Shown here piece after piece: positions 1-41,013 of a DNA stretch of 41,013 nucleotides. The position numbers and the translations under genes are program-made. Origin of the DNA: a virus; IMG/VR virus record IMGVR_UViG_3300035659_001354, positions 1-41,013 of that record; one strand, written 5' to 3'. Each line of letters opens with the position of its first letter. Positions within the stretch are counted from its first letter, which is position 1. The notes beneath the pieces are model-generated. The model was not told the DNA's origin and did no database searches. It saw only the letters and a program-made list of their open reading frames with translations.

Positions 1-33
1 GCATTGTGTGACTTACGGGATACAGTGCAGTGA

Positions 34-53
34 GGTCCCTCACGACTGGGACC
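34..53. other. Stem-loop at the left end
   Basis: A perfect 6-bp inverted repeat, GGTCCC and GGGACC, encloses an 8-nt loop. It lies between the window edge and the first gene at 117. It could be a terminator or a structured leader; no T-tract follows it. An open frame running in from the edge ends at a TGA at 31-33, so it may mark the 3' end of a gene cut by the window. Confidence 0.4.
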
Positions 54-116
54 GGTGCGTACAGGCGAGAGAGAGGAGAAGGCTTCATTCTCTTAGTCTA
101 CGAGGTGAAATGTGAA

Positions 117-341
117 ATGACAGGATATGCGGAGTGGAAAAAGTTAGATCGAAACGTAGTGGTCGTCGCCAAGTGCGGATCTGGTGGCGACTGGGCAGCG
201 TACATCGGTGCGGTCGAAGGCAAGCATCCAGAAGAAGAGCTCAAAGCGATCATGGACTCGGGCACGAAACTTTCGCGTAAAGTGGCTGCAGCGATTTTTC
301 CAGACTGGGCTGCCGACAAGAAATTGAAGTGGAGGGACTGA
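117..341 (+). CDS. Hypothetical small protein
   Basis: This 74-residue protein is not recognised. The ATG at 117 is chosen because GAGGTG at 102-107 sits about 9 nt upstream. The open frame extends further 5' but lacks a ribosome site there. The predicted protein starts MTGYAEWKKLD, has a short beta-rich core (NVVVVAKCGSGGDW) and a helical, lysine-rich C-terminus. It has a single cysteine and no metal motif. It is the first gene of the plus-strand run of tiny genes, 2 nt ahead of the next. Confidence 0.6.
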   Translation: MTGYAEWKKLDRNVVVVAKCGSGGDWAAYIGAVEGKHPEEELKAIMDSGTKLSRKVAAAIFPDWAADKKLKWRD

Positions 342-343
342 GC

Positions 344-460
344 ATGGCGAATGAGTACAAGGTCTCGGGCTACGACTTTGTGGTCCTCTGGTTCTACAGC
401 TGGAAGTACCACATTGGAATGCGTCGACTGCTCTGCGCCTACGGGAAGCGAGCGAAATGA
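344..460 (+). CDS. Hypothetical 38-residue protein
   Basis: A very short gene beginning MANEYKVSGYDF and ending KRAK. GGAGGG at 331-336 lies a suitable distance upstream of the ATG. Its stop overlaps the next start (ATGA), as is usual in this arm. The centre is aromatic and hydrophobic (VVLWFYSW), so it may associate with a membrane. It is not recognised. The support is the ribosome site and the coupled spacing on both sides. Confidence 0.5.
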   Translation: MANEYKVSGYDFVVLWFYSWKYHIGMRRLLCAYGKRAK

Positions 461-651
461 GAAACCGAACCGAGCCCAGATGGAGTGAGCAAGTGCGCAT
501 GGTCCAACGCTGCGTCAAACCTCACAACGCCGTCGATATCAAGTTTTGCGCCATGAGTGAGTTCTGTGTGGGCTGCGATGGAAATCCCGAGCCCGCTTCC
601 GTCTGCGAAAAAGCGTTCAAAGCTCAGCCGAAAAGGAGAGATCTCTGTTGA
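457..651 (+). CDS. Small cysteine-containing protein
   Basis: A 64-residue protein with CAMSEFCVGC near the middle, a further cysteine in SVCEKAF and a C-terminal cysteine. It is a candidate mini metal-binding protein, although the spacing does not match a classical zinc ribbon. It is basic at both ends and could bind nucleic acid. It overlaps the previous gene by ATGA and the next by a TTGA stop-start. Function unknown. Confidence 0.55.
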   Translation: MRNRTEPRWSEQVRMVQRCVKPHNAVDIKFCAMSEFCVGCDGNPEPASVCEKAFKAQPKRRDLC

Positions 652-740
652 GAGTCTTCAGAAAAGCCCTGCTCACACTGTTAGTCGCCTGGCTTCTGTA
701 TGAATTCTTCCACTGGTTAATGAGCGTGGGGATAGGCTAA
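648..740 (+). CDS. Single-span membrane peptide, 30 residues
   Basis: Reads MRVFRKALLTLLVAWLLYEF and then a short tail. It has a basic N-terminus followed by one hydrophobic helix, so it should be a small inner-membrane peptide. The start is TTG, overlapping the previous stop (TTGA), with AAAAGGAGAG at 631-640 as a good ribosome site. A membrane protein follows at 744, and the two may work together. It could be a holin-like or anchoring peptide; nothing in the sequence decides. Confidence 0.5.
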   Translation: MRVFRKALLTLLVAWLLYEFFHWLMSVGIG

Positions 741-743
741 GCC

Positions 744-1097
744 ATGAGCAAAATTGCAAGTTGGTTAGTTGTCGCGGTTCTCCTGGTCTCAGGTGTCGCG
801 AAAGTCTTGTCTTACGTGGGGCAAGCGAGCGGCGTCGGAGTTGAAGGGAACGCTGCGAACGCGGGCCTCATTCCAGTCGTCGGGTTGCTTGGCATGCACC
901 TGCTTTCTTTTGCACTTATCGCGGTCGACGTCTCCGTGTTGAAGGCAGTTGACTACGCGAGCAGCAAATCTCTGGCCAAGTACGCGAACGGCCAGCTGAT
1001 CGTTAAAGGTGTTGTGCTCGTTCTCCTGGTCCTTCTGTTTACACTGGTTCTAGTGGACCTTGCGATCAACGTCTCAGTTTGGGGGTCGACGATTTGA
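744..1097 (+). CDS. Multi-span membrane protein
   Basis: A 117-residue protein with three hydrophobic segments: about residues 5-25 (the first, with a short lysine interruption), 41-62 (LIPVVGLLGMHLLSFALIAV) and 85-110 (VKGVVLVLLVLLFTLVLVDL). A soluble loop, AVDYASSKSLAKYANGQ, lies between the last two. This organisation fits a small viral membrane protein, possibly holin-like, but there is no diagnostic motif. It follows a single-span peptide gene 3 nt upstream and is coupled to the next gene by a TTGA overlap. Confidence 0.65.
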   Translation: MSKIASWLVVAVLLVSGVAKVLSYVGQASGVGVEGNAANAGLIPVVGLLGMHLLSFALIAVDVSVLKAVDYASSKSLAKYANGQLIVKGVVLVLLVLLFTLVLVDLAINVSVWGSTI

Positions 1098-1516
1098 AGT
1101 ACAAAGTCACAGTGCGAGCCAAAACGCATGAGAGTGGATGGAGACAGAGGACCTTCCTTCAGGAAAGCGAGAAGTCAACCGAAGATCTACGCAAACAGGT
1201 CTTGAAAGAGTACGACATGTTTCCTTTCGTTCGGGTCAGCGTGTCAAATCTGCAGGAGACTGAAATGCCGACTCAAGATAAGCCGTGGAAAGGCGTCTGT
1301 TGTAGAGCGTGTTGGTTTGCGAAAGAGAAGCGGTGTCGATGCAGCTGCAAAGGCAAGAACCACGGGAGCGGTGTGTCAAAGCATCTTCCTGATTACCTTG
1401 AGACTGAGGAGAAGGCTTTTCGCACGCAAGTCATGAAGATCGTTGAACGTAATCGAGAAACTTTGGAAGGTCTACGGGACGCAGATCGGCTCACGCCGGG
1501 GGGCTCATGCAAATGA
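1094..1516 (+). CDS. Zinc-binding-like hypothetical protein
   Basis: A 140-residue protein. The start is set at TTG 1094, overlapping the previous stop, with GGGGGT about 7 nt upstream; an in-frame start at 1079 is also possible. The N-terminal half looks like a beta-alpha fold. The middle holds a dense cysteine cluster, GVCCRACWF and then RCRCSCKGKNHG, which gives seven cysteines and a histidine and probably coordinates one or two metals. The C-terminus is a charged helix. The function is unknown. DNA or RNA binding is possible from its basic, cysteine-rich character. Confidence 0.6.
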   Translation: MKYKVTVRAKTHESGWRQRTFLQESEKSTEDLRKQVLKEYDMFPFVRVSVSNLQETEMPTQDKPWKGVCCRACWFAKEKRCRCSCKGKNHGSGVSKHLPDYLETEEKAFRTQVMKIVERNRETLEGLRDADRLTPGGSCK

Positions 1517-1665
1517 GACGTCTTGAGGACCAGATCGGCATCATTCTGTATAGGTATCTGGGCAGCAAGAACGCGGATTACCCGATGAACAGCTTTGACG
1601 CGCTAAAGATGGTTCAGTGCGCAGAAGAATTGGCAGATTTCATTCGTCGAGGTCGATGGAAATGA
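1513..1665 (+). CDS. Hypothetical 50-residue helical protein
   Basis: Starts MRRLEDQIGIILYRYLG and appears to be two or three short helices. The start overlaps the previous stop (ATGA), and its own stop overlaps the next start (ATGA). No upstream ribosome site is strong, so translation probably depends on coupling. It is not recognised. It could be a small nucleic-acid or protein-binding adaptor given the basic C-terminus RRGRWK. Confidence 0.5.
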   Translation: MRRLEDQIGIILYRYLGSKNADYPMNSFDALKMVQCAEELADFIRRGRWK

Positions 1666-1814
1666 GCGCGGATAGTGAGTCGAAATTTGTGGTAAAAGAG
1701 ATCTGCTTGAAATGTGGTTTTCCCAAGCAGTATAACGAAAGGACCTGCCGAGCTTGCGGCGGCCCCATTGGCGAGCGAGTCGTCAAACGCACGCCAACAA
1801 AGGAGCTGACCTGA
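1662..1814 (+). CDS. Mini zinc-ribbon protein
   Basis: A 50-residue protein with two CxxC knuckles, CLKCGFP and CRACGGP, separated by 15 residues. This is the pattern of a zinc ribbon. The ATG at 1662 overlaps the preceding stop and is preferred over an in-frame start at 1617, which would bury it inside the previous gene. The flanks are basic (VVKRTPTK). It may be a transcription-factor-like or nucleic-acid-binding mini-protein, one of many in this arm. Confidence 0.65.
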   Translation: MSADSESKFVVKEICLKCGFPKQYNERTCRACGGPIGERVVKRTPTKELT

Positions 1815-1815
1815 A

Positions 1816-2037
1816 ATGAGCTACACATACGGCGTTGTTCATGGAATTGCCACTTGCGAAGATTGTGGATGGCACACTGACAGCTACAAGAACGCTCAGG
1901 CGATAGCCAAAATTCACGCGAAAAAATACGGCCACAAGGTCAGGGGCGAACTTGGCATCAGCTTTGAGTATGATTATCGCGGAGTTCCAAAAATCACGAG
2001 AACAAAGTGTAATGGAGGTTTGAGAAATGGTAGATGA
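1816..2037 (+). CDS. Mini zinc-finger-like protein
   Basis: A 73-residue protein with CEDCGWHTDS followed by IAKIHAKKYGHKV. One CxxC and two spaced histidines suggest a C2H2-like finger, although the C-to-H spacing is not that of a canonical one. The C-terminal part, ISFEYDYRGVPKITRTK, looks like a beta hairpin. The next gene starts inside its 3' end, overlapping by 11 nt. Function unknown; nucleic-acid binding is inferred only from fold type. Confidence 0.6.
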   Translation: MSYTYGVVHGIATCEDCGWHTDSYKNAQAIAKIHAKKYGHKVRGELGISFEYDYRGVPKITRTKCNGGLRNGR

Positions 2038-2224
2038 GTCGAAGCCGGTGCATGTCTACGTTACCGAGGGCCTTCTACAGAAGGTTAGGCTCAAACTGAA
2101 CGTGAGCCCGAAAATGCCGGCCACTTACGTGGTCGACACGGCCTTGCGCGAGTACCTAGAGATGCCGGCCAAAGAAAGTGAGGTGAGGGTGCTTGAGCAG
2201 CAGCCAAGACAAGCAAGTCCGTGA
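2027..2224 (+). CDS. Ribbon-helix-helix-like small protein
   Basis: A 65-residue protein. It opens with a short strand (VHVYVTEGLLQKVRLKL) and continues with a helix containing YVVDTALREYLEM, which resembles the strand, helix A, helix B order of ribbon-helix-helix repressors. GGAGGT at 2013-2018 is a strong ribosome site at about 8 nt. The tail after residue 50 is charged and probably disordered. It may be a small transcriptional regulator of this arm. The match is by pattern only. Confidence 0.6.
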   Translation: MVDESKPVHVYVTEGLLQKVRLKLNVSPKMPATYVVDTALREYLEMPAKESEVRVLEQQPRQASP

Positions 2225-2546
2225 CGCATTGGAAACTTTCTCGGACGGCTTGGAAGCCATCAGTGTACAGCTGCGTCAGAACCTCGGCCTAGCAACGAAG
2301 AAAGAAGGCAAAGCCGCGCTGGATCTGTCAAAGATCAACTGGCGAGACATGCCAGGTACGGAAGGCAAGGGTCCGTTCAGAATGGCTCAGGAAGACGCGA
2401 ACGATCGGAACCCCGTGTTTGATGCGCTACGCAAGCACCTCTTTGAGAATCAGGGCAAGACAACGATCGACGGCAACTTTGTGTGGTTGTTCCCTGACCA
2501 GAAAGCGATCGGAATGAAGTCGCGTAAGAAGGCGGTGACAGCATGA
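2193..2546 (+). CDS. Hypothetical protein, 117 residues
   Basis: Starts at TTG 2193 with GAGGTGA at 2180-2186 upstream. The N-terminal 35 residues form an amphipathic helix (ALETFSDGLEAISVQLRQNL). A loop containing INWRDMPGTEGKGPF follows, then a mixed C-terminal domain with FVWLFPDQKAIGMKSRKK. There are no cysteines. It overlaps the gene before it by 32 nt and the one after by ATGA. Not recognised. Confidence 0.55.
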   Translation: MSSSQDKQVRDALETFSDGLEAISVQLRQNLGLATKKEGKAALDLSKINWRDMPGTEGKGPFRMAQEDANDRNPVFDALRKHLFENQGKTTIDGNFVWLFPDQKAIGMKSRKKAVTA

Positions 2547-2809
2547 TACCCGCGCCACCAGTAACCTATCGCATCTTCCGCGTCGACGTCGACCAGATCA
2601 AGGGTCACGATCAACACTGTGCCAGTTGTCGATGGGAAGCCACAGTCCAATATGTTCTAGCGCAAAGTCAGAAACAAGCTGAGTCCATGGTGAGGAAAGG
2701 TGAAGCTGGGCTCTGCGGCGACTGCATGTGTGGCATGATCTCAGGAAGCGACGCTGAGTCAAAGACGAACCGACGCGAGTATGTTGTGGTTTCGAGGGAC
2801 AAGCCATGA
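2543..2809 (+). CDS. Zinc-knuckle hypothetical protein
   Basis: An 88-residue protein with CASCRWEA near residue 27 and GLCGDCMCG near residue 60. Two CxxC knuckles flank a helix (VLAQSQKQAESMVRK). The arrangement resembles a small treble-clef or ribbon fold: a strand precedes the first knuckle and the helix links it to the second. It is coupled on both sides by ATGA overlaps. Function unknown. Confidence 0.6.
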   Translation: MIPAPPVTYRIFRVDVDQIKGHDQHCASCRWEATVQYVLAQSQKQAESMVRKGEAGLCGDCMCGMISGSDAESKTNRREYVVVSRDKP

Positions 2810-2979
2810 GCAAAACCAACGCGCTTTTCGACATTCGCCACGGAAACGTTTGCTCTCTATGTGAGAAGCGACTGAATTGGACGCCGACCGCGGACGCACA
2901 AAACAAGCCGATCGCTCTCACTACCAAACGGGCAATCTGCGCGGAATGTTACAAGAAACTGAAGGAGAAATACCACTGA
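2806..2979 (+). CDS. Mini zinc-binding protein, 57 residues
   Basis: Contains CSLCEKRLNW and CAECYKKLKEK, two CxxC pairs about 30 residues apart, with a loop between them that predicts as strand. This is a likely single zinc site. It starts at an ATG that overlaps the previous stop (ATGA), and its TGATG stop-start junction leads into the next gene. It is too short for homology-based naming by eye. Confidence 0.6.
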   Translation: MSKTNALFDIRHGNVCSLCEKRLNWTPTADAQNKPIALTTKRAICAECYKKLKEKYH

Positions 2980-3239
2980 TGAGCATCGAGAACCTCAAGA
3001 AGTTTGATGAGCGCATGCAACGACTACGCGACGCGATCTTGGCCAAGGCCGCTGAATACCGCAAGAGCGGTGAGCCTGAGCTCGCGGAAATCTTTGTGAA
3101 ACACGTCGACGACTTCATCGACTATTACGCTCGGACCGGGCGGCTGTTGACGATGAGAGAGTTTCAAGCGATCGCCGGCACCACCGCTGAAAAAGCTGTG
3201 CTTGCACGGATGGCCAGAGAGAAGGGGGTGAAAAACTAA
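2979..3239 (+). CDS. Hypothetical helical protein, 86 residues
   Basis: Begins MSIENLKKFDERMQRLRDAI and is predicted to be almost wholly alpha-helical. Helix one is coiled-coil-like, and the second carries VKHVDDFIDYYARTGR. It ends REKGVKN. It has no cysteines, unlike its neighbours. The ATG at 2979 is used because it couples to the previous stop; a longer in-frame ORF overlaps the preceding zinc gene. The function is not known. Confidence 0.6.
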   Translation: MSIENLKKFDERMQRLRDAILAKAAEYRKSGEPELAEIFVKHVDDFIDYYARTGRLLTMREFQAIAGTTAEKAVLARMAREKGVKN

Positions 3240-3427
3240 TGGCGAAGAAATGTCAACCGTACCCGTGCCCTTGCAACATTTGTCCGTCAAAAGAGGGCAA
3301 GCCCTTCTTTGAGTTCTGCGTTCCCGAGGAGAACGAAAGTTGCATTCCAAGGCTACGATGGGTCGAGCAGTGTTCGCTAGGTGGAGGGAACGCGGTACAT
3401 TGTCAACGAGGAAGGCTACAGGCGTGA
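3239..3427 (+). CDS. Cysteine-rich small protein
   Basis: A 62-residue protein with CQPYPCPCNICPSKEG near the N-terminus and cysteines in EFCVP, ESCIP, EQCSL and VHCQR. The eight cysteines could bind metal or form disulfides. It overlaps the previous stop (TAATG) and ends in a GTGA overlap with the next gene. Viral cysteine-rich proteins of this type are usually unassigned, and no function is proposed. Confidence 0.55.
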   Translation: MAKKCQPYPCPCNICPSKEGKPFFEFCVPEENESCIPRLRWVEQCSLGGGNAVHCQRGRLQA

Positions 3428-3693
3428 AGCGACCTCGAGATCCTGACTTGCGCTCACGGCAGCCGCTCCTCGCATGGGTAGCCAGGACCCTCAAGAAGCC
3501 TATTGACAGGGTCACGGTCAAGTTCTGCGCGGACAAAGACAGCTGCGGGCACAAGACGTTCAAGCGCATGCACACTCATCCGCGGTACTATGTGGTATGC
3601 CTCAATGAGGGAAATTGTACGATGCAGCGACCTGAGTCTGTTACCGTGGACCTGAGTTACATCGACGTGCCAGATGAAGAGGGAGACGAATGA
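3424..3693 (+). CDS. Hypothetical basic protein
   Basis: An 89-residue protein starting at GTG 3424, which overlaps the previous TGA. An in-frame start at 3340 would overlap the cysteine-rich gene too deeply. It opens MKRPRDPDLRSRQPLLAW, contains VKFCADKDSCGHKTFKRMHTH (a possible C/C/H/H metal site), and ends acidic. GAGGAAGG at 3409-3416 is a plausible ribosome site. The basic N-terminus suggests nucleic-acid contact. Confidence 0.55.
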   Translation: MKRPRDPDLRSRQPLLAWVARTLKKPIDRVTVKFCADKDSCGHKTFKRMHTHPRYYVVCLNEGNCTMQRPESVTVDLSYIDVPDEEGDE

Positions 3694-3887
3694 GACGCCG
3701 GCATCCAGACAACTATGTTCAACTCAAGTGTGAGCAATGCGGAGGAGAATTCGCAAGAACCAAAAGTAGCATTGCGAAGAACGCTAGACTCGGCTACCGC
3801 AATTATTGTTGTCGAAGCTGTGCCAATGAAGCTGCGAAGGAAAGGGCAGCCGCTTGGCATGAAGCAGATCGAGGTATCAGACTATGA
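3690..3887 (+). CDS. Mini zinc-finger protein
   Basis: A 65-residue protein with CEQCGGEFARTKS and YCCRSCANEAAKER. Two CxxC pairs are separated by about 22 residues, followed by a helix. That layout matches small treble-clef (HNH-like or MYM-like) zinc modules seen in virus proteins. It lacks the histidines of an HNH nuclease, so a catalytic role is unlikely. It is coupled to the preceding gene by ATGA. Confidence 0.6.
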   Translation: MRRRHPDNYVQLKCEQCGGEFARTKSSIAKNARLGYRNYCCRSCANEAAKERAAAWHEADRGIRL

Positions 3888-3907
3888 TGTCACGAGGGGG
3901 TGATTGA

Positions 3908-4300
3908 ATGAGCGAAGACATGGGTATACTGATGATAGGTTTCGACGAGAAATCTATTCACGTTTTGGTTGAGCTTGGCCTCATGACCGATACTGAGGAG
4001 AAAAACATCGTTCACCTGGTCAGTCAGTTGCAGCGTGCTGAACAGAAGATCACGGCAAGAGCGTCCATTGAGTTGACGCGCATGTTACACGAGTTTTTTG
4101 CCCCTGAACGCATAGGGCTCGCGTGGGCTGTGACCCAACACTTGATCGAAACGTCGATGCGGTTCAGTGCATTGACTGAGGACCGCAAGGCTGAGGCACT
4201 GGTCAAAATGAAGGACCAAGCTATGCAAAGAATGCAAGAAGAGATGGCGAAATTACATCTGCCACCGCAAAGGCAAGAGTCAACGAAAGATGTAGTGTAG
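3908..4300 (+). CDS. Hypothetical helical protein, 130 residues
   Basis: A strong ribosome site, GGGGGTGA at 3896-3903, precedes the ATG. The protein is alpha-helical throughout: residues 15-60 and 85-120 look amphipathic, and the last helix is methionine- and glutamate-rich (MKDQAMQRMQEEMAKL), likely a coiled coil. There are no cysteines. Position and size suggest a multimerising accessory protein. It is not recognised. Confidence 0.6.
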   Translation: MSEDMGILMIGFDEKSIHVLVELGLMTDTEEKNIVHLVSQLQRAEQKITARASIELTRMLHEFFAPERIGLAWAVTQHLIETSMRFSALTEDRKAEALVKMKDQAMQRMQEEMAKLHLPPQRQESTKDVV

Positions 4301-4313
4301 TAGAGGTGAAAGA

Positions 4314-4559
4314 GTGAGTCCAATAAGCCAAAAAATGTACGAAACAAGAACAGAACGCGACTGGAAACGGGTGAAAGTGAAAACGAACAAGGTTCTTCGT
4401 AACGGGGTCATTGAAATCCCGTCTGGAACCGTGTGCGAGATATATCGAAAGGCAGGCGGGTTCGCGTTGAAAACCCAGCCTTGCGTAACGTGCGGCGTTG
4501 CTGTCATGATTAGCAAGGTTCCGCCCCGAGACGTCGACGTGTGGGAGGTGCAGACATGA
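4314..4559 (+). CDS. Hypothetical protein with a CxxC motif
   Basis: An 81-residue protein starting at GTG 4314 after an AGAGGTGAA ribosome site. It is predicted mostly beta: KRVKVKTNKVLRNGVIEIPSG resembles a small SH3-like or KOW-like barrel, followed by FALKTQPCVTCGVAVMISKV. A single CxxC cannot form a complete zinc site by itself. It is coupled by ATGA to a ribbon-helix-helix-like gene. Function unknown. Confidence 0.55.
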   Translation: MSPISQKMYETRTERDWKRVKVKTNKVLRNGVIEIPSGTVCEIYRKAGGFALKTQPCVTCGVAVMISKVPPRDVDVWEVQT

Positions 4560-4846
4560 GAATAGAAATCGATGAGAACCTCGAGAAATTACTCGACCAG
4601 ATTCGCAGTGAGAACAGTTGGGCGTGCACAGGAAAAGGTCACAGCGACACCGTGCGCTTTCTGGCCCGGTACTACCGTGAGAACAAAGATGTCGTCAAGA
4701 TCGTTGACGAAGCGTTCGGCAAGATCGGCGACATACTTGAAGGTTGTTTCACCCATGCACTACGCGAGACGATACGAAAGATTTTGCCAGACGAGGGATC
4801 TCTGAAACTCGATATCCACAAGAAAAGGGACGGTTCAGAGCCATGA
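4556..4846 (+). CDS. Ribbon-helix-helix-like regulator
   Basis: A 96-residue protein. The start is placed at ATG 4556, which overlaps the previous stop, with GGGAGGTG at 4543-4550 as ribosome site. It opens MRIEIDENLEKLLDQI (strand plus helix A), then GHSDTVRFLARYYREN (helix B with the turn), matching the ribbon-helix-helix order. A long C-terminal helical extension follows. It probably binds DNA as a dimer and could repress this arm or host genes. Confidence 0.65.
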   Translation: MRIEIDENLEKLLDQIRSENSWACTGKGHSDTVRFLARYYRENKDVVKIVDEAFGKIGDILEGCFTHALRETIRKILPDEGSLKLDIHKKRDGSEP

Positions 4847-4956
4847 CGCGTAGGATCCAGTGGACTGCGTCTCTTCACCGTCTCATTCCCGGCGCCAGGA
4901 GATCTCTGACACAGCCAATTAGCGTCACCGTCAGATGTGGTCAACATGGACATTGA
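4843..4956 (+). CDS. Possible 37-residue basic peptide
   Basis: Begins with an ATG overlapping the previous stop (ATGA) and reads MTRRIQWTASLHRLIPGARR before a CGQHGH end. It is strongly basic. Its 3' end overlaps the next gene by about 11 nt. Support comes only from coupling, so this may be a leader or a spurious frame. Confidence 0.35.
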   Translation: MTRRIQWTASLHRLIPGARRSLTQPISVTVRCGQHGH

Positions 4957-5242
4957 GCAAGTGTTAGCTCGCTATTCAGCACCGTCGACGTATGAGAAAA
5001 AGAACGACCTCACTCCGACGTCGACGTGGAAGCTGTTTCAAGGTTTCCCTGACGTCAAGTTTTACGTTCGAGAAGCTGGGAACAGGAGAACAACTTTGCT
5101 CATTGTCTTTCGAGCCGGGTTGACTGACAACTGGTGCGGTTGGATGATTAACGACATTCAAGCCACTGTGATGATACAGAACTTCGCTGCGATCTATGGA
5201 GCGATCAACTTGGCCAACGCTGAGGGGCGACCGTTGCTTTGA
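4946..5242 (+). CDS. Hypothetical protein, 98 residues
   Basis: Begins MDIEQVLARYSAPSTYEKKN; a GTG nine nucleotides upstream is an alternative start. It predicts as a mixed fold: STWKLFQGFPDVKFYVREAG, then a strand pair (TTLLIVFRAGL) and DNWCGWMINDIQATVMIQNF. The tryptophan-rich centre is characteristic, but I do not recognise it. It is the last gene before a small gap that contains another short frame. Confidence 0.55.
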   Translation: MDIEQVLARYSAPSTYEKKNDLTPTSTWKLFQGFPDVKFYVREAGNRRTTLLIVFRAGLTDNWCGWMINDIQATVMIQNFAAIYGAINLANAEGRPLL

Positions 5243-5280
5243 CTACCACAAACGCTTTCCACGGTAGAAGAGACTCTGTT

Positions 5281-5379
5281 TTGAAGCCTCGAGTGAGTCT
5301 TGAGGAGGCGTGTCACCGCCTAGCCCTAATGAGGGGCAGAAAGAGAACATGGAAAAGACAAGGTGAGAGAGAGAAATGA
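5281..5379 (+). CDS. Possible 32-residue peptide
   Basis: A TTG-started frame coding MKPRVSLEEACHRLALMRGR followed by a basic end. Its stop overlaps the next ATG (ATGA). The 5' ribosome site is not convincing. The basic composition resembles other tiny genes here. It fills the 133-nt space between 5242 and 5376, but remains doubtful. Confidence 0.3.
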   Translation: MKPRVSLEEACHRLALMRGRKRTWKRQGEREK

Positions 5380-5582
5380 AAAGAAGAACTCTCGTAGCTA
5401 TATGTTTGTCGATAGCTGTCTTAGCCTCTATTCTCGGTGCAGTGCAAATTGTTCATGCTCCTACACATTGGGGCGGAGGGCGAATAGACATTAAGCCCGC
5501 TCCTGTAGGAGAACCGAACATTGTGCCTTGCCCGTGGGCTTGGGGCGGAGGTAGAATCGACACAAAACTCGTTCCCGCGTAG
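5376..5582 (+). CDS. Secreted or anchored peptide with WGGGRID repeat
   Basis: A 68-residue protein with a clear signal-like N-terminus: KRR, then a hydrophobic stretch to about residue 27 (TLVAICLSIAVLASILGAV). The mature part carries the same block twice: HWGGGRIDIKPAP and WAWGGGRIDTKLVP, 25 residues apart. GAGAGAGAG upstream of the ATG is a weak ribosome site. The repeated block looks like a short ligand or processing motif rather than a folded domain. The product is probably exported, or anchored outside the cell. It is not recognised. Confidence 0.6.
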   Translation: MKRRTLVAICLSIAVLASILGAVQIVHAPTHWGGGRIDIKPAPVGEPNIVPCPWAWGGGRIDTKLVPA

Positions 5583-5599
5583 CATAGAGGGCGACTGAC

Positions 5600-5890
5600 A
5601 TGCACAAGTTTCCCTCTTTTTCTGACATTCGCCGTAAACTGCACTATCTGCTCTATGAGCAGTTGCCGAAGCCGAGAAAAATAATCCAGAACCAAGTCGA
5701 GATCATGCTCTTTGCCGCATTCGCGTGGCCAGCTGCATATGTGCTCGTTTGGTTTTGGTTCGGAAACTTGGCACGGTACACATGGGTGCTATTTCTTGTC
5801 GAAGCCATCGTCGCGCCCATCGCGGCGGTCGACTGGGTTTGGCATCGTAAGGAAAGAGCCGAAGCTGATAGAACGAAGCAATGTGCATAG
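5600..5890 (+). CDS. Two-span membrane protein
   Basis: A 96-residue protein. The N-terminal 33 residues are basic (FSDIRRKLHYLL, KPRKIIQ). Two hydrophobic segments follow, LFAAFAWPAAYVLVWFWFG and TWVLFLVEAIVAPIAAVDWVW, then a charged tail. The tryptophan-rich membrane spans are notable. It sits between the secreted repeat peptide and the kelch gene, so the three may act at the cell surface. No motif allows a function. Confidence 0.6.
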   Translation: MHKFPSFSDIRRKLHYLLYEQLPKPRKIIQNQVEIMLFAAFAWPAAYVLVWFWFGNLARYTWVLFLVEAIVAPIAAVDWVWHRKERAEADRTKQCA

Positions 5891-5902
5891 AAGGTTGTTG
5901 TC

Positions 5903-6805
5903 TTGGACGAGCACTGGATTCAGCGACGGAATATGCCGGGTTCAAGGGCAGACGCCTCAAGTGTGGTGCTCGATGGCAGACTTTACGTCTTCGGCGGTTA
6001 CGGACCGCGTGGCGGGTCCGACGTCCGCAAGGAAACTTTGGTTTATGACCCCGCAACTGACAAGTGGGCTCGTGGAGAGGACATGCCAGGCAACAATTCG
6101 TACGCTGCTTGCGCATGTGCAGTTGGTCGAAGAGCTTACGTGTTTGGTGGACTGGACCCTGAGCTCTTCGGCCGGAAAACGCTTTATGTGTACGATGCCC
6201 CATCTGACACGTGGCTTTTCAGGTCCCCGTTTCCTGTGCACGCCAGCATTCACAGTGCGTCAGCCATAGCGTACAAGGACAAAATCTACATTATCGGTGG
6301 CGCCAGAGATGATGAGACTTCGGGGGCGGTCACGGTTTATGACCCGTCAACCGACACGTATGACTCTTCGCTCAAGCCTATGCCTACGCCCAGACAGTTT
6401 TTTTCGCTGTCTGAAGTGAACGGCGTGTTGTATGCGATCGGCGGCGGCGGACCGTCAGGTCGTGATCTCTCGATCAACGAAGGCTACGACATCGAATGGG
6501 ACGCATGGACCACTGAGACACCGATGCCTTACTCGAGATGGGGCTTAGCGCGAGAAAACGCTGCGATGCCTGACGGGTGCATCATTGTATCGCATGGTCT
6601 GCAGAAATTGGCCCGAGACAACTTCTTTGCCACGAACAGCGCTTATTCGCCATCGACAAGCACATGGCGATTTCTTGCGCCCGCGGTGCACGTTCGGGAC
6701 GGCCACAACTGTGCAGTTATAGATGGCAGATACTTCGCGGTAGGCGGCAGAGACGGGTATGGTCCTGTCATGCACAACGAAGAATTTGTGATCGCGCGGA
6801 GGTGA
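5903..6805 (+). CDS. Kelch-repeat beta-propeller protein
   Basis: A 300-residue protein made of kelch blades. The diagnostic double-glycine strands are LYVFGGYG, AYVFGGLD, IYIIGGAR, LYAIGGGG and YFAVGGRDG, each followed by a tyrosine/tryptophan blade end such as YDPATDKWARG or YDAPSDTWLF. A degenerate blade, CIIVSHGL, makes six in all, the usual size for a closed propeller. The TTG at 5903 is chosen because it keeps the first W and MP-x-x-R blade start; the ribosome site is weak. There is no signal peptide, so it is cytoplasmic or part of the particle. Kelch propellers bind proteins or sugars; the partner here is unknown. Confidence 0.85.
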   Translation: MDEHWIQRRNMPGSRADASSVVLDGRLYVFGGYGPRGGSDVRKETLVYDPATDKWARGEDMPGNNSYAACACAVGRRAYVFGGLDPELFGRKTLYVYDAPSDTWLFRSPFPVHASIHSASAIAYKDKIYIIGGARDDETSGAVTVYDPSTDTYDSSLKPMPTPRQFFSLSEVNGVLYAIGGGGPSGRDLSINEGYDIEWDAWTTETPMPYSRWGLARENAAMPDGCIIVSHGLQKLARDNFFATNSAYSPSTSTWRFLAPAVHVRDGHNCAVIDGRYFAVGGRDGYGPVMHNEEFVIARR

Positions 6806-6815
6806 CTGAACCACA

Positions 6816-6947
6816 ATGAGCAAACCTGGTCAAACGAAAACGATCACGGGAGCGTGCCAGTCGACCAAATACTGCAGTGACAAGACGCCAGGAACCAAGA
6901 CGTGCTACTTTCCGGGACGCTGCTATTACAAGAAGCCTCTCGAGTAG
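6816..6947 (+). CDS. Cysteine-rich 43-residue protein
   Basis: Reads MSKPGQTKTITGACQSTKYC and later CYFPGRCYY. Four cysteines are spaced 5, 9 and 5 residues apart. A perfect GGAGGTGA ribosome site (6798-6805), lying over the kelch stop, precedes it by about 10 nt, so it should be well translated. It could be a tiny metal-binding or disulfide-linked protein. It is the last gene before a 100-nt gap. Confidence 0.6.
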   Translation: MSKPGQTKTITGACQSTKYCSDKTPGTKTCYFPGRCYYKKPLE

Positions 6948-7001
6948 CCATTCCCTGTTTTCTTTGACATTTTGATGTTAAGGACCCCTACGTTCGGGAT
7001 A

Positions 7002-7022
7002 AACCCCTTATAGCGGGGGGTT
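7002..7022. other. GC-rich stem-loop in the gap before the nuclease-like gene
   Basis: AACCCC and GGGGTT form a 6-bp stem around TTATAGCGG. It lies between the end of the gene at 6947 and the start at 7048. It may terminate the upstream transcription unit. The TTATA in the loop is also near the right distance to be a TATA element for the next gene. The two readings cannot be separated here. Confidence 0.4.
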
Positions 7023-7047
7023 CAGTATTGATGATAAGGTGCTACAG

Positions 7048-7608
7048 ATGAGACGTGGAAGCAAGCAACATGAAGACGAGTTGCGGAAGACTATCGCTAG
7101 TCTCGAAAAGGAAGGATACCGTGTTATAGATTTATGCGGTTATTCTCCAGATGCTATAGCAATCAAAGATGGAAAAATAATCGCTGTTGAGGTCTTAGGC
7201 AAACAGTGGAGAAAAAGTCCAACAGGCAACGCCGAACAGTTGCATGCAGGCTGGACGCATTCAGGAAAAAAGAAGCAGTATATGATGTTTGACGATTTGA
7301 AAATCGTCACGTTTGTACGAAGTGGCGAAGGCTTCAGCGATCCAGAATTGGCCAAAGCAGTGATGGCGACTCTAGCCCAGTGTCCCACTGGAATACTACG
7401 AGCAAATGACATTTGGAAAAGTCTCCCTTGTTCTTTTTCACAGAGACGAGTACGACAAATCCTACAAGAACTTGAGAAAAAACAACTGGTGCAAAGTGAG
7501 TTACGATGTGACGGAAGACAGGGTAGATATCGACTATGGAAACTGGTTGATATGAAACTGTCAAAGGCGCCTATATTTCCACTGGAGAAGATAGAAGATA
7601 GAAGATAG
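7048..7608 (+). CDS. PD-(D/E)xK-like nuclease with C-terminal winged helix
   Basis: A 186-residue protein; the ATG at 7048 has AAGGTG about 6 nt upstream. The N-terminal half shows the restriction-endonuclease-like core: LEKEGYRVIDLCGYSPDAIAIKD, with the acidic residue in SPDAIAI, then KIIAVEVLGK with glutamate and a nearby lysine. The E-to-K spacing is longer than the usual ExK, so catalysis is not certain. The C-terminal half (ANDIWKSLPCSFSQRRVRQI, then LEKKQLV and a wing) is a winged helix. It may be a sequence-guided nuclease or a repressor with a decayed nuclease domain. Family naming is by motif. Confidence 0.65.
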   Translation: MRRGSKQHEDELRKTIASLEKEGYRVIDLCGYSPDAIAIKDGKIIAVEVLGKQWRKSPTGNAEQLHAGWTHSGKKKQYMMFDDLKIVTFVRSGEGFSDPELAKAVMATLAQCPTGILRANDIWKSLPCSFSQRRVRQILQELEKKQLVQSELRCDGRQGRYRLWKLVDMKLSKAPIFPLEKIEDRR

Positions 7609-7640
7609 AAGAAGATATATACGTATACGTATAGTAGTAT
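7588..7640 (+). promoter_or_regulatory. AT-rich promoter block with palindrome
   Basis: Repeats of GAAGATA at the end of the nuclease-like gene run into ATATATAC and then a perfect 16-bp palindrome, TATACGTATACGTATA, followed by GTAGTATACG. The TATA-like stretch lies about 45-50 nt before the start of the next gene, which fits an archaeal TATA box followed by a short leader with GAGGTAG. The palindrome could be an operator for the ribbon-helix-helix-like protein encoded directly downstream. Confidence 0.5.
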
Positions 7641-7665
7641 ACGCACAACTTCACGAGGTAGACAC

Positions 7666-8133
7666 TTGTCAGCTGAGCAGAACATCTCATCGTTCTATCG
7701 TAAAAAGAACAAGTGTCACAAGGTCACGTTGTACATTCCTAAAGATAAGATGGACTTGTTGGATGCGGTCAAGAAGATTTTTGCGAGAGAAGCTGTGAGT
7801 GCGAAGAGATCTTCGCTCAGTCATTTTTTTGTCGAGAAAATGGAAGAGTACCATCGGTTGCACGAGCCCGGGAACCCTCAGCAAAGACTCGACGTAATCC
7901 TCAAGACCGGCAAGGCGTACTATGCGCCGGGCCCTGTTTGTCGAGCAAGAGACTGTTTCAGGAATGTGGCAAAAGTTCTTAACTGGAAGAAGTCGAAGAC
8001 TGAAACCGAACAGGTAGGGCTCTGTGAAAAGCATGCTGAGTTGTGTCTGCGCGAGTTTCCGTTGTCGTATAGTATAATCTTGGAGGCGATGAAAAAGAAT
8101 GAAGCTACGAAAGAAGCTAGAGAAGTTGGCTAA
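7666..8133 (+). CDS. Ribbon-helix-helix-like protein with C-terminal metal motif
   Basis: A 155-residue protein starting at TTG 7666 with GAGGTAG upstream. Residues 15-60 give strand, helix, helix (CHKVTLYIPKDKMDLLDAV, then RSSLSHFFVEKMEEY), a ribbon-helix-helix layout. The C-terminal half holds CRARDCFRN and GLCEKHAELC, a plausible zinc site. A palindromic AT-rich block lies just upstream, so self-regulation is likely but inferred. It overlaps the next gene by 35 nt. Confidence 0.65.
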   Translation: MSAEQNISSFYRKKNKCHKVTLYIPKDKMDLLDAVKKIFAREAVSAKRSSLSHFFVEKMEEYHRLHEPGNPQQRLDVILKTGKAYYAPGPVCRARDCFRNVAKVLNWKKSKTETEQVGLCEKHAELCLREFPLSYSIILEAMKKNEATKEAREVG

Positions 8134-8230
8134 GGCTCTCCTGACGGTCGCGTCGGTAGTCTGGACATTGTTGCTCATGGCTGCCACAGCGATCTTGGCT
8201 CTGTTGACATTTGACAGGGCGGTGGCCTAG
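8099..8230 (+). CDS. Single-span membrane peptide, 43 residues
   Basis: Begins MKLRKKLEKLAKALLTV and continues into one hydrophobic span (WTLLLMAATAILALLTF). GGAGGCGATG near 8082 provides a ribosome site. It starts inside the 3' end of the preceding gene and ends 1 nt before the next ATG. The basic N-terminus would lie in the cytoplasm. Not recognised. Confidence 0.5.
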   Translation: MKLRKKLEKLAKALLTVASVVWTLLLMAATAILALLTFDRAVA

Positions 8231-8231
8231 C

Positions 8232-8480
8232 ATGAAGAGGAAAACAATAGTCGAACGAAAGACGATGCCGGTGAAAGGCGGCGAAGCATGGGTCGAGACA
8301 AGACGCTGGACGAGGAGGAGACCGATGAGAAACAAACTCGTCTATCACGATCTTGATGGGAAACCTCGAGTTCAGAGAGAAGTCTTCTTTATGAAAGGCA
8401 TGACTACAGGCGAATGTCCTGAGTGCCATCAGATGCCTTGTCCTCACACCGCTAAACTGCTCGGGTGGCCTGACACATGA
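8232..8480 (+). CDS. Protein with C-x2-C-x4-C-x-H metal motif (copy A)
   Basis: An 82-residue protein. The N-terminal part is very basic (MKRKTIVERKT, RRWTRRRPMRNK). The C-terminus carries GECPECHQMPCPHTAKLLG, a compact CxxC plus PCxH metal site. The same motif ends the next protein, so the two share a domain. The ATG at 8232 is chosen because it follows the previous stop by 1 nt. It is coupled downstream by ATGA. DNA or RNA binding is likely from charge. Confidence 0.6.
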   Translation: MKRKTIVERKTMPVKGGEAWVETRRWTRRRPMRNKLVYHDLDGKPRVQREVFFMKGMTTGECPECHQMPCPHTAKLLGWPDT

Positions 8481-8767
8481 TTCAGCAGCTTCCGTTCACA
8501 CGAGTCCTCGTTGAGCCCGTGTTCACTTGTTCACTGTGCGGCAAGGCTGAGAGACAGAACGGCTTTGTGAACAGTGTGCCGGCGTATTGGGCTTGCCAAG
8601 AATGCCGCGCCAAAATGCCTAGAATCGTTCTGCGCGTCATTGTGTACAAAGACGGATGGCGAGACTTGAGCGGCCACTGCGATTTTTGCAACACGTTCCC
8701 GTGCAAACATGTCACGCAGACTGGGGAGCTCAGGAATTTGCCGAAATGGGATGCGAACAGAAAATGA
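8477..8767 (+). CDS. Two-site zinc protein (copy B of the PCxH motif)
   Basis: A 96-residue protein with a first zinc pair (TCSLCGKAERQNG and YWACQECRAKM) and a C-terminal GHCDFCNTFPCKHVTQTG, which matches the motif of the preceding gene. The middle strand, IVLRVIVYKDGWRD, is equivalent to a strand before the motif in copy A. This indicates a duplicated domain. It starts and ends in ATGA overlaps. The function is unknown. Confidence 0.65.
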   Translation: MIQQLPFTRVLVEPVFTCSLCGKAERQNGFVNSVPAYWACQECRAKMPRIVLRVIVYKDGWRDLSGHCDFCNTFPCKHVTQTGELRNLPKWDANRK

Positions 8768-8931
8768 GCGAAGTGAAAGTCGGGGACTATATAGAGAGAG
8801 AAAACGGTCGGTTGATGGTGGTCTACAAAGTCTACGACGACATGGGACCCAACATTCACGGGTACGCCTTTCGACCGGCCACAAAACTTGAGAGGCTGAA
8901 GTTTCGGTTTTGGAGGTTGATGCGACGATGA
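8764..8931 (+). CDS. Small basic protein, 55 residues
   Basis: Reads MSEVKVGDYIERENGRLMVV and continues as a small beta-rich domain with a basic helix (LERLKFRFWRLMRR). The opening, xVGDYIERENGRxxVVY, resembles small SH3-like barrels. It starts in an ATGA overlap and its end overlaps the next start. It may bind nucleic acid; no family is claimed. Confidence 0.55.
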   Translation: MSEVKVGDYIERENGRLMVVYKVYDDMGPNIHGYAFRPATKLERLKFRFWRLMRR

Positions 8932-9305
8932 GCGAGAGAACCAGACGCTTTCTGGAAACGCACGACGAGATAATGAAATGCCACTCAGAAGAGGACTACA
9001 TGAAGCTGATCGCGCGGTACATGGGGCAGACCTTCGATTTCGAGAAGTTCAAGAACATGCCACCGCTAATCTCACTGCTTGACTCGAAGGGCAAACTCAT
9101 CTTTGTTCAAATAACACACTGCGATTGGTGTGGAGCCCTCTTGCCTCATCACTACGAGATGGTAGACGACGCGATCCGTTGCATGTACTTCTGTTCAGAA
9201 GAATGCTTGTCTGCCTTCGACGCTAAATATCCGCCGGGAGTGGGGGGCTGGCCGGGCATCAAACTGTCAGTCAGAGGTTTGTTTGTGAGGTTGAAAGATC
9301 TATGA
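8928..9305 (+). CDS. Treble-clef zinc protein (MYM/TRASH-like)
   Basis: A 125-residue protein. The first 60 residues are helical and charged. Then comes HCDWCGALLPHHYEMV, a strand, and CMYFCSEECLSAFDAKY. The CxxC, strand, C-x3-C-x2-C, helix order with the F-C-S-x-x-C signature resembles TRASH or MYM-type treble clefs. GGAGGT near 8912 supports ATG 8928, which is coupled to the previous stop. Such modules act in metal sensing or protein interaction. Confidence 0.6.
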   Translation: MSERTRRFLETHDEIMKCHSEEDYMKLIARYMGQTFDFEKFKNMPPLISLLDSKGKLIFVQITHCDWCGALLPHHYEMVDDAIRCMYFCSEECLSAFDAKYPPGVGGWPGIKLSVRGLFVRLKDL

Positions 9306-9700
9306 GACTGTTCAAGAGAAAACTGAGTAGGCTGCCGCCCGAGCCCGAGCGCGCGTACGATCTTTCCGACTTGCCTCGAGCAGCTGGCTTTGGCAATACG
9401 GTCTTCGTTGAAGATAGAGATCTGTTTATGGGTCAACGAACCGAGATCGGACCGCTGCCAACGAAATGGACCTGTCAATACTGCAACTGTGTGAACCCGC
9501 CAGAGAACGTGCACTGCGAACACTGTGGAGCTCCGCACACTGAACACGCAAAACAGTCTGAGCCCATTGCAGATGTTGGAGACCAACTGAGAAATCTCGA
9601 GCGGCTTGTCTTACGCATTAGCAGTCTCAACCGCAGACTCTTCGAAGAGAACGACGAGTACAAACCTGACCAAGATGGAGAGAGCGTGATACTTGGATGA
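9302..9700 (+). CDS. Zinc-ribbon protein with C-terminal coiled coil
   Basis: A 132-residue protein. A central zinc finger, WTCQYCNCVNPPENVHCEHCG, resembles the RanBP2 or zinc-ribbon class (W-x-C-x2-C, N-P, C-x2-C). The last 40 residues form a coiled coil (QLRNLERLVLRISSLNRRLF). The N-terminus is basic. Coupled on both sides by ATGA. It probably binds RNA or ubiquitin-fold-like partners in other organisms; here only metal binding and oligomerisation are supported. Confidence 0.6.
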   Translation: MRLFKRKLSRLPPEPERAYDLSDLPRAAGFGNTVFVEDRDLFMGQRTEIGPLPTKWTCQYCNCVNPPENVHCEHCGAPHTEHAKQSEPIADVGDQLRNLERLVLRISSLNRRLFEENDEYKPDQDGESVILG

Positions 9701-9999
9701 AGAACAAACGAATGGTATTTTTCGGAACGACTGGCTCACGAAAGACGATGGCAGAGGCTATTCTAGCCTTGAGAGAGCAAAGCAGCCCGCCTGAAAACAT
9801 GAATTGCCCCGAGTGCGCAGCACGAATACACTTGTTTGACGACGCGTACATGGAAGGCCACAAGCGGAAAATGAAAGTGGAAAAGACGGAGCAAGGCACA
9901 GAATACACTTGCCCTAGATGCGGCTACAAAGTTGTTCGTCTCTCATGCGGCTTCTGGATAACGATTCCACAGTCACGCGCATTCCTGGTGAAAAAATGA
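9697..9999 (+). CDS. Zinc-ribbon protein
   Basis: A 100-residue protein with CPECAARIHLFDD and YTCPRCGYKVVRLSCG. The two CxxC knuckles are separated by a helix-strand linker rich in lysine, a zinc-ribbon fold. The N-terminus (MVFFGTTGSRKTMAEAIL) resembles a short P-loop (GTTGSRKT), but it lacks the GK pair of a true Walker A and no Walker B follows. It is coupled by ATGA. Confidence 0.6.
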   Translation: MKNKRMVFFGTTGSRKTMAEAILALREQSSPPENMNCPECAARIHLFDDAYMEGHKRKMKVEKTEQGTEYTCPRCGYKVVRLSCGFWITIPQSRAFLVKK

Positions 10000-10388
10000 A
10001 GATCGTGCAAGTGATCGAATGTGTGAAGTGCGGAAACAAAGAGACCGCTCCCTATGGCGACCCCGCGAACCTGAAAACGCCATGGGAAATTTGGCCCAAC
10101 GGGTGCCCGAAATGTGGCAACTCCAAAATCGACGTCACAGTGATCGTCGACAAGAGCGACCTAGTGAAAGGCACCGCTCAGTCGACCAGAAAAATTGTGG
10201 AAGCCATGTTCAACATGACAGACGCCGTCGTTCCGCCGCGCAAACTGCAGTGCGGGTGTGAAATAGGCATTGAAGGCGGAGCGTTCGTTATCAAGCCATG
10301 TTCGCCGCGTTGTTCAGTCTATCAGTACGTCGTTGAAGAGTCACGTCGACAAGGCCATCCCGTCCACTTTGTTGAGTTGAAAGAATGA
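9996..10388 (+). CDS. Protein with two metal sites
   Basis: A 130-residue protein. The N-terminal zinc ribbon is CVKCGNKETAPYG with GCPKCGNSKIDV. The C-terminal half has LQCGCEIGIEGGAFVIKPCS followed by PRCSVYQYVVEESRRQG, a second cysteine set that includes the CGC-x(14)-C pattern. Two metal centres are likely. ATG 9996 overlaps the previous stop. The function is unknown; it could be a redox or nucleic-acid protein. Confidence 0.6.
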   Translation: MKIVQVIECVKCGNKETAPYGDPANLKTPWEIWPNGCPKCGNSKIDVTVIVDKSDLVKGTAQSTRKIVEAMFNMTDAVVPPRKLQCGCEIGIEGGAFVIKPCSPRCSVYQYVVEESRRQGHPVHFVELKE

Positions 10389-10621
10389 ACATCACAATCG
10401 AAATGGGGCTCGGACCTACGACAGTGACTCTTGAAGCTCAGAGTGAGGAAGAGGGTAGGTTTTTGGCAAAGTTCTTCGAGAATGAATTGAAAACAGTTGC
10501 TAAACAATTCCCGTTACGCGAAGTGGCAAAAATCAAGCCGCCGACAAATTGTCCGTTGTTGGGCGTTGAAGAGTGCCCCTGTAATGAAGTGGTACATTGC
10601 CCTTTGAAGGGAAGGACGTGA
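10385..10621 (+). CDS. Hypothetical protein, 78 residues
   Basis: Begins MNITIEMGLGPTTVTLEAQS, two strands, then a helix (EEEGRFLAKFFENELKTVAK), and ends in a cysteine group (NCPLLGVEECPCNEVVHCPL) that may bind metal. It is coupled to the previous gene by ATGA and lies 4 nt ahead of the PolX-like gene, whose ribosome site falls in its last codons. Confidence 0.55.
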   Translation: MNITIEMGLGPTTVTLEAQSEEEGRFLAKFFENELKTVAKQFPLREVAKIKPPTNCPLLGVEECPCNEVVHCPLKGRT

Positions 10622-10625
10622 AAGA

Positions 10626-11123
10626 ATGAAACTGCAAGAAGCTGAGCAGCTGGCCTTCAAGATCCTTCAAGTGATCGAGCCTTGCTGCGAACGTGTAGCA
10701 GTGGCCGGATCTGTGAGACGTCGACACGGAGAACCGCACGACATCGACATCGTTCTGATTCCGAAGCCGTTCATGTGGACCCAAATTCAGCCTTTGATGA
10801 GAGCCGAGCTTGACGCCCGGCAAGGTATCGCCGGCAGCCAGATCATTCGCATGTACGTCCCCTTCGCCAACGTGCCAGACGGTCAGGTTCAAGTGGACTT
10901 CTACGCTGCGACTCAGAAGACGTGGGGCGTACTTCTGCTCATACGCACTGGCAGCACCGAACACAACCTTCGTCTGTGCACGCATGCGAAAGCGTTGGGA
11001 ATGATGCTCAGTGCCTCTCGAGGCGTGATCGAGAACGGTGAAGTGGTCGCAAGCCGAACGGAAGAGGAGATTTTTAAGGCGTTGATTTTGCCCTATGTGG
11101 CGCCAGGAGACCGCGAAGCATGA
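10626..11123 (+). CDS. Stand-alone DNA polymerase X-like nucleotidyltransferase
   Basis: A 165-residue protein with the Pol-beta nucleotidyltransferase signature: AVAGSVRRRHGEPHDIDIVL (GS at residues 28-29, aspartates 39 and 41), then VQVDFYAA with the third metal-binding aspartate at 91. The thumb-like end (RTGSTEHNLRLCTHAKALGM, then SRTEEEIFKAL) matches the PolX C-terminal region. It lacks the 8-kDa lyase and helix-hairpin-helix domains of cellular PolX, so it is a minimal catalytic unit. It may extend or repair DNA ends during viral replication. Coupled by ATGA to an ASCH-like gene. Confidence 0.85.
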   Translation: MKLQEAEQLAFKILQVIEPCCERVAVAGSVRRRHGEPHDIDIVLIPKPFMWTQIQPLMRAELDARQGIAGSQIIRMYVPFANVPDGQVQVDFYAATQKTWGVLLLIRTGSTEHNLRLCTHAKALGMMLSASRGVIENGEVVASRTEEEIFKALILPYVAPGDREA

Positions 11124-11578
11124 AAGATTATGTCCTATTCCATCTTGCCAAGTTTGCGCCGCTCGCGCCGGTCCGGCCCTATGTGTATTGTGATGAAACC
11201 TTGTACGATCAGATCAAGTCAGGCAAGAAGACCGTCGAGTATAGAGAGGTCACGCGTCCATGGCTCAGGCTACTGTGTAATGACGCGTTTTGGAGAGTCT
11301 ACAACGAACGCATATTGGCAGCGAGTCCCTTGTTCAAGGACCTCACAGAGTTTTTGAGGGTTCACCGGGCTCGGTTTGTGTACAAGTACCCGAAAGACTC
11401 TGTGCCAAGGTTGGAAGCTGACATCACAGGGCTCTCGTACGACCCCGTGTATACTCGCCTTCAGATACACGTTGCCAATGTCAGAGAGGTTGTGGCAAAG
11501 ATCTGCGGGCTTCCCGTAGTCATTGATGAGAAAGAACCGAATTGGAGACTCGAACTGTCAGGAGACTTTAAGGCATGA
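11120..11578 (+). CDS. ASCH/PUA-like domain protein
   Basis: A 152-residue protein. YDQIKSGKKTVEYREVTRPW matches the ASCH pattern, in which a G-K-K-T-V-E-x-R turn lines an RNA or modified-base pocket. The remainder alternates strands and helices, with LEADITGLSYDP and LQIHVANVREVV as barrel strands. The tail contains ICGLPVVIDE, a sequence also seen in the protein at 12776. ASCH domains bind nucleic acids or nucleotides, so a role in RNA or modified-base handling beside PolX is plausible. The call rests on the motif. Confidence 0.65.
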   Translation: MKDYVLFHLAKFAPLAPVRPYVYCDETLYDQIKSGKKTVEYREVTRPWLRLLCNDAFWRVYNERILAASPLFKDLTEFLRVHRARFVYKYPKDSVPRLEADITGLSYDPVYTRLQIHVANVREVVAKICGLPVVIDEKEPNWRLELSGDFKA

Positions 11579-11751
11579 ATGAAAATTACGAGTGGCATAT
11601 AGCGCATTGTGCATTCTGCGGCAAAGGCGTATTTTGGGCCCTTTTTTTGGGACGAATTGTGCAGCTTCGAAATGGTTGGAGCGCCCACAAGCAATGTTAT
11701 GGCAACTACGAAAAACAGCGTGAGACAAATGAAAGCTCTGTTGAATGCTGA
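11575..11751 (+). CDS. Small zinc-binding-like protein
   Basis: A 58-residue protein beginning MNENYEWHIAHCAFCGKGVF, with SAHKQCYGNYEKQ later. HxxC/CxxC and a later HxxC suggest one metal site. It starts at an ATG overlapping the ASCH-like stop. Its 3' part overlaps the start region of the next gene in another frame, so the boundary between them is uncertain. Confidence 0.5.
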   Translation: MNENYEWHIAHCAFCGKGVFWALFLGRIVQLRNGWSAHKQCYGNYEKQRETNESSVEC

Positions 11752-12031
11752 GGGAAAGAAGATCTGGGGCTACGTGTTTCCAGACGGCGAGGTCCCTGTC
11801 AAAACTATTTCGCCGATCGACGCTCAGATCGAGGGGCTCGGCAAGACCCCCGTGTATTTGGTCGACTGGGCTGCCTTGGTCATTCACGAGCGCGAAGCCA
11901 TTCTCGAACACTTGAAAGCAAGGTTCGGAGATTCCAGAGCCGCGGTTGAAACCGAGATTTTGAAATCCGGTTTGCCGTTGCGTGCAGAGTTGGTTTCAGC
12001 TGTTTCGATCGATGCGAGGTTTTTCTTTTGA
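11699..12031 (+). CDS. Hypothetical protein, about 110 residues
   Basis: The conserved-looking body is IWGYVFPDGEVPVKTISPID, then TPVYLVDWAALVIHEREAIL and GLPLRAELVSAVSIDARFFF. It is mixed alpha/beta. The start is uncertain: ATG at 11699 or 11729, as neither has a good ribosome site. The open frame back to 11609 would overlap the previous small gene more. The repeated acidic residues in the centre are not a known catalytic set. Not recognised. Confidence 0.55.
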   Translation: MATTKNSVRQMKALLNAEGKKIWGYVFPDGEVPVKTISPIDAQIEGLGKTPVYLVDWAALVIHEREAILEHLKARFGDSRAAVETEILKSGLPLRAELVSAVSIDARFFF

Positions 12032-12174
12032 CAGACACGTGCTGCTTGGACTGCAAAACAAAACCGTGCAATCACTACAACTGTCGAGACAATAAGCCGC
12101 CTGAGTGGTGCAAAGATAGCGTACTGAAGAACGTGAAAGAAATGTGCATGGGGGCTTGCGATGACTTCAGCTGA
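12028..12174 (+). CDS. Cysteine-rich 48-residue protein
   Basis: A TTG start overlaps the previous stop (TTGA). The product MTDTCCLDCKTKPCNHYNCR and its C-terminal half, with CKDS, CMGAC, give eight cysteines and one histidine. This is compatible with two metals or several disulfides. The next gene overlaps by 14 nt. It is one of the most cysteine-dense proteins in the window. Confidence 0.55.
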   Translation: MTDTCCLDCKTKPCNHYNCRDNKPPEWCKDSVLKNVKEMCMGACDDFS

Positions 12175-12502
12175 ACCGTGGCCGCCGCACGCAGAAGAAT
12201 TAGGGGCATGGGTCAGAGTTAGGAAGTGGAGCAGTCGTGCCTTGCTCTTCAAATTGAAGACGCCGACGGAACCGCGGCCGGAGCACGCGAGGAAATGGGG
12301 CAAGTGCCTTGGATGCGGTCAGTGGCACTGGCTCTTTGAGTATGAAGGCGGCCCTAACGATCTCTTGTGCGAGGGTTGTATTGACGAGTTTCACGCTCGC
12401 GTGCACGACGCTCAAGACCGCATGGCTCAAGGCTCAGAGCGTGAGTCGGAAGAGTGGGCGGAAGAGTATTATGAAGAGCCTGACGGGGAGGGCTTCTGTT
12501 GA
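12161..12502 (+). CDS. Zinc-binding protein with acidic tail
   Basis: A 113-residue protein. The centre has WGKCLGCGQWHWLFEYEG and LLCEGCIDEFHARVHD, so C-x2-C, then C-x2-C and a helix: a zinc finger. The N-terminus is basic (VRVRKWSSRAL), and the last 30 residues are strongly acidic (SEEWAEEYYEEPDGEG). Such a charged tail can mimic nucleic acid or hold a partner. GGGGG in the preceding gene is a possible ribosome site. Confidence 0.6.
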   Translation: MTSAEPWPPHAEELGAWVRVRKWSSRALLFKLKTPTEPRPEHARKWGKCLGCGQWHWLFEYEGGPNDLLCEGCIDEFHARVHDAQDRMAQGSERESEEWAEEYYEEPDGEGFC

Positions 12503-12696
12503 GCTTGGACAACTTCTTTCCGACGTCGGCACCGCAGAAGCCAGTTGAGCAACGCTGTGACAACCCGAAGTGTCGACGCCTTCTTACGCCGAAGGTCGTG
12601 AAGTATGAGCTCACTCGAGGCGGAAAGAAACAGACGCTCTGTCAACCTTGCGCGAAAGCTATTCTCAGACCACAAGAGGAGACTGGAACCCTGTGA
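12499..12696 (+). CDS. Mini zinc-finger protein
   Basis: A 65-residue protein starting at TTG 12499 (TTGA overlap). QRCDNPKCRRLLTPKVV and TLCQPCAKAILRP provide C-x4-C and C-x2-C, and the linker predicts as a beta hairpin (KYELTRGGKK). This is a compact zinc ribbon. It overlaps a short GTG frame at its end. Confidence 0.6.
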   Translation: MSLDNFFPTSAPQKPVEQRCDNPKCRRLLTPKVVKYELTRGGKKQTLCQPCAKAILRPQEETGTL

Positions 12697-12803
12697 CGCG
12701 CGTCACGACACCTGTGTGGCTGATGATTCAGGCCGCCCGGTCCGACTTTGACGCACACTTGAAAGGAGGCAAGCAATGTCAGATAAGCCAATGGTGCCAG
12801 TAG
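12693..12803 (+). CDS. Possible 36-residue peptide
   Basis: A GTG start overlaps the previous stop (GTGA). The product MTRVTTPVWLMIQAARSDFD ends in a cysteine-bearing tail. It overlaps the next gene by 28 nt. The strong AAGGAGGC ribosome site inside this frame serves the next gene, so this may only be a leader peptide or an accidental frame. Confidence 0.3.
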   Translation: MTRVTTPVWLMIQAARSDFDAHLKGGKQCQISQWCQ

Positions 12804-13045
12804 AATACATCACAAGCATACGTCGACGATGCACTGAACTCATGAATCAAGGGTTCAAGCTGGCTCGAATTCGTATGAGCCCCCACGTGCACGCCGAATT
12901 GCTCGAGGAATTCCGCAGACAACGTGACCTATTCCCGCGGACCTTGCCCCGCGGGGCAAACGCCGTCGCCATCACAAGTTTGTGCGGTCTACCCGTACTC
13001 ATTGATTTCGGACAGGTTGAATTCGCCGTTGAGGTACAAACATGA
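12776..13045 (+). CDS. Hypothetical protein with CGLPV motif
   Basis: An 89-residue protein with a strong AAGGAGGC ribosome site at 12763-12770. Order: helix (YITSIRRRCTELMNQG), strand (KLARIRMSPHVHAELLEEF), then ITSLCGLPVLIDFGQVEFAV. The C-terminal block resembles the end of the ASCH-like protein (ICGLPVVID). It is coupled by ATGA to the cytosine methyltransferase, so it may assist it. Not recognised as a family. Confidence 0.55.
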   Translation: MSDKPMVPVEYITSIRRRCTELMNQGFKLARIRMSPHVHAELLEEFRRQRDLFPRTLPRGANAVAITSLCGLPVLIDFGQVEFAVEVQT

Positions 13046-13674
13046 CTGAGCCGTTCACACTTCTCGATCTCTGTTGTGGGATGGGCGGTTGGAGCATTGG
13101 CTTTCACCGCGCTGGCTTTGTGTGCACAGGGGTCGATGTCATTGACGTCGGATATCCGTACGATCTAGTTCTTGCCGATGTTCGAGACTGGCATCCGAAC
13201 AAACGCTATGATGTTGCAGTAGCGAGTCCGCCTTGCACTGAATATTCTCAATTAGTGCGCCTGGCAGTTAGCAGAGGACAAAGAGGACCTGCAAACCCCG
13301 CGAAGGGCTCAGAGTTAGTCAAAGCGTGCGTACGAATCATTGAGGAAGTCAAACCGAAGATCTGGATTCTGGAGAATGTTGCCGGTTCCCTGGACTACAT
13401 AACGCCAATATGCGGCTCGCCCAAAGTTGTTCATAGACCGTGGTTTCTTTGGGGTGATTTTCCAGCGTTCATGCTCACTCAATCCAATTTGCCGCGCAAG
13501 ACTGACGGCGGAATCGGTGGCCGCCGTTATCATCAGCCCCATGACACACTGAACTCGATTTTCGCGTTCAATCCATTACGTTCTTTTTACCGGGCAAAGA
13601 TTCCGCTTCCGCTTTCGGTCCCTATAGGAAAAGCATGTTATGAGAAACTCTTGGAGGGGACTATCAATGGTTAG
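13042..13674 (+). CDS. C5 cytosine DNA methyltransferase (short form)
   Basis: A 210-residue protein with motif I (FTLLDLCCGMGGWSIGFHRA, residues 6-24), the catalytic motif IV SPPCTEYS (Cys 65), and motif VI LENVAG (111-113 ENV). After this it has only a short region (GGIGGRRYHQPHDTL) instead of the long target-recognition domain and motifs IX-X of typical enzymes, which are 300 residues or more. It may be a minimal or partner-dependent enzyme, or one that recognises a very simple site. In a virus it would protect DNA from host restriction or mark its own genome. Coupled on both sides. Confidence 0.85.
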   Translation: MTEPFTLLDLCCGMGGWSIGFHRAGFVCTGVDVIDVGYPYDLVLADVRDWHPNKRYDVAVASPPCTEYSQLVRLAVSRGQRGPANPAKGSELVKACVRIIEEVKPKIWILENVAGSLDYITPICGSPKVVHRPWFLWGDFPAFMLTQSNLPRKTDGGIGGRRYHQPHDTLNSIFAFNPLRSFYRAKIPLPLSVPIGKACYEKLLEGTING

Positions 13675-13915
13675 GTCAGACAACAAGCGCGCAAAAGCCC
13701 GCGAAGTTATGGAAGCAATGCCACTACGCAAATACATTGACCTTCGACAATTAGCGTGGAAAGCTGGGTTGACTGTTCTTGAGATGGCCGCGTTTCTCCG
13801 TGAATGGAGGCACGACGGCCACATGCGAATGAGAGACCGAACGTACTCTGTCAGAGGGTGCCATGTCACAATTCACGAATGGAAAAGACTGCAGGAGTTG
13901 AACACTGTTGATTGA
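13667..13915 (+). CDS. Winged-helix-like small protein
   Basis: An 82-residue protein with GGAGGGG upstream of the ATG at 13667. Order: helix (NKRAKAREVMEAM), helix-turn-helix (YIDLRQLAWKAGLTVLEMAA), then a wing (MRMRDRTYSVRG). The layout fits a DNA-binding winged helix. It follows the methyltransferase directly, so it may control it or help in site choice. The C-terminus overlaps the next short gene. Confidence 0.55.
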   Translation: MVRSDNKRAKAREVMEAMPLRKYIDLRQLAWKAGLTVLEMAAFLREWRHDGHMRMRDRTYSVRGCHVTIHEWKRLQELNTVD

Positions 13916-14042
13916 TTTGAACACGTTTCTGTTTCTTTTGGGCTTCGGCCTTCTCAACTCGTTAGGCGGTGCACTGATCGCGTGGGTGATCTGCGGCCGA
14001 AAGCCAGCTGAGAAGTGTAAGAAATGTCCTTATGGAAAGTGA
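13908..14042 (+). CDS. Single-span membrane peptide with CxxC tail
   Basis: A 44-residue protein started at TTG 13908. One hydrophobic segment (LFLLGFGLLNSLGGALIAWV) is followed by a cytoplasmic tail with EKCKKCPYGK. A GGAG motif lies about 11 nt upstream. Other TTG codons inside the first residues are possible starts. Function unknown. Confidence 0.45.
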   Translation: MIDLNTFLFLLGFGLLNSLGGALIAWVICGRKPAEKCKKCPYGK

Positions 14043-14046
14043 TCTG

Positions 14047-14277
14047 ATGCCGAGTAAAGAGGAATTGAAAGACAAAATCAGGAACGCGATAAATGGATGG
14101 AACAAGGTGAGCCTTGACGATGTCTCTGAGTCTTCGCTCATCACATTGATGCGTCTATCAGGAGAGAGTTCAGGGGACATTGAAACAGCGATCCATGACT
14201 TGCTGAGAATGGGGTATATTTTCGTTTCCAAAACAGAACGATATTTCCGAGAAAAGAACCCCAGAGGGAGTGATTGA
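14047..14277 (+). CDS. Winged-helix-like protein ahead of HerA
   Basis: A 76-residue protein. GGAAAGTGA at 14034-14042 supports ATG 14047 over ATG 14032. It is helical with IRNAINGWNKVSLDDVSESS and a second helix ending LLRMGYIFVSKTERYF, the helix-turn-helix and wing order of small winged-helix domains. It ends where the ATPase gene begins, and the HerA-like protein has a similar winged helix at its own C-terminus. It could act as a DNA-binding partner. Confidence 0.55.
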   Translation: MPSKEELKDKIRNAINGWNKVSLDDVSESSLITLMRLSGESSGDIETAIHDLLRMGYIFVSKTERYFREKNPRGSD

Positions 14278-15642
14278 ATGCCCTACAGAATTTCAGATCA
14301 GCTGTCACTACCTGACGAAGCGGTCACGTGGGTCATAAGCTACCTCGCCAAACGAGGGGCCGGCAAAACGTACTGTGCTTCCGATCAAGCTGAAGAAATG
14401 TTGAAGGCCGGAGTCCCGATCGTCGTCATTGACGGCATGGGTATCTGGTGGGGACTCAGGGTCAACTATGACGGCACAAACGCCGGCTTGCCGATCGTTG
14501 TCTTCGGCGGCGACCACGCAGACTTGCCTCTGATCCCCGAGAAAGCAGCTGAGATCGCTAGGGCAGTTGTAGAATCGAACATCTCTTGTGTACTGGACCT
14601 GAGCGGTTTCAGCAAGTATGCTGCACGCAAGATCGTGACTAGCTTTCTGAACGAGCTTTATCGCTTGAACCGTGCAGAACGTCATGTCTTCATTGAAGAG
14701 GCGGATCTCTGGGCCCCACAGCGTCCACTTGGACCTGAAGAAAACTTGTGTCTCAGTGCAGTCGACAACTTTGTGCGAAGAGGCGGCAACCACAATCTCG
14801 GGTGCACGCTCATAACGCAGCGTAGCGCAGTGTTGAACAAGGATATCCTGACGCAGTCCGACTGTCTCGTGATCTTGAGGACCTTGGCCCCGCAAGACAA
14901 GAAAGCTATTCAAGCATGGGTCGAAGAGCAAACCGACGAAGACAAAACAAAAGTGAAAAAGTGGTACGACACGCTGAAGGAGCTCGAGAACGGCCAAGCG
15001 TATGTTTGGCACCCCGAGAAGCCGGCGATCTTTGCTAAGATTCAGTTTCGAAAGAGAGAGACATTCCATGCGACCAGAGAATTCGTGCGCAGTCCACAAG
15101 CAAGCAAAATCGTTCTCATGGACGTCGACGAATTCATTCAGAGATTCAAGAGCGTCTTTGAAGTGAAACCTGAACACAAACTTGAGATTAAGACTGAGCG
15201 TAAGAGTGAGCATAAGGTTGAGCCTGAGCCCAAGGCCAAGTTTGAGATCAAGCAGCCACCGCCGCCGTTAGGGCCGCCCGCAACAGTTGTCGAAACCAGT
15301 AACACTAGCGTGACTCAAACGCTTCCGACCATCGTCATAAACCAGTTCAAGCCCACGCTCACGGTTCCAGTTGAAGTGTTGAACGAGCCCACAACACCGC
15401 TCGGCAAGGTCGTTGTTGTGTTGAAGAATGACGCGCAGAACAAGGGAAGACAGGACAAGTGGAGCATCAACCGCACAAAAATGCACGTTCGAGATCACGG
15501 ATGGGACGATGAAGGTGTCGAAGACGCGATCGCGCAGCTGATTCGCTGGGAGATCCTAGTCAAACAGCCGAGTAAATATCTTCGGTTTTACCCTGAGCGC
15601 GTGCAGATCGTAGAGAACAACGACCGACTCAAGGTCGCATAA
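14278..15642 (+). CDS. HerA/FtsK-like AAA+ translocase ATPase
   Basis: A 454-residue protein. Walker A is AKRGAGKTY (24-31), Walker B is HVFIEEAD (136-143), and a sensor-like stretch RRGGNHNLGCTLITQR follows at 167-182: the HerA/VirD4 class order. The first 265 residues form the ATPase. A Pro/Lys-rich linker with repeated E-H-K and PPPPLGPP connects to a C-terminal winged helix (NRTKMHVRDHGWDDEGVEDA). HerA proteins are hexameric DNA pumps. Here it may handle viral DNA during replication or repair and probably not packaging, because a separate terminase is present. Coupled tightly to the preceding gene. Confidence 0.85.
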   Translation: MPYRISDQLSLPDEAVTWVISYLAKRGAGKTYCASDQAEEMLKAGVPIVVIDGMGIWWGLRVNYDGTNAGLPIVVFGGDHADLPLIPEKAAEIARAVVESNISCVLDLSGFSKYAARKIVTSFLNELYRLNRAERHVFIEEADLWAPQRPLGPEENLCLSAVDNFVRRGGNHNLGCTLITQRSAVLNKDILTQSDCLVILRTLAPQDKKAIQAWVEEQTDEDKTKVKKWYDTLKELENGQAYVWHPEKPAIFAKIQFRKRETFHATREFVRSPQASKIVLMDVDEFIQRFKSVFEVKPEHKLEIKTERKSEHKVEPEPKAKFEIKQPPPPLGPPATVVETSNTSVTQTLPTIVINQFKPTLTVPVEVLNEPTTPLGKVVVVLKNDAQNKGRQDKWSINRTKMHVRDHGWDDEGVEDAIAQLIRWEILVKQPSKYLRFYPERVQIVENNDRLKVA

Positions 15643-15655
15643 CGGGGGTGAATCA

Positions 15656-15832
15656 ATGGACGATCCAGTAGTCAAAAAGTTGGTTCGGGAGCAGTTGAGA
15701 AAACGGATACTTGCCTACGTTCAGGCCGTGAGGGGAGAAAGCTATGACTCGGCTTCGGTCAAAGCGGACAAACTGCAGTTTGGCGTCAATCTAATGCTTG
15801 AAGCGTTATATGAAATCTTGGGGGTGAACTGA
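15656..15832 (+). CDS. Hypothetical helical protein, 58 residues
   Basis: A strong GGGGGTGA ribosome site sits about 6 nt before the ATG at 15656. The product begins MDDPVVKKLVREQLRKRILA and is helical throughout, ending LMLEALYEILGVN. It looks like a small oligomerising helix pair. It overlaps the next gene by TGATG. Confidence 0.55.
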   Translation: MDDPVVKKLVREQLRKRILAYVQAVRGESYDSASVKADKLQFGVNLMLEALYEILGVN

Positions 15833-16155
15833 TGGAAAGAAAAGAGACGACTGTTCTTGGCCCGGGGCCGAACAGGGTTGAGGTCCCTGAATGTTGGAAC
15901 ATGGACTGGTCGATGCGAGTCCTATGCTACACGCCGCATCAATGGATAGATCTAGCCAAAGAATTCGAACCGCCAAACAACGGCGAAGGCACCTTGCAGA
16001 TCACTGTCAGAATTCCATACGTAGCGTATCGCAGCTTGCTTGACTACGTTGCTCAAACCGAGAAAGGAGTCTTGCGAACCGACCGTGCTGAAGATCTCAA
16101 ACTTGTCCACAGACTGCTGGATATCCTGACCAAAGCGATAGATAAAAAACCCTGA
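15832..16155 (+). CDS. Hypothetical protein, last gene of the plus arm
   Basis: A 107-residue protein. It begins MERKETTVLGPGPNRVEVPE and has a central strand-rich part (TLQITVRIPYVAYRSLLDYV) and a C-terminal helix (LKLVHRLLDILTKAID). The ribosome site is GGGGGTGA at the end of the preceding gene. It is the last plus-strand gene before the convergent junction. Confidence 0.6.
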   Translation: MERKETTVLGPGPNRVEVPECWNMDWSMRVLCYTPHQWIDLAKEFEPPNNGEGTLQITVRIPYVAYRSLLDYVAQTEKGVLRTDRAEDLKLVHRLLDILTKAIDKKP

Positions 16156-16462
16156 TTTCAATGTGCCTGGCTCGCGCTCAGACTATATGCATTGCCGAAA
16201 AGGATGAATATATAGCCAAAACCGAAAAATCGACTGCCGCAGGATTGCCAAAAAGCCTCATTTCATTGGAAAAACAGCGTTCCAGAAATCTGCGGATTTT
16301 GGGCTCTTACACATTATCATGTAAAAACAGAGGTCTACGATCTGCAATTTCTATATGTGAAAAAGCGTAACTTCACGGACTCGCATGAGTGGCATCTTTG
16401 ATGCCCGGCAACCAGTACTAAACGTGCAAACACTGCCACTCATGACGTTGAGGCTGGTTTTG
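16156..16462. other. Convergent intergenic region
   Basis: About 307 nt with no convincing gene: a plus-strand ATG frame at 16161-16370 lacks a ribosome site. It is AT-rich around 16200-16220 (ATGAATATATAG) and contains a long inverted repeat at 16384-16444, listed separately. Just past its right edge, a short repeat (GTTTTG, TTAGG, CAAAAC; 16457-16473) lies over the stop of the minus-strand gene. It probably ends transcription from both arms. Confidence 0.5.
16384..16444. terminator. 11-bp inverted repeat, likely bidirectional terminator
   Basis: CATGAGTGGCA at 16384-16394 and TGCCACTCATG at 16434-16444 are exact reverse complements, separated by 39 nt. They lie between two convergent gene arms. 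In either direction this would form a stem in the transcript. It could instead be a binding site for a dimeric protein. The weak hairpin immediately to the right adds to the case for termination. Confidence 0.45.
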
Positions 16463-18181
16463 TTAGGCAAAACGTGCTGGGTGGCTTCCCACGTAGTTTA
16501 CGCCTCGAGCGACCGCTGCAAGCCGCGATATGTCCCTCTGCATAGCTTGAGTTGGACTCACTGGCACGAGGTTTCTGTGAAGACTTATGCCGCCCACTTG
16601 TTCGAGTGCTTGAAAAGTAGTTTTCCAGCCAGACCCGTCGACAGTGTCCTCTACGACGACAACGTCGAAGTGTACTGCACTCAAGTTTTCAGGCGGCAAC
16701 GTGATGTGCAGTTGATCGCCTAGCAGAAGGTTGTCCTCTCCGTCGACGGAGACTGTGAGTTGTCGGACCGGGTCTTTCCGTTGCATGAGAATGGACTCGC
16801 CGCGTACTCCGCAAGCTGTGTCGCCCCAGAGATCGTCGTCGACCACGACTAGGTCGCACTGGTCATACGCGGTTTGGCTATCGGCGTCTGCTGCGATGTT
16901 TCGCCATCGCCCGAAGCTCAGACATAGGGCGTCGTATTTCATGTAGTCAGCGACGTTGTTGTGGCCGGCTGTTTGGAATTCGATGCCGCTGATTTGTTCC
17001 CAGTCAGGAGATCCGACGCTGCTCCATTTGCCGTCAGGGTTTCCGACGCTATTGTACTCGTTGCTGCGGCCTAGAGCGTAAGTGTATTTCGTCCATGCCC
17101 CGCCGGGGTCGGTGAAGTCTGCCTCGAAATAGTTGGCGTCGTCAGGCGCGTATATCCGCACGTGTAAAGTTGAAGGCGAACCTGAAGATTTCGCGTGCCA
17201 TTCAAGCTGACTGTAACCCGCGAGCCCTTCGACCCAGTAAGGACCTAGGCCGTCAATGTGAATTTGTGTGTCGAACACGCCGCCGACGTTTGCGCATGTG
17301 ATTTTGATGCTTGACGTCTGCAGAACTCTGTCGCCGCCATCCGTGCTCAACAGAGTGCCAACGTCCCTGGTCCAGTCAGTTGAGTCCTCAGTCCAGTCGT
17401 CGCCGTTTGCCGGTTCTTTGCGTCCGAATGCCAACGGGTCCTTTGGATTGAACTCTGTCTTTTTGCCGTACACGAGAATGCGGTTCTTGATCTCGCCGGC
17501 CATGCTAAGAGTGTAGACTACGAAGTGCCGGCCGTAGGTGAGTGTTTTGACGCCTGTTGTTCTGAACGGTCGATTTTTCCACACGAGCCCGGGTGTCAAC
17601 GCTGAGACTGCTTTCACGTAGTAGTCTCGACGGACCTGTGTGCCCGCGTTGATCCAGTAATCGCTCAGATTCTTGAGGATATCCGCGTATGTTTGGGCGT
17701 CAGCTGTCAGGCTCACGTGATCTGTGCATGCGTCTACGTTTGTAGCGTCAATGCCAAGGTCTGTGCACACGGCATTTGCGATCACGTCTGCGTCGACGTT
17801 GGCCCAGACTTTGCGAGAGTTGATTCGCTGCAGCAGACGGGCACCCATGTCCAAGCCGGAGACTGTTCTCAGCACGCCGTCTTTTCCGCCTTGCGAGGTT
17901 ATGGTTTCAATGTTTCCCGTCATTTTCGGGGTGTCAGTTGCCGGGTTGATCGTGCCCTTTTTGATGTAGATTTCGACCCAGTCATGTTTTGAGATGTCAT
18001 TGAATCTGTAGATACTGTCAGACCCGCTCTTGCTTGGAAGAATGAAGCGGAAATTACCCGCTTGGCTTGTGAGAATGTTTTTGACTTTGATGTCCCACGC
18101 GTAGTTTGCCAGTGCATGCAGAAGCGCGCTACTCTCGAAGTCGTGAATGTGAACTAGCGTTTGAAGTCTGACGTCGCTCAT
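16463..18181 (-). CDS. Tail hub/baseplate-like protein with inserted beta-sandwich
   Basis: A 572-residue protein, the last gene of the structural arm. The N-terminal 210 residues have the look of tail-hub proteins (HDWVEIYIKKGT, then GNIETITSQGGKDGVLRTVS and KNLSDYWINAGT). Residues about 275-435 look like a carbohydrate-binding-type beta-sandwich (SYLQ-like WHAKSSGSPSTLHVRIYAPD). The tail returns to a hub-like barrel (LLLGDQLHITLPPENL). It may form the distal tail tip that touches the host surface. The identification is by gene order and general pattern, not by an exact family motif. Confidence 0.6.
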   Translation of the reverse strand: MSDVRLQTLVHIHDFESSALLHALANYAWDIKVKNILTSQAGNFRFILPSKSGSDSIYRFNDISKHDWVEIYIKKGTINPATDTPKMTGNIETITSQGGKDGVLRTVSGLDMGARLLQRINSRKVWANVDADVIANAVCTDLGIDATNVDACTDHVSLTADAQTYADILKNLSDYWINAGTQVRRDYYVKAVSALTPGLVWKNRPFRTTGVKTLTYGRHFVVYTLSMAGEIKNRILVYGKKTEFNPKDPLAFGRKEPANGDDWTEDSTDWTRDVGTLLSTDGGDRVLQTSSIKITCANVGGVFDTQIHIDGLGPYWVEGLAGYSQLEWHAKSSGSPSTLHVRIYAPDDANYFEADFTDPGGAWTKYTYALGRSNEYNSVGNPDGKWSSVGSPDWEQISGIEFQTAGHNNVADYMKYDALCLSFGRWRNIAADADSQTAYDQCDLVVVDDDLWGDTACGVRGESILMQRKDPVRQLTVSVDGEDNLLLGDQLHITLPPENLSAVHFDVVVVEDTVDGSGWKTTFQALEQVGGISLHRNLVPVSPTQAMQRDISRLAAVARGVNYVGSHPARFA

Positions 18182-18496
18182 TTACGGGGTCCCCTGGTTT
18201 TCCATCATGATGTCACCGACGCTCATAGCAACTGTAGCCACGCCTAGGCCCGCCTGGACGACTTGAAGGATGCCGAACGGTGTTGTGCTCATGAGAAGGT
18301 TCAAGGATGAATGCAGAAGTCTGATTATGCCGATGAACCGTTGAATGTACATGACGGCTTGATTGATGTTTTCAGGCAGCCCGAACCGTTTGAGAAGTGC
18401 CATGCTTCTGTAGGCGATCATTTCGATTTTACGTATGTTGTCTATTGTGCCTTGTACGATTATGTCTAGGTTGAAAGTGATGGTCTCTTCACTCAT
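18182..18496 (-). CDS. Short hydrophobic helical protein, possible minimal tape measure
   Basis: A 104-residue protein. It starts MSEETITFNLDIIVQG and has a hydrophobic C-terminal half (FIGIIRLLHSSLNLLM, GILQVVQAGLGVATVAM). Its position between the neck/tail proteins and the hub is where a tape measure is normally found, but it is far too short for one. Its N-terminus resembles that of the preceding protein (MSETITFNWEDVVVKG), which suggests duplication or a shared docking peptide. Function inferred from order only. Confidence 0.5.
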   Translation of the reverse strand: MSEETITFNLDIIVQGTIDNIRKIEMIAYRSMALLKRFGLPENINQAVMYIQRFIGIIRLLHSSLNLLMSTTPFGILQVVQAGLGVATVAMSVGDIMMENQGTP

Positions 18497-18881
18497 GTGT
18501 GGTCGCCTTCAAAAGAATGTGTGCCTTGATTAGTTCGGCAAGATCGCCTCTTATCATGTCAACAGCTGGGGTCATGTATGGGTACTTCTTTTCAAGATAG
18601 CCAGCGTAATCGACTAGCCGTCCAGTCTTAGGGTTCACAACGTAGCCGCCTGCGCGTATTGAAATGCGCCGCCAAGCTAGTGTTTTGCCCCCGCGTTCAA
18701 TGCGAATGCTATCTCGGCACGAACCTGTTTCGACCCGCACGAGAATCTGAGCCATGTCACGCGCAAAGTGAGCCCTCTCAAGAAGGACCTCTTCAGCCCA
18801 TTCCGCCATTTTTTCGGGAAGTGTTGCTAGAATGCCTTTGACGACGACGTCTTCCCAGTTGAAAGTTATGGTTTCGCTCAT
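18489..18881 (-). CDS. Neck/tail completion protein, HK97 gp10-like
   Basis: A 130-residue protein beginning MSETITFNWEDVVVKGILAT. The C-terminal part has SIRAGGYVVNPKTGRLVDYA, YLEKKYPYMTPAVDMIRGDL, which follows the gp10-like pattern of a tyrosine/alanine stretch followed by P-x-x-x-PA and a helix. Such proteins sit at the head-tail interface. It overlaps the next gene by 8 nt and the previous by 4. Confidence 0.55.
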   Translation of the reverse strand: MSETITFNWEDVVVKGILATLPEKMAEWAEEVLLERAHFARDMAQILVRVETGSCRDSIRIERGGKTLAWRRISIRAGGYVVNPKTGRLVDYAGYLEKKYPYMTPAVDMIRGDLAELIKAHILLKATTHE

Positions 18882-19738
18882 ACGTCCAACGCAAACCTTT
18901 CGACTTCAGTCCATCCAGCAAGGTCCATACGCGTGTATTCTGTGAATTTCAAGCTGAGCGCGTGCCTGGCTTCGCTGCCATCCGCGCTGTATTGCCAGTC
19001 AGGTTTATCCATAGTCACGCGAAACTGAGCGACAAGGTCGCCCATGTCAATCCATTGCCAGTCTTCGTCGTCTGAGCCCTGCGCGATATCGAGGAATACT
19101 TGACCGGGCATCGTGTCAGCTGTGCGCGTCCATGTTCCTTGGTCTAGGTCGGCTAGAATCTCAACGCTCGCTAATTCGCTTCCGAGATTTTGCGTGATAG
19201 CTCCAAACATGCCGGGTGGGTCCTGTTTGGGGTTTCGCATTGGCACCTCAAAATGCCGGCTGAACCTTGTGTTCGGTAAGGTGAAGTCGCCCTTGTAGAT
19301 CATGATGAAGTCGTAGTACACGTGCCCTACCGCTTCGTTGCATTCAAGCCAAATATGGTCGATTGTTAGTCCCGTGGTTATGGCTGCTGAAAAAACTTTC
19401 CAAGTGGTGCTGTTGACTGCAGCTAGAACGATTTGCCCGCTGGCGTCGCCGAACTCAATAACAACTTTGGCCTTCACACTTCCATTGCTGCACTTGTAGC
19501 GTCCTCGAATTTTCGTGTAGGCTGTAGAAGATAGACCCAGATTCGCTGTGTTCCTGTAGTATCCGACTTTGTTGCCGCCACTGTTCGTCGCTTCGATGTC
19601 GAAAGCGTCGTCCTTGTATGACACCAAGGCTGCAAGCGTCTGACCGTCCTCTATTTTCGAGAACAGACTGGTTTCAGATTCTTTGCCATCGTAGAGTTTG
19701 CCGTGCCCATAACTTATGGTTACGTTTGCTTTTGTCAT
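18878..19738 (-). CDS. Tail protein with carbohydrate-binding-like domain
   Basis: A 286-residue protein. After about 30 residues comes a beta-sandwich-like stretch (KVGYYRNTANLGLSSTAYTK, then GQIVLAAVNSTTWKVFSAAI, IWLECNEAVGHVYYDFIMIY), typical of CBM-like folds. The remainder (about 160-286) is strand-rich, ends RMDLAGWTEVERFALDV and could be the major tail-tube or distal-tail fold. A similar sandwich lies in two neighbouring tail genes. No exact family could be fixed by eye. Confidence 0.55.
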   Translation of the reverse strand: MTKANVTISYGHGKLYDGKESETSLFSKIEDGQTLAALVSYKDDAFDIEATNSGGNKVGYYRNTANLGLSSTAYTKIRGRYKCSNGSVKAKVVIEFGDASGQIVLAAVNSTTWKVFSAAITTGLTIDHIWLECNEAVGHVYYDFIMIYKGDFTLPNTRFSRHFEVPMRNPKQDPPGMFGAITQNLGSELASVEILADLDQGTWTRTADTMPGQVFLDIAQGSDDEDWQWIDMGDLVAQFRVTMDKPDWQYSADGSEARHALSLKFTEYTRMDLAGWTEVERFALDV

Positions 19739-20190
19739 TACGTTAGACCTCTCTCATAGTCAAGACTATACTCACAGGCCCACAAGTAGGCCCCGCCAAT
19801 CCGCTCAGTCAGCGGTTTCATTCCCGACACCCGTCGCAGTGACGCGATCGGGTTTGCTTCAAAAGCTGCACGCATAACAGCTTCGGCTTTCTCAAGAACC
19901 TTTATGCCGGTTATGCCGGTCTTATCCATAGCGAACACGCTGATCGGCACGTGTTCTCTGTAGCCAAGCGGATAGTGATCTGAGTCTATCAGTGCCGAAC
20001 TCGTTGCTTGTCCAATGCTGAAAATGACATCGATGGCTTTATCGATGAACACTCTGCTCAACGGGTAGTCGGGCAGATCAAAAGCCTTGATTATTGGGGC
20101 TTGCGTGATGCCATCATCTTTCGTGATCCCTGTGCCTGTGACGTAAGTATCTAGGAAAACTTTGGTTCTGTTTTGTGCACTATCAACCAT
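19738..20190 (-). CDS. Tail terminator/neck-like protein
   Basis: A 150-residue protein. It begins MVDSAQNRTKVFLDTYVTGT, then PLSRVFIDKAIDVIFSIGQA. The middle (YREHVPISVFAMDKTGITGI) and the end (GAYLWACEYSLDYERGL) show the strand pattern of the small alpha/beta proteins that cap tails. Position between two head-tail genes supports this. It overlaps the glycosyltransferase gene by 8 nt. Confidence 0.5.
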   Translation of the reverse strand: MVDSAQNRTKVFLDTYVTGTGITKDDGITQAPIIKAFDLPDYPLSRVFIDKAIDVIFSIGQATSSALIDSDHYPLGYREHVPISVFAMDKTGITGIKVLEKAEAVMRAAFEANPIASLRRVSGMKPLTERIGGAYLWACEYSLDYERGLT

Positions 20191-20731
20191 ATTTTGCGCC
20201 TCGAGTTGGAGTTTTGAGGTGACGAACCCGCAGAGGAAGAGTGTCGATCAGGTATCCGTTGCGTCGGAACTTGCCCCACATGTAGACACATTCGCATGAC
20301 TCGTGGCCCGGCTGCCAGTCATATAGTTGTTTCAGCACCAGGGTTCTGCACACGCTTGTTCCGAAGGCTAAGTGCCCTTGACAGTCTGGGGCCTCGTAGT
20401 CTAGGGCTACAGCAACTAACTTCGGGTTTGTCTGCAGCAAGTCGATCGCTGCTTGCGGATAGTTGAACGGAAGAAGAGTGTCCACGTCAAGGTTCAACGT
20501 GAACTCGGCCTCTGCTAGAGCGATGCCTCTTTTCCGCGCAATATGCAGCGGCTCGTCAACAAGAGCTTTGATGTATGTTCTCGAGTAAGGCTCGAGTCCT
20601 TCGCCGCCGTCGCTGTCTATCACGATCACCTGACCCGTTGAAAGTAAAGGCAGATGGTGATCTCTGAACGCGCGCACAATTTTCGCGTCTTCTTTGACGG
20701 GAATGACTATGCTCAGTTCAGCCCTCAGCAT
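20183..20731 (-). CDS. Family 2-like glycosyltransferase
   Basis: A 182-residue protein with the GT-A fold start ELSIVIPVKEDAKIVRAF, VIVIDSDGGEG and the metal-binding DVDT at about residues 82-85 (TLNLDVDTLLPF). It is short for the family, with no membrane span, so it may be a minimal enzyme. It lies between tail genes, one of three glycosyltransferases in the structural arm. It may glycosylate a virion protein, or modify the cell surface. The acceptor is not known. Confidence 0.8.
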   Translation of the reverse strand: MLRAELSIVIPVKEDAKIVRAFRDHHLPLLSTGQVIVIDSDGGEGLEPYSRTYIKALVDEPLHIARKRGIALAEAEFTLNLDVDTLLPFNYPQAAIDLLQTNPKLVAVALDYEAPDCQGHLAFGTSVCRTLVLKQLYDWQPGHESCECVYMWGKFRRNGYLIDTLPLRVRHLKTPTRGAKYG

Positions 20732-20737
20732 GGCATG

Positions 20738-21973
20738 TCAAAGCCCCGGGAATCCGCTTGGAACGTCACCGATGTAGTGCAATTCATACCAGTCCAGCAA
20801 CAAGTCTGCAAGGTTATTGGACCATATCCTGACGTAGTCAACATTCTTGCCAATGGTCAGGTGAGCCTTCAGGTCCACTAGCGTGTAGGTTGCATCATTA
20901 CAGGCTACGACGATCTCACCGCTGTCTGTACCATCAGCATACTCTATTCGGAAAGACACTGTGCCTGCTCCAACGCCAGCACGCATTTTGACTTCGATGG
21001 ACCATTTCGTGAAGAGGCCAGACGTCATTTGAATGCCCCAGCCGATCGCTGACTGCGCGATATATCCCGTGTATGGCACTGCGACGTAGGTGTTTCCTGA
21101 GTAGGCTTCTGCAGGGTTCGTTTCAATATCTGGCCCGCCACCGCAACCGCCGCCGCCTGTCTCCCAATCGTCAAGGTCCTCAAAATCTTCCTCAATGAAC
21201 GCGCCGGACGCAACGCCAAAGAACAAGGCTTCAACGTCGCATTTGTAGAACACGAGTTTGTTAGCTAGAAACAGCATGGTTCGAGACGTGATAACGTATT
21301 GTACCTTGCTCGCGTCGTTGACTCTATCTCCCTCAAACACTTCGGCAAGGGTATACAAAAGGGAGACGTACTTCGTGCGCATGCCCGCGCGATCGTAAAC
21401 TGTTGCAGGGTTCTGAGGCAGTAAAACGCCTTCGATCGTTGACTCTGTGTAGCTTGGCAGATACCAACCTGTTATGGTTTCCTGGCTGTTGAGAGTCAGG
21501 GTGAAAAGTGTGAGATCTGCAGAGAGCCCGTTGCTTTCAAACTGATTTTTCAGTTTGTTGAAGAAATCCTCTTCACCATCCCATTTGCTCGGTACGCCTG
21601 TCATGACCGTCTTCAGGGTCAACTGCAGTTCATAGAACGCGAAAGTATCGAGGAATCGATGTTTCTTGAAGGATTCGACAACATACACATTTCCGGCCGC
21701 GTCGGTCACTTCGTCTCTTTGTATGAACGCTGTTTTTGTGATGCAGATTGCGTCGTATCGGACATAGATGCCAGGCATCAGTAGAAAGGAGTTCAAACCT
21801 TTCGGTATGATGAAGCCTTGAACAGTGGACTCCGCAAAGGTCTTGGCGTACCATCCTGTTATAGCGTCTGGTGCTCCTAGACTGAGCGTTCGCTTTGTAA
21901 TGTCTGCAGTGGCGCCTAGCTCGGTCCACTTGTTCTCAAGAATTCCGTAGACGTCGGGGACTACTGCGGCCAT
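20738..21973 (-). CDS. Structural protein with a duplicated N-terminal domain and C-terminal beta-sandwich
   Basis: A 411-residue protein. Residues about 15-120 and 130-245 are related: AITGWYAKTFAESTVQGFIIP aligns with TITGWYLPSYTESTIEGVLL, and RDEVTDAAGNVYVVESF with GDRVNDASKVQYVITSR. Both repeats fit small head-tail adaptor or neck barrels. After a glycine-rich linker (TGGGGCGGG) comes a C-terminal sandwich (GNTYVAVPYTGYIAQSAIGW, VEVKMRAGV) like a carbohydrate-binding module. It is presumably part of the neck or portal surface. The start ATG overlaps the previous small gene. Confidence 0.65.
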   Translation of the reverse strand: MAAVVPDVYGILENKWTELGATADITKRTLSLGAPDAITGWYAKTFAESTVQGFIIPKGLNSFLLMPGIYVRYDAICITKTAFIQRDEVTDAAGNVYVVESFKKHRFLDTFAFYELQLTLKTVMTGVPSKWDGEEDFFNKLKNQFESNGLSADLTLFTLTLNSQETITGWYLPSYTESTIEGVLLPQNPATVYDRAGMRTKYVSLLYTLAEVFEGDRVNDASKVQYVITSRTMLFLANKLVFYKCDVEALFFGVASGAFIEEDFEDLDDWETGGGGCGGGPDIETNPAEAYSGNTYVAVPYTGYIAQSAIGWGIQMTSGLFTKWSIEVKMRAGVGAGTVSFRIEYADGTDSGEIVVACNDATYTLVDLKAHLTIGKNVDYVRIWSNNLADLLLDWYELHYIGDVPSGFPGL

Positions 21974-22134
21974 GTTTTCAACCTAGAGGGTGGTTTTCTG
22001 TTGGGGAAGTTTTCCAGCCAGTCTGAATACGCGTCGGGTAGGTCATACTGACTCGCTGTACAGTTTTGCCGTTTGAGCTCATTGAGATACCATTTCTGAA
22101 ATTCAGGGTGTGTGTATTCATCTTGAGTCGCCAT
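21961..22134 (-). CDS. Hypothetical 57-residue protein
   Basis: Begins MATQDEYTHPEFQKWYLNEL and ends RLKTWPQ; it has a helical centre with a cysteine. The next gene starts inside its 3' end, so the genes are translationally coupled. It is in the neck cluster and may be a small connector, but I cannot assign it. A stop codon (TAG) in this frame overlaps the beginning of the 411-residue protein. Confidence 0.55.
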   Translation of the reverse strand: MATQDEYTHPEFQKWYLNELKRQNCTASQYDLPDAYSDWLENFPNRKPPSRLKTWPQ

Positions 22135-22138
22135 GGGT

Positions 22139-22519
22139 TCAGCCCACCATGACTTGCATACCGTCGTCTGCGCTGCCTTTGATTAGGCGGTCCGCTGCGT
22201 CCTTGATGAGTTGAACGGCAGTAGGGTCCTTCATGAGATCGTTTGTCGTGACGTTGATGCCTCCGAGGCTTGCGACGTCGACGCTTTTGTAGAAGCTGTA
22301 GTAGATCATGCGCGCGACTAGGAAGACCGCGGCCTTCTCGTTTGACTCGAGAGTCACGGTTTTGGTTCCTGCAGTCCCGGCCATGTTTGTCAGTTCGCAG
22401 CCGAACAGGTTGAGCGTGTCGATGGCAAGGTCAATGACGCTCTCAGTGTTTATCGCTGGCAGCTTCGTTGTGTTCAGGTTCATTACGCTGTGAAGCGTTG
22501 CGTAGGTTACGACGACCAT
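22139..22519 (-). CDS. Head-tail connector-like protein
   Basis: A 126-residue protein: MVVVTYATLHSVMNLNTTKL, then TESVIDLAIDTLNLFGCEL, an extended strand block (TKTVTLESNEKAAVFLVARM) and a C-terminal helix (TAVQLIKDAADRLIKGSADD). The alpha-helical bundle with a central strand resembles the adaptor proteins that sit under the portal. It lies between a small structural gene and the neck proteins. The call is positional. Confidence 0.5.
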   Translation of the reverse strand: MVVVTYATLHSVMNLNTTKLPAINTESVIDLAIDTLNLFGCELTNMAGTAGTKTVTLESNEKAAVFLVARMIYYSFYKSVDVASLGGINVTTNDLMKDPTAVQLIKDAADRLIKGSADDGMQVMVG

Positions 22520-22524
22520 TCAGA

Positions 22525-22785
22525 TCACGCCTTGTACCCGTAGGCTATGTAGATGCAGTCGACGTTTGTGCCGGCGCCCGTGATCGTGCACGCGTTGAGA
22601 GCGATGGTGTTGGCCATTTCTGTGCCGTCTGCTTTCTTGACGAACAGTGCTTTCAGCAGTGCTACGCTGCTCTTGAAGTTGTCAAGGGTCACAGTGTCGT
22701 TCTGTGAGACTTGGACCTCTCCGAATTCCGCTCGATGGTAGAGTCCTTTTTTCTGTTTCCAGATCGTTTCTGCTCTATCAACCAT
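22525..22785 (-). CDS. Small structural-type protein
   Basis: An 86-residue protein: MVDRAETIWKQKKGLYHRAE, then SQNDTVTLDNFKSSVALLKA, TIALNACTITGAGTNVDCIY. It is predominantly strand with a small helix, like short decoration or neck proteins. GGTGA precedes the ATG at 22785. It is the first gene after the tRNA in the direction of transcription. Function unknown. Confidence 0.5.
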   Translation of the reverse strand: MVDRAETIWKQKKGLYHRAEFGEVQVSQNDTVTLDNFKSSVALLKALFVKKADGTEMANTIALNACTITGAGTNVDCIYIAYGYKA

Positions 22786-22823
22786 TTTCAGTCACCATGA
22801 ATAAGTGAACTAAGTGGAATAAA

Positions 22824-22901
22824 TGGTACAGAGGGGTGGATTTGAACCACCGACCTCAAGGTTATGAGCCTGGCGGGACGACCTGTCTTCCCTACCTCTG
22901 T
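22824..22901 (-). tRNA. tRNA with CAU anticodon (Met or Ile2), CCA encoded
   Basis: On the minus strand a full cloverleaf is seen. The acceptor is ACAGAGG with CCTCTGT, followed by discriminator A and encoded CCA (22826-22824). Positions 8-9 are TA, the D arm is GGGA/TCCC with loop AGACAGGTCG, the anticodon arm is CCAGG/CCTTG around CTCATAA, and the T arm is GGTGG/CCACC around TTCAAAT. The C28-U42 pair is a mismatch. The tRNA starts with A1-U72, an archaeal initiator feature, but lacks the three G-C pairs of an initiator anticodon stem. So it is elongator-Met or Ile2, undecided. Confidence 0.85.
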
Positions 22902-22914
22902 ACGCTCCGTGAGA

Positions 22915-22964
22915 TTGACACTTGCGTGTTAAACATGTTTGTGTCAAAGATGCTTCGATCTTTG
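22915..22964. other. Paired hairpins beside the tRNA
   Basis: TTGACAC and GTGTCAA flank TTGCGTGTTAAACATGTTT, itself holding the palindrome AAACATGTTT. Immediately next, CAAAGAT and ATCTTTG form a 7-bp stem with loop GCTTCG. They sit at the 5' side of the tRNA on the minus strand and could be a leader structure, processing signal or promoter-proximal element. Confidence 0.45.
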
Positions 22965-23005
22965 GCTCTTCGCAATTCGAAAACGCCTGAAAGTTAGACG
23001 GATAT

Positions 23006-23072
23006 AGACTCGAGTCTTAGTGACGCTGATGAGCCATTGTCCGGGAACGCTCGAGTAGGATCTCGAGTCTTA
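23006..23072. repeat. CTCGAGTCTTA repeats and a 12-bp palindrome
   Basis: AGACTCGAGTCT (23006-23017) is a perfect 12-bp palindrome. The 11-mer CTCGAGTCTTA appears at 23009-23019 and again at 23062-23072, 53 bp apart. They border the degenerate repeat region described next. Their role is unknown; protein binding or recombination are possibilities. Confidence 0.5.
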
Positions 23073-23305
23073 CCCGACGGCTAACGTCTGATAGTGAGCT
23101 CGCCCGGACGTCAGCAACGTCCCTTTTGCGTCGGAAAACACCGCTCCAGCGGCGCCCTCAACGACGGACAACGTCTCTTGTGTCAGCTGCAGGAGATCTC
23201 GCTCCGTCCTCTTTGCGTCAGGACCTTGACTCGAGCGGAGGATTTATCGACGCACTTCGTCTGATGTTGGGCTGCCAGGATCTCCGGGAGCGTCTGATTT
23301 GCGTC
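23060..23305 (-). repeat. Degenerate tandem repeat with about 87-bp period
   Basis: TTTGCGTC appears on the plus strand at 23125, 23212 and 23298, 87 and 86 nt apart. On the minus strand the three units align well: GACGCAAA, a variable stretch, then A/GAGACG, 5 nt, CGTCG. Unit A is the methyltransferase C-terminal coding sequence. Units B and C lie downstream of its stop. Each encodes an arginine-rich peptide similar to that C-terminus. Only two-thirds of positions agree by eye, so this is a decayed duplication or a conserved DNA/RNA element. Confidence 0.55.
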
Positions 23306-23936
23306 GGAAATGAAAGAGAATCTGATGTATCCCATCCGGCCGATCGTACGAGTCGACGAGCTCATAGTTTAGCGTTCGGAACATGCCGACATAGTCGTGG
23401 TGGAAGTTGTGCCAGTCTAGTTTTTCGTCTTCCGCTGGGTTGAAGTATTCCATGAGCACTAGGTCGTCGCTCAGTTTCGTGAGGTTTGTGCATGCGTCCG
23501 ACCACGGGTGCTTTTCTGAGTCTTTGGAGACTTCAGGTATGTGCATGAGAACGGTTCTTGTCAGAGCTATCTCGAACGGTTTCTCTGGCAGAGGCAGATC
23601 TGAAGCTCGTACGTTGACCGCTTTAAGGACGAACTCAGCTGCGGGCTCTGTGATATCGCATTTGGCAAGTTGAATGTTCTTGTACTCATGTCTTTCAATG
23701 CGTTCTTGTGCGCGGTTCAGCATACTGTCAGACCAGTCGACAGCGACAACTCGAGGGATCTGTTGAAAACTTGAGAAGAGCTCACCGCTTCCGCAGCCGA
23801 CGTCGATGAGGCTTTGTGGGTGAGTCTTGATGAGATAGGCAGCTACGATTCGTCTTCCGAAGACGTCGGGCACGTAGTAGACTGAGCCGCGGCGTTCCCA
23901 GTAATCGTGGAGTCGGTGTTCAACGTCGCTCATCAT
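23244..23936 (-). CDS. Class I SAM-dependent methyltransferase
   Basis: A 230-residue protein with motif I LIDVGCGSGELF (43-54), the acidic end of strand 2 VVAVDWSDSMLNRAQ, and LAKCDITEP for motif III. After the core, PFEIALTRTVLMHIPEVSKD fits motif IV and the following helix. It is a typical soluble class I enzyme. The C-terminal 20 residues are a charged tail (RRKSDAPGDPGSPTSDEVRR) that lies in the 87-bp repeat region. It is in a block with two glycosyltransferases, so sugar or protein methylation is a possible role. Confidence 0.8.
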   Translation of the reverse strand: MMSDVEHRLHDYWERRGSVYYVPDVFGRRIVAAYLIKTHPQSLIDVGCGSGELFSSFQQIPRVVAVDWSDSMLNRAQERIERHEYKNIQLAKCDITEPAAEFVLKAVNVRASDLPLPEKPFEIALTRTVLMHIPEVSKDSEKHPWSDACTNLTKLSDDLVLMEYFNPAEDEKLDWHNFHHDYVGMFRTLNYELVDSYDRPDGIHQILFHFRRKSDAPGDPGSPTSDEVRR

Positions 23937-24142
23937 TTGGTTTCGAACCTCACGACTTCATGGTCGCATTTGCAGATTTTGCAGTAGTGTTTCTCACGGA
24001 CCTCTTTGACAGAAAGAAATACGTTGTCAATGTAGAGTAGAGCTCCTTTGCCGTCGCCGTTTGGATGGCCGCACTTGGGGCATGCTGGAAAGCAAGCGTC
24101 GTACAATTCACCGCAGTTTTCGCATGGCGGTCGAACGCACAT
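23933..24142 (-). CDS. Double zinc-ribbon small protein
   Basis: A 69-residue protein: MCVRPPCENCGELYDACFPA, then CPKCGHPN, and near the end KHYCKICKCDHEVV. There are four CxxC-like pairs, so two metal sites are likely. It starts where the glycosyltransferase ends and overlaps the methyltransferase start. It may be a regulatory or adaptor subunit in this cassette, but there is no direct evidence. Confidence 0.6.
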   Translation of the reverse strand: MCVRPPCENCGELYDACFPACPKCGHPNGDGKGALLYIDNVFLSVKEVREKHYCKICKCDHEVVRFETK

Positions 24143-25125
24143 CAGTCCATGCCCTCGACGATCTTCATGAAGCGGTCTGCAACGGGCTTCTCGTCGTGCA
24201 CGGTTACAGCGTACTCGTAGCCTTTGCTTCCGAACTTGCGTACGAGACTCGGGTTCTCAACGAGCAGTTTGCTTTTGCTTCGCAAGTCGTCGTCGTCAGT
24301 CCACTGGATAAACGGGTTCTTGACGCTTGGATATTCTTTGTCCATGATCTCAATCACGTCAGGGTCCAGTCGACAGAACACAGCTGCCTTGAACATGCTG
24401 GCTTCGATTGCTGCGAGCCCGTATGCTCCGATCACGTGTTGATCGTAGTAGATGTTTGTTCGAGCGAGGATTCGCATGCACTGGTCCCATGTGAAGTTTT
24501 GCACGACTTGGTATTCCACGAGCGGATTGTTCAAGATCAATTCGGTGATGATGCGATAGAACAGGGCTGAGCCTTTTCGTTCCTGACTGGTTGGTGCGTG
24601 TGAAACCACGATTTTTCTGATGTCTCCGTCAAAGATCTTCAGGGCCCGGTGATCTGGGGCACACATGCCGTAAACGCGTTTGAGTTCTCCGATCGGCCGT
24701 GCAACTGGCATCCATACGCCTGTTGGAACTATGCGTAGCAAGTCGGGGGTGCTCAAGAGCGTTTCGTATCCGCCGGTGCCGAACATTTCGTCGGCTTGCT
24801 TCACAATATCCTTGCCGTAGGTGCGGACGTCGCTGCCATGGAAGTAGAGCAGTATCTTTTTGCCTTTCAGCTTCTCTTTGTCTAGGTGTAAGCCGCTGAA
24901 GAATGGTTTCACAGCTGTGTGGAAAACTATGACGTCTGCAGTGTAGACCATTTCGCGGCAGCTTTCTTCTCGGTAGTAACGCATCTCTGCGATCGTTGGG
25001 TAGTCTATGTAGTTGTTGTTTGCGCGCATGTTGATTGCTTGGACGTCTTTGCGCTTGTTCAGGGCATGCGCTAACGTGTAGCCGGCGCCGGCCATGTCTG
25101 CGAAACAAAGATTCAGGACCTTCAA
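24142..25125 (-). CDS. GT4/GT1-like glycosyltransferase
   Basis: A 327-residue protein. It has a Rossmann-type first domain (MKVLNLCFADMAGAGYTLAH), GKKILLYFHGSDVRTYGKDI, and a C-terminal donor-binding half with IRKIVVSHAPTSQERKGSAL and DQHVIGAYGLAAIEASMFKA, where the GxxxxEA pattern of the GT4 nucleotide pocket is visible. It lacks membrane segments, so it is cytoplasmic. In a virion gene block it may decorate capsid or tail proteins or make a host-like surface glycan. Confidence 0.8.
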   Translation of the reverse strand: MKVLNLCFADMAGAGYTLAHALNKRKDVQAINMRANNNYIDYPTIAEMRYYREESCREMVYTADVIVFHTAVKPFFSGLHLDKEKLKGKKILLYFHGSDVRTYGKDIVKQADEMFGTGGYETLLSTPDLLRIVPTGVWMPVARPIGELKRVYGMCAPDHRALKIFDGDIRKIVVSHAPTSQERKGSALFYRIITELILNNPLVEYQVVQNFTWDQCMRILARTNIYYDQHVIGAYGLAAIEASMFKAAVFCRLDPDVIEIMDKEYPSVKNPFIQWTDDDDLRSKSKLLVENPSLVRKFGSKGYEYAVTVHDEKPVADRFMKIVEGMD

Positions 25126-25565
25126 GTTTCATCGTCTCCGACGCTGTGACCCTTGAAGGGTCGCTTGCGTTTTGTCGGTTTCTCTTCTGTTTCCGTTTCC
25201 GAGGGCGGTAACGGTTCGTCGGTTTCTACAGTGATCTGTGTAGTGTCCGACACTATTCGCGGTTCAGTGACCTTTTCAGCTTCAACGGGCTGCTCAGTCC
25301 CGACGCTTGGACTCGGCTGTGTGTCGGTGATCTTCGGGGCTAACTTCTTTTCAAGGTCAAGCTGTTGTGGTTCGAGTCTTTCGAGCTTGTGGAACGTGAC
25401 GCTGCTGCCATGATAGACGATTTTGACGTTGCATTCACCGTTCTGCAAGCCGTCGAACACGTCCCAGCCCTTGCCGACGAGGATCTCCTCGAGGGCAGCC
25501 TTGATCTTCTCGTAGACAGCGTTTTCCAAGGCCCACTGGCCTATCTTAATCTGGGTGGTTTCCAT
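25122..25565 (-). CDS. Hypothetical protein with an acidic, threonine-rich tail
   Basis: A 147-residue protein. ATG 25565 is preferred over a GTG 12 nt upstream, because AGGAGGTGG lies just before it. The first 60 residues form a compact alpha/beta domain (VYEKIKAALEEILVGKGWDV). The rest is low-complexity and acidic (VGTEQPVEAEKVTEP, ETETEEKPTKRKRP), a disordered tail. It lies between two glycosyltransferase genes. Confidence 0.5.
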   Translation of the reverse strand: METTQIKIGQWALENAVYEKIKAALEEILVGKGWDVFDGLQNGECNVKIVYHGSSVTFHKLERLEPQQLDLEKKLAPKITDTQPSPSVGTEQPVEAEKVTEPRIVSDTTQITVETDEPLPPSETETEEKPTKRKRPFKGHSVGDDET

Positions 25566-26313
25566 CTTGTTGACCACCTCCTGTCAGTTTTTTAAGAGTG
25601 GAAAGGACTTCGCCCATGTCTTTCGGTTCAAGCCATCCGCGCTGCATGAGATCAACCATGTAGTTCTGATGTGGGATGAGCCGACTTTGATCTTTGAACG
25701 GTTTGAAGTGCACGATCGCAAAATGGTCGGTCCAATAGATCGGGTATTTCTCCTCGATCAACCGTTCAAACTTGTCTCTGAGATGCCAGTGTGTCCCGCG
25801 ATAGTGCATGCCTTCTTCTTTCTGAAAGACTCGCGGATGCCAGGCTTTGACCATGCGCTCCGCGTGTGTGCCCGGGTTGTACAGAGGACAGTTGGCCACG
25901 ATGCAGCCGCTTTCGTACGTTGCCTCCATGGACTCTTGAAAGTCGCCCATGACCATCTCGTCCGCGTCGATGATCAGAAACCAGTCGCCTAGAGGCACGG
26001 CGTCGATAAGAGCGGTTCGCTTGACAGCTTGATTTTGCCATGGTTTGTCGCGTCCTTCAGCGGGGTGCAGATACAGTGTTTGAGGCAGACCCTTGAAGTG
26101 TTTGATGATTTCCAGAGATCCGTCGGTGCTGAATGGTTCAGCGTCTGGGACGAATTCTTTGTATCGCTGATAGTAGAGGTCGTAAGCTCCGTCTGCAACG
26201 ATCACCTGGTCCACGACTTCGCGTACGCTCTCAAGTGTTGCTGCTAAGAAGGTTCGGTCGTTGTAGACGTTTATGAGCGCATGCAGTTTCAAGGTTTCTT
26301 CCTCGATGGACAT
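25546..26313 (-). CDS. Family 2-like glycosyltransferase
   Basis: A 255-residue protein with the GT-A pattern: HALINVYNDRTFLAATLES, VDQVIVADGAYD, then LIIDADEMVMGDF with the metal-binding DAD at about residues 116-118. The later residues WHPRVFQKEEGMHYRGTHWH and YWTDHFAIVHFKP fit the acceptor side. There are no membrane spans. It starts 21 nt inside a small cysteine gene and is followed by another glycosyltransferase. Probably modifies a virion or cell-surface component. Confidence 0.8.
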   Translation of the reverse strand: MSIEEETLKLHALINVYNDRTFLAATLESVREVVDQVIVADGAYDLYYQRYKEFVPDAEPFSTDGSLEIIKHFKGLPQTLYLHPAEGRDKPWQNQAVKRTALIDAVPLGDWFLIIDADEMVMGDFQESMEATYESGCIVANCPLYNPGTHAERMVKAWHPRVFQKEEGMHYRGTHWHLRDKFERLIEEKYPIYWTDHFAIVHFKPFKDQSRLIPHQNYMVDLMQRGWLEPKDMGEVLSTLKKLTGGGQQDGNHPD

Positions 26314-26426
26314 TCAGGGTTTTCGCAAGATCTTCTATGACGGAGAAGGTCGTCGGCCGTGAAGAGAATCTGGTCTTCGCAGACAGGCATCGGTATACCG
26401 AGTATTTTGATGATGCCTGACGTCAA
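26289..26426 (-). CDS. Cysteine-bearing 45-residue protein
   Basis: A TTG-started frame overlapping the previous stop (TTGA), coding MTSGIIKILGIPMPVCEDQI, then a helix (LFTADDLLRHRRS) and CENPECPSRKKP. C-x2-5-C knuckle elements give a possible half zinc site. It ends within the start of the glycosyltransferase gene. A helix followed by C-x4-C is typical of small recruiting peptides. Confidence 0.45.
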   Translation of the reverse strand: MTSGIIKILGIPMPVCEDQILFTADDLLRHRRSCENPECPSRKKP

Positions 26427-26608
26427 ACTAAAGCCTCATCGATCTTGGCTTTCGTCGGTTGCGATGTGACTTGCTTGAATAATTCGACGCAGGCTTCTTT
26501 GGTTGGAGCTTCGACTTCTATGCCGCCGAAGCCGTCACGGTTGATGCGAAATTTCGGTGGACTCTGAGGCTGTTTTGTGCATTTCGTGCATTCTTCTGGC
26601 TCGTTCAT
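26423..26608 (-). CDS. Small CxxC protein
   Basis: A 61-residue protein: MNEPEECTKCTKQPQSPPKF, then a mixed fold (RINRDGFGGIEVEAPTKEAC) and a helical C-terminus (VELFKQVTSQPTKAKIDEAL). One CxxC and one more cysteine give an incomplete metal site. Next to a fibronectin-like protein and a small cysteine protein. The function is unknown. Confidence 0.5.
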   Translation of the reverse strand: MNEPEECTKCTKQPQSPPKFRINRDGFGGIEVEAPTKEACVELFKQVTSQPTKAKIDEALV

Positions 26609-26696
26609 GTTTTCACGTCGACCGTGGCTTTGAGAAGTTTCTGAATAGCGAGTAAGATTGGTTTGGGGATATATCGTTTTCGACGCTCCGCACGCC

Positions 26697-27083
26697 TTAG
26701 TTGTTGTCCTGTTCTGTAGCTAGATGGTCTCGTACAGCTTGCAGCAAGTCCTGTGGCAATGCTTTCTTTGCTAACGGAGCATCAGTGTGAGGAAGAACGC
26801 GACGTTTTCTTCTACCGAAGACGCCGGCATCTGGAGTGTTGAAAGAGACTTCTGATCCGTAGCCCCATCCAGCACTATTTTTGGCCTTCGCGCGGTAATA
26901 GATCGCCGTTTGAAAAGGCAGATCCGTGAACTTGTGTGTGAAGGTGCCAGTGCTGAACGAGCCCGCTTCAGTCCAGCTGTTCGGGTATGAACCGCTGTAC
27001 AGACCCCATTCGAAGCCTCGTTCGCTGGGGTTTTCGCCGCCCGTGTTGGTGATGTTTCCGTTGAATGTTGCGCGGACTGGCAT
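26697..27083 (-). CDS. Fibronectin type III-like adhesin accessory protein
   Basis: A 128-residue protein with the beta-sandwich pattern ATFNGNITNTGGENPSERGF, then GSFSTGTFTHKFTDLPFQTA and YYRAKAKNSAGWGYGSEVSF, which is the strand order of a fibronectin III-like domain with T-x-Y-Y-x-R-A-K-A-x-N-S-A-G at strand F. A basic tail (FGRRKRRVLPHT) and a helical end follow. Next to the DUF2341 protein, it may extend a tail spike. It has no signal peptide. Confidence 0.65.
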   Translation of the reverse strand: MPVRATFNGNITNTGGENPSERGFEWGLYSGSYPNSWTEAGSFSTGTFTHKFTDLPFQTAIYYRAKAKNSAGWGYGSEVSFNTPDAGVFGRRKRRVLPHTDAPLAKKALPQDLLQAVRDHLATEQDNN

Positions 27084-27084
27084 T

Positions 27085-28113
27085 CTAGTATTCCTCGATG
27101 GTTGTGGCTGCTTGAGTTGTCACTGTTGGACCGACAACGCCCGTTTCTTCCGAACCTGTCGCTCCAAACGAAGGCTCGGGGGTGACGTATTTTGTGACGA
27201 AAACGTCATCCCAATAATGGCCTTGGCCGCCTTGGGAAGATGTGAAGAACCCTATTTTACTTTGGCTTGCTCCCTTCAGAGCGTCGGTTATTCCAGCACC
27301 GCTTTTCTTTGACTTGTCAATCCAGACGTCGTATTTTGTTCCAGCGATATCGTAGTTCCAGATGCACTCAAATTTGTACCATGTGTTCAGAACCCATAGG
27401 GTGTCTGTTGGCAGATTCAGATACGCTGCTCCGTTGTAGTATTGAAAGTGTCCGTTGTCTCTGAAGACCGTGTAGCAGTTGGCGTTGCCGAGACTGTTCG
27501 TCGGCACGTAGTTGTAGTACATCTGATTGGCAGGCCCATTTGTTGTTCTCACCCAGAACACGACGCGGCCTTTGGTTTGGCATGACGCAGGCAGCGTTTT
27601 CTTGAGCGTGTTTATGCCTATGCGAAGTCCTCTGACTGAGCAAGTCCCATTCTTGAAGGCAACCGCGCTGATCGTGTAGTCTGCGTCGACTGGTTGGTCC
27701 CATCTGAGCATATCGCCGTTCTCTGCGTCTTCCCAGAACACAAACGTGTTTGGCCCGTTGCTCAACGAGCCGGCTGCAGCGTTGCCATAGTAGACATAGA
27801 TGTCTCTGTCGACAGCTGACAGGTCTTCGCCCACTTCGACGAAAGCGTATGCGTAGCCTGCGCCAGACTCAACGATGCAGTAATCCAGAAGTGTATCGCC
27901 GTCACTCGATGCGAAACGGACATCGCTGAAATCCGCTTTAGCATGATTTTCACAGTAGACTTTGCGTGCAGTGAAGCTGCCATACGTTTCGTCTGCGCCC
28001 GCTCCTGACCCTGAGTTCAGTTTGATGAGTATCTGGTACAGCGTGCCGGCGCCAGCTGCGTGGACTATAGTTTGCTTTTTCCTATAGTCCCAACCTGTGA
28101 GCCAGTTGACCAT
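27085..28113 (-). CDS. DUF2341/LamG-like surface adhesin
   Basis: A 342-residue protein. The N-terminus LTGWDYRKKQTIVHAAGAGT, YQILIKLNSGSGAG and FADVRFASSDGDTLLDYCIV matches the DUF2341 module found in archaeal and bacterial surface proteins. The second half (FWVRTTNGPANQMYYNY, then YKFECIWNYDIAGTKYDVWI) is a concanavalin-like jelly roll. It lies between a coiled-coil gene and a fibronectin-like gene, a composition suited to a receptor-binding fibre or capsid surface protein. It has no secretion signal. Confidence 0.75.
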   Translation of the reverse strand: MVNWLTGWDYRKKQTIVHAAGAGTLYQILIKLNSGSGAGADETYGSFTARKVYCENHAKADFSDVRFASSDGDTLLDYCIVESGAGYAYAFVEVGEDLSAVDRDIYVYYGNAAAGSLSNGPNTFVFWEDAENGDMLRWDQPVDADYTISAVAFKNGTCSVRGLRIGINTLKKTLPASCQTKGRVVFWVRTTNGPANQMYYNYVPTNSLGNANCYTVFRDNGHFQYYNGAAYLNLPTDTLWVLNTWYKFECIWNYDIAGTKYDVWIDKSKKSGAGITDALKGASQSKIGFFTSSQGGQGHYWDDVFVTKYVTPEPSFGATGSEETGVVGPTVTTQAATTIEEY

Positions 28114-28126
28114 ACAGACGCCTCAG

Positions 28127-28582
28127 TCACGTGTAGTTGGTCAAGACGCGATCTAGAACGTCTAGGGTTTGTGAGGCTCTCTTACGATGTTCAGCTTGGC
28201 GGTCGAGTTCCGTGTCGTACTTGCGAATGAAAGCCTCCATGTCACGCATTACTGTGGAAACGTCGCCTATCATGGTTGCCCAGTTGGCTTCATTCGCTGC
28301 CTTGGTCTCATCGATGAACTCGTTTATCCGTTCGCTTGACCGCTTGATCTCGGTACTGAATTCTTCCGCGATCTCTCTGGCCACTAGGACCGGTGTTGTT
28401 ATGAGAAGCGTACTGAATTTCTTGCTGAATTCCTCGAGCATTGCTTTCGCTTTCTCTTCAGCCGTTTTGGTGTCAGGGTTCACGCGTTTTTCTATCGCTC
28501 TTGCTGCACCGTGAGCGACGGCTTCCGCTTCCTTTTCGAGTTCTGCGAGCTCCTCTTCGACTGTTTTTCCGCTTTGACTCAT
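28127..28582 (-). CDS. Coiled-coil protein paired with the adhesin
   Basis: A 151-residue protein, almost all helical: EEELAELEKEAEAVAHGAAR, then long heptads (AREIAEEFSTEIKRSSERIN) and LDRQAEHRKRASQTLDVLDR, ending VLTNYT. Its C-terminal part resembles the helical protein at 33989 (LEAQAQQRLKEAEALDALRT, then VLRRYL). Each lies directly upstream of an adhesin gene. It may form a stalk or trimerising foot for the fibre. Confidence 0.65.
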   Translation of the reverse strand: MSQSGKTVEEELAELEKEAEAVAHGAARAIEKRVNPDTKTAEEKAKAMLEEFSKKFSTLLITTPVLVAREIAEEFSTEIKRSSERINEFIDETKAANEANWATMIGDVSTVMRDMEAFIRKYDTELDRQAEHRKRASQTLDVLDRVLTNYT

Positions 28583-28931
28583 GGGTGTACCTTCGTTAGT
28601 TAGTACGGAGCTCTGGCGTGCTAGGGGTGGCCACCCTTAGCGGCCTTCATTGCTCCAAAGTTGTGAAATGGGATATCCTCAGACTTGTAGGCGTCCCGAT
28701 ATGTGCGTACGACACACATGTGCATTATGTGCAGTATGTGCGTTATGACACCTATCGCCTTTCGGCTGAACGCCTCGTTATTCGGCCCTCGCCAGTGTCG
28801 GGGCCTACGCCTCAGAAATCAAGGGTTATCGTGAAGGGTTGAGGTCTCTGTCTGAGGAAAACTGGAATTCCACTAAGAAAGGGGGGTGGAGTTACGTGTC
28901 ACTCCGGGTTGCGTGTTGCTTCGTTCTACGT
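28583..28931. other. Structured intergenic region beside the major capsid gene
   Basis: A 349-nt gap with no gene on either strand. It holds an almost perfect 20-nt palindrome (28621-28640, centre GGGTGGCCACCC, one G/T wobble pair), three tandem 9-bp repeats ATGTGC[A/G][G/T]T (28718-28744) plus a further copy at 28701, and a C-rich stretch next to the capsid stop. It may carry a terminator of the capsid gene, a promoter, or a packaging or replication signal. Confidence 0.5.
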
Positions 28932-30026
28932 CTATGCGACGTGGCTTGTCCAGATACGGACGATTTCTTTGGCGTCTAGGATTTTGACGCCGAACGTGTG
29001 AGAAGCCGAGATGCGTAGTTTTCTGGCTGCGATCTGTTTGTCGGTCTCGATCAGCAAGTCTCGTTTGGGTGCGAGTGCGATTGCTCGTTTGCCGCGCATC
29101 AAGTAGCACAGGTCGACTGTGCCTGTTGCGGTGTTGGTTCTCTGTTGTGTTGGCCGGTAATCTCCGACCACGAGTTTAACGCCGAACAGCGTCTCGATGA
29201 GTCCTTGCTGTATGACCTTCGGGTCAGCGAAAGCGATCACTTGCGACGCGGTCAATTCTTCGAGTAGCGCACCGTACGCGTACGGTGTGAGGTAGACGAC
29301 GCATTCGTATGGTTTCACTGCTTTGCCCGCTGCACCCATCAGCAGTTTAAGGGCTTTCGGAATGTTGGTCGAGTAGAAGTATGCTGAGCCGGTGAGTCTT
29401 GTGACGTTGCCAGCGAAGTTGGTGTTTGACAGTGCTTCGACCAATGACATGATTTTCGCGTCTTCTGACCTGACACCTGCGTCTGCGAAGGCTTTGTTGA
29501 CCTCTTCGAGGAGGTTGCTGTCAAAGCGTTCGAGCAAGTAGTAGCTCAGGTCCGCCCACGCCATAGCCTCGTAAAGTGTGGTTGTGACTGATCCGATGAA
29601 CGAGGCTTCAGCGATGGAAGCGGGGGCTGCGTTGCCGACTGCTCCGAGTTGTGTGAAGTCGAAGTCCATGACGTAAGGAATGTTTGCGACGTCACCTTGC
29701 TCAGTCTTCAGGATTTCAGTGGTCCAGACATGGTCTCTCATGTTGGCTTTCAGTTCGTTGGATCGGTAGTTAGGAATGGCGACGGTCCATTGTTCTTGCA
29801 TTCGCCATCCTTCGCTTGCGACAGTCTTGAAGGACTCGATGAGTTTCTGGCTTTTTGCTGGGGGTGTGACCCAGCCTTTGCCTGAGCCCGCTTGGGGTTT
29901 GAGTGCTTCCTGAATCAGTTTTGTTTGAGCTTCGAAGGCTTCTTTCATAGCAGCAGCGAAGCCGCTGAAATCGATAACGATGGGTTTGTCTTCTGCTTCG
30001 TGTCCTTTTGGTTCTGCTTTGCTCAA
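28932..30026 (-). CDS. Major capsid protein, HK97 fold
   Basis: A 364-residue protein. TTG 30026 is preferred, since AGGTGAT lies about 4 nt upstream; an in-frame GTG at 30035 is the alternative. The first 60 residues are helical (FAAAMKEAFEAQTKLIQEAL), a possible delta domain. Then follow WTVAIPNYRSNE and the central domain KPYECVVYLTPYAYGALLEE, and an HK97-type C-terminal block MRGKRAIALAPKRDLLIETD, ISASHTFGVKILDAKEIVRI. Position after the protease-scaffold protein, as in the canonical order, makes the assignment strong. Confidence 0.85.
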   Translation of the reverse strand: MSKAEPKGHEAEDKPIVIDFSGFAAAMKEAFEAQTKLIQEALKPQAGSGKGWVTPPAKSQKLIESFKTVASEGWRMQEQWTVAIPNYRSNELKANMRDHVWTTEILKTEQGDVANIPYVMDFDFTQLGAVGNAAPASIAEASFIGSVTTTLYEAMAWADLSYYLLERFDSNLLEEVNKAFADAGVRSEDAKIMSLVEALSNTNFAGNVTRLTGSAYFYSTNIPKALKLLMGAAGKAVKPYECVVYLTPYAYGALLEELTASQVIAFADPKVIQQGLIETLFGVKLVVGDYRPTQQRTNTATGTVDLCYLMRGKRAIALAPKRDLLIETDKQIAARKLRISASHTFGVKILDAKEIVRIWTSHVA

Positions 30027-30136
30027 TGCTATCACCTATTTTAGCCGTTTTTTCGTCCTCAGTGGACTGACGGCAGCAATCCTGTCTCTGAAGAGGTCCG
30101 GAGTGGACTTTCGAGGGCAGTTAGGCTGTGTCTGCC

Positions 30137-30158
30137 GGGACGCATCATCGAGCGTCCC
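30137..30158. terminator. 7-bp hairpin in the gap between protease and capsid genes
   Basis: GGGACGC and GCGTCCC form a perfect 7-bp stem around ATCATCGA in the 168-nt gap between the protease-scaffold stop and the capsid start. It could partly stop transcription or form a leader structure that separates low protease and high capsid expression. No T-tract follows in the minus direction. Confidence 0.45.
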
Positions 30159-30194
30159 TCTCGAGTGGATATTTGGTGTCGCGCTTACGCGTTC

Positions 30195-31967
30195 CTAGAA
30201 CTTCACGCTGATCTTCTTTGCCATCCGCTTCATTGACTTGACTTTTTCTTCGAGCTCTTCGATGTACCGTTCCTTTTGCAGAAAGTCTTCGTTCTGTCTT
30301 GTGATCTGCTTGTTCAAGGCCATGTTTATTCTCAATGCTTCGCTGTACTTGCCACGGACCTCTTCAAGTTCCTGTGCGAATTTGTCGGCGAGGTCACTGT
30401 TTTTCTTGCTGTTGTCCATGGCTTCTTGAAGGTCTTTTTCGCGTCGACTTAGTCTGACTTCAAGTTCGTTGCGCTCAGTCTGGAAGCGTCTCGTGGTGTC
30501 CTCGTGTTTCTCGTTGTCTTTGTTCAGCTGTTCGACTTTTCCTTCAAGTTTCAGTCGGTTGTTCTTTTCTTCGACGTACTTCACGTTGATGCTGTCACGA
30601 TTCGCTTTGAGGCCCTTGACTTCTGACTCGAATTTGACTTGCGTGTCTGCTAAGGTGGCTTCGGCCGTGCTTGCCCGTTCTAATGCTAGTGAGAGCTCAA
30701 GTTCATGCTGGCTGTGCATCAGTTGTTGTTCGCCGTACTTGCATTGTGCAGCGCAGATCGCTTCCGCGCTCTCTTTGTCTTTTCCGTCGGCCATGACAGC
30801 TGCTACGCAGTCGTCGAAGCTGCCTTCATTGATTGCTCTGATAGCCATTTCGCCGAGACTCAGGAAGAAGGCTTTGGCCTCTAGTGCTGTTTTGAAGCGC
30901 ATTTCAGCTAGGCGTGCTGTGTTGCGAATGTTGCCGCAGATCCGTCTCGCTGACTCTTCCTTGTAACCTCCGCCGTGCATGTCGGTCAAACATTGCTCCC
31001 AACGATAGTCGCCTTCGACTGGTTCCTTGCTCGTGTCGTCGACCGCCGCGGTTCCAGCTGCTACGCCGGTTCCTTCTGGCGTGTGTGTCTGTGTTTCTGG
31101 TGCCGGTTCGTCCGGGATGCACTTGCCTTGTTCTCCGCTGTAGTGTTGACCTTCGGGGCACTGGAATTTGGCGTCTGGTTGTGTGCCTTTGTCAGTTGAT
31201 GCTTTCGGGTCTTCTGTTGCTGACAATTCGCCTTCTTTTGGCTTGCCGAATCCTACGATTCTCACGCGTTCCTGTCGGGCTCTAGGCATCGGTAGAAACT
31301 TCTCGATCGGAAACATTCTCGCCATGGGTATGCCAGGAAGCACGTCGGTCGTCAGAAGACTGAAGCCTTTCTTGTTGAACTGGAATCCGTTGCATTGGTT
31401 TCCGCCTCGCGCGCTATTTGTGACCCCGGCCATGCAGCCGCCTTCAAGACTCACGTTGACTATGCGGTGCTTGTCGATGAGATCCGTCATTTTTTCTCCG
31501 TCGCAGATAGGGCAAATTGCGTCTTTGGGTACTTGCAGTATGGCTTCGACTGCGCCGTCTTCGGGTTTCGCGCCAATCACAGTAAGGACGCCCCACTTGT
31601 TGAGGGGGTTTTCTGGACTGAACCAGAACTCGTCTTTGTGATTGAGCGATGGGTGTGCGCCGGCAAGTGTGAGTGCAGCTGCCACTAAGTCGTTTTCGCT
31701 GTAGACGTTGTCGTTCATGCTCTTTATCGGAAAGCCGACGAGGACCTTGTAGTATTTGTTTTTCTCGTCCTCTCTGAGCAGCGAGATCATGTCTTTGGCC
31801 CATGTGAAGCTCTCTTTTGCTTGTCCGTAAGGGAGCGTTTCGTCTAGGTGTAGAGCGCTCAGCCAGGTGGCGTATTCTTGTTCTCCGCGTGGACATGGCA
31901 TCGTTCCTTTGCAATAGTAGTTTTCGAATTCGCTTTTTATTCGTTCAAAATCTGGGTGTCTTTTCAT
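30195..31967 (-). CDS. Capsid maturation protease fused to a scaffold
   Basis: A 590-residue protein. The N-terminal 180 residues look like a prohead protease: YKVLVGFPIKSMNDNVYSEN, then HPSLNHKDEFW (His 110 in NHKDEF) and HRIVNVSLEGGC with a candidate nucleophile serine 173. A CxxC sits at ICPIC (152-155). The middle is low-complexity with cysteine-containing FDDCVAAVMADGKDKESAEA and ICAAQC. The last 160 residues form a long coiled coil (FESEVKGLKANRDSINVKYV), the scaffold. It precedes the capsid gene. Catalytic residues are inferred by position only. Confidence 0.7.
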   Translation of the reverse strand: MKRHPDFERIKSEFENYYCKGTMPCPRGEQEYATWLSALHLDETLPYGQAKESFTWAKDMISLLREDEKNKYYKVLVGFPIKSMNDNVYSENDLVAAALTLAGAHPSLNHKDEFWFSPENPLNKWGVLTVIGAKPEDGAVEAILQVPKDAICPICDGEKMTDLIDKHRIVNVSLEGGCMAGVTNSARGGNQCNGFQFNKKGFSLLTTDVLPGIPMARMFPIEKFLPMPRARQERVRIVGFGKPKEGELSATEDPKASTDKGTQPDAKFQCPEGQHYSGEQGKCIPDEPAPETQTHTPEGTGVAAGTAAVDDTSKEPVEGDYRWEQCLTDMHGGGYKEESARRICGNIRNTARLAEMRFKTALEAKAFFLSLGEMAIRAINEGSFDDCVAAVMADGKDKESAEAICAAQCKYGEQQLMHSQHELELSLALERASTAEATLADTQVKFESEVKGLKANRDSINVKYVEEKNNRLKLEGKVEQLNKDNEKHEDTTRRFQTERNELEVRLSRREKDLQEAMDNSKKNSDLADKFAQELEEVRGKYSEALRINMALNKQITRQNEDFLQKERYIEELEEKVKSMKRMAKKISVKF

Positions 31968-32206
31968 GTTTTCACGTTCTCATGAGATAGCCCCTAACGC
32001 GAGGGCGAGGACCTGTGCACAGGTTGCTGATTAGCTGATTATGCGATTATGTGTTTATGTGATTTTGCGTGTCACGGGCTCCTTTGAGGTTGAAAGGTGC
32101 CTCTTGCCAGAACGTCAGACGTGACAGGAACCCGTGACGTCAAAGGTTGCTCAGGGCGATGAGATGAGCCTCTTGGCAAGCCCAAAACAAACTGAGCAGC
32201 CAGTGA
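31968..32206. other. Structured intergenic region with palindrome and octamer repeats
   Basis: A 239-nt gap. ACCTGTGCACAGGT (32011-32024) is a perfect 14-bp palindrome. Five imperfect 8-9-mers run from 32026 to 32066 (GCTGATTA, GCTGATTAT, GCGATTAT, GTGTTTAT, GTGATTTT). GTCACGGG (32071-32078) and CCCGTGAC (32131-32138) form an inverted repeat. A direct pair CCTCTTG is also seen at 32100-32175. It could be a promoter-operator, an origin-like iteron region, or a packaging site. Confidence 0.5.
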
Positions 32207-32419
32207 CTAGGATTTGATTCTGTCAGTGTCGACTTTGCGTGTTACCTTGACTTCGAGATAATCAGCAAGTCTCTCGAAGATCTCTTTTGGCAGGGGGTTA
32301 GTAGTGGCCCAGACCCCTTGAGTGGCATCCGCTTCAGTTGTCGGCGGCTCTGATGAGGGCTCACTTGTATCGAACAACGCGGGGTCAAACATTTCGGGGT
32401 CGAAAAGCCTTTTTACCAT
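32207..32419 (-). CDS. Hypothetical FDP-rich small structural protein
   Basis: A 70-residue protein with MVKRLFDPEMFDPALFDTSE followed by a disordered acidic part and a helix (FERLADYLEVKVTRKVDTDR). The FDP-x-x-FDP-x-x-FD repeat resembles short motifs of phage fibre-associated or virion proteins. It follows the fibre gene by 14 nt and could join or decorate it. Confidence 0.55.
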   Translation of the reverse strand: MVKRLFDPEMFDPALFDTSEPSSEPPTTEADATQGVWATTNPLPKEIFERLADYLEVKVTRKVDTDRIKS

Positions 32420-32433
32420 TCATACCGACTCTG

Positions 32434-33987
32434 TCATTCAATGTAGATGTAGCCGCCGTAAATCGTGGTCAAAGGATTGGTCGCCCACGCGGGTTGGATG
32501 CCCTTGATTTCTATGTAGTCGCCCACGGCCACGGTGATGCTTAGCCCGGTGTTGCTGAAGACTCTTTCACTGGCTGAAACTGAGAGCGTGGCAATCAAAG
32601 TATCAGTCGTGTTGTTTTTGCGAATGTAGAGACTCCATGCTTCAGCTGTGCCCGCCGTGCCTGAGTAAACGTAGATTTCAGCGATTTTGATCGTGCCCGC
32701 CTTGCGAATGTAGATCTTGCTCGTAGCCGCCACAGTAACGGGTGCCTTTGGCAACATCCCGAAATAGACGGTTGCACTGTCCGCCGGGCTTGAAGTCAGG
32801 GCTTGAACCATCAACGTGTACCCTAGGCCGCCGCCAGCAAGAACTTGCCAGGTTTGGTCGCCGCGCAGAAACTTCGTGGCGTCTGCTCCCGAGCCGCCCA
32901 GATTGACTGTTGGAACCTTCTGCGCTGCATCTAGCGGTGCATAACCCGAAACCGCACCTTTGTTAGCCTTATCTTCAAAGCCGGAAGCTGAAACTCCGTG
33001 AACGGAGACCACAGCTGAAATGTGGGTGTCTATTTCAGCGTGAGTATTCGTGCCTTTATCAGTCAAATTTGTGTGGGATTTCTCGGTCAGGCTTGCAAGT
33101 GCATCATGAGGAACAATAGTTCCAAGGGCATGGCGTGCAGTTAGATCGTGTTCGGTTACAGTGAATTTGGTGTGATGGTCGTTTTCTCCAATATCAGAAA
33201 GCTCGCTATGTGCTTTTGTTGAGTGACTTGCCAGAGTATGCGCTGAGTCGTGACGTTTGGAGACAGATTCCTGAGCAGCTGTTGACAGATTAGTATCAAC
33301 GGCGATGGCACTCACTGTCACGAAAGTAGATGAATGTACTTCGTTGCCATGAGATTTAGGCGCGTGATCCTGAACCTGCGTTTTAGTCACGCCCTTCAAT
33401 GAAGCGTCAACTGTTGGATCGGCTTCAGTTATGAGAAAGGCAGATGAGTGTGCTTCATTTCCATGATTTGCAGGTGCGTGCGTTTGAACCTGTGCTTTCG
33501 TTGAACCCCCCAATGTTGCAGCGTCAAGACCTAGGCCGTCATGCACTGTCTTGTTATGGTCGCTTAGTTCAGAACACGTTTTTGAGGTGTGGCTCGCCAA
33601 TGTGTGCGCTTGCGCATGGTGATCGTCGGGGCCGACGCCTGTTAGTTCTGAATGACCCTTGCTGGAATGACTGGCTAAAGTATGCGCCTGTGCATGATGA
33701 GCGTCTGGCAACCCAGCGTGATATTCAATAGCCGATTCAGTAATGAACGCTGAAGTGTGAACCTCATTGCCATGCGACTTTGCTACGTGATCCCGAACTT
33801 GACCCTCAGTGTGACCGTTCAAAGTTGCCGCATTCACGCCCATCGCGTCGTGAAGTGCCTTGTCATGGTCCGTCAAAACATCAGCGGTTTCGCCTGGTTC
33901 ATGTTCCGCATTCCACGCGACAGAACTGATCTCATGCGTAGGATCATTTGTTTTTACGCCTTGAGTGCTGTGCTTTATTCCGCCCAT
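32434..33987 (-). CDS. Histidine-rich tail fibre with receptor-binding tip
   Basis: A 517-residue protein. Residues about 60-330 carry repeats such as DAHHAQAHTLASHSSKGHSE and DDHHAQAHTLASHTSKTCSE, NDHHTKFTV, HDSAHTLASHSTKAHSELSD, rich in H-x(n)-H. In phage fibres such histidine-rich repeats coordinate metal along a trimeric shaft. Then KVPTVNLGGSGADATKFLRG and DQTWQ, the frequent fibre linker, lead to a jelly-roll-like tip (SKIYIRKAGTIKIAEIYVYS). GAGGAG precedes the ATG. It is probably the main receptor-binding fibre. The homology call is by motif. Confidence 0.8.
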   Translation of the reverse strand: MGGIKHSTQGVKTNDPTHEISSVAWNAEHEPGETADVLTDHDKALHDAMGVNAATLNGHTEGQVRDHVAKSHGNEVHTSAFITESAIEYHAGLPDAHHAQAHTLASHSSKGHSELTGVGPDDHHAQAHTLASHTSKTCSELSDHNKTVHDGLGLDAATLGGSTKAQVQTHAPANHGNEAHSSAFLITEADPTVDASLKGVTKTQVQDHAPKSHGNEVHSSTFVTVSAIAVDTNLSTAAQESVSKRHDSAHTLASHSTKAHSELSDIGENDHHTKFTVTEHDLTARHALGTIVPHDALASLTEKSHTNLTDKGTNTHAEIDTHISAVVSVHGVSASGFEDKANKGAVSGYAPLDAAQKVPTVNLGGSGADATKFLRGDQTWQVLAGGGLGYTLMVQALTSSPADSATVYFGMLPKAPVTVAATSKIYIRKAGTIKIAEIYVYSGTAGTAEAWSLYIRKNNTTDTLIATLSVSASERVFSNTGLSITVAVGDYIEIKGIQPAWATNPLTTIYGGYIYIE

Positions 33988-33988
33988 T

Positions 33989-34327
33989 CTACAGATATCT
34001 CCTCAAAACGGTTCGCAATGCGTCAAGTGCCTCAGCTTCCTTGAGGCGTTGTTGGGCTTGTGCCTCTAGTTCTTTTGAATGTTTGTCCGAGAAATCTTGT
34101 ATCAACCCGAGAGCTTGTTCGAGATATTTAATGATGATATCCTGGTCCTCTAGTCTGAACTTTTGGAAGGTTTCAATGAAACGGTTGCAGACTTGACCCA
34201 CAAGCGCAGGGCTATCAGTTCTCAAAGCATTCAACTGTTCTGTGAGTTCGCGCGTTTCTTCTGCTATCTTCCGTTTGGCTTCTTCTCGCATTTTGACTAT
34301 GTCTTCTGCAAGTTCAAGTACGCTCAT
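33989..34327 (-). CDS. Coiled-coil protein paired with the fibre
   Basis: A 112-residue protein; ATG 34327 is chosen over an upstream TTG at 34336. It is helical: SVLELAEDIVKMREEAKRKI, then FRLEDQDIIIKYLEQALGLI, EAQAQQRLKEAEALDALRTV. Its end resembles that of the coiled-coil gene at 28127. It ends 1 nt before the fibre start. It may be a fibre-attachment or trimerising protein. Confidence 0.65.
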   Translation of the reverse strand: MSVLELAEDIVKMREEAKRKIAEETRELTEQLNALRTDSPALVGQVCNRFIETFQKFRLEDQDIIIKYLEQALGLIQDFSDKHSKELEAQAQQRLKEAEALDALRTVLRRYL

Positions 34328-34332
34328 TGATG

Positions 34333-34449
34333 TCAACTTCTGAACGCGTCGGGGTCGATGTACAGCACCGCTCCCAGACTTTTCTTGTCAGCGCAACGCT
34401 TCACGAACTCGTCGACAAGCTCTTTGCTTCTCGAATGTTTTGTGTTCAT
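34333..34449 (-). CDS. Hypothetical 38-residue protein
   Basis: AGGGTGAT precedes the ATG by a few nucleotides. The product MNTKHSRSKELVDEFVKRCA continues DKKSLGAVLYIDPDAFRS. It is short, basic at the start and has one cysteine. It ends 5 nt before the coiled-coil gene. A C-terminal strand (GAVLYIDPD) suggests a small fold. Not recognised. Confidence 0.5.
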   Translation of the reverse strand: MNTKHSRSKELVDEFVKRCADKKSLGAVLYIDPDAFRS

Positions 34450-34731
34450 ACCGATCACCCTGACTTTGACAGATTTCTGTCAAACGTGTTTCCGAGCTCT
34501 TCGATTTGCTTCAAGTCTACATTTCTAGAGTCTGCACAATTAGACCTAGACTGCAGACCAGTCTGTGATGATAACGCTTTTAAGGAGATCTGACGTACTG
34601 AGTGGGAAGGTGAATGTCTTGAGACGCAAGACACGTGTGAAACAACCATCTGTCTCCTCGAAAGAGTGGTTGCTTGCGATCGGCGTTGACTTGGACGCGG
34701 TGCCAACACTTAGCGTACAGCCTCGTCGACG
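34450..34731 (-). other. Gap between radical SAM and fibre genes
   Basis: A 282-nt stretch between the radical SAM stop and the next small gene. The frame after the stop stays open for about 58 codons without a good ATG or ribosome site; a TTG would give LRLKTFTFPLSTSDLLKSVI and a few more. A CTTAAAAGC element on the minus strand may be a TATA-like box for the fibre operon. No gene is called. Confidence 0.4.
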
Positions 34732-35565
34732 TCAGCCACGGACCTCGCAAAACTCGCAAGGGGTCCCTGTGACGTTCCCGGCCCGGAGTGAAGCGTACGC
34801 ATTGCCTCTGAAGACGCGACGCAGACTTGTTTTGTCTGCATTGCCTAGAGTCCAGTTGCCCGGGCTCAGAATGTGACAGCACGGCAAGGTTTCACCGTTC
34901 CAGAGCACAGCCATGTACATGCTCATGCTCGTGCAGACTGACCATGTTGACGGTTTCTTTTGAGCGGTCTTCATGTCTTCGCTGATGTAGGAGATGATCT
35001 TCACGCCGTCCGTGTAACCGCGCATTTTGACTGCAATCATGTTCAGGTCGTTTTGAGTGAATTCTTCAGCCACGATGTTGAGTCGCATTCTCGGGTATTC
35101 GCCCTTTCGCATCGCATACAGTCGCCTTGCCTTCAGTAAGACTCGGCCCATGCCGGGTTGCTTGTGCACGCTGATTGCGATAGAGTCAAAGGCTTTCAGC
35201 AGAACCTTGTTCATGTGCTTGTTCAGGCACGTGCCGTTTGTTGCGATCTGCATTTCCCTGAAGCCCATCGCGTGCATTGCTAGGACGAATTCTTCAAACT
35301 TGGGGTGGAGCATGCTTTCGCCGGCGTAGCTTGGTGCCACGACCATCTCTGACGCTTTATGGTGCGTCTTGATTTCGTCGAGGATCTTGTAGAAGAGCTC
35401 ACTTGTCATGCAGCCTTTCGGTCTGGCCGGATACAAGCTCGGACTCTGAGACCAACACTTCGCGCACTTCAAGTTGCACGCGTTTGTCAGTTCGATCGCC
35501 AGACACCGCAGACTCGGCGTTCGAAAGGTCACTGGGCCGGTTTCTCGTTGTTGCATCGGCTGCAT
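34732..35565 (-). CDS. Radical SAM/SPASM enzyme
   Basis: A 277-residue protein (the longer form starts at 35574). The radical SAM motif CNLKCAKC (Cys 30, 34, 37 from this start) binds a 4Fe-4S cluster, preceded by LAIELTNA and followed by a TIM-barrel pattern (MQIATNGTCLNKHMNKVLLK, IISYISEDM). The C-terminal part carries cysteines SVCTSMSMYMAV, LPCCHI, PCEFCEVRG, as in SPASM auxiliary-cluster domains. AAGGATGG supports ATG 35565. SPASM enzymes often mature peptides by forming cross-links. It lies inside the virion gene block, which is unusual. The substrate is unknown. Confidence 0.8.
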   Translation of the reverse strand: MQPMQQRETGPVTFRTPSLRCLAIELTNACNLKCAKCWSQSPSLYPARPKGCMTSELFYKILDEIKTHHKASEMVVAPSYAGESMLHPKFEEFVLAMHAMGFREMQIATNGTCLNKHMNKVLLKAFDSIAISVHKQPGMGRVLLKARRLYAMRKGEYPRMRLNIVAEEFTQNDLNMIAVKMRGYTDGVKIISYISEDMKTAQKKPSTWSVCTSMSMYMAVLWNGETLPCCHILSPGNWTLGNADKTSLRRVFRGNAYASLRAGNVTGTPCEFCEVRG

Positions 35566-35714
35566 GCGTACCATCCTTTTTCTTGGTCAATGATGAAGGC
35601 TTTGCCAACGATCTTTTCGCCGCACGTGTGACAGGTTTCTTTTTGCCTTGCTAGTTTCCGCTGCGTTTTCTCTTGCTGCTTGTACGCTTTTTCAAGTTGG
35701 TCTTCTATCGGCAT
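35529..35714 (-). CDS. Zinc-ribbon small protein
   Basis: A 60-residue protein: MPIEDQLEKAYKQQEKTQRK then CHTCGEKIVGKAFI and WYACSRCNNEKPAQ. The helical N-terminus is followed by two CxxC knuckles, a zinc ribbon. It overlaps the MuF-like gene by 10 nt. GAGGCT precedes the ATG. It could be a partner of the portal or of the radical SAM protein that follows it. Confidence 0.6.
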   Translation of the reverse strand: MPIEDQLEKAYKQQEKTQRKLARQKETCHTCGEKIVGKAFIIDQEKGWYACSRCNNEKPAQ

Positions 35715-36127
35715 ATTTGTAGAGCCTCTAGGTCTTGCGTGTAGTTGAACCATGCACTCGGAGGCGACGTTAAACTCAGATAGTCGCTGATGTCGCTGAC
35801 GCGGAGAAGTGTGCATCGACAGTTAGGGTGAACCAGTGGAATGATCTGATCGCCGCTGATGATGAGGTGCCACGGAAACATGAGTCGAAGCTCTGTGCCG
35901 CTGAACACTTGGTTCTTGAGTACGTCACAGGTCCAGCATGTTACCGGGTCCTCGATGGCGAGGTAGTACCAGAAGTCGAGGCTACTGTAGAAGGTTTGGC
36001 GGTGGAAGTCGAGGGGCTTGCGCTTCTTAGCCTCGAGAAACGCCTGGACAACTGCGACGATCTGTTCGTTGGTCAGATTGTCGAGGCTATTGTAGGGCGG
36101 TAACGGTGAAAGTTCTTGTCTGCTCAA
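35705..36127 (-). CDS. MuF/SPP1 gp7-like C-terminal domain protein
   Basis: A 140-residue protein with TTG 36127 preferred (AAGGTG 6 nt upstream); an in-frame ATG at 36178 would overlap the portal gene by 92 nt. The C-terminus holds TCWTCDVLKNQVFSGTELRL and LVHPNCRCTLLRV, matching the CxxC...HPNCRC signature of minor head proteins of the Mu F class. The usual N-terminal 200 residues are missing, so it is a lone, shortened form. These proteins bind the portal and DNA in the head. It overlaps the zinc-ribbon gene. Confidence 0.7.
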   Translation of the reverse strand: MSRQELSPLPPYNSLDNLTNEQIVAVVQAFLEAKKRKPLDFHRQTFYSSLDFWYYLAIEDPVTCWTCDVLKNQVFSGTELRLMFPWHLIISGDQIIPLVHPNCRCTLLRVSDISDYLSLTSPPSAWFNYTQDLEALQICR

Positions 36128-37634
36128 CGATGGCACCTTGCAGTTTTGTCGGGAGAATGGACTCTCTGAATCGGTCAAAGAGCTCGTTGCGAAGCACGAT
36201 GAAGCACCGTTCTGTTTCAGGAGACAGCTTGTCTACGACTTTGCCTAGAGCCTCAGAGACCTTGCGTCGAGACTCTTGCCGGGCCTTGTCGACGTACACG
36301 TTTATTGATCGGTCGCCTTCGCGGATCGCTTCAGTCACGGTGATCGTCCGTGCTAGAAAGCTGCTTTTGATTGTGTCCAAACTCAGGTTGAGCGCGTGCA
36401 TTTTGCCCGGGTCCAGCAATGGCATGTCAGGTTGAGCTTGCGCCGGATCTGGTTCTTTAATCTCTGGAAGCGGTATGCCTTTTTGTCGAATCAGGTCTTG
36501 CGCTTGGTCGAACGTGACTGTGCCGTTTCCTTTCAGTGTCCCGATATCCGTCAAAGTGACAGCGTCGAGCACGGCTCTTGGAGCTCCGAACTTGTGCAGT
36601 GGAGTCGGAATTCCGACCATTGGCTTGTAGAAGCGGTCCTCGATGATGCTGCTGTCATAGCGTTGTTCGCCTTGGACCATTCGGTCGACGCTTTCCAGCA
36701 TCGTTCTAGCCGATGCTTCGCTTGCATTTCTCAGCAGCAGTATGAGTGGTGCGTGTAACCCTTCGCCTATTTGAAAGCTGATCTGGTTGATGTACTCGAG
36801 AAAGCGCACTTGCCCGCTGGGTTCCATGAATTGAAACCAGAAGTCCTCTTTTGTAACATGGCCAAAGTATAGGTCTTCGTCGACGTCTGCGCCGGTGACT
36901 GCGTTGTAGATGTCAGTCACGTCTTGCCCCGTGGCAAACACGCCTCTCGGTGCACTATAGCGGTGAATGATCTTCGGCATGTCCTTGTTAATTTGCTTGC
37001 GAGCCTCAATGAGATCCGCAATTTTGTCAAGAATGCTGCGCCCGTATGGGTGTGCAGTGTCTTCGTGAAGTATGAAGAGAACGATCTTTTCCATGTCTTC
37101 TTTTGTTTCCCACTTGGCCACTTCGCTGTTGCCGACGTCTTGCGTGTACTTCAAGGTCCTTCCGAATACGTCGCGCCAAATGTAGAAGCTCTCAGGCGGC
37201 ATAATTTTGAGACCGCCGCCGTCGAGACGTTCAACGGGACAGAAGCCTTTGCACAGTTTCGTGTACTCGATCTCTCTGTACTTCTTTTGTGCATTGATGC
37301 CGCGAGCCCACTCGTCGACTGATATTTTGTTCTTGTGGTTCGGGTCTATCTTTACGTCCTTACTGTCTTTCGGCGGCATTTCCGTGTAGGACCCGACGCC
37401 GGCGATCATGTCAGCCAGGAGATCGAGTCCGATGCCGGCTTCAGGGTCCTGAGCAAGATCGTCGTACCTATACATGTTCGGGGGGTGAGGCATCTTTCCG
37501 CCGGTCCACTGTTGCATTGCGCTTGTTTGTCCTTTGTCAGCTTCTTTTTGTTTGCCGACGCCTATGCCGTGTCTGAATTGTACGCCTTCGCCAAGGGTCA
37601 ACGGTGCACACTTGAATCCTGTTGACGAGCTCAT
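36087..37634 (-). CDS. Portal protein
   Basis: A 515-residue protein, the usual size for phage portals. Features include AGIGLDLLADMIAGVGSYTE near the start, EYTKLCKGFCPVERL, the ring domain with SFYIWRDVFGRTLKYTQDV and RSILDKIADLIEARKQINKD, and QISFQIGEGLHAPLILLLRN as the crown transition. The C-terminus is helical (LDTIKSSFLARTITVTEAIR). It follows the terminase and precedes MuF, as in most tailed viruses. ATG overlaps the previous stop (ATGA). Confidence 0.85.
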   Translation of the reverse strand: MSSSTGFKCAPLTLGEGVQFRHGIGVGKQKEADKGQTSAMQQWTGGKMPHPPNMYRYDDLAQDPEAGIGLDLLADMIAGVGSYTEMPPKDSKDVKIDPNHKNKISVDEWARGINAQKKYREIEYTKLCKGFCPVERLDGGGLKIMPPESFYIWRDVFGRTLKYTQDVGNSEVAKWETKEDMEKIVLFILHEDTAHPYGRSILDKIADLIEARKQINKDMPKIIHRYSAPRGVFATGQDVTDIYNAVTGADVDEDLYFGHVTKEDFWFQFMEPSGQVRFLEYINQISFQIGEGLHAPLILLLRNASEASARTMLESVDRMVQGEQRYDSSIIEDRFYKPMVGIPTPLHKFGAPRAVLDAVTLTDIGTLKGNGTVTFDQAQDLIRQKGIPLPEIKEPDPAQAQPDMPLLDPGKMHALNLSLDTIKSSFLARTITVTEAIREGDRSINVYVDKARQESRRKVSEALGKVVDKLSPETERCFIVLRNELFDRFRESILPTKLQGAIVEQTRTFTVTALQ

Positions 37635-37954
37635 TGTTTCGCCTCAGTTGTAGGGGGCCTTGGCAAGTCGAAGTGTAGACCCTCGTTCGTCATGACGCCC
37701 CTCATGAGACACTGACACAAGACACCTGATTGCCAGCCTTTCGGCCCGAATTCCACACTCATGAGAGCGAGGGTTTTCTTTCCGCATGATGGACAGGCTT
37801 GTGCTTCAACGTGTTTTTTGAGAGCGTTGACCTCGAGCAGTTTCTCATCGATCTTTGCCTTAACGTCTCCGTTGTGCTTTTGCTGTTTCTTTTTCAGCCA
37901 ATCGAATCTCGACATTTTTGTCACCATGAATCTCAGATGTTCAGCGCAAGTCAT
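37631..37954 (-). CDS. Zinc-containing helical protein
   Basis: A 107-residue protein; GAGGT 7 nt before ATG 37954 sets the start, though a methionine 12 codons in is possible. It has DWLKKKQQKHNGDVKAKIDE (coiled coil) and CPSCGKKTLALMSVEFGP, LCQCLMRGVMTNE with CxxC and CxC. It lies between a helical protein and the portal, possibly a structural accessory or terminase regulator. Not recognised. Confidence 0.55.
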   Translation of the reverse strand: MTCAEHLRFMVTKMSRFDWLKKKQQKHNGDVKAKIDEKLLEVNALKKHVEAQACPSCGKKTLALMSVEFGPKGWQSGVLCQCLMRGVMTNEGLHFDLPRPPTTEAKQ

Positions 37955-37988
37955 GCGCGATACCTCATACAATACGACGTGCACTACG

Positions 37989-38390
37989 TCATGCACGACG
38001 GTGTGCAGCTTGGTACTTTTTGATCTCGTCCAGAAGGCCGTTGACGAACGTGTCAGCGTCCATGTTGACGAAGGCAATGGCAACCATGAGTCGACAGGCT
38101 TCCTGAATTTTGTGTTCGTTCAGCAGTCTGTTGACTTTGAGGGTTAAGCGTTTCTTGTCTTCTGGACGTAAATAGTACAAAGACGTCTGAGTAGAGCTCT
38201 TCGAATCAGACGGACATGAGACAATCCCGCTGCGATCGGAAGTGTCATGTCTCCTGATCGTCTCATGTCGGCTCCGGGAGGATCCTGCGAATGGCTCTTC
38301 AGCGTCTTGTCTTCTCAAGTTGATGTCTCCGTGCACAGATTGAACAGTGCTCTTCGCGTGTTGTGACGAGAGCCACGAGCAGAAGCTCAA
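37989..38390 (-). CDS. Hypothetical helical protein with uncertain start
   Basis: Up to 133 residues from a TTG at 38390. The convincing part is the C-terminus: SLYYLRPEDKKRLTLKVNRL, then LNEHKIQEACRLMVAIAFVN and GLLDEIKKYQ. The N-terminal part overlaps another frame (38299-38400) and is low-complexity, so an internal TTG or other start is quite possible. No function is recognised. Confidence 0.45.
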   Translation of the reverse strand: MSFCSWLSSQHAKSTVQSVHGDINLRRQDAEEPFAGSSRSRHETIRRHDTSDRSGIVSCPSDSKSSTQTSLYYLRPEDKKRLTLKVNRLLNEHKIQEACRLMVAIAFVNMDADTFVNGLLDEIKKYQAAHRRA

Positions 38391-38400
38391 GGTTGTTCAT
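38299..38400 (-). CDS. Possible 33-residue CxxC peptide
   Basis: Starts at an ATG overlapping the previous stop (ATGA), coding MNNLELLLVALVTTREEHCS, then IC and a basic end (ARRHQLEKTRR). A short hydrophobic start and a single CxxC are seen. It overlaps the 37989-38390 frame, and one of the two is likely spurious in this zone. Confidence 0.35.
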   Translation of the reverse strand: MNNLELLLVALVTTREEHCSICARRHQLEKTRR

Positions 38401-38555
38401 GTGTCAGCCTTCTGGAAGTTTGAGCATTTCTTGTTGAAGAAGGGTCGATCTGTGCCGTCTCCGAGATCTCTGTACGTGGGGTTTGTCTCAGCGGGGTTGA
38501 GATGGCACTGAAGACTGTTTCCCTCGCAAGGTTTCAGGTCTTTGCTGCAACTCAT
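38397..38555 (-). CDS. Cysteine-rich 52-residue protein
   Basis: A protein with MSCSKDLKPCEGNSLQCHLN, TNPTYRDLGDGTD and FNKKCSN: four cysteines and one histidine. It begins by ATGA overlap with the membrane protein gene and ends by ATGA with the next frame. It could be a small metal-binding protein; nothing more is visible. Confidence 0.5.
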   Translation of the reverse strand: MSCSKDLKPCEGNSLQCHLNPAETNPTYRDLGDGTDRPFFNKKCSNFQKADT

Positions 38556-38734
38556 TGTTTGTTCCAGCCCTTCATTTCTGCGACTGCGACCAAAGCTGTG
38601 CAGACGCCGAACGCTACCAACGCTTCGATCACAGCGATATTTGGAGCTCCCACAGCTGCAAAGATCAGCATGAGAGTCATGAAGAAGAAAGCCATGCACA
38701 AGGCTAGGGTGCTGAGTCCTCGTTTGTCAATCAT
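38552..38734 (-). CDS. Two-span membrane protein, 60 residues
   Basis: ATG 38734 is preferred over an earlier frame start, because it overlaps the end of the preceding gene by 8 nt. Two hydrophobic segments: TLALCMAFFFMTLMLIFAAV and NIAVIEALVAFGVCTALVAV, then a charged end (EMKGWNKQ). This is a holin-like layout (two spans, charged C-terminus), but sequence alone does not prove lysis. It is near the terminase. Confidence 0.6.
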   Translation of the reverse strand: MIDKRGLSTLALCMAFFFMTLMLIFAAVGAPNIAVIEALVAFGVCTALVAVAEMKGWNKQ

Positions 38735-39065
38735 GTTCCGTACCTTTTGCGCGCAATCTTGCGCCCTCTTTTCCAGCGCATCTGATACATCTCTTTGCCT
38801 CATGTCCCGACAGCACTGCATGGCAGTCTACGCAGAAGGTTGGACCGAATATCTTTTTAGGCTTGTGCTTGGGTCCCCGGGTTATGGTCATGAGCCAGCA
38901 GAGTATCTTAAACGTGTCGTATTTGTCCCAGTCATAGTCTTCTTGGAGTAGCACGTTGAGATGGCTCATGAGGCTGCGAAAGAACGCTTTGTCGCACAGT
39001 TTCGAGAGTCTCGGCGGTAGCGGTGCCTGAAAGCCAAGGAACGGAGACTGTATGTCAGCGTCCAT
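38727..39065 (-). CDS. Zinc-binding protein beside the terminase
   Basis: A 112-residue protein. It is helical in the first 70 residues (LSKLCDKAFFRSLMSHLNVL), then has PTFCVDCHAVLSGHEAKRCI and RCAGKEGARLRAKGT: CxxC and CxxC with a histidine, a zinc knuckle with basic tail. It may be an HNH-like remnant or a DNA-binding terminase accessory; no HNH signature is intact. Confidence 0.55.
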   Translation of the reverse strand: MDADIQSPFLGFQAPLPPRLSKLCDKAFFRSLMSHLNVLLQEDYDWDKYDTFKILCWLMTITRGPKHKPKKIFGPTFCVDCHAVLSGHEAKRCIRCAGKEGARLRAKGTEHD

Positions 39066-39462
39066 ACACGGTCACGTTGAAGCTGAAATCAGTTATGACA
39101 GTGATGTTTCTGGCCACTGTCAACGTGAAGGTCACGTCAATTTGCTCCTCTCGATCAACGGTCTCGTTTGCGTAGTCCCATGTCATGTTGAGATACCTCT
39201 CAGCTTCCGCGGGAATGAAACCTGAGCAGTTGAACGTCAAAGTCACTGGTCTCGACCCTGTGTTGTAGACCTGTATGAGTGTCGAGTTTCGGCTTTCGCC
39301 CGGGTGCAGAGTGCCCCAGTCGATCATGTTAGGTGAGATGTCGATACCTACGCCTGAGAGCAAGTCAATGTTCTGAGGGCTCGGTTTATTGGCGAGGCTC
39401 AAGATCAAGACCACTAGGAAAAACACTGTGATGATGATTAGAGCGTTTCGCCCCTCGTTCAC
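39055..39462 (-). CDS. Membrane-anchored beta-sandwich protein
   Basis: A 135-residue protein starting at GTG 39462, coupled to the terminase stop (GTGA). One N-terminal membrane helix (ALIIITVFFLVVLILSLANK) leads to an extracytoplasmic beta domain (IDISPNMIDWGTLHPGESRN, NTGSRPVTLTFNCSGFI, TVARNITVITDFSFNVTVYG) with several N-x-S/T sites. The fold resembles small Ig-like or MSP-like sandwiches. It would point outside the cell. Confidence 0.6.
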   Translation of the reverse strand: MNEGRNALIIITVFFLVVLILSLANKPSPQNIDLLSGVGIDISPNMIDWGTLHPGESRNSTLIQVYNTGSRPVTLTFNCSGFIPAEAERYLNMTWDYANETVDREEQIDVTFTLTVARNITVITDFSFNVTVYGR

Positions 39463-40922
39463 CACTTGCGCACTCCTGTCATAATTTGAGGTGGCCCGGC
39501 GTGTCGCAATCGTTCAAAGGCGCCTGACGTTGCGTCGACTTGGTCGTCGTGTTCGCCTAGAGGGAAGCTCTCGGCTTCGTCGAGGAACGGATTGATCCAG
39601 ACGCCTTCGATTAGCCACACGTTGCCCGCTTCTGCAGCTGAACTGAAGGGGTTAGCCCGTAATTCCTTGTCGCCTGTTGCTCGTTGTCCGTGGAAAGTGA
39701 AGCCTGAGAGAATGTTGCGGCTGTAGTGACTGACTAGACTGATGCCTTCGCTCCCTGGCTCAATTTCCATGCAGATGCTCACGCGGTTCTTGTGCTGCAT
39801 GTAGTCGAGGACGGCTGTTTGTTTGATGGCGTCCTCAGTTTCCTTCGGTGTCTTGCGGAAGCGTCTGATGTCTTCGATGTAGTACATGCCGTCTTTGAAC
39901 GCGACTTTTGAGCCCACTGTGTAGTCTGGGTCTTTGCCTTGTTTCGGCGTGGTTGCAGCCATGTCCCAGAAGCGTACTCGAGTAGCGTCTTCAGGTGCAG
40001 CCTTGAGCATTGGGTGTGAATCGCTGATGAACCATTCACGTCGGAACTTGCTGCCGCCATGCTTCGCGCTCCAATCACCTTCAAGATACTGTCTCCGTGT
40101 GATGGGGTCTAGTTGGTTGAGGCTGCGAATGTAGCTGACTCGATCGAGGTTTGGATTGTCCTGCAGCTTGGCCGGTATGAAGATACGGCCCTCGACGTTC
40201 CTAATTGTGATTTCTTTGCTGTGACACGCCGGGCATTCGACTAAGATTTCGGCTTTGGTTACTTGTTGCTCTATGCCGCATTCCTGGCACTTCAGCCAAG
40301 GCAGAAAGCGTCGTTTGACCCAATCGTGCCCGATGTTGCCGGGGTTACTTGCGCCGCGCATGCGTAAGGGAACGTAGGCGCCTTCGAGTCGACGCAAACG
40401 TGAGAACAGATACCGGTATTGCCCTTCGAGAAACTGTGTTTTCTCGTCAAACCCGATAAACTGAAATTCGGCGGACTGGTAGCTGTACTTGTCTTGGTCG
40501 GTCTCGAGATATCCGAAGTTTAAACGTGCGGTCGACGGAAACGTCCACGCGTGGTTTACAGCGGACCAGTGAGCTTTTGTGCCTCCGAGCCATTGACTCG
40601 CCCGGTCCATGAGGGCTTCAGGCAAGGCAAGATCTCTATAGCTGCGTCGAAACAGTATTGCATTGTAGCCAGGTTCATTGACGAACTGCAAGGCAGCCAT
40701 GAGTAAAGCGTCAGATTTGCCCCCGCCAGCTGCGCCGCCGTACAGGGCTTCGGGGCACAGGAGCATCAAGAACTCAGCTTGTCTAGGACTGAGCCCTTTG
40801 CCGTCAGGTCTAGGAAGGCGGTGTGTTGCTGGAATCCACTTGTTCTCCAGAACCGTGCGCTTGAAGATTTCGCTTAGCTGCTGTTTCGAGCAGAGTATCG
40901 TATCCTCTGAGAATTGCTCCAA
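39459..40922 (-). CDS. terL: Terminase large subunit with zinc-ribbon insertion
   Basis: A 487-residue protein. Walker A is YGGAAGGGKSD (61-71), Walker B is FQFIGFDE (153-160), and the coupling motif is RGASNPG (189-195). The nuclease half has FWDMAAT (Asp 320), CMEIEPG (Glu 386) and EHDDQVD (Asp 459/460). An insertion between the ATPase and nuclease, KCQECGIEQQ to CPACHSKE (212-234), holds two CxxC pairs and is probably a zinc ribbon, which is unusual. The start is TTG 40922; no in-frame stop is near. An overlapping open frame runs in from the right edge. It packages DNA into the procapsid. Confidence 0.9.
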   Translation of the reverse strand: MEQFSEDTILCSKQQLSEIFKRTVLENKWIPATHRLPRPDGKGLSPRQAEFLMLLCPEALYGGAAGGGKSDALLMAALQFVNEPGYNAILFRRSYRDLALPEALMDRASQWLGGTKAHWSAVNHAWTFPSTARLNFGYLETDQDKYSYQSAEFQFIGFDEKTQFLEGQYRYLFSRLRRLEGAYVPLRMRGASNPGNIGHDWVKRRFLPWLKCQECGIEQQVTKAEILVECPACHSKEITIRNVEGRIFIPAKLQDNPNLDRVSYIRSLNQLDPITRRQYLEGDWSAKHGGSKFRREWFISDSHPMLKAAPEDATRVRFWDMAATTPKQGKDPDYTVGSKVAFKDGMYYIEDIRRFRKTPKETEDAIKQTAVLDYMQHKNRVSICMEIEPGSEGISLVSHYSRNILSGFTFHGQRATGDKELRANPFSSAAEAGNVWLIEGVWINPFLDEAESFPLGEHDDQVDATSGAFERLRHAGPPQIMTGVRKW

Positions 40923-41013
40923 GATCAGATTCGACCGTTATGTTACCCGCGATTGTTACGGGTGCCAGATTAAGTTTACCGAGGGTCTGCAGAATCCCGA
41001 TCTGCGCAAGAGC
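40810..41013 (-). CDS. Partial open frame upstream of terminase
   Basis: The frame is open from the window edge and ends at a TAG at 40812-40810, giving 67 residues with the start outside. It reads ALAQIGILQTLGKLNLAPVT, then ESDLGAILRGYDTLLETAAK and EQVDSSNTPPS. It overlaps the first 113 nt of terminase in another frame. Its position suggests a small-terminase-like protein, but no helix-turn-helix can be seen in this fragment, so it may also be a chance frame. Confidence 0.35.
   Translation of the reverse strand, partial: ALAQIGILQTLGKLNLAPVTIAGNITVESDLGAILRGYDTLLETAAKRNLQAHGSGEQVDSSNTPPS

Follow-up and report, generated by a model that had tools for sequence, protein, structure and literature searches.

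The radical SAM enzymes SpeY, DesII, BlsE and AbmM tailor sugars or aminocyclitols. BtrN, of butirosin biosynthesis (PDB 4M7S/4M7T), is a twitch radical SAM dehydrogenase that acts on an aminocyclitol and is encoded in an antibiotic gene cluster. The SPASM domain is defined by seven cysteines in the order C-x9-15-G-x4-C gap C-x2-C-x5-C-x3-C gap C, with two auxiliary clusters, and the twitch domain is a shortened SPASM domain with one auxiliary cluster; SkfB, CteB and SuiB each have a RiPP recognition element (RRE) at the N terminus and a precursor peptide as substrate, and the study of SkfB warns that similarity is a poor guide to function in this twitch/SPASM subfamily (PMC6231123). Viruses are well known to carry radical SAM genes: the Campylobacter phages CP220 and CPt10 have 11 and 12 (PMC2853527), a marine T4-like virus 12 (PMC5332604), and a huge virus described in work on viruses of methane-cycling archaea 15 (PMC9723712). 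A hypervariable region of pelagimyophages reportedly combines varying radical SAM cassettes with glycosyltransferases (PMC7029224), and capsid glycosylation by a virus-encoded glycosyltransferase has been proposed for an archaeal virus (PMC10848311). Here we describe a viral radical SAM gene that differs from these known genes in being a single copy between head genes, and to which they are distant matches, compared through BFVD and PHROGs only. We read its product, with a probability of about 0.45, as a twitch-type oxidoreductase that modifies a sugar within a glycan encoded by the virus. Given the published viruses with 11 to 15 such genes, the novelty that a sequence-only reading of this DNA had claimed for a viral enzyme of this kind was overstated; the new elements are the viral clade, its assignment to the twitch enzymes and the overlap with a zinc-ribbon gene inside a head-gene operon.

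The window is the whole 41,013-base linear virus record IMGVR_UViG_3300035659_001354, from an uncultured tailed virus, probably one of archaea, and members of its lineage were found in metagenome contigs only. The minus strand from 40922 down to 16463 encodes packaging, head and fibre-like genes (Table 1). The terminase is nearest, among named phages, to those of the methanogen viruses psiM2 (Methanobacterium/Methanothermobacter; 42%) and psiM100, with Gordonia phages at 41%; the portal and capsid proteins gave no match among named phages. Given the psiM2 terminase, with the Gordonia phages close behind, an archaeal host is likely but not proven. The sequence-only reading had placed the enzyme between a MuF-like protein and fibre genes, with a zinc-ribbon ORF ahead and a 38-residue ORF behind. 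These neighbours are present and the MuF-like gene is matched by profile, but the fibre label rests on repeats, and that gene had no match in Pfam or PHROGs. Elsewhere in the window, a DUF2341 protein lies among the fibre-like genes (27085-28113, minus strand; PF10102, 9.4e-14) and is possibly a host-binding protein. On the plus strand, a HerA-like ATPase (14278-15642; partial match to NF040819, 1.3e-7) is 41% identical to the 'hera helicase' of a Manatee Spring Caudoviricetes and adjoins a C5 cytosine DNA methylase gene (13042-13674).

Table 1. Features of the radical SAM locus and of the late operon around it, in window positions.
Feature	Position	Strand	Evidence or remark
Terminase large subunit	39459..40922	-	Pfam and PHROGs profile matches; phrog_979, 1.2e-105
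Portal protein	36087..37634	-	Profile match
MuF-like minor head protein	35705..36178	-	phrog_2841, 2.4e-4
Zinc-ribbon protein, 61 aa	35529..35714	-	ATG overlaps MuF stop, stop overlaps radical SAM GTG; conserved in L019 and L002
Radical SAM/twitch protein	34732..35532	-	266 aa from GTG 35532
Radical SAM core motif C-x3-C-x2-C (C19, C23, C26)	35455..35478	-	Invariant in nine aligned homologs
Twitch (short SPASM) domain, C200-x12-G213-x4-C218 C219 ... C259-x2-C262	34747..34935	-	Sequence motif
38-aa ORF behind the radical SAM gene	34333..34449	-	No homolog in 80 related loci
Repetitive 'fibre' gene	32434-33987		Called fibre on repetitive sequence only
HK97-type major capsid protein	28932..30035	-	PF05065, 1.1e-6
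GT2 glycosyltransferase	25546..26313	-	Near the major capsid gene; conserved in L083 and L085 (53%)
Possible GT-B glycosyltransferase	24142..25125	-	Weak: PglH-type, 0.025
SAM-dependent methyltransferase	23244..23936	-	PF13649, 5.9e-11
Possible GT2-like glycosyltransferase	20183..20731	-	Weak: TIGR04283, 0.0096

The radical SAM gene lies in an ORF at 34732-35574 (minus strand; 280 aa from the upstream-most ATG at 35574) with several possible starts, among them the ATG at 35565 chosen earlier. We prefer the GTG at 35532, because it overlaps the stop codon of the zinc-ribbon gene (CAGTGACC) and because the ortholog on the viral contig L019 has the same length and start codon; residues are numbered from this GTG. 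The protein matches PF04055 (Radical_SAM) at 3.8e-7 and 30.9 bits (cut-off 29.5) and PF13186 (SPASM) at 1.7e-8 and 35.1 bits (cut-off 21.5), so the ORF is not a chance one, and the L019 ortholog likewise exceeds the curated cut-offs of both families. Together with the three core cysteines and a model whose alternating strands and helices match radical SAM structures, these matches place the protein in the radical SAM superfamily, whose hallmarks are this cysteine motif and a partial TIM barrel, as had been proposed. The twitch motif C-x9-15-G-x4-C ... C-x2-C is present with its four ligands, in the same spacing class as in L019, in two contigs of a second viral lineage (L097 and L102) and in bacterial homologs; C219 is an additional conserved cysteine beside C218. 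A full SPASM domain with two auxiliary clusters was rejected: the first part of the motif is there, the chain stops four residues past C262, and the later cysteines are absent from both this protein and its L019 ortholog. The 'SPASM-like cysteine set' of the sequence-only reading thus survives as a PF13186 match and a partial motif, but with the four ligands of a twitch domain and not seven cysteines, and a single auxiliary Fe-S cluster is predicted.

A profile built from nine homologs and compared with solved structures gave BtrN as the best match (4.2e-22), spanning core and twitch. An AlphaFold2 model (pLDDT 77.2, pTM 0.80) searched with Foldseek also ranked BtrN first and matched DesII, BlsE, SpeY and AbmM; SpeY (PDB 7WZV), itself a twitch dehydrogenase, was the best PDB match in a single-sequence search. 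BtrN resembles the viral protein in size, core and four-cysteine twitch, yet the two share only ~15% identity at a TM-score of ~0.6, and the comparison with an aminocyclitol-oxidizing enzyme draws on similarity and gene context. The likeness of SpeY, DesII, BlsE and AbmM is distant and lies chiefly in the core. Peptide and protein modifiers were returned as well, namely SuiB, CteB, anSME and SkfB by Foldseek and the peptide epimerase EpeE/YydG by the profile (1.5e-11). EpeE/YydG, SkfB, CteB and SuiB share the radical SAM core and a twitch or SPASM domain with the viral enzyme, but neither the RRE nor the precursor peptide of SkfB, CteB and SuiB was found for it.

The best NCBIfam match, a partial one over residues 21-138, is the tungsten-cofactor oxidoreductase maturase TIGR04317 (4.8e-19), and the MoaA and viperin models match too. 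These matches would suit an auxiliary metabolic or accessory gene whose product takes a host cofactor or nucleotide-like metabolite as substrate and has no link to glycans or virions, and many radical SAM genes of published viruses have been read as metabolic (PMC2853527, PMC9723712). However, TIGR04317 scores 68.7 bits against a curated cut-off of 380 bits, and since the other equivalog models shown also fall far below theirs, none assigns a function. The tungsten-cofactor maturase, and any other named NCBIfam equivalog, was rejected on this ground, and we consider a metabolic role of this kind unlikely.

Viral relatives are few. The L019 contig, first reached through its terminase, carries the portal, MuF, zinc-ribbon and radical SAM genes in the order of the window, and its radical SAM protein is 49% identical. 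Scanning the viral collection with the single sequence from the window or from L019 returned no relative besides L019, and the sole addition from an alignment scan was the distant L082. Searching for the twitch motif WNGxxxPCCH as a DNA pattern uncovered the second viral lineage, three contigs (L097, L102 and L106) whose proteins are 38-40% identical to that of the window, and a third, more distant viral group; a second DNA pattern found L019 only. One genome scan for cellular relatives gave just two distant matches. In the second lineage the portal and terminase-like genes are on one strand and the radical SAM gene on the other, and the terminase and portal of that lineage were not among the relatives retrieved with those of the window. 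In a tree with bacterial homologs, the proteins of the window, L019, L097 and L102 form one clade with support of 100/99 and a long stem. The near copies in L097 and L102 give a dN/dS of 0.13, so the gene is under purifying selection in that lineage; the window and L019 copies are too diverged for this estimate. In a profile search of 50 records, mostly fragments related by terminase or portal, the gene was present only in L019 and the three second-lineage records. Because it is absent from most related fragments, it would seem to be accessory in these viruses and not a core gene essential for heads.

This patchy distribution would also be expected of a passenger acquired from a host and of no function to the virus, which the sequence-only reading had named as a case that would refute it. 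All metal-ligand cysteines are nevertheless kept at 39-49% identity; the purifying selection, the well-supported long-stemmed clade common to two viral lineages and the overlap that ties the gene into the late operon likewise speak against chance carriage, which we regard as very improbable.

The second lineage also has a large gene. In L114 (9877-14946, minus strand), and likewise in L097, L102 and L106, a 1689-aa protein directly after the portal combines an ATP-dependent DNA ligase domain (PF01068, 1.2e-10) with a metallo-beta-lactamase-fold domain (PF12706, 2.8e-18); it also shows a weak match of pyrimidine-dimer glycosylase type and, by eye, a HAD-like stretch. The L106 copy (1-6136, minus strand) reaches 2045 aa with two apparent inteins (LAGLIDADG_3, 6.5e-5; Intein_splicing, 6.5e-5), which the L102 copy lacks.

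Start and stop overlaps indicate that translation of MuF, zinc ribbon and radical SAM protein is probably coupled. The last two genes are separated in L019 by a small membrane ORF, which begins at the zinc-ribbon stop and overlaps the radical SAM start; in L002 the same zinc ribbon stands immediately before the contig end. At 58% identity the zinc ribbon recurs in L019 and L002, and no further occurrence was found in the viral collection. Conserved residues extend over its full length and two CxxC pairs account for its four cysteines, so that it looks more like a folded zinc protein than a precursor with a variable core. It is absent beside the radical SAM gene of the second lineage: in L097 that gene is coupled through ATGA to a 123-aa ORF, which had no Pfam match and reads as nuclease-like, and in L102 a similar ORF ends ~140 bases upstream. 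A partner common to both viral lineages, the comparison that had been proposed as a check, was not found. The 38-aa ORF, suggested earlier as a modified partner, had no homolog in 80 related loci and was dropped as a substrate, L019 ending before the corresponding place. A search of the full record for RREs of the PqqD type (PF05402) found none at E-values up to 1, and the core starts at about residue 12 of 266, which leaves no room for an N-terminal RRE. With neither such an RRE nor a precursor-like peptide found, a RiPP system was rejected.

These neighbours bear on the possibility that the enzyme modifies a virion or operon protein or peptide, such as the zinc ribbon or MuF, by epimerisation, crosslinking or oxidation. 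The overlapping genes, kept in L019 apart from the one extra ORF, the conservation of the zinc ribbon and the profile similarity to EpeE/YydG fit such a role; the lack of an RRE in the enzyme and of a PqqD-type RRE elsewhere in the window, the folded appearance of the zinc ribbon, the different neighbour in L097, L102 and L106 and the absence of the enzyme from most related fragments do not, and we hold a protein substrate to be rather unlikely. Its more specific form, in which radical chemistry on the co-translated zinc ribbon or MuF would mature that protein for head assembly or DNA ejection, seems to us highly unlikely. The sequence-only reading had raised peptide maturation in head assembly. 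Of that proposal a complete-looking radical SAM enzyme, its place among the virion genes of the late operon and its overlap with the zinc-ribbon gene, a pair retained in L019, stand, but peptide maturation itself is unsupported, all the more because the closest solved structures, by profile and by fold, are those of sugar or aminocyclitol enzymes. Glycan decoration, viral or of the host surface, is the more likely of the two.

The MuF genes of L002 (5502-6725) and L019 (2491-3705), both on the plus strand, each contain an intein (PF14890, 4.6e-6, below cut-off) with junctions ...HPN|C ... SN|CRC..., and their exteins are ~55% like the MuF protein of the window, which has no intein. On the opposite strand within the intein lies a 239-aa ORF (L002 5874-6593 and L019 2854-3573) with a match to a restriction-type nuclease family (PF18741, 1e-6, below cut-off), and the intein/nuclease block is 96% identical between the two contigs. 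A nuclease encoded antisense inside an intein seems unusual; a brief literature search on antisense homing genes found them in introns only.

The genomic surroundings of the enzyme and its kin suggest sugar tailoring without proving it. The GT2 and methyltransferase genes belong to the late operon of the window itself, although the radical SAM gene sits beside head genes, ~8 kb from the nearest clear glycosyltransferase gene. For the possible GT-B protein, a single-sequence fold was too poor to use and a profile comparison with the glycosyltransferases of G051, the record of L102, gave nothing. No sugar-nucleotide epimerase was found in the window. G051 encodes three GT4-type glycosyltransferases and one or more methyltransferases, and in the third viral group homologs stand beside a GT8 gene and further radical SAM genes. 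In a sample of 299 Pseudomonadota genomes, some of the best homologs sit in recognisable surface-glycan loci, judged by reading the sequence and not by a statistical test. The bacterial homologs L089, L118, L120, L121 and L122 have epimerases, sugar aminotransferases, glycosyltransferases or a NeuB-like gene around them; of four control regions drawn from these bacterial genomes, one (L123) likewise looked like a polysaccharide locus. Two phage-like contigs, L107 (5276-7937) and L096 (3182-6523), line up several radical SAM genes next to a GT8 and further ORFs of transferase type, forming a compact glycan-like cassette of viruses.

In the sugar-tailoring account that we favour, SAM would be cleaved at the core [4Fe-4S] cluster, a hydrogen would be taken from the substrate and the leftover electron would probably be handed to the auxiliary cluster, so that the net reaction may be a dehydrogenation like that of BtrN, an epimerisation or an elimination. 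The substrate would most likely be a sugar, or a unit resembling one, in a glycan built or altered by the virus's own glycosyltransferases and methyltransferase, whether that glycan sits on virion proteins or at the host surface. The gene with its motifs, operon and orthologs, the viral clade and the purifying selection in one lineage are observed; the clusters, the reaction and its substrate are inferred from the domain matches above cut-off in the window and L019, from BtrN being the best match by both profile and fold, from the glycan-gene contexts and from the low dN/dS of the second lineage. Against it, fold and profile also return peptide enzymes, two of the three glycosyltransferase assignments in the window are weak, related viruses have the GT2 gene without the radical SAM gene, and the glycan contexts amount to few independent cases.

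The locus sets apart a small clade of virus-encoded twitch radical SAM enzymes in two lineages of uncultured tailed viruses, tied by gene context to viral glycan building; its enzyme is compact and amenable to testing, and a neighbouring gene is coupled to it. If a protein is the substrate, virion maturation would include radical SAM chemistry; if a sugar is, these viruses would bring their own oxygen-sensitive sugar chemistry, altering virions or host surfaces.
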